Assembly (NCBI GenBank): GCA_034190875.2
Contig: CM067351.1
Location: 2,489,510-2,553,509 of the forward strand
From: Urechis unicinctus
Lineage: Eukaryota > Annelida > Polychaeta > Xenopneusta > Urechidae
Direction of reading: 5' to 3'
DNA: 64,000 bases
Below the pieces are notes generated by a model. The model was not told where the DNA came from. It worked only from the letters and a program-made list of their open reading frames with translations, and did not search any database. A program made the translations under genes and the position numbers. Below, one piece after another: positions 1-64,000 of the stretch. Within the stretch, counting starts at the first letter, position 1. Each line of letters starts with the position of its first letter.

Positions 1-1340
1 GATACGACATATACAATACTCTTTGCACAATGCAGTGGCGATCAACCTTCATGATTCCTTAACTTGTAGACCACGTCACTATCGCGTTGCTAACCATCAA
101 CTTATTTGGCCAAACAAAGATTCTATATATTTCCATTAAAATCCGGGAAGTAATGCACGACGGAAAAGGCCGCAATTCGCCGATGTGAACCTGTTTTTAC
201 GGACCTCGACACTCTACGCAATATAGCGATATAACTGATGAATCTGACATATGGTAGATCATATGGGAAAGAGGCATGGAGCACAAATATATACATTTAT
301 AGTGCATTGATTTTACTTTCCAATAACTGATTTAGTCTTCGCCTGGGAAGATAAGTGGCGCGCGAAGCAGAAGTTAATATTCATCAAGTACAAACTAAGT
401 GTTTCTAACAATTATAGGCGTAGCACTATTTGACAAAGTAAGGACGCACTCGCAATATTCAATCTTCATAAATGTTGAATAAAAGTGTAACAAACCTGAA
501 ACTGTCATCTGTGGGACGCTCATAATTGGACCGGTTTTGCCCAACATTTGATCATGGTTTTGCAGCTTTCAGGTGCGGAATATGTCAAATATAACTAACC
601 GTACATTTTCAGCTATGTCAGCGACATACACTCCAGAGCCCTTACCATCTAAGGTTTGCGTGGAGGTTGGCCTAATTGACTTAAATTAAAGAATAAAGGT
701 GGTACAATCTTGACAGATCTAGGACTGAATCTAACAGCTGTCGTGAGCGGCAGTATCACTATAAGGCTAAAAGTTAATTAAACAATGCTTTCGCCGAGAT
801 TATCTGTCTCTCAAGGATATGACACATTTTAAGCTTACAATTCCCCTTGGTGTTATTAGACTGCTCCCGGCAGCAGATTATCTTTTAATATGATTTTTAT
901 ATATCCAATCAGAAAATGCCATTAATCTGGTTAAGATTCTGTCGGGTCCTGCAGAAAGATTCGGGCAAATGTCGAAACAATAAAACTTTTTACCGAAACC
1001 CTACCATGTATGCGTTTTAAAAGAAAACTAGCTAATGACGCCATAGTCTGATTCGCCAACCGTCGTGTTAATCGAAAGTATATACACATACGTAGGTTAA
1101 TGAAAGGGAAAAATAAGCTTGTTGATAAATTGGGTCTCAAACGAGGGGGAATGTATAAATGTATATAAGAAAAACAATTGGTTAATATCAGTTAGTGGGC
1201 TGTTGGGGTCGGGCGCAAGAAAGTACTATTTAGTTCAGTGGTAAGTGACTGATATGATATCTTATCGGCTTCTTATGGAAAGCGCAAACACTCGTTGAGT
1301 TAATATCTCATCTATGCTGAATGAGCATTTTGGGCTGTGC
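1..1340 (+). repeat. R0: diverged, partial tail of the ~11.8 kb tandem unit
   Basis: Positions 325-480 match R1 14,634-14,775, and 530-1,340 match R1 15,955-16,940, at perhaps 75-80 percent by eye. Landmarks are the segment around 718-790 (TCTAGGACTGAATCT, matching 16,147) and the segment around 1,090-1,200. Between them about 1.2 kb of the R1 order is missing. The first ~320 bases could not be aligned to another copy. No coding sequence is supported; the 69-codon reverse ORF at 931-1,140 is not kept in the other copies. Confidence 0.8.
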
Positions 1341-3116
1341 AACATCCGTAATTGTATAATATTCGAACACATAATATGATCATGTTGTGGTTGCGTATGA
1401 CAAAGTGTATGTTTAAGTGTGCACTGGTCAGATTAATAATTATGGCAATAGTTGGCGGCCTCAGGCGAGGTTTAGATGGATAACTATATTTGATTTATTA
1501 TATGGTTGAGGCTTAGATCCTTGGGCAAAACAAGAATGCATGCAGTCGTCCCCAGCCCGATTGCATTTATTTGAAATGAGCTTGAGCTGTCAAGGGAAAT
1601 GTTTTTTGTTAGGAAGACTCACTTAAACGGCTTAAGGGACATACATATTGTTGATAAGGCACATTTTTCATTGCTGCCCCAGAAAAATGAAAACATATAA
1701 CCGTCCCTTTAAGCCATCGAACTATTACCCTTACCAACTGCAAAGACGGGTTATAAGCAGAGCCGAAGCCTGCTGACGCCTGCAAGTAAAACACCTTATT
1801 CAAAGTCATGGCATTATGTCACAATAAATAGTAAGGTGCACTTTCGTGGTTCGGCATTACGGCCGGCATTTATGTCGGGAAAATAAATGAATCGGCAACT
1901 TAAGCGGAAGCTTAGACTGCTTGCACGATGAGATGGTTGCTTGTCTTGTTATACCATTGGGGGGTATAGCTCATTAATGTGTCAGCAATTAGAAGGAGTA
2001 ATATTTTTTACAGATATCATATACGGGCGGACTACATTATGGTGTATCTCAGGACCTACATATCGCCATCGACATCGTACGTTGAAAACTCATTGTTTTG
2101 TCTGTGGAATGGAATATTTCCATTTACTGGGCAATTTCGAATATAAGCACGGGCATCTAGTGACACGATAAATTGATTCTATTCAGCCCACGTTAGCGCG
2201 CTCAATTTCCTTACAAAATCTAACATGGACATTTAGAAGGTGATACTAAATATGATGCCATCAAATGCTTATTTCCCCAGCATATTTGCATAGATGGTGT
2301 GCAGCACTGTATCGCTGCATAGTTAGTTCCGTCTCTCTAGGTCAATACATATTAATATCGTAAGTAACTGTTTCCATCAAAAGTTGGCGATAGTGTTTCA
2401 TCACTTAATATTTCAAATAACCAAAAATAAAAATTAATATATCCAATTAAAAGAGGTTTTAGCGTGCACGCGAAATCAATGTAGTTCTATTCATATTAAG
2501 TGAGGTAATTTTAACTGAGCCAACTAGAAAAGTTAGTAAAGGCTGAGGTTACTTCTGGAACGTTTAATGTAATCAGCTAAAAACTTGTGCAGTCACTTGG
2601 CAAAGGACATCATTGATTTGATGATGATGCAGTCTTACGGGGCTTATGTACTTGTTGGCTAAGAAATTACTTGTATAACATTGATATGACGTGTCAATAT
2701 TGAGAGAAAAGCAATTACGTAACCATGTCAATTGTTATTCGGCTTCATTGATGGGCGCATAATGAAATTCGTTAGAATTCTCCTTCGAGTGTAATGCAAA
2801 TAATCAGAAGAATAGTTGGTGCTGATTTAGAATGATGACGCAGCTGCAAACATAGCGATGACCAGATGGCAATTACGCTCTACTTGATGCAATCGAAAAG
2901 TTGTAAATAATGTGCACTACATATTCACACGAATTAAAACTAATATCCCTAGTCTTCATGCACGGTTAAAGAGTGAGTGAGTCATCTACTGCTGTTCTAT
3001 CATCTCTTAACTGAAGGCAGAGTAACGACCATATTCAGGTAACATTGTTGTGGTGTGGTGATTTCCTCCATCAATCGAATTGTGTATTTGCCTGTATACA
3101 GCTGCAGAGGGCTTAA

Positions 3117-3141
3117 AGGTGCATTTTTTTCAAAAAATCGA
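3117..3141 (+). repeat. Left terminal inverted repeat of the TTAA transposon
   Basis: Starts AGGTGCATTTTTTTCAAAA directly after TTAA. It pairs with 6,816-6,840 with one G/A difference and one base difference in the T run. Confidence 0.9.
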
Positions 3142-3392
3142 ATCGAAAAAAAAAGTTGCTAACTCCAAGAGTACCCTAAATGGTGCTGATATCCGGATTC
3201 CAAAGTTGGAATGGCCGTATATATTTCTTGTTGTTCGTAAATAAACCTTCAATTCCTTATTTTTCACTTCCAGCCAAGAATAGACCATATTTGGAAGCTC
3301 ATGTATTATTAATTCCGGATGCGCAGAAACGTCATCACTCTGTGCCGATTGCCGCCGGCGGGTGTTTAGTTGGCGCTATTTTCATTGCGATA

Positions 3393-4270
3393 ATGGACGG
3401 TCAAACCAAGAAACGAAGAATAGGTGGAGGGAGAAAGAAGCTGTTAATAGATTCAACAACTAAGAGAAGGAAGCGGGAGCTAGACCAGCTGCGGTCTTAC
3501 ACGAGGGTATCTTAAGATACGCATTCAGGGAAGTGAGGAGTGTGACCAACGAAGAAGCTGCAAAGTTTTTGCTGGACATGTAAGTAATCTCGTTGTATTA
3601 TGAACAGATGAATACCCTGCTATCGAATCGGTCTGTATTGAATCGACTTGTGTAAATGTCACCGATTAAATAAAATCTAAGGGCCTATTGTGAGTTCATT
3701 GACCATTTAGATTTGTAGATTGTTGTTGCAAACATACCTTACTCAATTTGTAAATTTCAGGTAGAGAAATTATTGCATCCTCTTGACCCTAATAAGGCTA
3801 ATTCAATGGCTGGTGATCAGGTGTTCATCATACCTTGCCTGCAGTCAAGTTGTGACAATGGACCACAACAGGTATAGGGATGGGACATATGCACTCAAGT
3901 AGGGTTGGTCAGCCAATGTAAGTCTCTCATGACCACTCAACTACGCACTGACTAAATGTCCTATCAGAAAACAAAATACTGATGCTGCACATGTAATGTG
4001 TTCTAGCTATTTGGCCATATAATGCCATTTGTTGTGTTACAGGTACAGCAATCGCTTCAACAAGCAGTCAAAGACGTGGTCTTCGGTTTAGAGGTCAAGA
4101 CTTATGCCCATATACCAGATATGATGACAGAAATCTTTAGGCCCAAGCAATGCGACAGCAATCACAACAACACCCACAACGCTCTGCTGATGACCCCGCA
4201 AAATCAGTTTGAACATTGCTCCTGTGCCAGGCCATCTACCCAAGAAACAGTTGCAGGAGTCTCATTTTGA
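3393..4270 (+). pseudogene. Rightward transposon gene, three exons, frameshifted; basic N-terminus, unidentified
   Basis: Exon 1 starts at ATG 3,393 (MDGQTKKRRIGGGRKK) and encodes a strongly basic, probably nuclear or DNA-binding N-terminus. It ends at a very good donor (GTAAGT at 3,580). The reading frame breaks near 3,507: a stop follows the stretch RELDQLRSYTRV, and the next frame continues with FREVRSVTNEEAAKFLLD. A short helix of this type (T-x-E-E-A-A-x-F-L-L-D) occurs in many invertebrate transposon-related proteins. Exon 2 (3,761-3,871, 37 codons) follows a TTTCAG acceptor. Exon 3 (4,043-4,270) joins it in phase 0 and runs to TGA. AATAAA lies at 4,381-4,386. The exon 1 to exon 2 phase does not fit without another indel. 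Gene-like but broken; no enzyme motif seen. Confidence 0.5.
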
Positions 4271-4380
4271 TTAAAAATATGATTTGGAAATTTGTTTTTG
4301 TTGAAATGTACAATAATTTATTAGTCACATTCTTTTGTCTGTAAATCCAAACTGTAATAGAAGAACACATGTAATTGGCA

Positions 4381-4386
4381 AATAAA
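4381..4386 (+). promoter_or_regulatory. Polyadenylation signal of the rightward transposon gene
   Basis: AATAAA about 110 bases after the TGA at 4,268-4,270, in an AT-rich 3' region. Consistent with the end of the three-exon gene. Confidence 0.4.
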
Positions 4387-4878
4387 TAATACATGAACTC
4401 ATTTTAATGTCACTTCTTTTTTTATCAGGGCTAGAATTATGAACATAAAAAGTCAAATCTGAAGATAAGTGTCATGACTAATTGACAAAATAATGTGTGC
4501 ATAATTCTTTTCTTCTGTGTTTGAGAGACGAAAAATTTACTATTATATGAATGCTCATTCCATAAAACAAATAGACAATAAGTTATCAGATTGTTGAAGT
4601 AAAAATGTTCAGAACAAATAATACCACATGTTTTGTAAGACTAAGCAATTTATAATCCACACAAAAATACCAATCAGAACAATGTGATATTTCTGGATTA
4701 AAATTAAAAAATTTAGACTTAGTATATAACCAAAACCTATTTTGTATTAAGCCTGTATACTGTCAATACTTGTTAAGGAAGAGGTCTCTGATCTCCCTTA
4801 CACAACTAGAGTTACCCTCCTGTTGCACTCCTCCAAAATACATGAATCCACAGAACCAATTGCTGATAGGCGTGGTGT

Positions 4879-6573
4879 CTAAGCATCATTTTTTTGGTCC
4901 TCGACAACCGCATCCCATAGCAAGTCCACCCGGTACCTGTTATTAACCTCAATGACCATCAGGTCAAGCACAACTCCTTCCATCTGAGGTAGTGCATATG
5001 TGCAGAAGTCTGGGCTGTTAGTGCAACATTGCCGCTCCACAGGGGGAGGCATTTCCCTACAGTGAAGGCAGATGCAACAGTCTGGGGAAGTGGTAGTTGA
5101 TGGAGGGTGGAATCCCTTCTTTCGGCGGTGTGGGTTGTAGGGTGATTGTAAGCGCAAACTGTGGCTGTCTTTCTAACCAGCAACTGACCCACCCCATCCA
5201 AATCCAGCCACCGCACTAAATTCTGAAAATATGAGTAATCAAAAGTCTTCATTTTGATGGATTGAATATCTCCAATACAAATCTCTCTCTGTGACAAAAA
5301 TTTCATGAAGGTTTTTGGAGCAGCTGAAGAGTGCTAAATGCTGAGTTGTACAATACCTTCAATTTCTCCTTCTGTGACAGCTCTAAAGATTTAGCAGTCA
5401 CTCTACTCTGCTGTAGGGTCTGGTTAGTTATTGGTGTGTTGCAAAGGTAGCCTCTGCGAACATGATTGACTCGCTTTCGGCCTGTCGAGGTCTACAAACA
5501 AATGAGAACCAATGGAAATTTATGGTTCGATAGTTCAACATTGGACCTATTTACAGACTAAGTGATTCAATTAGGTAAGGCAGGCCCAAAAGTACCTTGT
5601 TTGAAGAAGGTGGCGCTCCTCTGCCACCTCTTCAGGCTTGTCTGCAACCTCCACCAACTTGGACACCTGTGTCATGGTGAACAATTTCAAATCATTAAAC
5701 ACATCCTTCCCAGTCATAATGGGTGTATTGAGTTCAATAAAATACCCTTGATAAGAATCAAATAAAAAAGGAACCAACCTCGGTTCCACACACGTCAGAA
5801 TCTGTACAATGACCCCTTCCACTGCCTCTTTTTGTACGTGATCCCCTCCTTGGCGTTTTGATTTCCTTTAAATTTGAAAGTGGGTTGGTTCAATTTAATC
5901 AATGAATGAACATGACAAGAATAATTCAATCAATAATGTTACAGTGTTTGAGCCAAAAGCCTGCAAAAGTCAGCCAAACCCATACGATGATACATACCAC
6001 CCCAAACTCCTAGTGTGGACGTTTCAGTACACAGGGATTTGCATTGGCTGGCCGTTATCTTCTCTGTAGGGTTTATGTATGCATAGAAGATAGCGACTGG
6101 CCAGCCAATTCAAATCCCTGTTTCAGTTCACTATAACCAGATAAGGTAGACGTCCTGAGGGAGACCCCAGTCCCTTGATTTATAATACAATTTATGAGTT
6201 CATTCAGGGATATTCCATTAGTTTGCGATGAAAAAGCACCGATAATTGCATATGAAATAATCAAACTTCGAACAAGTGTCATGGCTTTACACTCAAAACG
6301 TAAAAGACTAGTCAAGAATATCGTTTTTATTACGCTTGAACATGCGCAGCCTCAGTATAAATATAATATACTAAGTCTAAGCCTAAGGGCTACCTCATGG
6401 TTCGTTCGCAGGTGTAACGCTATCTGTTGTTAAATTTATGGTAATCTATTGTACCGATAGTGTCCACTTTATTGAGGCGGGTTCTTTTTTATATATAACA
6501 TTCGAAAACTCCAATCAAAGAAGAACAAAGAAGAGAAATGTAGGAATCAAAACACTCACCATTTCGGCTGCAT
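4879..6573 (-). pseudogene. Leftward transposon gene ending in a P2X7 ballast-like cysteine motif
   Basis: Exon 1 (6,560-6,573) reads MQPK plus two bases and stops at a GTGAGT donor. Exon 2 starts at 5,865 with the one base needed, giving MQPKWKSKRQGGDHVQKEA. It continues through an acidic/hydrophobic stretch (ILTCVEPRLVPFLFDSYQGY) to a donor near 5,650 or at 5,595. Exon 3 (5,357-5,491, 45 codons) begins TSTGRKRVNHVRRGYLC. Exon 4 (4,879-5,222) opens NLVRWLDLDGVGQLL, shifts frame near 5,165, then gives CICLHCREMPPPVERQCC and, further on, VVLDLMVIEVNNRYR. The spacing C-x-C-x2-C-x2-MP-x3-ER-x-CC followed by a C..F/LD..V segment resembles the intracellular 'ballast' domain of P2X7, which is also known as a free-standing module in invertebrates. 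The role in the transposon is unknown. The frameshift makes this copy probably inactive. Confidence 0.6.
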
Positions 6574-6603
6574 GCGTTTCAACCTTCTGTCGAATCTGCG
6601 CTG

Positions 6604-6616
6604 CGCGTGACGTCAC
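6604..6616. promoter_or_regulatory. CRE-like palindrome upstream of the leftward transposon gene
   Basis: GCGTGACGTCACG, containing the palindrome TGACGTCA, lies about 30 bases upstream of the leftward ATG at 6,573 in a locally CpG-richer stretch (6,590-6,720). This fits a promoter for the leftward gene; function is inferred from position only. Confidence 0.4.
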
Positions 6617-6815
6617 GACTATGTGTTGTCAACAAATGACCCTTCAATACGCATGCGTCATTTTCCCATCCACATGTGCTCATGTTTGTAAACATGGGTG
6701 TGGCCGACAGATTTCGATACGGTGTAATCGACGATATAGCGTTGAACTAGTCCGCAAAATGGTTTATATGGGTTCCAAAAGAGTTGTTCTATTAAATGGA
6801 GCAAAAAAACAGCAT

Positions 6816-6840
6816 GTCATTTTTTTGAAAAAATGCATCT
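6816..6840 (-). repeat. Right terminal inverted repeat of the TTAA transposon
   Basis: Read inward it starts AGATGCATTTTTTCAAAAAA; the flanking TTAA is at 6,841-6,844. Mate of 3,117-3,141. Confidence 0.9.
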
Positions 6841-9800
6841 TTAACACACGCTGCTATATCTGACACCTAAATAATACTGCTCAGTTCGCCTCCAAATAAA
6901 TTGATGCGCAATTCTTATGGCTGAGCTAGATGCGTGAAACACAACGAGTATATACCTAATTCGGATTGGATTGTTCGTTCTGTTTGCCAACTTCAGTCAC
7001 TGCTGAAGTAATTTGCCAGACATATCCCCAAAGCACCATACATCATGCAGCAATATGTGACTAAAGAATATGGGCGAAAATAAAACAAGCAAGCATAAAG
7101 CATACATGAATTGTATTATATATATTAAATACCACTGGCACTTAAACCTAACAAAGCCGGTAATACAATGTAATATTCTCAAAGGGGTACCTAAAAAAAT
7201 ATTATGGCTCTAGGCGTGCTCAGACACATGCGTGAATACATACTAGACACTAACATGCGTTCTCTATCGTGGCTGTAGATAGCGCATGTCAACACATTTT
7301 GTCATCAATACGTTCTTCTGCGTCGCCTAATGGTCCTACCAATAATCGCAGTAAAGCAGCATACATAGACATTTTCACGAGGATATTCGTCGGTTTCATC
7401 CGCTTTAACACGCTGAAAGTACTGTTTGAATCGCATCTGGTGTATGTATGGATACTCATTAGTTATCTTCGTTGACAGTGCATGCAGCCTTCTGTAAGCT
7501 CGGTGATGCTAACATGCGTATGCCTATGTTCCGTGCTAGAGTCGAGGAGAATGAATTTATTTTCAAAGTCGGGGCTATTAATCTGAATGACCTCCTGTCA
7601 TTTTTCCTTTTCTTACATACAGTTCAGAACTACTTTGAATTGGCGTCTTCTTGTGTTAAGCGCCGAACCTTAGGTTTTATCTTATCGGTGTCGTCACTTC
7701 CACAAATGCCACCCTCCGCAGATCAGGTCGACTATTGATCCTAGCAATATGATTGCATACGACTGTGGAATCCATACTTTGCGCATGAAATGTATAATTT
7801 GGTCTTCTGCTCGTAATTTGTCAACATTAGCTTACAATTAGTGAATGTCCTGCAGCAATACCTCTTATCACTTTCCGTTGAAGGGAAAGTTACCAGTATA
7901 CATATCCTTTCTGAACACAGCGTTTGTTGTCTTTTGCATCATATTAACATCTTGCACCGAATCAGGCTGAAATTAGCATTCAATGATTTCATGTGTAAAC
8001 CTAGAGGTTCCCATCAAGAACCGTGAGGTTCGACTCCGCTCGTGGTACAGGGGCACATTTACATGGTTGAGCCATGGACAAATCCAGCAGGGATCAACGG
8101 GTACGTCATCAGTTTCAGTCCAATCGCAACCCCGCCTTTGGTTATTTCACGAAGAGGTGGAACGCAATATTACTATGGTTGATACACTGAACTACTTGAT
8201 GCTTAACTGCAGTAGCGTATAGCCTCTTGCAACCCTTACTAAGGGGTCATATGCGCCTGACTGGTTCATATAAGTGTTTGTATTGTTCTCCAAACAGACG
8301 AAAGCGTCCTAACCTCCTTTTAAACTGATACATCAGCTTCAATTATATCGGCGACGGCCGCTTTAGATCAGAGTACATTATTTATGTGCCTTTATTACGC
8401 ACTTATAGCTCTTCAAGTACACCATGGGTCGTACATTACCGATGCTGTCTGTCAGTAGTGTTAAGTATAATGCTGACATATGCTAACATGTCGATCAGGT
8501 GTTTTTTCACCCACCTTGGACATGCATCATGGTTGCTAAGGGCTCAATAAACACCACAACTATCATAATTTGTTTTACCCTGAGATTTGTGGTTTCGCAC
8601 GAATCTCCCTAATTTGTGGACAGCATATTAATATTCATGAATGAATGAACGTTGCTCCCCTTCTAACTAATTCAGTTGCTTCCCGGTGTAATAACTCGAT
8701 ATAATACAGGATCGTGTGGAATTAAAAAAGGAAGTGTGTGCTGCTCTGAAAACCGCATGTGAAGACCAGGTCACCAATTAAGCGCAATATTTATACCCAA
8801 GTTATTGATATAAGATATATATGAACCTATTACGATATCACTAGAAGCTGCGAGAGATCAGATTTCATTCGATATCTTGTTTATATTTCAAGTAAAATAA
8901 CGTCCCCGCTATTTTACACAATATTGATAGGAGTGGATGTGTCGCCACGTTAAGCGAATATAGTGTACGAATAGGTGCAGTCGACTAATGGAAATTGATA
9001 TTTCAACTCAGACAAACTCCCTGTCGTCGGAACGGTTGTGTGGTGTTTAGGATTTAGCAATGCTTGTCCCAGCTATTTGGATTGCGTTGCACAGCCACGG
9101 ATGGAGGATGGATAAATGTAAAACGACACGAAATACCGCCGTATATTTAATAGCGACTCGAATCAGACTGGTTAATATGCAATCAAAGATATGAATCCTG
9201 CTTGGAAGTTATTAGATAAATGCGCTAATACTTAATTGATTTCATCGGAATAACTTTATCCTGTGTTGAGCTCAAAACGACACATGCGGTTGTAGCTCGG
9301 TCAACCGGGATTATAATGATCCCAATTACTATGCAACAACTAAATTACCAGAAGTAATCAGGGCAACCAATTCGCTGAACATATATTGTGCAAGCATGCT
9401 GCTTTGCTATTCACGGAAAGTCCTACGGGAGATGATATTCATACAGCCTATGCTCTCGTAAAATATGGCAGGATTATCAAAACACAGCCCAAGATATTAT
9501 CTTTACGACTGATGGTGATCCTTGTCATATATATTCCGCAACAATCCAGCCTTGTGATGCTCCCGTGGGTAGACCTGCTATAAAACAAGTCCTTCTAGTA
9601 ATGGGAAGATAAACAGGTGGTATAACCGCTCACAGTTGTGTGGGGATTTGTTTATACTGAGATATTGTCGATCGCACAGGGGACAGCAAATGGAGATTTA
9701 TCTCCGTATTATATGTATATGTGCGTTTAAATCCATCGGGACATGATTATGCATTTGATCAAGGTCAAATGATTCCTCAAAGAGAGTGATCGGATTTGAT

Positions 9801-12800
9801 AATATGTGATATTTTTCCATCCACTCCCTACTTGCTCTCATGGTTCCGGGACGAAGCGTTTTATAACTAGCAATCTTAATTCTCGTCGAACCGGTTCTAA
9901 CATTGAAACAGCAATCTAATAAGTTACATATGATGTCCCTGATTCCGCATATATACATGCTCTCGAGTGACTTGCACCAAGGAATTATTCTCTTTGTTCC
10001 TTCCATTATTGATATAGCAACAAGAGTTGGTTTACTTATTTATCGGAGTGTAATAAGTATTGACATTTGCGATGGCAATAAGCTCCGACTTCTCTGTTGG
10101 TTGTAAAGTATCGATATTATAATTACAATGTTTTATAGCTGTCAACATGAAGTAATAGGGCATTGGTGTAATATATCTTTTGTTGGGCAATATTCAGATA
10201 ATGATCTACGTAATAGTTAACTTCGTCAAATGGTCCGATGGTAAACGTATGACGAACGGCTGTTAAAAAACCGTTCTGCAACAGCTTTTTTGGCGAATTC
10301 GAGGGATTATTTGGGAGCTGGTTTTTTTGATCAGTGATTGCTGGTGTGTTCACAGTGACATCAGACGAACGGGTCTGAGCAAGCTGCATATGCAACTTTG
10401 GGTTTGTGCACTCTACCGCGTGTGTTAAATTATCTAAATTGTCTGCAGTGAACACACCAATTATCAAAATGATTAAACAACATCTTACAGAATATATTTC
10501 GTCAAAATATGTGCTACAGTGACTGCCAGCAATATTACTTGGTCTACTTGGTGTAAACTTGTATAGCCCTGGGCTGTCAATAAAGCAAGGTTATAGTCGA
10601 TCTCCCTTTATAGTTTGACGACATAACTTACTACATGAAGATAGGCACGAGATTCAAGGAACATAGGAGATAATGAGGGGGATAAGTATCACATGATGAG
10701 CGCGGCCATATTGTTATATCAAACGTTTGACTGAAAATGCATGCGTGCTACAGGCGACTGGGCATAACTTCACATTGTACACACCAGTCTGGCCACGTTG
10801 AGATGGTGATCAATATGCTGTCGCCTTCCCTGCTATGATAATAGGCTATGCTGGATAGTTACTTATTACACATAGCTTATGGACGTTATGTGATTGTAAC
10901 CTAATACAGCCGTTTATGTCATGACTGATGAATAGTACACATCGGAAACCTATCGGTTTGCTGATTTATTTGTAGTCTTTGATAGATACGTGTACGTTCT
11001 AAAACAGTTTTGTGTTAAAGCCAACGTAGCACAGAGAGCAAATATCACATAAGCTCTCGCGCCGTCATTATTGATATAACAAACGTGCTTAAACTCGTGT
11101 CGTGTCGTGACGTGTAAAGTATTGAGAGGATAGAAGCCGACACAACATTTAAATTAACAGTAGATCAGTGTCGACTCATATGAATAATTTTACCATGCCT
11201 TGCTCTCTTGTCTACTTGGCAAGCATTGGATGGCCGGAGGAGATAGAAAAGCAACCTGACAGGGATCAGCTCTTAGTTCAATCGTCAATCGTCAAATTCT
11301 CCGGGGCACTTATGGCTTAGTGCTAATGCGCCCCTACGGAGGGATGTTAAAAATGCCTCACAAGACACATCAGCACTGGAGCATTTGTGCCGTTGATATA
11401 TGCTACCTAATCACTACAGCACCAGCCTAAGCTCCAGTCAGGTATATAGGACTGCGGCAATTGCAAAAACAGGTGTTTTTACAGATTGATGGCAAATATT
11501 GTGATTTTTCATCTCAATGTCTTCTGGTAATCAGCCCTTGTAACTGTGCTCATGCGATAACCTGGGATGTTTGTAACAATGGAAGCTGCATGGAAAACCA
11601 TGAAGTAAGAGAATACGTATTTGAGCATGTGACGTAAAACGTCTGATGATCCTGCATTAAGAGACAAGGCTCCTGTATAGGGTAATCTGAGTGTCTATAT
11701 GTACAGCGTGCAGTGGATACGAGGCAGTTAATGAAAATATAATTCTGCTGGAGGCTGTCCGTGGTTGCACAAATTGGCATAATATTCCGTTTCATCAATG
11801 GTTGTAAAATCTTGTAATGCTTTAAAGTGGATATTTGCATCTTTATAAACCCGTTCAGACAATATATAGCTCGAACATCAGGTATACTGTTTGTGTAACT
11901 TTTGTAAATAACAAAATGTTCTAAAACGATGAAATCTTTCATTCGTACTGCTTAAAGATACAACTCACAAGCCTGCGACTTGATAGGAATCCAAATGCCA
12001 ACAAAAAGCGCCAAGGGTGAATGCATTCTTTACAAGATTGCAAGGATAACTATGCGACCCTGTGCCTGGCGGCGCAATAGAGCAATCAATGCATTATTTG
12101 ACAAACCACCGATCCCTTGAGATAATGCAATATCTCTCAATTCCTATCAGCCGGTTGGTCCTGTATCGTCAATATGGTGTTATGTTCTGATTCCTTACTG
12201 GCATTGTTAAATGTTCTTTGCAAAAGCTTATAATTACTCTTTATTGTGTAATTTTACATCAATGATGCCCACTTCAGTGGAAATGGTAAATGTTGCACTT
12301 GCGATCATATCATACAGATTTAGTGGCAGAGAGTATGCAACAACTTAAATATTCTGTTCTGCTAATAGAATAGGTAAATGCCGAGTAAGGTTTGGGAGGA
12401 ACAAATATTTTTGCATAAATGTTAGTACGCATTATTTACATTTCTTACGTAGAAACATATGAAAATGTATATAGTCAGCCAACACTTAGTCATTATTTAT
12501 TGGTGAAGATCTATTTAATCTAAACTGTATGTTTATGAATTATACTTATCTCGGTTCTGTGATTACAACGATAATCGTGTGTGGAACAATAGTTTTGTAC
12601 AATAGATTTGCAAGAACGGCCCGAGAAGATAGCGACCGTAAACAGTATACACCACAGCAGAATAAATACACTCAGCATCGTGTTTGAATTTCTTTTATCA
12701 AATGAGACTCATTCTAATAATAACCACCAGTCTATGTGTCAGCGTTCTTGAACGGCTAAGCATGATCCGAGACCAGACGGAAAACATGGTTAAATACGAT

Positions 12801-13102
12801 AATATAAACCACGGTGAATAGCTAGTGAACACACACGCAAATTGCCTTCATAAGTCTTGTGGCCGATTCAATATCTGCGCTAGGACAACAGCAGTGCTCT
12901 GATTGATGGAGGTTCGTGATAGTACATGTCATTTATGGAATACGCCTTCCGCACACAAGAGTGAGTGCGCCGAGGCTACATCTCCATTTACAACGGGGAC
13001 GTCATGTGGGTCGCATCTGTTCGGGTATACCTACTGATACAAACATACCCTACCTGATTCTAGCCTAGTACAGTTATACGTCAAGTGTATGTATCATCAG
13101 GA

Positions 13103-13486
13103 ACTCACCATTCATGTCACCCAGTATAATAAGAAACCCACCATTCATGTCACCCAGTATAATAAGAAACCCACCATTCATGTCACCCAGTATAATAAGA
13201 ACTCACCATTCATGTCACCCAGTATAATAAGAAACCCACCATTCATGTCACCCAGTATAATAAGAAACCCACCATTCATGTAACCCAGTATAATAAGAAA
13301 CCCACCATTCATGTAACCCAGTATAATAAGAAACCCACCATTCATGTCACCCAGTATAATAAGAAACCCACCATTCATGTAACCCAGTATAATAAGAAAC
13401 CCACCATTCATGTAACCCAGTATAATAAGAAACCCACCATTCATGTAACCCAGTATAATAAGAAACCCACCATTCATGTAACCCAT
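13103..13486 (+). repeat. 33 bp minisatellite, 12 copies
   Basis: The core CCATTCATGT is followed by CACCCAGTATAATAAGAAAC and recurs 12 times at a 33 bp period. Copies alternate between GTCACCC and GTAACCC variants. As 33 is divisible by three, the array stays open in several frames on both strands (an 11-residue repeat such as GYMNGGFLIIL on the minus strand), which explains the ORFs there. I see no start context or splice site that would make it a gene. In R2 the same locus is scrambled and partly inverted. Confidence 0.95.
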
Positions 13487-13639
13487 TGTCATCAGAAACT
13501 AACCATCAATCGCCATATCCGTCAGTGTCTGCAGCTCTTCCCTGAACTTCTGCTTTATCTCGTCATCACATCCAGTCTAAGGAGCATATGCTGCGATCTT
13601 TAGCACCCATCAAGAAATGCAGATTTAGCTAGCAAACTA

Positions 13640-14700
13640 TTAAGGTTACATTACCATGCAAACTAATACTAGAGGTCACTACAGGACAACTCATTGGTTT
13701 TTCCTAGTTTTTGAAAGAAAAATGAGCCAAAATTTACAAATTATTGATAGTGTCAAATCACGCTTATAGCCTCAGGATATATATATTGAAGAATCCTAAC
13801 GGAAGTTGTCACCGCTTATAAGGTACTGGAATGTATCCCCGTATAATAATCCGATCCTTACCATTTAAGTTTACTAGAAACCAATGATTAACCGAGCAGT
13901 GGCATTAAATGATTGGTCGATGACATTTTGAATTTAGTTTTAGGCTTCTATCATTTTTTTAATTATAGATCATGGTTCTCGGACATTTTCTTATCATATT
14001 GCAGCACTCGGACAATTGTTCTATTCTGAAAATGCTCTTCAGTCTAAGCAGAGCCATAAGTATGGCTTGATGTTTTGAACATGCGCCGTGCAATAACGAC
14101 TTATCTAGGACTGAATCTGACGGCTGTCAATAGCGAGAGTATTACTTAAAGGCTTAATAAAAAATAGTGCCGCTGCGATTTTCTATTTTATTAGATTGCC
14201 ATGTGATATATGATAAGCTAATAACTAATTCAATGTAATCAAACTTATCCAACATGTTGTATTATCTATGCGGTTGGTACAACTATGAGATCCTTGTTAT
14301 ATATCCAATTAGAGAATGACGTCACCAAGACTCCGTTTGCTTTATCGCAGCAAAATTCGTGCGATGACGAGACACGCAAATTGTTCCCCAAACACGATTT
14401 TTCAGAAGATCGCTGGGTCTCCCGTACTAACGAATGCAAGCAACACTTCTTTGTTACTTAAAATGTGCAGCAAAATTTATTGTTACCGGCTAGGCAACAT
14501 TCTTTTCTTATTCTGAACAAAAATAAATACCTGCCCCCATGAAGTTAAAGCCCGCACAATTCTTAAATTTGCAATCGCCATTGCTGAATGTTTGGTTGGC
14601 TTCCGATCTAATAATGCGGCTTTTTAAGAGCTGGTTTAGCCTCCGTCTGGGAGGTAAATGCCACGCAAAGTAGATGCTAATTTTCATCAAATACAATATA
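13640..14700 (+). repeat. Ancient internal duplicate inside R1, related to 15,590-16,400
   Basis: Blocks recur in the same order at both places: a segment around CACGCTTATAGCC (13,758) and CACGCTTGTTGTA (15,690), TCATGGTTCTCG (13,970 and 15,916), TCTAGGACTGAATCT (14,104 and 16,147-16,165) and TATATATCCAATYAGARAATG (14,300 and 16,330). Identity is low (about 60-65 percent by eye), so the duplication is much older than the R1/R2 copy event. No coding sequence is seen. Confidence 0.55.
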
Positions 14701-17700
14701 AGTGTGTTTGACAGATATTAGACAAAGTAAGGACGCACTCAGTCATAATATTTAATCTTCATAAATGTTAAATACGCGATTAAAAATCCCTAAACATAGG
14801 TGAACATGTGGCTGTTATATATACAAGTACTATATAACCTACCAATAAACCTACCAATAAAACACTCGGTATCGGCATGTACATTATTCCGACAATCATC
14901 GACAATGGAGAAATTGTTCATATTGGCTTCTTTTCCTTAACTTTAACATTCTATTGTATGCCATATAGTTGAGGAATGACTAGTTAATAAGCCATGCTGT
15001 TTTTCAGCGAAATTGCAAGCATTACGCATTCGAAGATTATAGCCCATGTTTACAATAGCCTGTACACCACTAGCAGATAACAAATGTACTAAATGATATA
15101 CGATGCATGCCTGGTAAAAAAGTAATCTTATTCGTGATGATGGAGAGCACATAACAGTTATGTGAACGATTCGTGGCAAATTTGATAGGCATTTTCCTCG
15201 TGCAAAAAGGCGAAAGCCATCGAACAATTTAGCAAGTATACCCATGCAGACTTAGCGACGATGAGGCTTTCTATGTAGTCCTTGGTTATACGCGAGAAAG
15301 CACCCAAGCACTATTTGATGAGTTATTAGGGTGCTATATTACTTTGTACCATTGTGTTACACATCATCATATGATAGCTTGTATATTAAACATTGCAAAG
15401 GTGAGAAAAAGAGGATGATCACAACGTTATCGTTCATATTATGTCATTTATAGTATGCTTTAGATTAATCTCGCGGGGACAGAAGTACAGCCTTTGTATG
15501 ACAAGCAATCATAAATGTTATTAAAATGTGCAGAGATGTGTAAACATTATTCATACCGAACCTCTAACGCCAAATCAGTAAAAGAACGAAGCTGATGTGA
15601 TAGTCACTGTCGAACGAGCAATTGGTTGTTCTTTAATTTGTAGCGCAAATATACAAAATCGTCTAATCTTGGATGTTGCCAGGTCACGCTTGTTGTATCA
15701 TCATACACATTGAAGCAACTTGTTTGAAATTCTTAACGCTTATAAGATATTTATATATCTCCCCACCTAATCATTAGATAATATCATATACGTCTTCTAT
15801 ACACCATTGATCTACCAAACATCGGCTTTAATCAGGCTTATCGTTAACATGTGGATTCCGGATTAACGGTTCTGTGAGGAGGTAAAGTGCAAAAACGTTC
15901 GTTCTTTAAAATATCATGGTTCTCGAACTTAGAGTCATCTTTGCGACGTTCATTGATTGACCGGTTTTGCCAAACATTTTATATAAGTATAACTAACAGT
16001 ACATTTTTAGCTTATCAGCGAAAGCTTTCAAGGAGTTTCAAACATGTCACGCAGATATACACGCCAGCGCCCTTGCATCCAGGCATCGCGGGGAGGTTGG
16101 TCAAATGGTTTTGAATTGAAAGCAGAAACGTGGTACAATCTAGACAGATCTAGGATTGAATCTACCAGCTGTCGTGAGCGTCAGTATCGTTATAAGGCTA
16201 AAAGTTAATTAAACAATGCTCCCGCTGAAATGATCTGTTTCTCAGGGATATAAAACATCACAAGCTTAAAACTATCTTTAGTGTTATTAGGCTGCTCCCG
16301 GCTGCAGGATTATCTTTTGAGATGATTTTTATATATCCAATCAGAAAATGCCATCAATCTGGCTCAAATAGTTTTGTCGGGTCCTGCAGAAAGATTCTGG
16401 CAATATTGCAGTAACGAGCATTTTCCCGAAACCCGACCTTAGTCAGCGATATTGATAACCCAGGCAATTCTATTTACCGGTAGCCTCATAGTTTTGTTTG
16501 GAAGACCAAATGATTGGTAAATATAGTGCTTCGTTTTTGTCTTCTTATGAAAGGGACATTGTTTTTGCAGTTTAACTGGTAGCTCCATTGTCCGAAATGA
16601 TTCGTTATTTTGCTATACAATAAATTGTCTCGCTCTATCGTATTATCTTGCAATAATGTCACACATATCGTAAGTACTGTACACGGACCATTGTTTGAAT
16701 GGAAAGCATGTACGTATACGTAGGTTATTGTAAGAATAAATAAGCTCGTTGATAAAAAGGGCCTCAAACGAATGGGAATGTTTGAATGTATATAAAAAAT
16801 ATTGGATATTATTAGTAAGTGGGCTGTTGGGCCTGGCGTAAGAAAGTACAATTTAGTTGAGTGGATAGTGAATTATATGATAACTGATCGGCATCTTTTG
16901 GTAAGCGCATCTCATCTATGCTGAATACGCATTTTGGGCTGTGCAAAATCCGTAATTGTATAATATTCGAACACATAATATGATCATGTTGTGGTTGCGT
17001 ATGACAAAGTGTATGTTTAAGTGTGCACTGGCAATAGTTGGCGGCCTCAGGCGAGGTTTAGATGGATAACTATATATGTTTCATTTATGATATGGTTGAG
17101 GCCTAGATCCTGGGGCCAAACAAGAATGCATGCAGTCGTCCCCAGCCCGATTGCATTTATTTGAAATGAGCTTGAGCTGTCAAGGGAAATGTTTTTTGTT
17201 AGGAAGACTCACTTAAACGGCTTAAGGGACATACATATTGTTGATAAGGCACATTTTTCATTGCTGCCCCAGAAAAATGAAAACATATAACCGTCCCTTT
17301 AAGCCATCGAACTATTACCCTTACCTACTGCAAAGACGGGTTATAAGCAGAGCCGAAGCCTGCTGAAGCCTGCAAGTAAAACACCTTATTCAAAGTCATG
17401 GCATTATGTCACAATAAGTAGTAAGGTGCACTTTCGTGGTTTGGCATTACGGCCGGCATTTATGTCGGGAAAATAAGTGAATCGGCAACCTAAGCGGAAG
17501 CTTAGACTGCTTGCACGATGAGATGATTGCTTGTCTTGTTATACCATTGGGGGGTATAGCTCATTACTGTGTCAGCAATTAGAAGGAGTAATATTTTTTA
17601 CAGATATCATATACGGGCGGACTACATTATGGTGTATCTCGGGACCTACATATCGCCATCGACATCGTACGTTGAAAACTGATTGTTTTGTCTGTGGAAT

Positions 17701-20700
17701 GGAATATTTCCATTTACTGGACAATTTCGAATATAAGCACGTGCATCTAGTGACACGATAAATTGATTCTATTCAGCCCACGTTAGCGCGCTCAATTTCC
17801 TTACAAAATCTAACATGGACATTTAGAAGGTGATACTAAATATGATGCCATCAAATGCTTATTTCCCCAGCATATTTGCATAGATGGTGTGCAGCACTGT
17901 ATCGCTGCATAGTTAGTTCCGTCTCTCTAGGTCAATACATATTAATATCGTAACTGTTTCCATCAAAAGTTGGCGATAGTGTTTCATCACTTAATATTTC
18001 AAATAACCCAAAAATAAAAATTAATATATCCAATTAAAAGAGGTTTTAGCGTGCACGCGAAATCAATGTAGTTCTATTCATATTAAGTGAGGTAATTTTA
18101 ACTGAGCCAACTAGAAAAGTTATTAAAGCTGAGGTTACTTCTGGAACGTTTAATGTAATCAGCTAAAAACTTGTGCAGTCACTTGGCAAAGGACATCATT
18201 GATTTGATGATGATACAGTCTTACGGGGCTTATGTACTTGTTGGCTAAGAAATTACTTGTATAACATTGATATGACGTGTCAATATTGAGAGAAAAGCAA
18301 TTACGTAACCATGTCAATTGTTATTCGGCTTCATTGATGGGCGCGTAATGAAATTCGTTAGAATTCTCCTTCGAGTGTAATGCAAATAATCAGAAGAATA
18401 GTTGGTGCTGATTTAGAATGATGACGCAGCTGCAAACATAGCGATGACCAGATGGCAATTACGCTCTACTTGATGCAATCGAAAAGTTGTAAATAATGTG
18501 CACTACATATTCACACGAATTAAAACTAATATCCCTAGTCTTCATGCACGGTTAAAGAGTGAGTGAGTCATCTACTGCTGTTCTATCATCTCTTAACTGA
18601 AGGCAGAGTAACGACCATATTCAGGTAACATTGTTGTGGTGTGGTGATTTCCTCCATCAATCGAATTGTGTATTTGCCTGTATACAGCTGCAGAGGGCTT
18701 AACACACGCTGCTATATCTGACACCTAAATAATACTGCTCAGTTCGCCTCCAAATAAATTGATGCGCAATTCTTATGGCTGAGCTAGATGCGTGAAACAC
18801 AATGACAAGAGTATATACCTAATTCTGATTGGATTGTTCGTTCTGTTTGCCAACTTCAGTCACTGCTGAAGTAATTCGCCAGACATATCCCCAAAGCACC
18901 ATACATCATGCAGCAATATGTGACTAAAGAATATGGGCGAAAATAAAACAAGCAAGCATAAAGCATGCATGAATTGTATTATATATATTAAATACCACTG
19001 GCACTTAAACCTAACAAAGCCGGTAATACAATGTAATATTCGCAAAGGGGTACCTAAAAAAATATTATGGCTCTAGGCGTGCTCAGACACGTGCGTGAAT
19101 ACATACTAGACACTAACATGCGTTCTCTATCGTGGCTGTAGATAGCGCATGTCAACACATTTTGTCATCAATACGTTCTTCTGCATCGCCTAATGGTCCT
19201 ACCAATAATCGCAGTACAGCAGCATACATAGACATTTTCACGAGGATATTCGTCGGTTTCATCCGCTTTAACACGCTGAAAGTACTGTTTGAATCGCATC
19301 TGGTGTATGTATGGATACTCATTAGTTATCTTCGTTGACAGTGCATGCAGCCTTCTGTAAGCTCAGTGATGCTAACATGCGTATGCCTATGTTCCGTGCT
19401 AGAGTCGAGGAGAATGAATTTATTTTCAAAGTCGGGGCTATTAATCTGAATGATCTCCTGTCATTTTTCCTTTTCTTACATACAGTTCAGAACTACTTTG
19501 AATTGGCAGCCTCTTGTGTTAAGCGTCGAACCTTAGGTTTTGTCTTATCGTTGTCGTCACTTCCTCAAATGCCACCCCTCCGCTGATCAGGTATACTATT
19601 GCTCCAAACAATATGATTGCATACGACTGTAGAATCCATACTTTGCGCATGAAATGTATAATTTGGTCTTCTGCTCGTAATTTGTCAACATTAGCTTACA
19701 ATAAGTGAATGTCCTGCAGCAATACCTCTTATCACTTTCCATTGAAGGGAAAGTTACCAGTATACATATCCTTTCTGAACACAGCGTTTGTTGTCTTTTG
19801 CATCATATTAACATCTTGCACCGAATCAGGCTGAAATTAGCATTCAATGATTTCATGTGTAAACCTAGAGGTTCCCATCAAGAACCGTGAGGTTCGACTC
19901 CGCTCGTGGTACAGGGGCACATTTACATGGTTGAGCCATGGACAAATCCAGCAGGGATCAACGGGTACGTCATCAGTTTCAGTCCAATCGCAACCCCGCC
20001 TTTGGTTATTTCACGAAGAGGTGGAACGCAATATTACTATGGTTGATACACTGAACTACTTGATGCTTAACTGCTGTAGCGTATAGCCTCTTGCAACCCT
20101 TACTAAGGGGTCATATGCGCCTGACTGGTTCATATAAGTGTTTGTATTGTTCTCCAAACAGACGAAAGCGTCCTAACCTCCTTTTAAACTGATACATCAG
20201 CTTCAATTATATCGGCGACGGCCGCTTTAGATCAGAGTACATTATTTATGTGCCTTTATTACGCACTTATAGCTCTTCAAGTACACCATGGGTCGTACAT
20301 TACCGATGCTGTCTGTCAGTAGTGTTAAGTATAATGCTGACATATGCTAACATGTCGATCAGGTGTTTTTTCACCCACCTTGGACATGCATCATGGTTGC
20401 TAAGGGCTCAATAAACACCAAAACTATCATAATTTGTTTTACCCTGAGATTTGTGGTTTCGCACGAATCTCCCTAATTTGTGGACAGCATATTAATATTC
20501 ATGAATGAATGAACGGGAAATATACGTTGCTCCCCTTCTAACTAATTCAGTTGCTTCCCGGTGTAATAACTCGATATAATACAGGATCGTGTGGAATTAA
20601 AAAAGGAAGTGTGTGCTGCTCTGAAAACCGCATGTGAAGACCAGGTCACCAATTAAGCGCAATATTTATACCCAAGTTATTGATATAAGATATATATGAA

Positions 20701-23700
20701 CCTATTACGATATCACTAGAAGCTGCGAGAGATCAGATTTCATTCGATATCTTGTTTATATTTCAAGTAAAATAACGTCCCCGCCATTTTACACAATATT
20801 GATAGGAGTGGATGTGTCGCCACGTAAGCGAATATAGTGTACGAATAGGTGCAGTCGACTAATGGAAATTGATATTTCAACTCAGACAAACTCCCTGTCG
20901 TCGGAACGGTTGTGTGGTGTTTAGGATTTAGCAATGCTTGTCCCAGCTATTTGGATTGCGTTGCACAGCCACGGATGGAGGATGGATAAATGTAAAACGA
21001 CACGAAAAAACCGCCGTATATTTAATAGCGACTCAAATCAGACTGGTTAATATGCAATCAAAGATATGAATCCTGCTTGGAAGTTATTAGATAAATGCGC
21101 TAATACTTAACTGATTTCATCGGAATAACTTTATCCTGTGTTGAGCTCAAAACGACACATGCGGTTGTAGCTCGGTCAACCGGGATTATAATGATCCCAA
21201 TTACTATGCAACAACTAAATTACCAGAAGTAATCAGGGCAACCAATTCGCTGAACATATATTGTGCAAGCATGCTGCTTTGCTATTCACGGAAAGTCCTA
21301 CGGGAGATGATATTCATACAGCCTATGCTCTCGTAAAATATGGCAGGATTATCAAAACACAGCCCAAGATATTATCTTTACGACTGATGGTGATCCTTGT
21401 CATATATATTCCGCAACAATCCAGCCTTGTGATGCTCCCGTGGGTAGACCTGCTATAAAACAAGTCCTTCTAGTAATGGGAAGATAAACAGGTGGTATAA
21501 CCGCTCACAGTTGTGTGGGGATTTGTTTATACTGAGATATTGTCGATCGCACAGGGGACAGCAAATGGAGATTTATCTCCGTATTATATGTATATGTGCG
21601 TTTGAATCCATCGGGACATGATTATGCATTTGATCAAGGTCAAATGATTCCTCAAAGAGAGTGATCGGATTTGATTATATGTGATATTTTTCCATCCACT
21701 CCCTACTTGCTCTCATGGTTCCGGGACGAAGCGTTTTATAACTAGCAATCTTAATTCTCGTCGAACCGGTTCTAACATTGAAACAGCAATCTAATAAGTT
21801 ACATATGATGTCCCTGATTCCGCTGATATACATGCTCTCGAGTGACTTGCACCAAGGAATTATTCTCTTTGTTACTTCCATTATTGATATAGCAACAAGA
21901 GTTGGTTTACTTATTTATCGGAGTGTAATAAGTATTGACATTTGCGATGGCAATAAGCTCCGACTTCTCTGTTGGTTGTAAAGTATCGATATTATAATTA
22001 CAATGTTTTATAGCTGTCAACATGAAGTAATAGGGCATTGGTGTAATATATCTTTTGTTGGGCAATATTCAGATAATGATCTACGTAATAGTTAACTTCG
22101 TCAAATGGTCCGATGGTAAACGTATGACGAACGGCTGTTAAACCGTTCTGCAACAGCTTTTTTGGCGAATTCGAGGGATTATTTGGGAGCTGGTTTTTTT
22201 GATCAGTGATTGCTGGTGTGTTCACAGTGACATCAGACGAACGGGTCTGAGCAAGCTGCATATGCAACTTTGGGTTTGTGCACTCTACCGCGTGTGTTAA
22301 ATTATCTAAATTGTCTGCAGTGAACACACCAATTATCAAAATGATTAAACAACATCTTACAGAATATATTTCGTCAAAATATGTGCCACAGTGACTGCCA
22401 GCAATATTACTTGGTCTACTTGGTGTAAACTTGTATAGCCCTGGGCTGTCAATAAAGCAAGGTTATAGTCGATCTCCCTTTATAGTTTGACGACATAACT
22501 TACTACATGAAGATAGGCACGAGATTCAAGGAACATAGGAGATAATGAGGGGGATAAGTATCACATGATGAGCGCGGCCATATTGTTATATCAAACGTTT
22601 GACTGAAAATGCATGCGTGCTACAGGCGACTGGGCATAACTTCACATTGTACACACCAGTCTGGCCACGTTGAGATGGTGATCAATATGCTGTCGCCTTC
22701 CCTGCTATGATAATAGGCTATGCTGGATAGTTACTTATTACACATAGCTTATGGACGTTATGTGATTGTAACCTAATACAGCCGTTTATGTCATGACTGA
22801 TGAATAGTACACATCGGAAACCTATCGGTTTGCTGATTTATTTGTAGTCTTTGATAGATACGTGTACGTTCTAAAACAGTTTTGTGTTAAAGCCAACGTA
22901 GCACAGAGAGCAAATATCACATAAGCTCTCGCGCCGTCATTATTGATATAACAAACGTGCTTAAACTCGTGTCGTGTCGTGACGTGTAAAGTATTGAGAG
23001 GATAGAAGCCGACACAACATTTAAATTAACAGTAGATCAGTGTCGACTCATATGAATAATTTTACCATGCCTTGCTCTCTTGTCTACTTGGCAAGCATTG
23101 GATGGCCGGAGGAGATAGAAAAGCAACCTGACAGGGATCAGCTCTTAGTTCAATCGTCAATCGTCAAATTCTCCGGGGCACTTATGGCTTAGTGCTAATG
23201 CGCCCCTACGGAGGGATGTTTAAAATGCCTCACAAGACACATCAGCACTGGAGCATTTGTGCCGTTGATATATGCTACCTAATCACTACAGCACCAGCCT
23301 AAGCTCCAGTCAGGTATATAGGACTGCGGCAATTGCAAAAACAGGTGTTTTTACAGATTGATGGCAAATATTGTGATTTTTCATCTCAATGTCTTCTGGT
23401 AATCAGCCCTTGTAACTGTGCTCATGCGATAACCTGGGATGTTTGTAACAATGGAAGCTGCATGGAAAACCATGAAGTAAGAGAATACGTATTTGAGCAT
23501 GTGACGTAAAACGTCTGATGATCCTGCATTAAGAGACAAGGCTCCTGTATAGGGTAATCTGAGTGTCTATATGTACAGCGTGCAGTGGATACGAGGCAGT
23601 TAATGAAAATATAATTCTGCTGGAGGCTGTCCGTGGTTGCACAAATTGGCATAATATTCCGTTTCATCAATGGTTGTAAAATCTTGTAATGCTTTAAAGT

Positions 23701-24454
23701 GGATATTTGCATCTTTATAAACCCGTTCAGACAATATATAGCTCGAACATCAGGTATACTGTTTGTGTAACTTTTGTATATAAAAAAAAATGTTCTAAAA
23801 CGATGAAATCTTTCATTCGTACTGCTTAAAGATACAACTCACAAGCCTGCGACTTGATAGGAATCCAAATGCCAACAAAAAGCGCCAAGGGTGAATGCAT
23901 TCTTTACAAGATTGCAAGGATAACTATGCGACCCTGTGCCTGGCGGCGCAATAGAGCAATCAATGCATTATTTGACAAACCACCGATCCCTTGAGAGATA
24001 ATGCAATATCTCTCAATTCCTATCAGCCGGTTGGTCCTGTATCGTCAATATGGTGTTATGTTTCTGATTCCTTACTGGCATTGTTAAATGTTCTTTGCAA
24101 AAGCTTATAATTACTCTTTATTGTGTAATTTTACATCAATGATGCCCACTTCAGTGGAAATGGTAAATGTTGCACTTGCGATCATATCATACAGATTTAG
24201 TGGCAGAGAGTATGCAACAACTCAAATATTCTGTTCTGCTAATAGAATAGGTAAATGCCGAGTAAGGTTTGGGAGGAACAAATATTTTTGCATAAATGTT
24301 AGTACGCATTATTTACATTTCTTACGTAGAAACATATGAAAATGTATATAGTCAGCCAACACTTAGTCATTATTTATTGGTGAAGATCTATTTAATCTAC
24401 ACTGTATGTTTATGAATTATACTTATCTCGGTTCTGTGATTACAACGATAATTC

Positions 24455-24534
24455 ACTTCCATCAATACATAATTAGTTATATAAAAACACCGAACCATTC
24501 TTTTTTAAATTTGCCAGCATTTTTACTTTCTCGT
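24455..24534. other. ~80 bp present in R2 but not in R1
   Basis: R1 runs from GATAAT directly into CGTGTGTGGAAC near 12,572. R2 has about 80 AT-rich bases between these points, with a TC junction repeat on both sides (TTCACTTCC at the left edge, ACTTTCTC at the right). This is either an insertion in R2 or a deletion in R1. No terminal repeats of a known element are visible. Confidence 0.7.
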
Positions 24535-25030
24535 GTGTGGAACAATAGTTTTGTACAATAGATTTGCAAGAACGGCCCGAGAAGATAGCGACCGTAAACA
24601 GTATACACCACAGCAGAATAAATACACTCAGCATCGTGTTTGAATTTCTTTTATCAAATGAGACTCATTCTAATAATAACCACCAGTCTATGTGTTAGCG
24701 TTCTTGAACGGCTAAGCATGATCCGAGACCAGACGGAAAACATGGTTAAATACGATAATATTAACCACGGTGAATAGCTAGAGAACACACACGCAAATTG
24801 CCTTCATAAGTCCTGTTGCCGATTCATTATCTGCGCTAGGACAACAGCAGTGCTCTGATTGATGGGGAGGTTCGTGATAGTACATGTCATTTATGGAATA
24901 CGCCTTCCGCACACAAGAGCGTTGAGTGCGCCGAGGCTACATCTCCATTTACAACGGGGACGTCATGTGGGTCGCATCTGTTCGGGTATACCTACTGATA
25001 CAAACATACCCTAAGCCAATATGGTGCTCT

Positions 25031-25067
25031 CCATCATCACGAATAAGATTACTTTTTTACCAAACAT
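25031..25067 (-). repeat. 37 bp inverted copy of a downstream segment of R2
   Basis: GTGCTCTCCATCATCACGAA and the following bases are the reverse complement of 26,888-26,924. R1 has only the downstream copy (about 15,112-15,148) and lacks the upstream inverted one near 13,055. This looks like a templated insertion. Confidence 0.85.
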
Positions 25068-25127
25068 ATCCTATATCATGATACTAGCCTAGTACAGTTA
25101 TACGTCAAGTGTATGTATCATCAGGAA

Positions 25128-25330
25128 CCTCACCAACTTCATGTCACCCAGTATAATAAGAAACCCACCATTCATGTAACCCAGTATAATAAGAAATTGG
25201 TACCATTCATGTCACTTGTATATATAACAAACCCACCATTCACCTATGTCAGGGAGTTTTTTATCTCGTATTTAACATTTATGTCACCCAGTATAATAAG
25301 AAGTGCCCACCATTCTTTAACCCATTGTCA
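25128..25330 (+). repeat. Scrambled remnant of the 33 bp minisatellite in R2
   Basis: About five degenerate copies of the R1 minisatellite core remain, interrupted by non-repeat fragments (for example around 25,190-25,215 and 25,245-25,275). Two further copies lie in inverted orientation at 26,645-26,700, on the other side of the inverted block. Confidence 0.85.
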
Positions 25331-25361
25331 TCTGTCACTAACCATCACTCGCCATATCCGT

Positions 25362-26704
25362 ATTTGATGAAAATTAGCATCTACTTTGCGCTGGCATTTA
25401 CCATCCCATCCACGGAGGAGCTATGCCAGCTCTTAAAAACCGCATCATTAAACGGATTTAGCCAACCAAACATTCAGCAATGGCGATTGCAAATTAATAA
25501 GAATTGAGCGGGACTTTAACTCATGGGGGCAGGTATTTATTTTTGTTCAGAAAAAAGAAATGAATGTTTTACCTAGCCGGTAGTGTCAATAACTTTTAGC
25601 TGCACATTTTATAGTAAATCCTGAGAAGTGTTGCTTGCATTCGTTAGTACGAGAGACCCAGTGATCTTCTGAAAAGTCGTGTTTGGGGAACAATTTGCGT
25701 AACTCGTCATCGCACGAATTTTGCTGCGATAAAGCAAACGGAGTCTTGGTGACGTCATTTTTTAATTGGATATATAACATGGATCTCATAGTTTCTACCA
25801 ACCAGCATAGATAATCCAACATGTTGGAAAATGCTTTCATTACATTGAGCCATAAGTATTAGCTTGATGTATTCACATGGCAATCTAATAAATCTAGGAC
25901 TGAAATCGCAGCGGCAATAGCGATTTTTTATTAAGCCTTTAAAAAATACTGCCGCTATTGACTATTTTTCAGATTCAGTCCTAGATAAGTAATTATTGCA
26001 CGGCAATGTTCAAAACATCAAGCCATACTTATGGCTCTATGCTTAGACTGAAGAGATCATTTTATAGAATAGAAATGACGTCACGAGTGCCGTTTGCAAT
26101 ATGATAAGAAAAATTGTCCGAGAAACATGATCTATAAATTAAACAAATGATAGAAGCCTAAAACTAAATTCAAAATTTCATCGACCAATCATTTAATGCC
26201 ACTGCTTTGTTACTCATTGGTTTCTAGTAGTTATTGTAAATGGTAAGGATCGGATTATTATGCGGGGATACAAATAAATACCTTATAAGCGGTGACAAAA
26301 GCCCGTCAGGATTCTTCAATATATATATCGCTGAGGCTATAAGCGTGATTTGACACTATCCATTATTTGTAAGTTTTGGCTCATTTTCTTACAAAAACTA
26401 GGAAAACCCAATTATTTGTCCTGTAGTGACCTCTAGTATGAGTTTGCATGGTAATGTAATTTGGAAGGCCAAACTCGAACCTTAATAGTTTGCTAGCTAA
26501 ATCTACATTTCTTGATGGGTGCTAAAGGGCGCAGCATATGCTCCTTAGACTGGATGTGATGACGAGATAAAGCATAAGTTTACCAATGAGCTGCAGACAC
26601 TGACGGATATGGCGATTGATGGTTAGTTTCAATGATGACAATGGGTGACATGAATGGTGGGTTTCTTATTATACTTTGACATGAATGGTGGGTTTCTTTA
26701 TTAT
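25362..26704 (-). repeat. Inverted block in R2 corresponding to R1 13,490-14,700
   Basis: 25,362-25,560 is the reverse complement of R1 14,510-14,697, 25,590-25,790 that of 14,290-14,480, and 26,500-26,650 that of 13,490-13,620. The edges coincide with minisatellite copies. About 40 bp around CGCCATATCCGT is present both upright (25,325-25,361) and inverted (26,595-26,650). R1 14,700-14,928 has no counterpart in R2. No genes are seen. Confidence 0.92.
25886..25985. repeat. Quasi-palindrome made more perfect than its R1 counterpart
   Basis: In R2 the left arm contains CTAGGACTGA and GCGGCAATAGCG, and the right arm contains GCCGCTATTG and TCAGTCCTAG. The aligned (inverted) R1 sequence at 14,100-14,185 has only one copy of the CTAGGACTGA motif, and its arms pair less well. 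Confidence 0.7.
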
Positions 26705-29700
26705 AGTTCTTTTCCTTAACTTTAACATTCTATTGTATGCCATGGAGGAATGACTAGTGAATAAGCCATTCTGTTTTACTGGGCGAAATGCAAGCATTAC
26801 GCATTCGAATATGGGTGCCCATGAAATAGCCTGTTCACCACTAGCTGGGTGACAAATGGTACTTTCTGATATACGATGCATGCCTGGTAAAAAAGTAATC
26901 TTATTCGTGATGATGGAGAGCACATGAATGGTATGTTCCTGATGATTCGTGGCAAATTTGTATAGGCATTTTCCTCGTGCAAAAAGGCGAAAGCCATCGA
27001 ACAATTTAGCAAGTATACCCATGCAGACTTAGCGACGATATGAGGCTTTCTATGTAGTCCTTGGTTATACGCGAGAAAGCCTTACGTGCACTATTTGATG
27101 AGTTATTAGGGTGTTAGCTTACTTTGTACCATTGTGTTACACATCATCATATGATAGCTTGTATATTAAACATTGCAAAGGTGAGAAAAAGAGGATGATC
27201 ACCACGTTATCGTTCGTATTATGTCATTTATAGTATGCTTTAGATAATTCTCGCGGGGACAGAAGTACAGCCTTTGTATGACAAGCAATCATAAATGTTA
27301 TTAAAATGTGCAGAGATGTGTAAACATTATTCATACCGAACCTCTAACGCCAAATCAGTAGAAGAACGAAGCTGATGTGATAGTCACTGTCGAACGAGCA
27401 ATTTGTAGCGCAAATATGCAAAATCGTCTAATCTTGGATGTTGCCAGGTCACGCTTGTTGTATCATCATACACATGGAAGCAACTTGTTTGAAATTCTTA
27501 ACGCTTATAAGATATTTATATATCTCCCCAACTAATCATTAGATAATATCATATACGTCTTCTATACACCATTGATCTACCAAACATTGGCTTTAATCAG
27601 GCTTATCGTTAACATGTGGATTCCGGATTAACGGTTCTGTGAGGAGGTAAAGTGCAAAAACGTTCGTTCTTTAAAATATCATGGTACTCGAACTTAGAGT
27701 CATCTTTGCGACGTTCATTGATTGACCGGTTTTGCCAAACATTTTATATAAGTATAACTAACAGTACATTTTTAGCTTATCAGCGAAAGCTTTCAAGGAG
27801 TTTCAAACATGTCACGCAGATATACACGCCAGCGCCCTTGCATCCAGGCATCGCGGGGAGGTTGGTCAAATGGTTTTGAATTGAAAGCAGAAACGTGGTA
27901 CAATCTAGACAGATCTAGGATTGAATCTAACAGCTGTCGTGAGCGTCAGTATCGTTATAAGGCTAAAAGTTAATTAAACAATGCTCCCGCTGAAATGATC
28001 TGTTTCTCAGGGATATAAAACATCACAAGCTTAAAACTATCTTTAGTGTTATTAGGCTGCTCCCGGTTGCAGGATTATCTTTTGAGATGATTTTTATATA
28101 TCCAATCAGAAAATGCCATCAATCTGGCTCAATAGTTTTGTCGGGTCCTGCAGAAAGATTCTGGCAATATTGCAGTAACGAGCATTTTCCCGAAACCCGA
28201 CCTTAGTCAGCGATATTGATAACCCAGGCAATTCTATTTACCGGTAGCCTCATAGTTTTGTTTGGAAGACCAAATGATTGGTAAATATAGTGCTTCGTTT
28301 TTGTCTTCTTATGAAGGGACATTGTTTTTGCAGTTTAACTGGTAGCTCCATTGCCCGAAATGATTCGTTATTTTGCTATACAATAAATTGTCTCGCTCTA
28401 TCGTATTATCTTGCAATAATGTCACATATATCGTATGTACTGTACACGGACCATTGTTTGAATGGAAAGCATGTACGTATACGTAGGTTATTGTAAGAAT
28501 AAATAAGCTCGTTGATAAAAAGGGCCTCAAACGAATGGGAATGTTTGAATGTATATCCAAAAAATTGGATATTATTAGTTAGTGGGCCGTTGGGCCTGGC
28601 GTAAGAAAGTACAATTTAGTTGAGTGGATAGTGAATGATATGATAACTTATCGGCATCTTTTGGTAAGCGCAAGCACTCTTTTGTGTTATTATCTCATCT
28701 ATGCTGAATACGCATTTTGGGCTGTGCAAAATCCGTAATTGTATAATATTCAAACACCTAAATGATCATGCTGTGGTTATGTATAACAAAGCGTATGTAT
28801 TAGGGTGCACTGATACGAATAATAATCATGGCAATAGTTGGCGGCCACGACAAAATGTTTTGAAAAGGTACATCATTAATTGCTGACATAGAAGCAAGAA
28901 AGCCTATAACCGACCTATTAAGCCGTCGACCTATTACCCATACAACTTGCAAAGACGGGTTAAAAGCAGAGCCTAAACCTGCTAAAGCATGGTAAACACC
29001 TATACAAAATCAATACATTATGTTACATTTAGTTGTCTGATGCACTTTCGTGGCTCGACATTAATTCTGGATTTATTTTGGAAAAGAAAGGGAATCGGCT
29101 ACCAATGTGGAAGCGTGGGCTTCTTGCATGATGAGATGGTCGCTTGTCTTGTTGTATCATTCGGTGGTATAGACCATCAGTGTGTCAGCGATCTAGAGGA
29201 TTAATAGTTTTACAGATATAATGTACGGGCGAACTATATTATGATATATCTCGGGACCTACATACCGATCAATGAGGTATGACATTGGTTAGAAGGGCAC
29301 GGCATAACTAAAAAATCATACGTTTCAAACTGATCGTTGTGTCTGTGGAATGGAATATTTTCATTTACTGGACAATTTCGAATATAAGCACGTTGCATCT
29401 GGTGACAAGATAAATCGATTCAATTCAGCCCACGTTAGCGTGGTCAATTTGCTTATAAAATCTTACACGGACGTCACTAAGTGATATTATTAATGATGCC
29501 ATCAAATGCGTATTTCCCAGCATATTTGTATGGATGGTGTGCAGAACTATATCGCTGCATAGTTAGTTCGGTCTCTCTGGGACAATAACTGTTTCCATTA
29601 CATTTTGGTGTTAATGAACTGGGATAAATTGCAATAGTATTTCATCACTTAATATATCAATTAAACACAAATGAGAATAAATATATCAATAACCATAAAT

Positions 29701-30049
29701 TGTAGCGTGCAGTCGAAATCAATGTAGGTCTATGTATATTAAATAAGAGAATTTAAACGGAGCCAAAGTAGATATTGACGGCTGAGGTTACTTCTGGAGC
29801 GTAAAATGATATCTGCGCCCATCTCAAGGACACATATTAATGTCAAACATGGGCACCGTAATCAGCCCACAACTTATGTTGTCACATTGTGGAGGACATT
29901 GATCGATGATGAAGATGATTGGACCGTGTTCGAGCCTAAAGCTTTTGTTGGCGTGAAAAAAAATGACATAACATAGAAATATGCGAGGCAATGTTGTAAG
30001 AAAAGCATTTACGTAACCCTGTCACTGGTTGTGACCGATAGGTAGGCGC

Positions 30050-30600
30050 GCCCACCTTTTATTTATTTGAATATTCCTTCACGAGTATTGCAAATAATCG
30101 CAAGAATGTTTAGTGCTAATTTGCATGTGGGTGTGCATTGTTAGTCGACACTTGCCTTCCTGCCATCAAAGTGTATGCCAGAGGACAATTACACCAGACC
30201 TCGTACAATTTACAAGTTGTACAATAATGTTCTCTGCATCTTTAATTGCATTAATGACGTAAAGTAACGCTTAGATTATCTGTAGCTGCGCACATTGAAT
30301 CTGTAATCTCCTGTGCTGAGCTCGGAACGCAATATGTAATTATTGCTCTGTAAACCGATATTATGGCCATGACCCACAGAATATCATAATGCAGCTACAA
30401 GGATGCCGCCCATTATTGGAGCCTAATTATAATATTCATTCGAATATTCTTTGTGTATTGCGACTAATCACAAGAATAGTTGGTACCAATTTCGGATGCG
30501 AATGATTGCGTAACTGCGATCAAAGCGTAGGCGAGATGGCAGTCACATTCGACTTGAGGAAATTGACATGTGGTGCAATAATGCGTACTACATATTAGAA
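30050..30600 (+). repeat. Local ~370 bp tandem duplication inside R3
   Basis: The block TTGCAAATAATCGCAAGAAT with about 200 following bases (30,089-30,260) recurs in diverged form from about 30,455 to 30,600 (GCGACTAATCACAAGAATAG). R1 has one version at 2,790-2,920. The second R3 version is the closer match to R1. Confidence 0.55.
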
Positions 30601-31861
30601 TGCCTTAATTACACGAATTGAACAATTTTCCCAGTCATCACGCACGGTTAAAGAGTGGGTGAGTCATTCGCTGCTGTTTTATCTTAACTGCAAGCAGAGT
30701 ATCGATAATATTCAGGTAACAATGTTTTGGTGTGGTGATTACCTCCATCAGTCGAATTGTGAATTTGTCTGGATATAGCTGCAGAGAGCTTGACACACGC
30801 TGTAATATCAGACATATGAATAATACTGCTCATTTGTCCTTCAAATCATGTCCATGTGATGCGCAATTATTATGGCTGAGCTATGGCTGAGCTAGGTGGG
30901 TGAGAATACACACAGTGACAGGGTTTATGATTCATATTCGACGGTTCGTTCTGTTTACCAACATCATTCAAGTAATTCACAAAAAAACATGCCCAGAGCA
31001 CAATCCATCACGCAACAATATCTGACGAAAGATTATGGGCAAAAATAATATAAACAACCATAAAGCATACATAAATTGTATCAAATATATTAAATATCTC
31101 TGGCACATATACCTCAAAAGACGATGTGACAATGTGATATTCGAAAAAGAATCCTTACAAAGCTATATGTGCAGACACGTGCATGAATACAAAATAAACA
31201 CCAATTTGCGTCCTCTATCTGACTGACTGTAGATGGCGCATGTAAACGCATCAGTACCTTCTTCGATTACACCCCACGTTCATTTAAATGTCGACAGTAC
31301 AGCAGCATACACAGTCATTTGCACGAGGATATTCGTCGGTTTCATCCTATTTCTCATGACTATGCATGGATACTCATGAGTTATGGTCGGTAAAAGTGCT
31401 TGCATCGTTCCGTAAGCTCAGCGACGTTGCTAATCGTTTGCCTATTTCCCGTGCCAGTGTCGAGGAGAAAGAATATGCCATTTTTCCTTTTCATACATAT
31501 AGTTCAGAACTACTTTGAGATTGGCGTCCGCTTGTGTTAAACGCAGAGCCTTAGGTTCTATCTTATCGTTGTCGGCACATCTTCAAATGCCACCCCTCAG
31601 CAGATCAGGTCGACTTTTGTTCCTAACACTATGATGGCATACGACTTTCGAATCCATCCTTTACAGATGTAATGTGTGAATCTGGTCTTCTACTCGTTAT
31701 TTGTTAAAATAGCTTTCAGCCATCATGGTCGATTTACCTGCTGCAGTACCTTCGATCACTTTCCATCTAGGGAAGGTTTACCAGTATACTTACCCATGCT
31801 GAACTCTGCGTCTGTTGTCTTGTGGTTCATATTAACATCTTCACAGCTTATGCGCCCCTAT

Positions 31862-31886
31862 GGGGGGGGGGGGGTGTTTAAAAATG

Positions 31887-31967
<81 letters not shown>
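31862..31967. repeat. G13 tract followed by (TA)n
   Basis: Thirteen G at 31,862-31,874, then about 39 TA units from 31,890. It sits exactly where R3 jumps from R1 coordinate ~7,960 to ~11,327, so it marks a deletion junction. Confidence 0.9.
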
Positions 31968-31969
<2 letters not shown>

Positions 31970-33785
31970 TATGAAGAGTGAAGAGTGTGTAATATTCGAC
32001 CAATAACAAATTGTTCTACCACGTTATATTCGCTCACAAGTACAGCTCTTAGCCGAAACTCACACGCCTGCGATTTGATAGGAATCCAAATACCCACAAT
32101 AATAAGCAAATTGCATGAAGTGCCCAGGGTGAATGTATTCTTTACAATATTGCAAGGATGACTACGCAACCCTGAGCCTGTCCTTATTTGACAAACTACT
32201 GATCCCTTGACATAATGCAATTACTCTCAATTCCTATCTGCCCGTTGTTCCTGTATCGTCACAATGGGGAAATGTTCTATTTTTTTCTGGTTTTGATGCA
32301 TAACCTTGGCGGAAGCATAAAGTTACTCTTCAATGTGTAATTTAAATCAATGATGCCCATTACATTGGATATGGTTAATGATGAACACGCGATTATATCA
32401 TACTGATTTAGTGACGGAGAGTATGGAACAACGCAAATATTCTGTGCTGCTAATAGAAGGGGTAAATGCCTTGTAAGGTTTGGGAAGAACATATTTTTGC
32501 ATCACAAATAAATGATTAACATGATTCTAAAACTAAATTAGTGTGTGAAGTTAATATTATCTGTTCCAACTCTATAACTGAATGTTACGAAACGGTGAGT
32601 TTTGCCATTCAAATACATTAACATGCGAACTCATACTTCTCAAAAACGTTCGCTCCTTGATGGTTTACTGACTAAATTCGAAATGTTAAACCACACGAAG
32701 TTGTGAATTACAATATATCAAACACCAGCCTTGTTCTTCATCTGCAAGCGAATAAAAATATCAAACAATAACATATGCAATTGGGATTTCATATCTTAAT
32801 AACGACAGATAATTGTTTGTAAGAAGTTTATCTGGTAAACACTGGACAATATTCCCTGTCTGAAATGACCCAATTATAAGTTATTTTAAGTAGATATTAT
32901 ATATAAAGCAGTACTTAATGGGGCAGATATCATATGCCCCGTGCTCAAATAAGTGTTTTTGGCTGGATGGAAGGGCATTACTCTGATTAAACGTATCATG
33001 TTATTGACATGTTAACAATATGGCTGCTTTGACGCTTGCCTCTGAAATAACATTGATAGCCAACGCTGGAATACTTCATCTAAGTGGTATAGTTAGAGGC
33101 GTTGTAGGAGAACGTTCGCAAACGGACCGTGTTGTTTTCACGTTTACGGAAACAAACAATGTTGCATTAACTTTATTATTCACTGTATACCGTATAGTTG
33201 ACGAGTAACGTAATAATCAGCTACGCGATGTGTGCAGTTTTTCAGCGAAATAGCGAAGAGTGATGATGATGGTCATATATATATTCGTCAGAGTAGGCTT
33301 CTATTCTATAAGATTGCCATGTTATATATAATAAGCTCATAACTAACTCAATGTTATTAAACTTACATGTTGGATTATCTACGCTGTTTGTAAACTATGT
33401 GATACTTGTTATATATCCGTTCGGAGTATGACGTCATCCAGATGGGGATTTTTTCGCAGCAAGATTCGTGCAATGTCGAAACACGCAAAATTGTTTTCCA
33501 AACACGTTTTTTCAGAAGATTGCTTGGTCCCCCGAAGCAATGGTTCTTTGACACTTAAAATGTGCAGCAAAATTCGAAATCGCCCTCGCTGAATGTTTGG
33601 CTGGCTTCCGCTCAATAATGCGGCTTTTAAAAGCTTTCTGCTTCATAACAAAATATTCATATGTATATGCTGCATAGTAGCGAATTTTCAATGCTGACGG
33701 CTTTACTTCGTCTGGTTGTGATGTGCAACTGAACCTAAAACACCGTGGGAAAACAAGTCCACATGTTCGTCATACCCCCTACTTT

Positions 33786-33787
<2 letters not shown>

Positions 33788-33821
<34 letters not shown>

Positions 33822-33866
33822 TATATATATATATAGATATATAGATATATAGAGATATATATATAG

Positions 33867-33905
<39 letters not shown>

Positions 33906-34069
33906 TATATATATATATATATAGATATATATATCTCTATATATATATAGATAGATAGATATATCTATATATATATATATCTCTCTCTCTATCTCTCTAT
34001 CTATCTCTCTATATCTCTATATAGATATATATCTCTCTATATATATATATATATCTATATATATATCTA

Positions 34070-34119
<50 letters not shown>
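33788..34119. repeat. Complex (TA)n with GA-containing interruptions
   Basis: About 330 bases of TA repeats interrupted by AGAGAG and ATAGATAG type units and by their complements, so the two halves can pair as a long AT-rich cruciform. It borders the TA-flanked repeat element that follows. Confidence 0.95.
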
Positions 34120-34123
<4 letters not shown>

Positions 34124-34924
34124 CGAACGCGACCTTTAGTGGACAAACCGCCAACCTTTCGAAGACTTGGGTCCACGAAAGGATATACCAGCATGTCCAC
34201 ATAAAGTCAACGCACATTTTCGTCCAAAAAACAATTGAAAATATTTTGGTTTGACCATTCAAATGTGTTAGTCTAGTCTTAGTAACGTACAAAGATAATC
34301 TTTCACGCGTGATTTCTTTGGATTTTGAATGTAATAGCGAAATAAAATTTTAACAACTAACCATTCGTTGACATAACCCGCACACCTCAATATCTTCCAT
34401 ACAACCATATATACTTCGATCCAAATTGCCGAAATAATGTTTAATCATGTGTGTTGGATATGTTTATTTGAAAAATTTAAATATTTGATTTATTTTTAAA
34501 TTTCATTATGGAAAAACTCTATTTTTCTCCTTATTCATTAATCTATAACATTTAATTAGATCACGAAATGCTACCAAAGGTTCATCATGATCACATCTGC
34601 AACAACTATTATGTTTATAATCCATGATGACAGAAAATGATTTAAATATTTGGGTATTCCGGAAATATTCAAGAATAAATATGGGCACGAAAGGTTGGAT
34701 TTATACGTATAAATTAATGTATTGACCTTTCGTGGACGACCTTTCGAGGACCAAAAGTATATACAACAAATACAAAGTGACAAAAAGTTTTTTATTCGCA
34801 TTAAACTATTTTACTGTATCAATTTAAAGATGCCGAATAAATAATTGATAATTAATGATAGCAAAAATGTACTACAAAAATTTGTCCACGAATGGTTGGA
34901 GTCCACGAATGGTTGCAATCGTCA

Positions 34925-34925
<1 letters not shown>
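34120..34925 (-). mobile_element. ~800 bp TA-microsatellite-flanked repeat, copy a (reverse orientation)
   Basis: This is the reverse complement of the element at 63,079-63,871. Shared blocks include GCGACCTTTAGTGGACAAAC, GTTTGACCATTC, ACGTACAAAGATAATCTTT and the distal GTCCACGAATGGTTGGAGTC. Both ends abut long (TA)n tracts. The ends carry repeats of the motif AACCWTTCGTGGAC in opposite orientations, so it resembles a non-autonomous DNA element with subterminal repeats. No coding capacity. Confidence 0.75.

Positions 34926-34985
<60 letters not shown>
34926..34985. repeat. (TA)30 microsatellite
   Basis: Pure TA tract directly at the end of the TA-flanked repeat element. Confidence 0.95.
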
Positions 34986-34987
<2 letters not shown>

Positions 34988-34999
34988 AAAAAGCCGTAC

Positions 35000-37900
35000 T
35001 TGCAGCAAGGCTATGCTCAATGTTTCCATGTTCAATCAGAATCGATCATCACAAACTCGCATTATTATAGACCAAACATATAGATGTAAAGCTTGTTTAC
35101 TATCCCCCATCAGCAATCACTGGATCGTCTTTAAGGTCATATGTCATTATTACAGAAAACGCATAGACCTATATAAGCCTGTGTATATTAGCATATGAGG
35201 TTATGCCCTTCGAGTAAATATTTATCAGACCGATTTGCAGAAATTAACCGGATTGAGGTAAATGATCCTCGTTGCGTTTCTCATACAAGTGCACTTCATC
35301 TGGACACGGTTGGAAAAAAGAATGGATAAGCTACTGTAATTTTGCGATCACTCCCCTTTCTGCCATGTGAACAAACAATTTCAAACCAGTTGGCCAGCAG
35401 TTCTTGGAGAGGGCGTAATCATGCCTGATTTTACTCAGTCATCCTACTTGTGCACCACCATGTTATTTCATAGAACAAAACAGACACAAGTATTTATAGA
35501 CACTAGGCATAGCCATTCAAGAAATAAAGTGGGCTGTGGGATTTATAAAATATTTGACAATTAATCCTAATGCTATCTGAATAACATGTCGGGTATGCAT
35601 GTATTTTCGGGCTGCATCAGAAAAATCCATAAAGTATTGCAACTAATAATGAAAATGCTTTCATAATACTATCCAGCATATTATAAAATTATCGGTACAT
35701 GGTGCTCAGAGCGCGTTAATCAAATTAATTTGCATTCGTGAAGTAAATGAGGGATACCTTATCTTAGCCAGAACAATAAGTGATATAACAAATTTATCGA
35801 CATTTGTATTTTCGACCCTGAAATTTGTAAATGATAGTGATACATAACATAGGTAAGTTAAGGGCAGAATTATTACTGATATTAATCGCTCTAATACAGC
35901 AAATGCAACACGTAAATGGGCTTGGTTGCAAGAGTTCGACTTTCATGACAGGCGAGCCCGAATATTGTCGTTCATCAATTGCGCTTTGTAACATTATTAA
36001 AAGCTGCTTAGAATGGCAAAACATTTCTTTTAATATACCTCGTTTACTTGACTAATATAAATGGCTAGCAAATATACCAGCATGATTCAAATATGATATG
36101 AAATTCTCATAATTTGGAGGGTTTTATATATGCAGAATGCATTTTGACAACAGTAAAATATCAGCGGGTGCTATCAAGGGGGCAGTCATTTCATAATGAT
36201 ACGGTCAACAGAAATGCCCGGAGCTAGTATTTTTTAGCCTTTGTCCTTATTCTGTTTGCAATCATGCCTTTCATGTTTGGTACATTTCATGCTGCCATGG
36301 GCAGTACTTTATTATTACCACCGCACATCAACCAAATACGCGTTAGCTCAAACGTTCCGGGAATTGCAAAGCAACTTTAAATTACCCAAATGCATGTGAT
36401 TTCATACTGAGTAGATCGCATATGGATACATATGATAAATATTCGCAATGACATGTCATCATGAATTTTTCGGCATGGTAAAGTGGAATGGTCATCAAGT
36501 GTATCCAAAACTAACAGAGGGTTGGCAAGGTAATCTCATGCACGGCAACAAGGAATCAGCAAATACATAAATACTTATTCACGGTCAAAACTACGCTTTT
36601 TCATAGTCACCTATTTCCACACACACACACAATGGACGACTGACAGTGTCAAATGAATATACAATAACAAAACTTAAAGCAATGATGAAAGGCATAAAAA
36701 CCACAATATCATTTCTCAATCCGTGGGATTCACAGTTGAAAATCGTGGCACATTTCTTATGAATAGTCTGTACACGATGTCCCCGGAATCCGTAGTCAGC
36801 TTTAATGGCACTCAATACTCTCTCGAGTTACCTTCATCAAATTGTAAGTGTTCGCGAACATGATTCAGGGAGATATTGTAGGCCTAGTCTAAAGTATTAC
36901 ACATACGTCATGTTACCTTAATAACATAATTTGCATGATACGCCGTCATAATCCGCTAATTTATTGCTAATTGTAAACATATTTCTATAAAAGCTTTAAA
37001 GATCCAAGTTTTGGTCCGAGTTTGATGAAGTATTCCGTGTTTCAATTGAGCGTACGAGGTAATACCCATAATCAACTATTCGTATGTTGGTGCAAAAACT
37101 GATGCGACATGTCTTGTAAAAGTAATTCTGCTGGCCACGAGTTAGTGATTCGGTTCTAAATTTAGCCTTCGATGGCCCTAAAGAATATCGCTGATTTAAG
37201 ACATTTGATTGACAAATTATTTTGGGTTTGTGATACAGAATGATGGTAAAGTGTTGTGCTGGATAACGCACGGCGTACCATGTCTGAACAACTCACCAGG
37301 GAATATTAGTTCGTATTATCCGTTACAGTGTATTGTACGTGCCACTAGGGTTTAGCTTGAGTGTAGCTTGCATAACTCCTTTGCGGACTTGAATCAAGAC
37401 GGAATGTTGGTAAGGAATGGTATATGATATCATTACTCACTTTGCAGTCGATAGAATAAAATATTAGCTCGGATAAATGCCCGTCCCCGGTAACAAGACT
37501 TTACCTTCGGTAGACTGTGCAATTCCCAAGTGCATCACTTTAACCTTTCCGATTACCTCGGTCAGACGCCAATCTATTTTGCCATGTGAATGTTTGCTCT
37601 CTAATAAATGTGCGCTGAAAGAACTTATATATGCTGCCCCGTACGTCGGAGTGTCATTTTGTGTGTACACATGTACACGGAGACTCATGATATGCTTGTC
37701 ATAGTGACCGGACACAAATTGTGACAAATCGAACGTAGGCAAATAATCAAATTAACTCCCACTTGATGATTGATTGGAAATATGCATGGTTGTCAAATAT
37801 TGCAGCTGACGAAGTTAGTCTGAGGGTAAGATAACTAAGTATTCACAGGCCAGCCTCACAGTGTATGATGCCACTTTACTGTTTGAATTTTTGATTATGA

Positions 37901-40900
37901 CAGATATTCTTCTCTGTTAAAACGGCAACACAGTTAAGTTTGAGCTCTATCAAGTGACCATTGTTGCTGGCCGAATATATCTTAAACATGAGGCAGAGAC
38001 GTACAAAGCATTAGCTGATTTTGAATATTAAGTCAGTATAATAAAAACACGTTGATACCAGCCATCGCAGACTGAGATTGTGGGCACATTGGAATTATGT
38101 TTTGATCAATTATCGGGCGGCCCATACTCATTATAATAAAGCTCTTAAGCAATTCTAATATTAACATGCCTTTGTGATTGCCACGGGCCGATCTTGTCTT
38201 TCCATGCATGTGTTTCATCGACAATGGCCTAATCCATGCATCGAAGCATTGCCAATCAAGCCGCTTAATATGCATTTTAGTGGACCTCAGGGAATACCGC
38301 TTCCCTTTTGTCTAGTTGCATAAAAGCCCTAATTAAATTCATGAAAAATAAACATAGGTACCATACCGGCATCATCACTTTGAAAACTGCCTTCCAACGT
38401 TGTTGAATAAAATATGCAGATGATGTGCAAGTGCTCCCCACGACTACTTCCGCACATTTCAATCATTATTTGGTATCATTCATCTGTTCTCAGCAACATA
38501 TACGCACAGACATCTACAGTATGCCGTGTCTGAGCTATTCACCATCCCATGAAAAACGAAAAACAGAGCATCAGAGAGTCAGGATCGTTTTTCTCTTATA
38601 TACAATGTACCGGAAATAGCAGTAGGCGCGAACACCATCTAGTAACTTGTACACAAGAGTAGCATGTTTGGAACGAATAGAATAGCAATTTGCTCGACAG
38701 CTATTTGGGCAAAACTGAAGGTATAACCGCTAACAGAGAATTGGGATAATTCGATGGCCCTAGTAAGTCATTAATCAGAAAAAGGGCCTTTTTAAACCAA
38801 CACGTTTTTGACGATCCGTTTGTATTATCCAGGCTCCATATCATCTAAATTAACGCTTTTATGTTGTGAAGATTACTTTCTATACTGATATACTATCCAA
38901 CTCTGTCACGCCTAATGTATTTGTAATACGCTATCTATTGTGTACTTGTTTAAGGACAGACTTTCGTACAAAGCACTATGTATTGGTGAAAGCTGTTTGG
39001 ATGTGGGTGACGGCATTCATATGTATGACTGCGTGTAATATTTGCTTCGCGAGCTCAAAATAACAAATCCTCTAATACTAACAAATTGGTTTCAAATCCC
39101 ATGTTCATATATCGCAGTAACCTTACAATTCTCTTTAATAAAGTTGCGTTCTGAAAAAAACAGCTTACGCCGGAGCCATCGGTGTCATTGCGGTATCATT
39201 CTAGCATATCTTGATGCGCAATTTGTGACGTCAGTGTATACAGATATTGACTTAATATTATATCCGTGGTGATATGTTACTATGAAAAGGGCAAAATAGC
39301 TAGAAATGGTTCATAATTCATAGTTTATTATTGGTGTATTATTCATTATTATTTCATGTCAATTAAAAATCTCTTTGAATGATTTGTATCAGATTTCGCT
39401 GCCAGTGTTTGATTAGGGTTCGACCATCCGGGTACTGTGAGATTATACATCATGTTCGGTATCGCAGTGTGTTATAGCACTGAACAGATGGCTTATTATA
39501 AATACGTCAAATGGTTAGCCGTTTGCAATCACGGTTACAGACCAATCAACCTATTACTCTAAGCCATTTATTATGGCTTCAAAATGAACATGATACGATT
39601 GTGCGGGCGAGAATACCTCACTTTGTGGTTTGGTGACCCTTCGTTATGTCTTCACGTTTTCTGAATATGCAATAGTGAGCATGTCCAAATGAGAAAACAA
39701 CCCATATGTCAGTTGACAATTTCTCGTAACTAGGAATCTACAAATACCACATAGTTGTGATAGAACATATGTTTCCATTTGTGTCGATTCCCCCATTGAT
39801 ATTGCAGTTACTTTGACCTTGTCTTTAAAATATGTTGAGGATACAAGAGTCTATTGAGTAATGATTACAATCTCAGTTGAAGGTTCAACAGACTACAAAC
39901 GTGAGTGAAACACGTGTTTATTGACATTAACTCGACCATGGTATTTATTGCAAATACCTGGTAATAAAATATGGTGACAAATTATACAAGGAGCATGACA
40001 GATCCGAACTTGTTGCAGTACGTGTTGCGGGAAAGATAGTACGGGCTAATAAGCCAATGCTGGTTAGCTTCACCGTGCCCGACATCATGTTCGTTACTCA
40101 TTACCCTCGACCTTTGGCAGTGATCCTAATGTGATCCTTGAGGAGTAACATCTCATGGAAGGTGACTTGCAATTGCTGAGCCGAACGCCCTAGCCCAAAA
40201 TTGTAATACGCTACATCTTTGCAACATTACCATCGACATGCAATGCGTTTAGCTTCATAATATTTTCCCTAAATCCTGGTTTATGGGACAACATCACCTA
40301 CAAACGGTAGACAAGGGAACATGGACGTGTCACAAATACCACCTATATTCATAATGAATTTATTCCGATTACTTGAGATTATATGGCTTGGTATTCTTAG
40401 CCTGTATGTAGTAATGCCAAAGCATCAGCTAGCAACTTTTCAGATGAATGGGACCTACTCCAGAGGCAAATAATTGTTTAATTCCGCGTGACAGCAGAAT
40501 AGAAGCATCATGTCATTGCCAATAAAATAATACTAAGCTAATGATGCAGCAATATGAAAGTTTAAATTCTATCTGGTCGAAATATTATTATTCAATTATG
40601 GTCATTTACTTGATTTGTATACGGTTGGTTTTGTTTATACATATTTTGGAGCACGAGATATGCCCTATGCAAGCTAACTGTACTAAGCATTGTATAATAA
40701 ACAACGAGCTATCAAACCAGTGATTGCGTGTAATTATGCTCTGGATTTATCTGGATCACTAGCCAAGGTAAACTTGGGTATAACTGCATGACGTCATTGT
40801 CGACAAGATCGAGCTGATGAACTGTGTTTTGCGTCTGCAGGGGTATTTGATAACAAAAGGCGGTGGTCATATTGGTATTTCTATAGTGTTGCTGTGAAAG

Positions 40901-41551
40901 CTAAACGTCGGTCCATAAATTACATGCCACGCATCTCAGTTTTTCATATTCAATCCAGAAATAGGCTCTTTCTCAAAACACAGAGCAATGATGCAGCATT
41001 GATTGACGTCCAGATGGACAGTTGATACCGAAGCGATAAAAAGGGAACGAAACAAACACTCACTCGTCCGATATTAGCGGCTTGGAAACAGATCTGATGG
41101 GTAAACAGAATTTTGATTTCATTCATTTCATGTTTTCGTAGATTTTGTGTTGTGATTGGTTCTGCTTGTCAGCTATGGTAGTAAATAATTATCACTATGC
41201 ATTAATAATCATTGCAGACCGCAGATAATTGTTTGAACATTTTATTACCGCAGTATATGCGCATCCTGACCCAATTATGTCAATCGACTGATAATGATGA
41301 TACGGTTTTAATACAGAGTCGTATGAAAGGTATATCCGGTTCAAATACACCCGAATAAATTTCTGTCTACAAACACAAAGAGCGAATAGGTTGGTCAATG
41401 TTTACAAAAGTGCCATTGCCGGCGATCTAATAGGTTGACGCAATCTTACCTGAGAACCGGGAGATCTTTATGGCAGCTTATAATAGAAACGTGTACATTT
41501 AACTATCATATTAAATTACAAAGGCATATAGTTACTCTTATTAAATTATAA
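35000..41551. other. Single-copy stretch with no recognisable gene
   Basis: About 6.5 kb of AT-rich sequence that I could not align to the other repeats. It contains only short ORFs (under 95 codons) without motifs, a short (CA)7 at 36,617-36,631, and no convincing exon chain. No RNA gene is recognised. Confidence 0.5.
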
Positions 41552-44500
41552 TTGCCATAAATTAGCGGTAGCTTCTGTATTTTCACCCTGTTGGTTAAAA
41601 TCAACCAAATGTTTCTTTACCAATGTGGCTCCATCGCCAATACCCTGGATGCAGAAATTTCTATTTAATCGTGCCACTGCAGTACGTTTGAATCCGAGAA
41701 ATCGACGGAATTGTAGGGCAGCGATAGGCAATCTTTACGAACATGCGAATATGTTACGTGATGAATTTATCTTGAGGCCGAAGGTGAGGATGTAGAAAGG
41801 CATCATAATTACGGTGACCTAGTCAACATCCTGGCGTGATATTTACTTCGTCAGTTTTATCAAGGTTATTTATGGTCTATGCGCTTTGGTCGTTAAACAT
41901 TCAGCTGCTCTATTTGGTTATCGTTGATTGATTTGAAGCTGCTCTTACACTGCCAAAATGAATTAATCAAGACTGGCCAGCATAGTAAGTTGTTGAATGC
42001 ATTTGTCCGCCCATTAGGTATAGTCTCATGTGAGCCGCTGTCTCCCAGTGCATCAATTCTATGCGGCGCGTTGTGTTCAACTATAAACAGTTGTTGTGGG
42101 TATAAAGATATAGTTCCAGGCCAGAGGATTTTACATAACTGATTGCGATCAAATAATGTCAGTCCTTACAAGCATTAATCAGTCAGTATTATTTTCGACT
42201 ATGTTAACATTCTGGCTACGGCAGTGGCTGTTATTTATGATAATATAATGAAATCGCACACAGTTCGTATAACTGTAAGAAACCTTCGCCATACCCCACG
42301 CACACACATGAAAACACGTTGTGTATATTTAGAATATCGTTGCAAATCCAGGCACATCATAACTCACTGGACCCCGAAATGTGGATAAGTCCTACACGTC
42401 TATTTCAATCGGTATAAAGCTTACATTTCAAACGCTTGCTTTCGCGTACACTGACTGTTGTTCATTCAACTAAACGAAACACGTTATATAAACGTTATAC
42501 CTATTCCTGTAATATTTGCCTACGTCATTGTGCGCCCCTTCTGCTATAGCTACGAGGACAATTTGATACACATCAATAGAAGAGAGTGGATGAATTGATG
42601 TCCTCAGTACTGCCATCTTGTCATTTTACAGAGAATGGCCTTGATTTCGCTAACTAACCGTCTGACAAATGGCTATACTCTGCCGATAATCCACACTGTT
42701 TGATAAGTAAAGCGACGAAGATCAAACCGAATAACTGTTTCCTTTGCCTTGAATATGCTTCTTTTTGTAGTCGCGTGGGCAAAGGTTCACTTTGACGATA
42801 TGTATTTTAGTGAGGAAATATGTGCTATTCTCAGGGACATATTTCTTTGTAATGTGGACCATGAATGCGATGCGGCACAAAACAAGATTGTTAGTGGCTC
42901 ATTATGGTGGCGTTACTTTGAAGTGAATGAATGATTAATGTAGAGCTTCGATTGTTTTTATTTTGACAAGAAGTTAGATTAGCATCGACCCCCGGTGATA
43001 TCCCCTTAAATGGCATTCACATCAACACATGCTCAACGCCACCGAAGCATCATCACTTCATACACTCAAGATGTATTGCCCATCAATGACAGTTCATGAC
43101 GTCTTATGACCAAACACCGCGATTGTGTGTTGCGTGGCGCGCTTACACTTATTGTCGTACAGAGGGTTTGGTGATAAGTCTATCACTTGGAATGACGTGG
43201 GCTTTTTTGTTAGCAAAGAAGTTGGGATGGTATCGGAACCGTATATAGAGTGGGTGTTTGCAATGGAGGGGGTAAAGTGAGTGAGTGGGGGTGTGCGTGT
43301 GGTTATGTTTGCACATCTAACTGATTAAGTGGGCGATTGAATGAGTGAGCGTCTGAGTGGTTGGTTATAAGACCGGCTGCATTAAGTGTGTCCCTATAAT
43401 CATGGAATATGTTCTTACGACCGACAGCAGTGGATTCGCTCTTCCTTTCCTTTTGCTTTGTAGGACATATTTAACCTTTCTGACATATCAACACATCTTA
43501 GCTCAGTAAATATAACAAGTTGTGCACTGGATATAATTTTTCCTATGCTACAGCAAACGAAATGTTTTAGCAATATTTGACATTCACTGGTTATATTTAC
43601 AGAAATTGAGTGGCAGACAAATCTGTCCTAAATGATCTATTTACGCAGCAGTGTAACGATATGCCGGGCGCCATATTGTTGAGTTGTGCTAATGCACCTC
43701 AAACAAGCATGTTATTTCGGCATGCAATATAGTTTGCGACAGAGTGTCATTTCAACAGCTGTCCATAACGCATGCTTTCTGCATCCGTCCCTGCAGATTC
43801 GGAACTGCTAACGGAAATGAACGCCAACTGTGCAAAATATAAACCTTGCCCGTCATCTGGTATGATTGTCGTGGCAGTCAGGTTGCTGACCACTTGATAT
43901 CACAATGACCGTCATAATTATGACCGCACTTATATGTCTTATATGATTTACAATAATTCGGATTGCTATGCCGCTACATTATCGTGATATTTATCTTAAC
44001 CTTGCACCCTTTGTTGCCCGTTATTCGGCAATCACTGATTATGCTTGGATTCACCAAGCACGTAAACTTCACTACGATATATATGATAGAGTCGATAGTG
44101 TGGGGCAACCATCGAGCCATTCATGTATTAGTACTTTAAAGCAAATGTTGAGTGTCAAGCATTTGATGATTTGTTAATACAATTATTCTGTTACAAGGTC
44201 AAGGTGTACATGAACACACAATAATTACAATACAACTTACGTGAAATTAAAGCTTCATTAAAAGGGCATACTTGTTCGCCGGCAGACAAATTTAGTGCCC
44301 ATAAACACCAGTATCATATGCATCTCGTAACTGCGAAAATTGTTATGTCACATGAACGTTGATAGTTTTTATGGGGGCACAGTCGCCTCAATGAATTAGA
44401 AGACTCCATTTATTTGGCATTAGCTGCTAGATCATGGTGTTATTCTTATACTTGGATATTACCTATGTATGTGATGTTCATATTTTACTCCGCTTTGCTA

Positions 44501-45585
44501 AATGACATATTTATCAGTGCCACTAGAATTTCGTAAAATAAAAACATATCAGTTCGAGTGTTTAGGCGTCGTTAAACTCATCGCCATCTTTTCCAAAAAC
44601 TATGGCGTCTATCAAACATCTATAGGCATTTTAGTTGACAACGATGCCACTAACATCATTTCGCGATTTAGGGATTTAATTCCATTCTCCCATAACTAAG
44701 GAAAAACTATACAAAGAGAAAATGCAGCATGGACATTCAGCTTCATTGTCAATAGTCTCACGGATACGCGGTGTATGTTAACCTAATATGATTATTGTAC
44801 ATAAACATTGTACATGGCGAGCCTTCTTCAGTCTGGGCGAAGTAGGAATGCTGCAGTTGTGGATAGCTTAATGTTTACAGTCACGCTACTATGACCCCTT
44901 ATTGGCTGCACTTTTGCAAACAACACTGATGATGGGGATGTTCATCCTGACCTTATTCTACATGACCATTGAGGTTTGATATCACTGAAAACTATCTGTA
45001 AGCCCCATCAGAACTACACGGGGACATAGTGTCACCAGGGACACCGAATGCGAGTACTGGAACTTGTTGCCGAGATGTACACGGACAATAACATGGAATT
45101 TGAAGAAGTGTTGTGAAAAACATTATATTGCTTGAATCCATAGTCTATTTTGCTCTAAGTATGACCATATTCGAAAGATAGATGTTTAAGTACCCTGCTG
45201 CTCGAATGGTACCTGTGCTTTAGCCGATGCTGGGTTATTACTTAACAGCTATGTTGGAATGGGCTTGTCCTGAACAAATCTGTGTAAATAGACAACGAAA
45301 GTTATGTGATAGCAAACCTTCTTAAAGGGGTTATGCCTGCATGTCCTCTGGTATGTTTGCTAGTATTGTACGAACAGGCAACCTTGTTTCCTTTGCATAT
45401 CGACTGTGGCAAACACATTGACGTTTGCTCGAAAGGCAGGAGTAGTGATATTAAAGGAGAAATGCCTACGCGGTTCTGCTTTGCCAAAGAAATGTTGCCT
45501 GCAATGATACAAGTGTGAACCATAAATAGGAAAGAAACCACACAAGGAGTTGGAATAGACATCAAGTCTGCAATAATTTCACAAG

Positions 45586-45648
45586 GTGGTAATTATCAAT
45601 GAAGGGACTGTTCCAGATGACTGGAAATGTGCCTATATTACATCAGTG
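45586..45648 (+). pseudogene. Scrap of a non-LTR retrotransposon reverse transcriptase (D1)
   Basis: The frame gives VIINEGTVPDDWKCAYITS. This matches the conserved stretch upstream of RT motif 1 in CR1/Jockey-like elements, where G-x-V-P-x-x-W-K-x-A-x-I-T-P is typical. Only about 20 codons are recognisable; the expected following block (basic residues and YRPIS) is absent and no flanking RT is visible. A very old fragment. Confidence 0.5.
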
Positions 45649-46220
45649 TTACTGCCGGCAATCCAGCTTAACAGCCGTCGTAGGCATAATGTTAGAAACA
45701 TTGGACGGTGGCAAACCCAGAACAGCATAACATTTCTGATTATCCAAGAAAATTTGAGTAAAGGTTTTTGAGGCGATCGTTAAAAAGAAAACAAAATTAT
45801 CAAAATACGAAACAATACAGTGATTCCAAATGAATGGACCTCTAAAGCAAATACAAATCTTTTTTCCGTCCTACAAAGTTGTAAATAATACATTTGATAA
45901 ATATCTTGTGTTTTTTGAAAAAAAAGTTTCAAAAGCCAATACTTCAAGTTAATGCTTAAACATCAATATTCCAATTATAAAACAGTAACATTACATATAT
46001 GTAAAATGCTATCTCGAATAAAGAGAGGGCGGTATGAGTTGCGTAATGTAACATAAATACTTGATGTGTTCTGACCATGTCAATTTGTTGTCTTTTACCA
46101 CAAATATGATTAAATATTATTCACTCTTTTGTACAAATTAGTCTTGAATGTGAAAACCATACAATTTGTTATTCAAAATTGTTTTGAATGATTATCTGCA
46201 TATGTAAAATCGTTCATATT

Positions 46221-46546
<326 letters not shown>

Positions 46547-46553
46547 AATATTT

Positions 46554-46612
46554 CAACCCATTCTCGAGCTTACACCCTCAACCATTGGATAGTGGTCACT
46601 TCGCCTTACATT
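46554..46612 (+). repeat. Left TIR of the 11.4 kb transposon
   Basis: Begins CAACCCATTCTCGAGCTTAC directly after the AATATTT duplication. It pairs with 57,932-57,990. A subterminal motif AGTGTAAGGA recurs at 46,617-46,635 and near 46,690. Confidence 0.9.
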
Positions 46613-46759
46613 AGCACCCATTGGGTAGTGTAAGGAGGCCTCGCTGTGCCTATGCCCGACAGCCTTTCATAAACTACCGCACGTAGGAGAGTGTAAGGAG
46701 AACGGTTTGGCATGGGGCGTGAAATAAGGAAGGATCCCTTTTTACCGAGCTGCATCAGC

Positions 46760-46786
46760 CCAAGATGGCGGACATACGGTCAGGTG
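46760..46786 (+). promoter_or_regulatory. Start region of the KDZ-like gene with a YY1-like site over the ATG
   Basis: CCAAGATGGCGGAC closely matches the YY1 consensus AAGATGGCGGC, which in animals often overlaps the start codon of a gene. The ATG at 46,767 opens a 19 nt coding exon that ends at a GTGAGG donor. Function is inferred from the motif and its position about 210 bases from the element's left end. Confidence 0.5.
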
Positions 46787-49700
46787 AGGATGCTTCGATG
46801 TTTTAATTGTTATTAAATCGTCAATTATGTACACTAACCGAAGATGGACTCAGGTGTAAGCACCATGAAACTTTTCAAAGGGCACTTGTAGTAATATTTG
46901 TTCCATTCTTTAATGTTATAGTCACTTGTTTCATATTTACACGCTCTCTATCTTAGGTTACGCAATATATTTCGATCAGTGGAAGTGGTTGTCTTGTTTA
47001 TATTACCGTCGTGTGCGGCTAGGGAAGGGGGGCTTTGCTTCCCGCAAACGTTTATGTCATGCCTATATTATCGACAATCTGATATGATGATATGGAAATG
47101 TATCAGCAACTAGGCAAAGAATCTCAACCTCTGACAGCTCTGCTCTATTTACTACTTTCGATCTCACATCCGAGCTTTAGAGGCGAAGCGCAGCCAGTCA
47201 AATTACGGAGCTTCTGAAGTCCAAACGACCGATGAACTCACTAAAAACTTACCAAAGCCCTCCAAGCAAAACAATTTGTGACAAAATGCAAGATTATATC
47301 ACAAAATTACACGAGGACTGTTTATATTACTACAGTTTTGTCTACTTGTTCTGTTTGAGCACTAAAATACGTAGCCGCGCACGACGGTAGTATAAAAATA
47401 TGTAAATAAGAGTCGTCCACGGCTGTAAAATACGGCACATCATGAAACTTAGTTAAAAAAAACAACATGGTTGACTCCCATAATGCAACATAACTGCGTT
47501 AATTCTCGTTCATGTTTTCGATTGCACGATAGCCATGTTGGACAACAATTTTAAAATTGTGTTGGATTTCGTTGATTCTGTTGATTAGAAGTATGACTGT
47601 TGTTGGACACTAGGCAAGATTGATGATAAGACATTTGTTGATATGAAAATGTATATTTTTTTAACTGTCCCTTGTCTGTGTTGCGAGAAGGAGCAAATTT
47701 GCTTATAACGCTCACGATTCTGCATACGGACCGTCGCCTCTTAGGTGGCATCAGATCATCAAAACACCCGGGTTGAGTTGCCTTGCCTAATCAGCAACCA
47801 CCTCCTCTTTGTTCGTTGGTAGTTTGGGGGGGTTCCTGTGGCAGTTGTACAGGCTGTTAATTGATAGCATTATCGATAGCTATAGACAGGACAACGAAAT
47901 CGGTGAGGAGACGTAAGTTGAGAGAAAGCTAAATAAACTGAATTTGATGTTTGTTTTAGCACTTTTGAAGGCTAGAATTTCTGCAGATACAAAAATATAT
48001 GTGAAACTTTTGTTTAAATGCAGACCCTGAGAAGGCATTTGATAAAGCCGCTGCTAAATTACTCAAAGCACTTTGCCCAGCTAGGGCAAAATCTTCCCGT
48101 CTTATTGTTAACTCTCCACTGAGGAGTACCTCTGGTATAATACCACATGGAGTGAAGCGCAAGCAAACCTCAGCTTCTTCAGCCAGACTAAATAATTATG
48201 GTACCTTTGTTAATTATGAAATATTCCAGAAAAATTAATTTCACAAAATTTACTGATCTCTAAGAACACATTCATGTGCATCCTTTGCTTGTGTTACAAA
48301 CAGTTGATACACTTACTTCCGTAGAGGCCCTTCTACAGGAAAATCCTATCGGTAAGATCATGATATTTGTGGAGAGTTGCTACTGCATTTTTTATGTTCA
48401 ACAAAAATTAAACATGAATTAGTAGTTATAGTGATAGAGGGTTAATTTATATGGAGTTATCTTCTGACGATAGATGTTAACTGTGTGAAGGAGACGATTT
48501 AGTTTCTGACATTTGGAAAAACTACAGCCAATTATCTGACCCAAGCTCAAGATGACCATGATGATAGTAAGCTGACCGATTGGCAAAAGCGAAAACTGGA
48601 AAGCCAAAATCTTTGGGAGACCCAAAGGCAATCGGTAGTTGACTCATTGCTAGCAAACATGGCACCATCTGCTCAAGAGCCTGAATGTTGCCTGTGTGCA
48701 AATCCATCAAAACTACAGTAATGTTACGCAAGTAATATTGTAATATCTATCTATGAATGACCTTTTGTGCACTAATGTGTAACTCTCATATTCAGGTTTC
48801 TCCAGTGCCAGATGTTTATGTGTGAGGACCATGACAAGCCTAACACCTTTGTGAAGGATGCCATGACAGGGAATGGTTTCATCTTGATTTCTACTACCCA
48901 CTCCCCACGGAGATGCCAGAAGATAATCCCAAGGCAGGATATAATCATTCAAATCAATTCCACTATACTGAATAGATTGATATTTTTGCAACAGGGTACC
49001 TGAGAAACTTTTGCCAAAATACTGCAGTTAGTGTGCTTATTCTGCCTACACTGACAGTGCGGTTTTATATATATGTCTAGTGAAAGAATAATAACTAATA
49101 TTATATTTTGGAGCACAAAAATAACAAATGTTTAAAGGTTATCTATATAAGATGCTATAACAAAACTTACTTTCATTGGATCATTGTAACCACAGTTTTC
49201 ACAAATGAAATTTGGCAAGTGAAGATCATATCTCCCTGCAAATGCACATTGGAAAAAGTCACAATATGTTATTGTAGCATGTTATATGGAAGATTTGAAC
49301 ATAAGCGTAATGCATTGTGCACTTAAATGCAAGAAAAGTTCACATTACAGCTAAGAAGGTATGAGATTTATGGTATATATTTGGTTGATGAACTTATTTA
49401 TAAGTATGTAGTGCCCTTTAAACAGCATCGTTAAAATGAAATTGTATTTATTATAAATATTATGTTCCCAGTCTTATGGTGAAGAACAGCACAAGTTCTG
49501 AAAGTGAGCTTGTTAAACAGGGCCAAGTCCTACAAAAAGATCCATAACAAGTGTCAGGCAAGATGTGGAGCTGACGATGACTAGTATTATGAAACACAAG
49601 ATGCTCATTGAAAGGAAGGCTGGTAATTATTCATATTTCACTTAGACCTCCAAATTTTGTGGCCATAAGGATCAAATACTTTTGTATCTGTGTACTAGAC

Positions 49701-50350
49701 AGCAGCAAAAGCGCACAGGTCATAGGACAAAACTCTCTGCAGAACGCCAACGATGGTCAGAGCTCCTAACAAGTTACAATTGCCTTGCCACAATCTTGCA
49801 TGTCCCTCTTCTCAAGGGTGTTCCTGAGAGTCAAGACTCTTTGCTATGGCTGAGGGTTAGCAGTTCTTGTATCTGATATGCCCTTGCAAAATCGATTTTG
49901 AATTATATTCACATTCGATTCTTAATGAATTGTGACAGAACAGATACCTCTTAAAAAACCCGAGCTCTGGTTGAGCAGTGGCTTCGCCTGCAATGCTTCA
50001 AAGAAGAAAGGAAACAGCTGGCAAATGAAGTCAACATCTACTTGACCAACTACAAATTCACAGCAGAAATCTGGCAGACATGAACCAATTACAGTCAAGT
50101 ATGAATTATTTCTAACATAATTTAATATCCTTATATAAAACTCCAGACTGTTTACCATTAATAATATGTCTGTACATTTCTCCAGGCATGGAGACAGAAT
50201 TCGTGGCAACAGCAGGCAAGCTTGCAATCCTACAGAGGCACCACCATGACATAAACATGCATGAAAAGAATGCTCTTCCTGGCTATTGCTCAAGCAGTTG
50301 GCAATTCTGGGATAAGTACAGATATATATGTCAATGGTATAACAGAACCT
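46767..50350 (+). pseudogene. KDZ (Kyakuja-Dileera-Zisupton)-like transposase relative, catalytic core missing
   Basis: Six exons join in frame: 46,767-46,785 (MADIRS), 48,024-48,200, 48,304-48,351, 48,528-48,717, 48,796-48,995 and 49,521-49,622, all with GT-AG borders, giving about 245 codons. Exons 4-5 hold a cysteine/histidine cluster: WQKRKLESQNLWETQRQ, then ECCLCANP, FLQCQMFMCEDHD and NTFVKDAMTGNGF. This is like the zinc cluster in front of the KDZ transposase domain. Exon 6 (TKRSITSVRQDVEL), an open stretch at about 49,700-49,830 (TGHRTKLSAERQRWSELL) and 49,944-50,085 (FKEERKQLANEVNIYLTNYK) match the C-terminal helical part. The few hundred residues of catalytic core expected between are absent. 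Exon 7 does not join in phase, and exon 8 has a frameshift near 49,970. Probably an internally deleted, decayed copy. Confidence 0.55.
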
Positions 50351-50996
50351 CCCGTGTCATCATATTCTGAATATGGGTCTGATGTATAGAAGTCTTATCT
50401 CCTAAGAAGTTACATTACTTGAAATTTCAAAAACCAATAATACTTTGTCCAATTTAATATATTTGTGAAAGTAACTGTACATGTATGTATTGTTTTAATC
50501 TTTTTATATATACTACATGTAATGAGCACAACATTTAAAAAACTGTACTCATTAACAGGCAACTGTATTACGCCATATCTTTTGGAAATAATTACATGCA
50601 CTTGAATGATTTGATTGCTGGCACTGATTGTTTGTTTCTTCAGAAATTTACCATGCCCTGAGGATAAACCAATTCAGTACAATAATAGTCAATGGTAGAG
50701 CCATGGAACCCAGTGGGACACTTCTGTCAGTTATTATCACAGAGATACACAATTGTACAAGAATTGTTTTTTACGAACCAAAAATATTATCTATTGTTCA
50801 CAATGTAAATGGTATAAACATATTGATGCTTATCCCCAACATTTAAATTCTCCACTGATGGGGTTTTGAATGGTGACTCATGGCTGTATTATGTTTTATG
50901 CATGCATTGTTACTAAGTCCTTATGGTGTTCGTCATGCATTAACTAAGGTGTGTTTATCCTGGTGGAAATTGTTTGTCATCGGTTCTTTAGCTTGG

Positions 50997-51002
50997 AATA
51001 AA
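50997..51002 (+). promoter_or_regulatory. Candidate polyadenylation signal of the KDZ-like gene
   Basis: AATAAA in GCTTGGAATAAATG, downstream of the last recognisable coding stretch (about 50,350). Confidence 0.35.
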
Positions 51003-52729
51003 TGAACATTATGCGCTATGATCTAAGTCTGAACTTTTTAATTAAAGTATTGATTGAAAGTGAGTGAGAAGCAAGTTATTGATGTAATTGTAACTTCTCA
51101 GTTTTTTAAAAGACCTTAAAACATGGATGGTTAATACCTCACAACAACTAACTTAGCTGGAAGTCATGAAATAAAGGGGGAAAAAAGTCTTTTTGATGCC
51201 AAGCAAGATTCCTTGAAAAATCATGTACAGTTTGCATGCGAAGTGAAATTCCTCATAATGTCCTATACCTAGTCTTGCTGTCAGTTATCGTAAGTGTAAA
51301 GAAAATACTACAAGTTAATAGCAATTAAGCAGTTTGTCCCTAGGACAAAATCAACCAAATGGTATCCAGTTTCCCTAAACACCCACGGAATATACTCATT
51401 GGAATTAATATCGAGCCTTATTAATAAAGCAAAGTTTGGGTCTTGTTGCATCGGGACTATCGAATAGACCAGCAAATTTCCGCGTTAACTTAGTTACTAC
51501 ATAAACTATCGCCATATTGACTGCTGCCAAGCAAGTGACATTCTCCCATGCTACTACACTGTAGCCGCAACAACACTGCAGTTACATGGAAAACACCTCT
51601 GTAACACCTTGCCCCTGACCATTAATTACGATCGGATTTCCCCATATTCTGCAGACAAAAACAATCGCGAAGATGTAACTCGCTTGCGCGACATATACAT
51701 GTATTGACGATGTTCTGTTATTAATTCATGTTTCTTAAAGAATAGATCGCGTATTCCATGGGCAAATAAATGTCACCTTGGACAGCGTCCGTGCTGATGA
51801 CTAGTATTGATTATCGTGTCCATGCTGCCAAAATGCAAACCATCAAGAGCGAGGTACCTTACTCACTCATTCAAACAGTGAAACATGCAAGCTAGAGAGT
51901 CGACTATCAAAGTGTACGATATTCACTTATCTCAGTGTCTAACTCTTATCCCGACTCTTATCACATCTAAATGTCCCGAATATCTATTCATGTGTCGCTT
52001 AGGTAATCCGATGAAGCATACAGAACAGTTTTACTCCTTCTGCCTTTCCCCTAAAGGGTACTGAAACACCGTTTAAGTGCGTTCATATTAGTTCAACTAG
52101 ATATCGGTAACATATAACCGAATAAATGCGTTTCAAATATAACTATTTTGGTATCAGATGTTTACACAGTCAAACAATTTGACAATGCATATTGCGAATT
52201 GAAAATTTCATCTTAGTGTACAGAACTAAGATTGGAGGAATCGATAAAATGTAACATTTAGTGATGTTATTGACAGTGCCAAACGCCGAGTGGCGACTTA
52301 AGTCGAAAATTAATCCCTCTAATCTAAGAGCAATCTATTTGACAGTCTTGTAGTGTACAAACAGGACACTAGTCTTATTTTGTACTAGCAGACTATATAT
52401 CTAGCCCAACAGACCAACAGTCGATCGGGTACTCCACTTGGTTCATAAGAGCTATATATATATATATATATATCTAACTGTAGCTGCCCAATCTTAAACC
52501 ATATCTAAAAATGACAATGAATTGCGGTTTGCTGGATTACGGGATTCCTTCCGTGACCAAACTTTTATCCCTACCCCGGGTCCCACCATGACCCTATTAA
52601 CCCTAATCTTCACAACTTTATCTCCACTGCGTCCCAACCAAAAACCCTGTAGAGCCTGACGTTCCCCACCAAATGCCCCAAGACGGATATGCAAGTCCGG
52701 TGTTTAATCATTGATATGAAGTTAAAGAT

Positions 52730-52776
52730 ATAGCCTTGAATGCTTATAGCCTTGAATGCTGATAGCCTTGAATGCA
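52730..52776 (+). repeat. Three-copy 16 bp tandem repeat
   Basis: TATAGCCTTGAATGC recurs three times with T-T and T-G linker variants, just upstream of and partly inside the open frame at 52,740. Confidence 0.85.
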
Positions 52777-53093
52777 AAGATATTGCGCAATATGTGATCC
52801 GCAGCAGAGATCCTCAGATCACCAGTATACCGTCGAGTGCGGTCGTTGTGGAGAAGAAGGTTGACGACACAGACAAAAAAGACAAACCAATAGCCATTCA
52901 GTCGATCGAGTACTACCTTGTCAAGAAGGTGCAAAAGCTCAAGTTGTTTCAAAGAACTAAAACGAAACAAAAACAAGCAAATATTCACTCTGTCTTCATT
53001 CAAATAAGTCATATTTATTCTATAGTGAAACAAATCTATCCGAGTCGATTTGCTAAACCATTTTTGTATGAATTCTTGAAAATTAATTACTAA
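52740..53093 (+). CDS. Unidentified 117-codon open frame inside the 11.4 kb transposon
   Basis: The frame starts within the 16 bp tandem repeat. It contains a charged middle part (VVVEKKVDDTDKKDKPIA) and a basic C-terminal half (KKVQKLKLFQRTKTKQKQ). The reverse strand is also open over most of this span, which weakens the case. No family is recognised, and no splice sites or polyadenylation signal are clearly linked to it. It could be an exon of a transposon gene or chance. Confidence 0.2.
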   Translation: MLIALNADSLECKDIAQYVIRSRDPQITSIPSSAVVVEKKVDDTDKKDKPIAIQSIEYYLVKKVQKLKLFQRTKTKQKQANIHSVFIQISHIYSIVKQIYPSRFAKPFLYEFLKINY

Positions 53094-53843
53094 TGGTTCA
53101 TGTAGTTTTCTTTGTGAAGCTTGATTAAAAGCTGAATTATTCGAGAAATCATTTCAGGTTAGAGCGGGGTTTTTTGCATATCTAATGGACCATCGACATT
53201 TCCCTCATTGTATCGTTACTGTCGTGGTATTGTCCTCAAATTTATCTACTGCCAATAATAAATCAACCCCTTTTTCAAACATACAACTCGGCCTGGCAAT
53301 AGGTCATTGTAGCGGTTTTATGTCTAAAGGCGGCTGCATCCACAGCCATTGCGTTCACCTCGCCGGGATGACCTAGATAAAATTGAGCTGCTGGTAAGTG
53401 CGGGTGTCCTTGTTTTCACTTCCGATATAAACAAAACAATTGATCTGCAGACCAACTTAGTGTCAAACCGCCATCGTCGTTCCAACTCTCGCATTCGTGG
53501 ACAAAGCGAGGCACAAGGAACTTAATTAAGTTGACTGATGAATCGAATTACGCAATTTTATCGTATATTCATGTTTTGCGTACGATCTTAGTGCGATTTT
53601 GAAGATAATGCATTAGAAGTTAGTGCTAGATAGTATCGGTATCATGTTATCGCTCATATTTACGTTTGAACACGTAGTGATGCTGACTTTATCTGTTCCT
53701 GTGTTTCGATGTTTAAATATCAGTTGTATCGGATAGTGTCCTCACATTTTGTGTTTCGATCGATTTGATTACATACATCTGACAGACCTCTAAATATTAT
53801 CGCAATTGATCAGCACAAGTCTAACAAGAGTACGTCTGTTTTA

Positions 53844-53935
53844 GAAGGTGAATGTGGATGGTGTTCATCATCACCTATAGTACAGATACTATCTTTACAA
53901 TTAGTGATGACGAACACCAACAACTCCCACCTTCT
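53844..53935. repeat. Imperfect 31 bp-arm hairpin
   Basis: The left arm starts GAAGGTGAATGTGG and contains GGTGTTCATCATCAC. The right arm contains GTGATGACGAACACC and ends CACCTTC. The arms pair at about 24 of 31 positions with a ~30 base loop. It could be a tiny MITE or a small-RNA type hairpin. Confidence 0.6.
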
Positions 53936-54020
53936 TCAGTGAAATGTTTCAACAGATATGCATCTTTTCTCATCTAATTTCATACATATATCTAAAAGCT
54001 CCCACTGGTGTTGTTGTTTA

Positions 54021-54288
54021 CACCCGGGGGGGCACTTAAGTGTATAGAGGTAGTACATATGTGCCGCGCAACAGGGTATGTTTTTTCGGCCTCTCGACTT
54101 GTACGACAGGTTTTTTGACAGGGTATGTTTTTCATCTTCAATCCGTATGAGGGGTTATACATTCGCATAATACCTTGTACGACAGGGTATGCTTTTGGCC
54201 ATTTTGACCTTGTAAGACTGGTACGGGTTTTCGAGGTCCCGCGGCACACCCCTATCCAGAATAAGGCCAAGTGCCCCCCCCCCCAGGG
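54021..54288. mobile_element. ~268 bp MITE with G-rich inverted ends
   Basis: The left end reads CACCCGGGGGGGCACTT; the right end read inward is CCCTGGGGGGGGGGGCACTT. TTTA lies on both sides, a possible target duplication. The interior contains ACAGGGTATG three times (54,069, 54,119, 54,194) and ends in GGTCCCGCGGCACACCCCTA. No coding capacity. It lies between the two main genes of the host element, so it is nested. Confidence 0.75.
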
Positions 54289-54365
54289 TTTATACTAAGA
54301 TGATGATGAAGTGAAGAAATCCATGATGTGGACAGATGATCTGAACATTTTCATATTTATTGATT

Positions 54366-55710
54366 CTATCCATTTGTGACAAATCTTAACAAACTTAGTG
54401 GGATGTCATCTTCTGACACTTTGTCTTCCCACTTTTCATTTCCAGGAGCTGAAAAAATACAAGAAATTGGATGACTAAACAAACACAATACCTTGTATAT
54501 GTATGCACATAAATTCCTGGTTTATTTGGGATATCCATTCACCTAATCTGAAGATTGCATTTTTTTCACTATAAGGCCTTAAAGGTTAATTCTGTTGAAA
54601 ATGAATCAAAACTTATGTTTTTGAGTTAATTTAATAGTCCAACAACCTGAAGGTTGACATGTGGTTCACCAAAATATGACGTAACCAATAAAAGCATGCA
54701 CTTTCCAACTGAAATTTCGGTTTGTTTGTCATCTGAATCAAATCAAGTTTGTACCAGGTTATTATGATGTCTTTCCATTCTAGTTATATTATCATGAAAG
54801 AGACATCCATGTATGATCACAGAGTCAATAAAAGTATTACACTTACCAACAAGTCTACTGAGTTCTGACTGGTCAGCTGAATAAAATAAAGCATACATGT
54901 AGATGCTATGGACCAATCATATTTTATCTGGGCGTTTTGATGATATAGCCAATTCTTGTATGGATTATTGAAACAATAAATGCATACACCTACCAGTGAT
55001 TCTCTTTTCACTCTCCGCACCTGCATCACGTATATACTTCAGTTACATTTAATCAAATGGTTATTGCAGTTAGAGAATTTATATTTTGAAAAAGCCATAT
55101 ACTTAATATGTGAACTATTTATATACTCTGTTCTTACTGTCATTGACAGCTGTTGATTGAGGTTGGCCAACATAATTCATCTGTTTCTCTGAAAGCCAAT
55201 GAATAGAACCCATAAAAACAAAGCATACATGCTAGTTTTACCTATCATATAGTTGGCGCCTTTTTTAAAAATCAGCAAGAGCGAGTAACCACCTGGCAGA
55301 TGAGCGACATCACAACTGTGTAGGGTATCATACAGGTTATTGAATAATGTCTTGTAAGTGCAATGTGAATGTAAATATATACATTGTATGTTAGCTGTGT
55401 CAGGAGTTAGAAAAAGTTTATGCACGCACTAACTGCATGATAATCATTTTTGTTTTTGCTCCATGTCACTAATCACATGCAAGGTCAATTTGAACTTAAC
55501 TTGCTGTCAAATGTATATAAGCTTACCCTTGTTGTAGTATTCCACATAAAGTATTTTGCTGTAGACATCTTTTATATAACTTCGGTGGGATGCCAGCCCT
55601 GCAGCAACTTCATCACTGCCAGGCCTCATGGTAACGTGTACCCGCTTTCTTGCCCCTGTAGGCCTGGCAAGGAAGAGACAGTCAAACGCAGCCCCCTTCA
55701 GCTGTGCCAT
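54366..55710 (-). CDS. Five-exon leftward gene of unknown family, 158 codons
   Basis: Exons 55,710-55,527, 55,394-55,242, 55,020-54,994, 54,876-54,847 and 54,448-54,366 (TAG) have good GT-AG borders: GTAAGC, GTAAAA, GTAGGT and GTAAGT donors, and pyrimidine-rich acceptors on most. Every junction is phase 1 and the joined length (477 nt) is a multiple of three with no internal stop. AATAAA follows at 54,361-54,356. The start is the ATG directly after the first acceptor; upstream exons may exist (open stretch near 55,860-56,010, but a stop and phase mismatch prevent joining it). The protein begins MAQLKGAAFDCLFLARPTGA, then has HVTMRPGSDEVAAGL, a hydrophobic GGYSLLLIFKKGANYMI, two tiny exons (AESEKRIT; DQSELSRLV) and an acidic tail ending LLRFVTNG. 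No family is recognised. Intact, unlike its KDZ-like neighbour. Confidence 0.55.
54442..54476 (+). other. Opposite-strand alternative: splice acceptor plus short terminal exon
   Basis: On the plus strand a very good acceptor (CTTTTCATTTCCAG) leads into ELKKYKKLDD and a stop. It overlaps the leftward gene's last acceptor. I favour the minus-strand reading because of the phase-consistent exon chain, but this could be the last exon of a rightward gene, making the two transcripts overlap tail to tail. Confidence 0.2.
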
Positions 55711-56508
55711 CTAAACACAAAAAAGGCAGCCAAAGTTTCTTAACCAATCAGTGCATAAGAACCTAATTGAATATAAAAAAAGGTGTATTTGTGTAAGATG
55801 CTACCCCACGTTCACTGAATAACAACCTCTACCTTAGTTTTCGATTAAATTCATGATTCTGTAAACATTGCTGTGGTGCATATTGGCCCCCTTTTTGATT
55901 CTCTTTTCATTTGCTGATGCCTGCCTTCTTTGCAAATACTCCCTGGGGCTTTACCCACTCGCATGAATACCTTTTGGAGTGATTCAGTGATGGAAAAAAG
56001 TGTCTGGAATATTTTAGTTTAACCGAAAACCAAAATTACCCAAAATTTTCCATTAAGCAACATTGATTTACAATCAAATAAAAATGCAACTGAGCTATGA
56101 AAATCTAGAAACAAGTAACGAGTGATAACAAAATCATAGTAAGTGTAGTTGGAATTTATCACATGATTTACCAGAAACATTCATTCACTTAGGCAAGGCA
56201 AATTGATAAATTATCCATCGGTACATCACTTTTTATGTCTTCGGAAAACGGCCTGATATACTAATTACACTCGCTTTGAGGACAGGGGTTACTTTTGGCC
56301 CGGCCGCAGTCTCTGGCATAGAAGATAGCTGCGACCGAGCCAATGCTAAACCCTGTGGCTGCTACCATCGCCTGTCATACGAAAATCATTTGACCTTTGA
56401 CACTAACCGAAATGACCAAGCATATATTGTCACGCATAAATGTATTTTAAACCCACCATCATAGGACGAGGACATGCTGTCAGTCACGATAAACTTTAGC
56501 AGAATATA

Positions 56509-56513
<5 letters not shown>

Positions 56514-56597
<84 letters not shown>
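56514..56597. repeat. (TA)~40 microsatellite
   Basis: Uninterrupted TA tract inside the 11.4 kb element. Confidence 0.97.
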
Positions 56598-56600
<3 letters not shown>

Positions 56601-56689
56601 TTAAATGGAGATTTAATTTTGAGTATGCTATGTTTGAGGTCAGATAGAGGCTCAATCGTTCCGCAGGGACCATTTATTTTTTCTCAAAT

Positions 56690-56914
56690 GCGCCGCCGGT
56701 CGGAGCGTTGCATGCTGGAAATGTGAACGAGTGCAGTGCAGCGGGGGTTGAGGTGGATGGGGAGAAAGGTGAGGCTGGGCTTTGGGGTGGGGGATTGGTG
56801 CTGATATCTGCTGCGTGGGTGGTTGGAGCATGGGCAGGGCGAAAAGGTGTTCAGTAAAGGGCGGGGTTTAGATAGAAAGGATATAAATAAAATAATTATC
56901 GATATTGGAGTATT

Positions 56915-56990
<76 letters not shown>

Positions 56991-56991
56991 A

Positions 56992-57086
<95 letters not shown>

Positions 57087-57740
57087 GATGGTGGTGGGGT
57101 GGGGTGGGGGGGGGTGGGGGTTGGTTAGCGGAAACGTACTGTTGGAGAGACGGGGAAGAAAGCGGTTGCGACGATGAGATAAGTGGGGTCTGAAGGCAGG
57201 AATTAAATTATAAAGTTCATACAATGATATGTTGACGTGATGAGCTGGAGTGGGTGGGGTGGAGGGGGGAGGGGCGTAGGTGGGGAGAGACGAAGCAATG
57301 AACGTGTAGTTTGTAGCCGGTGGGGGAGCCTGGGTTAGGGGTGGGGCTGTTAGTCCGGGTTTTTGAACGTAATCTAAAGTTAAGAGAGGCATGGGTGGTA
57401 CATGATGGGTGGGGAAGGGCGTGACGTGGCAGGGCGGGGCGGGTAGGGATGTGAAAGGGGTAGTGGAGGAGGGGGGGGGGAAGGGTTGTATGAAGTAGGA
57501 TAGGAACGTTGGGAAGAAGGTTAATCAAAACGGAAATGCATGGAATCGGGAGGGTGATAGGTTGTTGAGAAAATAAAATGTCACACTGAAAGAAGCGAAT
57601 GGGGTGGAATTTAAGGAGGACGGGGTGGGGTGGGGGAAGGGTTTTGCATTGGAAGGGTATGCAGTTGTGCGAGAATGAGGAGCGAGAGAGGCAATCGATC
57701 AAACAGATTGGATTAAGAGGGTGATGGGGAGACATGGGAG
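56690..57740. repeat. Purine-rich, G-rich block with (GA)n core
   Basis: The plus strand is strongly purine-biased for about 1 kb. (GA)n occupies 56,917-57,087 with a few interruptions, then 57,088-57,125 has runs of four to eight G separated by T, and G-rich runs continue to about 57,740. The bias produces long but low-complexity ORFs on both strands, including the longest in the window (about 170 codons, Pro/His/Leu- or Arg/Glu-rich). I do not consider these genes. G-quadruplex or triplex formation is possible. Confidence 0.85.
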
Positions 57741-57908
57741 GAAAAAGTTTGATTTTTATCTAAAATTGTTCATAATTTGTTTTATTTTCTTCAAATTATC
57801 CAAAAATTTCAGTTTTTAACAAATATTACATCTTTTTTTATGCTGCGGGCTACTAACATTCTATTGGCGAGCAGCGCCGTCCGCATATACAGCCGTTAGT
57901 GTGGGATT

Positions 57909-57915
57909 CTTTATA
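57909..57915 (-). promoter_or_regulatory. TATA-like box at the right end of the 11.4 kb transposon
   Basis: TATAAAG on the minus strand, just inside the right TIR, pointing into the element. It could drive the leftward gene, although about 2.2 kb separate it from the first exon I can place. Confidence 0.25.
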
Positions 57916-57931
57916 CTATCCAAGCTATGAT

Positions 57932-57990
57932 ATTGTAAGGGGCATTGACCACTATCCTATGGTGGAGAGTGTAAGCTTGAGAATGGGTTG
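57932..57990 (-). repeat. Right TIR of the 11.4 kb transposon
   Basis: Read inward it starts CAACCCATTCTCAAGCTTAC; mate of 46,554-46,612. AATATTT follows at 57,991-57,997. Confidence 0.9.
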
Positions 57991-57997
57991 AATATTT

Positions 57998-58524
57998 ATT
58001 TGCGTATATTTTCGAAATACAGAAATTTTGATATCATTTTCCGTCATTATGGTTAAGAATTAAGATACTTGTTGTAGATATGATTATAATGAGCCATTGG
58101 CAGCGTTTTACGAACTTATTTTATGTTGTAGATAGACAAATAATGAGAACAATACAGTTTTTCGGTATCAAAATGTTTAAAAAAATCTGATACATAACAC
58201 TTCAAATAAAAACATTGTACGCTCATGTTTAAAAATTAATTTTGACTATTTGGGCCGAGGTATATATGGTTGTAAGGGAGATATCGAGGTTATCAGGTAT
58301 TGTCAGCGAGTGGTTAGTTGTTCAAATTTAATTTCGCTATAATATTCAAAATTCAATGAAATCATTCATAAAAGATTATCTTTGTACGTTATTATGACTA
58401 GACTATCTTATTAGAATGGTCAAACTAAATAATTTGTTAACATTTTGAATGAATAAGTTCATTGAATTTATGTGGACATAGTAATATATATACTTTCTTT
58501 GACCCAAGTCTGCGAAAGGTTGGC
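57998..58524 (+). mobile_element. TA-flanked repeat, copy b, right fragment; also the right part of D1
   Basis: Matches 63,316-63,841 of copy c and the reverse complement of 34,142-34,500. The element is cut after GGTTGGC at 58,524, where D2 begins; copy c runs on for ~30 bases to its TA tract. The D1/D2 junction therefore lies inside this repeat. Confidence 0.85.
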
Positions 58525-61500
58525 TTGCCATAAATTAGCGATGGCTGCTGTATTTTCACCCTGTTGGTTAAAATCCACCAAATGTTTCTTTACCAATGTG
58601 GCTCCATCGCCAATACCCAGGATGCAGAAATTTCTATTTAATCGTGCCACTGCAGTACGTTTGAATCCGAGAAATCGACTGAGGTATGAATTGTCGGGCA
58701 GCGATAGGCAATCTTTACGAACATGGCTCATTTGAGGCGAATATGTTACGTGATGAATTTATCTTGAGGCCGAAGGTGAGGATGTAGAAAGGCATCATAA
58801 TTACGGTGACCTAGTCAACATCCTGGCGTGATATTTACTTCGTCAGTTTTATCAAGGTTATTTATGGTCTATGCGCTTTGGTCGTTAAACATTCAGCTGC
58901 TCTATTTGGTTATCGTTGATTGATTTGAAGCTGCTCTAACACTGCCAAAATGAATTAACCAAGACTGGCCAGCATAGTAAGTTGTTGAATGCTTTTGTCC
59001 GCCAATTAGGTATAGTCTCATGTGAGCCGCTGTCTCCCAGTGCATCCATTTTATGCGGCGCGTTGTGTTCAACTATAAACAGTTGTTGTGGGTATAAAGA
59101 TATAGTTCCAGGCCAGAGGATTTTACATAACTGATTGCGATCAAATAATGTCAGTCCTTACAAGCATTAATCAGTCAGTATTATTTTCGACTATGTTAAC
59201 ATTCTGGCTACGGCAGTGGCTGTTATTTATGATAATATAATGAAATCGCACACAGTTCGTATAACTGTAAGAAACCTTCGCCATACCCCACGCACACACA
59301 TGAAAACACGTTGTGTATATTTCGAATATCGTTGCAAATCCAGGCACATCATAACTCACTGGACCCCGAAATGTGGATAAGTCCTACACGTCTATTTCAA
59401 TCGGTATAAAGCTTACATTTCAAACGCTTGCTTTCGCGTACACTGACTGTTGTTCATTCAGTTAAACGAAACACGTTTTATAAACGTTATACCTACTCCT
59501 GTAATATATGCCTACGTCTTTGTGCGCCCCTTCTGCTATAGCTACGAGGACAATTTGATACACATCAATAGAAGAGAGAGGATGAATTGATGTCCTCAGT
59601 ACTGCCATCTTGTCATTTTACAGAGACTGGCCTTGATTTCGCTAACTAACCGTTTGACAAATGGCTATACTCTGCCGATAATCCACACTGTTGGATAAGT
59701 AAAGCGACGAAGATCAAACCGAATAACTGTTTCCTTTGCATTGAATATGCTTTTTTTTGTAGTCGCGTGGGCAAAGGTTAACTTTGACGATATGTATTTT
59801 AGTGAGGAAATATGTGCTATTCTCAGGGAAATATTTCTTTGTAATGTGGACCATGAATGCGATGCGGCACAAAACAAGATTGTTAGTAGCTCATTATGGT
59901 GGCGTTACTTTGAAGTGAATGAATGATTAATGTAGAGCCTTCGATTGTTTTTATTTTGACAAGAAGTTAGATTAGCATCGACCCCCGGTGATTTCCCCTT
60001 AAATGGCATTCACATCAACACATGCTCAACGCCACCGAAGCATCATCATTTCATACACTCTAGATGTATTGCCCATCAATGACAGTTCATGACGTCTTAT
60101 GACCAAACACCGCGATTGTTTGTTGCGTGGCGCGCTTACACTTACTGTCGTACAGAGGGTTTGGTGATAAGTCTATCACTTGGAATGACGTGGGCTTTTT
60201 TGTTAGCAAAGAAGTTGGGATGGTATCGGAACCGTATATAGAGTGGGTGTTTGCAATGGAGGGGGTAAAGTGAGTGAGTGGGGGTGCGCGTGTGGTTATG
60301 TTTGCACATCTAACTGATTAAGTGGGCGATTGAATGAGTGAGCGTCTGAGTGGTTGGTTATAAGACCGGCTGCATTAAGTGTGTCCCTATAATCATGGAA
60401 TATGTTCTTACGACCGACAGCAGTGGATTCGCTCTTCCTTTCCTTTTGCTTTGTAGGACATATTTAACCTTCTGACATATCAACACATCTTAGCTCAGTA
60501 AATATAACAAGTTGTGCACTGGATATAATTTTTCCTATGCTACAGCAAACGAAATGTTTTAGCAATATTTGACATTCACTGGTTATATTTACAGAAATTG
60601 AGTGGCAGACAAATCTGAGGATTAAATTATCCTAATGTCCTAAATGCTCTATTTACGCAGCAGTGTAACGATATGCCGGGCGCCATATTGTTGAGTTGGG
60701 TTAATCCACCTAAAACAATTATGATCCTTCGGCATGCAATATAGTTTGCGAAAGAGTGTCATTTCAACAGCTGTCCATAACGCATGCTTTCTGCATCCGT
60801 CCCTGCAGATTCGGAACTGCTAACGGAAATGAACGCCAACTGTGCAAAATATAAACCTTGCCCGTCATCTGGTATGATTGTCGTGGCAGTCAGGTCGCTG
60901 ACCACTTGATATCACAATGACCGTCATAATTATGACCGCACTTATATGTCTTATATGATTTACAATAATTCGGATTGCTATGCCGCTACATTATCGTGAT
61001 ATTTATCTTAACCTTGCACCCTTTGTTGCCCGTTATTCGGCAATCACTGATTATGCTTGGATTCACCAAGCACGTTAACTTCGCTACGATATATATGATA
61101 GAGTCGATAGTGTGGGGCAACCATCGAGCCATTCATGTATTAGTACTTTAAAGCAAATGTTGAGTGTCAAGCATTTGATTTTGTTAATACAATTATTCTG
61201 TTACAAGGTCAAGGTGTACATGAACACACAATAATTACAATACAACTTACGTGAAATTAAAGCTTCATTAAAAGGGCATACTTGTTCGCCGGCAGACAAA
61301 TTTAGTGCCCATAAACACCAGTATCATATGCATCTCGTAACTGCGAAAATTGTTATGTCACATGGACGTTGATAGTTTTTATGGGGGCACACTCGCCTCC
61401 ATGAATTAGAAGACTCCATTTATTTGGCATTAGCTGCTAGATCATGGTGTTATTCTTATACTTGGATATTACCTATGTATGTGATGTTCATATTTTACTC

Positions 61501-63841
61501 CGCTTTGCTAAATGACATATTTATCAGTGCCACTAGAATTTCGTAAAATAAAAACATATCAGTTCGAGTGTTAGGCGTCGTTAAACTCATCGCCATCTTT
61601 TCCAAAAAATATTGCGTCTATCAAACATCTATAGGCATTTTAGTTGACAACGATGCCACTAGCATCATTTCGCGATTAATGTTTACAGTCACCGCAATTA
61701 ATGTTTACAGTCACCCTACTATGACCCCTTATTGGCTGCACTTTTGCAAACAACACTGATGATGGGGATGTTCATCCTGACCTTATTCTACATGACCATT
61801 GAGGTTTGATATCACTGAAAACTATCTGTAAGCCCCATCAGAACTACACGGGGGCATAGTGTCACCAGGGACACCGAATGCGAGTACTGGAACTTGTTGC
61901 GAGATGTACACGGACAATAACATGGAATTTGAAGAAGTGTTGTGAAAAACATTATATTGCTTGAATCCATAGTCTTTTTTGCTCTAAGTATGACCATATT
62001 CGAAAGATAGATGTTTAAGTACCCTGCTGCTCGAATGGTACCTGTGCTTTAGTCGATGCTGGGTTATTACTTAACAGCTATGTTGGAATGGGCTTGTCCT
62101 GAACAAATCTGTGTAAATAGACAACGAAAGTTATGTGATAGCAAACCTTCTTAAAGGGGTTATGCCTGCGTGTCCTCTGGTATGTTTGCTAGTATTGTAC
62201 GAACAGGCAACCTTGTTTCCTTTGCATATCGACTGTGGCAAATACAATGACGTTTGCTCGAAAGGCAGGAGTAGTGATATTAAAGGAGAAATGCCTACGC
62301 GGTTCTGCTTTGCCAAAATAAATGTTGCCTGCAATGATACAAGTGTGAACAATAAATAGGAAAGAAACCACACAAGGAGTTGGAATAGACATCAAGTCTG
62401 CAATAATTTCACAAGGTGGTAATTATCAATGAAGGGACTGTTCCAGATGACTGGAAATGTGCCTATATTACATCAATGTTACTGCCGGCAATCCAGCTTA
62501 ACATCCGTCGTAGGCATAATGTTAGAAACATTGGACGGTGGCAAACCCAGAACAGCATAACATTTCTGATTATCCAAGAAAATTTGAGTAAAGGTTTTTG
62601 AGGCGATCGTTAAAAAGAAAAAAAAAATTATCAAAATACGAAACAATACAGTGATTCCAAATGAATGGACCTCTAAAGCAAATACTAATCTTTTTTCCGT
62701 CCTACAAAGTTGTAAATAATACATTTGATAAATATCTTGTGTTTTTTGAAAAAAAAAGTTTCAAAAGCCAATACTACAAGTTAATGCTTAAACATCAATA
62801 TTCCAATTATAAAACAGTAACATTACATATATGTAAAATGTTATCTTGAATAAAGAGAGGGCGGTATGAGTTGCGTAATGTAACATAAATACTTGATGTG
62901 TTCTGACCATGTCAATTTGTTGTCTTTTACCACAAATATGACTAAATATTATTCACTCTTTTGTACAAATTAGTCTTGAATGTGAAAACCAAACCATTTG
63001 TTATTCAAAATTGTTTTGAATGATTATCTGCATATGTAAAATCGTTCATATTCACACACACACACACATATATATATACACAACCATTCGTAGACTCCAA
63101 CCCTTGGACAAACCTGTTATGTGCATTTTTTACTATCATTATTTTGTTATTTTTGATTCGGCATATCTTAAATAATATAATGAAAAACTTTAATGCAAAA
63201 GATAAACAAATTCAACTTTATAATCCTGGTATATACTTTTTGTCCTCTAAAGGTCGTCCACGAATGGTCAAGATACTAATTTCTATCCATGAATCAAACC
63301 TTTCGTGCCAATATTTATTTGCGTATAATTTCGAAATACAGAAATTTTGATATCATTTTCCGTCATTATGGTTAAAAATTAAGATACTTGTTGTAGATAT
63401 GATTATGAGCCATTGGCAGCGTTTTACGAACTTATTTTATGTTGTAGATAGACAAATAATGAGAAAATACAGTTTTTCGGTATCAAAATGTTTAAAAAAA
63501 ATCTGATACATAACACTTCAAATAGAAACATTGTACGCTCATGTTTAAACATAATTTTGACCATTTGGGCCGAAGCATATATATGGTTGTTATAGAGATA
63601 TCGAGGTTATCAGGTATTGTCAACGAATGGTTAGTTTTTCAAATTTAATTTCGCTATAATATTCAAAATTCAATGAAATCATTCATAAAAGATTATCTTT
63701 GTACGTTATTATGACTAGACTATCTTATTAGAATGGTCAAACCAAATAATTTGTTAACATTTTGAATGAATAAGTTCATTGAATTTATGTGGACATAGTA
63801 ATATATATACTTTCTTTGACGAAAGTCTGCAAAAGGTTGGC
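58525..63841 (+). repeat. D2: second copy of the tandem duplication, with empty transposon site
   Basis: Aligned to D1 throughout. Differences include loss of about 200 bases equivalent to D1 44,669-44,870, a small duplication TTAATGTTTACAGTCACC at that junction (61,677-61,725), a 20 base palindromic insertion at 60,617, and a much shorter TA tract at 63,069. Like D1, it contains no recognised gene other than the retrotransposon scrap. Its start (58,525-58,740) has the same unidentified two-strand-open segment. Confidence 0.93.
62416..62478 (+). pseudogene. Scrap of a non-LTR retrotransposon reverse transcriptase (D2)
   Basis: Duplicate of 45,586-45,648, with the same VPDDWKCAYITS stretch. 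It owes its presence to the tandem duplication rather than to an independent insertion. Confidence 0.5.
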
Positions 63842-63871
63842 GGTTTGTCCACTTAAGGTCGCGTTTTTGCT
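63079..63871 (+). mobile_element. ~800 bp TA-flanked repeat, copy c (most complete)
   Basis: Bounded on the left by (CA)n(TA)n and on the right by a long (TA)n. It contains every block seen in copies a and b, including the segment missing from copy b (63,163-63,260). The ends carry ACCATTCGTAGACTCCAACC on the left and, read inward from the right, CGACCTTAAGTGGAC, which resemble each other as diverged inverted repeats. Non-coding. Confidence 0.8.
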
Positions 63872-63872
63872 A

Positions 63873-63945
<73 letters not shown>

Positions 63946-64000
63946 GAAGAAATATATATATATATATATACATAGATATATATATATATATTTATATACA
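63872..64000. repeat. (TA)n microsatellite to the window end
   Basis: TA repeats with a few interruptions (ATGTA, AGAAGA, CATAGA); open at the window edge. Confidence 0.95.

Follow-up and report, generated by a model that had tools for sequence, protein, structure and literature searches.

Five exons within a KDZ-type DNA transposon of Urechis unicinctus are probably the 3' remainder of a second transposon gene

In this study we analysed a 64,000-nucleotide stretch of the Urechis unicinctus genome (assembly GCA_034190875.2, contig CM067351.1, positions 2,489,510 to 2,553,509 of the forward strand), hereafter called the window, and followed up a chain of five exons located on its minus strand between positions 55710 and 54366. 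We propose that these exons represent what remains at the 3' end of the second gene, here referred to as ORF2, in a KDZ DNA transposon with two genes, and we assign a probability of roughly 0.7 to this reading. The original prediction had described the chain as an intact gene of unknown family. What appeared to be a convincing five-exon gene most likely represents the 3' part that has survived of a broken gene, and the case might serve as a corrective for similar predictions.

The exon-intron structure was read from the window sequence and from the alignment of the copies. Exon 1 (184 nt) spans positions 55710-55527 and is followed on the same strand by exon 2 (51 nt, 55188-55138), exon 3 (27 nt, 55020-54994), exon 4 (30 nt, 54876-54847) and exon 5 (83 nt, 54448-54366), which ends in TAG. 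As had been predicted, all four introns are in phase 1, exons 3 and 4 are micro-exons of 27 and 30 nt, and AATCAATAAATA is found directly 3' of the TAG codon; in addition, all four introns are bounded by GT and AG. The frame is open from ATG to TAG across the five joined exons. It measures 375 nt and encodes 124 amino acids, and the length of 477 nt and 158 residues given earlier is wrong. A profile search of the product had been suggested as a way to identify it, but Pfam returned no match to the 124-amino acid sequence up to an E-value of 10. A sequence search of the PDB gave E-values of 0.32 at best, which is at chance level.

The combination of these features had been considered hard to obtain by chance. 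We scored such structures with a chain finder for splice sites and open reading frames, in which the splice-site frequencies were taken from general knowledge. When the whole window was searched, the five-exon chain noted earlier received a score of 26.19, and the best five-exon chain of the window (score 26.63) falls at the same locus, using a different first exon and lacking exon 2. Five-exon chains with a score of at least 26.19 were present in 59 out of 200 dinucleotide-shuffled windows and, when only the element was shuffled, in 61 out of 400 copies, and the claim could not be upheld. Shuffling frequently yields chains of this quality, and the exon anatomy alone proves nothing about a gene.

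Evidence that the chain is incomplete comes from the sequence upstream of exon 1. Of the 41 aligned copies that extend to the splice acceptor located directly before the exon-1 ATG, 40 have retained its AG, and relatives of the window copy possess an additional upstream exon that is in phase with exon 1. Because of these two observations, exon 1 is probably an internal exon, with its ATG coding for an internal methionine. In copy L059, which belongs to clade D, the additional exon is located 122 nt upstream of exon 1, to which it would be connected in phase 0, and the same arrangement is seen in L028 (L059 and L028 are 98% identical, L028 and the window copy 83%). The exon reads MFKTPCPSCGYLNHAKKYSCECGYSLRAHSQRRR...NVFRIMNSIENK in L059 and consists of 63 codons, which code for a CPSC-x10-CxC module and a basic stretch, and the joined product would have a length of approximately 190 amino acids. 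The best Pfam match for the joined 190-amino acid product is Zn_ribbon_Com, with an E-value of 0.035 and 14 bits compared to a cut-off of 22.9; the only other match was Cas12f1-like_TNB, also below threshold, and neither a Myb/SANT nor a TET/JBP domain was detected by Pfam. We refer to the module as zinc-ribbon-like on the basis of its cysteine pattern, as membership of a Pfam family is not established at threshold. The four cysteines (CxxC...CxC) are kept in L059, L028, L029, L024, L025, L021, L026 and L038, although the exon contains a stop codon in L038 and L021 and gaps or frame breaks in L021, L025 and L026. The donor site following the zinc exon is GT in clade D and GC in L029, L025, L031 and L034. 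Splice sites and phase suggest that this exon is spliced to exon 1.

In the window, this first exon of ORF2 is dead. The corresponding sequence (55834-56022 on the minus strand, ends approximate) has lost the acceptor, the start codon, the cysteines and the frame. In a genome-wide search with the zinc exon, for which 142 of 142 candidates were scored, the window copy matched residues 22-62 only and contained one TAA codon, and many places already known from the earlier gene searches look similar. The five-exon gene can thus not be called intact, as a coding exon present in its relatives is destroyed in the window copy. The copies that lack the zinc module, namely clades A, B and C and copy L027, form a single clade with a support of 1.0, and the zinc exon appears to have been lost once, in their common ancestor.

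The exons are carried by a transposon, as originally stated. The element is a KDZ-type DNA transposon copy of 11.4 kb (11,437 bp, positions 46554-57990), which is defined by its ends, a target-site duplication and a natural empty site. Its terminal inverted repeats are approximately 83 bp long, and the left repeat (46554-46636, starting with CAACCCATTCTC) aligns to the right repeat on the minus strand (57908-57990) with 73 of 90 columns identical when the target duplication is counted in. The ends of the element are CA..TG. The 7-bp target-site duplication AATATTT is found at positions 46547-46553 and 57991-57997, and the same target is present without the insertion in a related repeat at 63310-63316. 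A second insertion, represented by L019 and L020, is flanked by the duplication TTCAAAG with one extra C on one side, so that two insertions were checked in all. Of 11 further sister-copy ends, nine begin with CAACCC, and those of L025 and L033 align from AACCC. A later insertion of 264 bp is located within the transposon at positions 54024-54287 and is missing from L032 and L034. It has runs of G/C at its ends, and similar pieces are found twice in L028.

We searched the genome, which comprises 1.19 Gb in 926 contigs, for further copies. The gene region is matched at 95-100% by 40 scored places out of 155 candidates, including the window and seven partial ones. The same exon-intron structure is found in further copies of the transposon, a check that the original prediction had named. 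Pieces of the element align at approximately 69-98%, with the lowest values in older copies, to the 20 ten-kb loci that were fetched (L019 and L020 being halves of one place), and all 20 loci hold further stretches of the same transposon. These results bear on the suggestion that the transposon has captured the five exons from its host. A gene split into several exons, with micro-exons among them, indeed looks host-like, but transposon sequence flanks the gene at all 20 loci, no better-kept stand-alone copy was found among the protein matches scored (150 of 325, 150 of 254 and 142 of 142 candidates), and KDZ elements are themselves multi-exonic according to PMC9297572. We therefore regard a captured host gene as extremely improbable. 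Two further candidates were rejected. L061, which was considered as a distant homologue (44%), is a decayed copy with frameshifts, and an open frame of 1811 amino acids around one copy turned out to be an assembly gap of N.

We classify the carrier as a KDZ (Kyakuja-Dileera-Zisupton) transposon, because sister copy L038 has sub-threshold matches to CxC3 and KDZ and because the two best KDZ matches of the genome are located beside copies of the gene. The KDZ label that had been given to the neighbouring gene is therefore borne out, albeit through the sister copies and not through the window copy. Sister copy L038 matches CxC3 with an E-value of 3.8e-5 (23.9 bits, below the cut-off of 26.6) and KDZ with a sub-threshold E-value of 0.014 (15.5 bits). 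The two best KDZ matches of the genome, among 150 of 160 candidates scored, have E-values of 2.3e-13 and 2.8e-13, lie above the curated cut-off and are free of stop codons, and they are located 6-9 kb from the clade-D ORF2 copies L028 and L059. The cut-off for the KDZ domain (PF18758) is 26.6, and C16:12063144 and C17:51574056 reach 59 bits. For the window copy, Pfam identified no families in three frames each of the plus strand at 46500-54303 and of the minus strand at 46500-56401, and none were identified in three frames of the plus strand at 28500-37001. The KDZ core of L038 is missing from the window copy between positions 49315 and 49357. An exon-bearing segment of the KDZ gene, GRYDLHLPNFICENCGY (49066-49315, minus strand), is in inverted orientation when compared to the sister copies L037 and L038, and a cysteine-bearing exon near the CxC cluster lies in this inverted segment. 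According to the alignment to the sister copies, the 3' part of the gene remains on the plus strand at positions 49646-50080 (LSAERQRWSELL.., LVEQWLRLQCFKEERKQL..), and these remains may resemble KDZ C-termini. The contrast drawn earlier between a decayed KDZ-like gene and an intact five-exon gene does not hold: the KDZ-type gene is indeed wrecked, but the five-exon gene is decayed too.

The arrangement of the two genes can be followed in the relatives. Collapsing the pieces of a search in which 40 of 90 candidates were scored resulted in 38 KDZ-core loci. Nine of these have an ORF2 match within 15 kb, which is convergent in all nine cases, and the zinc-exon search adds two pairs that are convergent by their coordinates (C17:12442445 beside C17:12447613 and C9:23393329 beside C9:23397325), bringing the count to at least 11 of the 38 loci. 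The remaining 27 are without an ORF2 neighbour among the matches listed, and because some of these lists are capped, part of the missing neighbours reflects the limits of the search. Thus, in the relatives, ORF2 would be transcribed towards the transposase gene, next to the KDZ transposase core, and both genes presumably lie between one pair of ends. The KDZ cores at C16:15732320 and C16:16516887 are 85% identical to that of L038, open and free of stop codons, and have no ORF2 neighbour among the matches listed. L060, which also lies beside a KDZ core, was tried as a further candidate and rejected, as its exon 1 is decayed as well.

Conservation of the frame in other copies had been put forward as a check on the gene, and the outcome is mixed. 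Clade A comprises 24 copies, in which 0.9% of the CDS sites differ from the commonest base, and the same holds true for the introns. The frame, the splice sites and the start are open in 12 of these 24 copies, which are the window's close relatives, and the five-exon frame is also open in the clade-D copy L059. Clade B has at least 14 copies, as judged from near-equal exon-1 scores (150 of 254 candidates scored; assignment by score only), and in each of the three copies fetched exon 3 is disrupted by an insertion of 8 nt. Despite the broken frame of these three copies, clade B seems to have multiplied. Both clade-C copies have a premature stop near the end, and frameshifting indels are present in the five exons of 7 out of 15 copies outside clade A. 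As a rough estimate, around half of the clade-A-like copies would stay open without selection, and the open frame in the window is probably due to the young age of the copy and not to the frame being in use.

It had further been suggested that the five exons could be an essential accessory gene. An accessory gene of the element seems to be the best reading for the longer gene of the relatives and not for the window remnant. Essentiality is unsupported, because at least 14 clade-B-like loci exist and all three of those fetched contain the exon-3 insertion.

The results obtained with the five exons in tests for selection point in different directions. When evolution from clade A to clade D was simulated under neutrality, the five-exon frame was kept in only 12 of 20,000 runs, compared to 199 of 20,000 without the splice condition, 3,269 with substitutions only and 972 with indels only. 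An empirical control gave a milder result: of random open chains in the same alignment, 19 out of 2,425 survive on the gene strand, where the chains overlap, and 0 out of 300 on the other strand. On the other hand, the fixed N:S ratios of the five exons are 13.5:4.5 between clades A and B and 26.5:11.5 between clades A and D, which is near the neutral expectation (MK p-values of 0.80 and 0.47), and none of the MK tests in 12 group comparisons was significant. The fixed-difference test gave p-values of 0.22, 0.32 and 0.13. For exon 1, pN/pS ranged from 0.55 to 1.53 in 14 pairs, with another frame having a lower ratio in 10 of them. No signal for the gene emerged from an N/S scan in which every distinct change was counted a single time, and scans counting every copy were set aside, since large z values were also obtained for stretches that contain stops in other copies. 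In the conservation profile, the surroundings of exon 3 and part of exon 1 fall below average, but intron stretches are equally low. Judged by these tests, the five exons show no detectable amino-acid constraint.

These data allow us to weigh the possibility that the five exons are a complete, working 124-amino acid gene, which is kept under selection by the transposon. This would account for the frame, splice sites and stop kept in half of the close copies and in L059, and it gains from the neutral simulation, in which retention over the path from A to D was unlikely. We nevertheless consider it decidedly improbable in view of the near-neutral fixed N:S ratios, the pN/pS values of exon 1, the in-phase upstream exon of the relatives, the broken frame of every clade-B copy fetched despite at least 14 alike exon-1 matches, and the frameshifting indels outside clade A.

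In comparison, the substitution signal sits in the zinc exon. Its pN/pS in L059 versus 14 copies is 0.16-0.57, compared to 0.61-3.98 for the other frames, where the branch of L059 is common to all pairs, which are not independent of each other. Among the open windows, the zinc exon ranks first with a z of -2.83 when changes common to at least two copies are counted, and fourth when every distinct change is counted; fixed-difference tests on this exon were weak (p-values of 0.10, 0.23 and 0.05). One could therefore argue that the zinc exon alone is the real gene, coding for a protein of approximately 97-101 amino acids by running into the presumed intron, and that the five exons are a chance chain. 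The frame is indeed open for 101 codons in clade D, and both the lower ratio of another exon-1 frame in most pairs and the frequency of comparable chains in shuffled sequence are in line with this explanation. However, the four introns have 16 splice-dinucleotide positions without a single fixed difference between clades A and D, one fixed indel, which is in-frame, was seen in the CDS between these clades compared to approximately four expected from composition, and the phase fits across the junction with the zinc exon. We regard this explanation as unlikely, and favour the five exons as the tail of ORF2. This tail was probably under some constraint earlier. Our reading is that it was coding but loosely constrained in the full gene and that, once the first exon was lost, it was free to drift. 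It may also not be coding at all, because of the exon-1 frame with the lower ratio in 10 of the 14 pairs.

A convergent second gene that codes for a zinc-ribbon-like module and a basic stretch is in line with a role in DNA binding. The most likely function of the ORF2 protein would be that of a small DNA-binding helper of the transposase, comparable to the Myb-like protein of Harbinger elements, with the zinc-ribbon-like module binding zinc and DNA. After the first exon had been destroyed, the window's clade would have spread, and its mobilisation in trans was presumably provided by intact relatives. Regulation in trans by truncated products is known from other DNA transposons. It is conceivable, though we would put it at somewhat below even odds, that animal KDZ elements of this kind are two-gene systems consisting of a KDZ transposase and a convergent zinc-ribbon helper, and that, in the window's clade, a shortened product initiated at the internal methionine could regulate in trans. 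If true, this branch of KDZ elements would become comparable with Harbinger through its convergent zinc-ribbon-like second gene, which would also provide a concrete helper protein. The Harbinger transposase is unrelated to the KDZ transposase. Harbinger is likewise a two-gene DNA transposon with a small second protein, and according to PMC9179366, this Myb-like protein binds the transposon ends, interacts with the transposase and is imported into the nucleus together with it, and it is less constrained than the transposase. It contains a Myb/SANT domain, in contrast to the zinc-ribbon-like module found here, for which a helper role is only inferred.

Among KDZ elements, Kyakuja is described in PMC12730594 (Kojima 2025) as having 7-bp target duplications, 5'-CA..TG-3' ends and a KDZ-type transposase, and the window element shares the duplication length and the ends. 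Two fungal Kyakuja families are reported in the same text to be without terminal inverted repeats, whereas the window element has repeats of approximately 83 bp. Because of these inverted repeats, we describe it as a KDZ element with Kyakuja-like ends and do not file it as Kyakuja. Some Kyakuja members carry a second gene coding for a TET/JBP dioxygenase, according to PMC12730594, whereas Pfam assigns neither TET/JBP nor any other domain above threshold to the second gene of the window element. The Zisupton elements of animals resemble the element described here in having terminal inverted repeats and a KDZ transposase gene with several exons, and the excerpts of PMC9297572 covered do not mention a second gene; its target duplications are 8 bp long according to PMC12730594, compared to 7 bp here. 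A search of the open-access literature for KDZ second genes or molluscan Kyakuja returned nothing useful. Within the open-access literature searched, as far as its text was accessible, a zinc-ribbon-like second gene has no KDZ precedent, the fungal TET/JBP dioxygenase being the one second gene described there.

Lastly, we observed several repeats in the surroundings of the transposon. The KDZ insertion lies within one unit of a repeat, with the sequence at 41552-46246 being repeated at 58525-63078 (97-98%), and inverted repeats of approximately 900 bp (34010-34915 and 63081-63982, 77% alike) flank a 30-kb stretch. A direct duplication, 6841-12575 and 18699-24452, has its parts approximately 11.9 kb apart and is 98.8% identical over 5.7 kb. 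Further duplicated pieces are found at 1070-3116 and 16698-18702 and at 14928-17030 and 26707-28812. Finally, a tandem array with a 33-bp unit is present in approximately 13 copies at 13036-13572, and one more copy of the unit is located near 25138.
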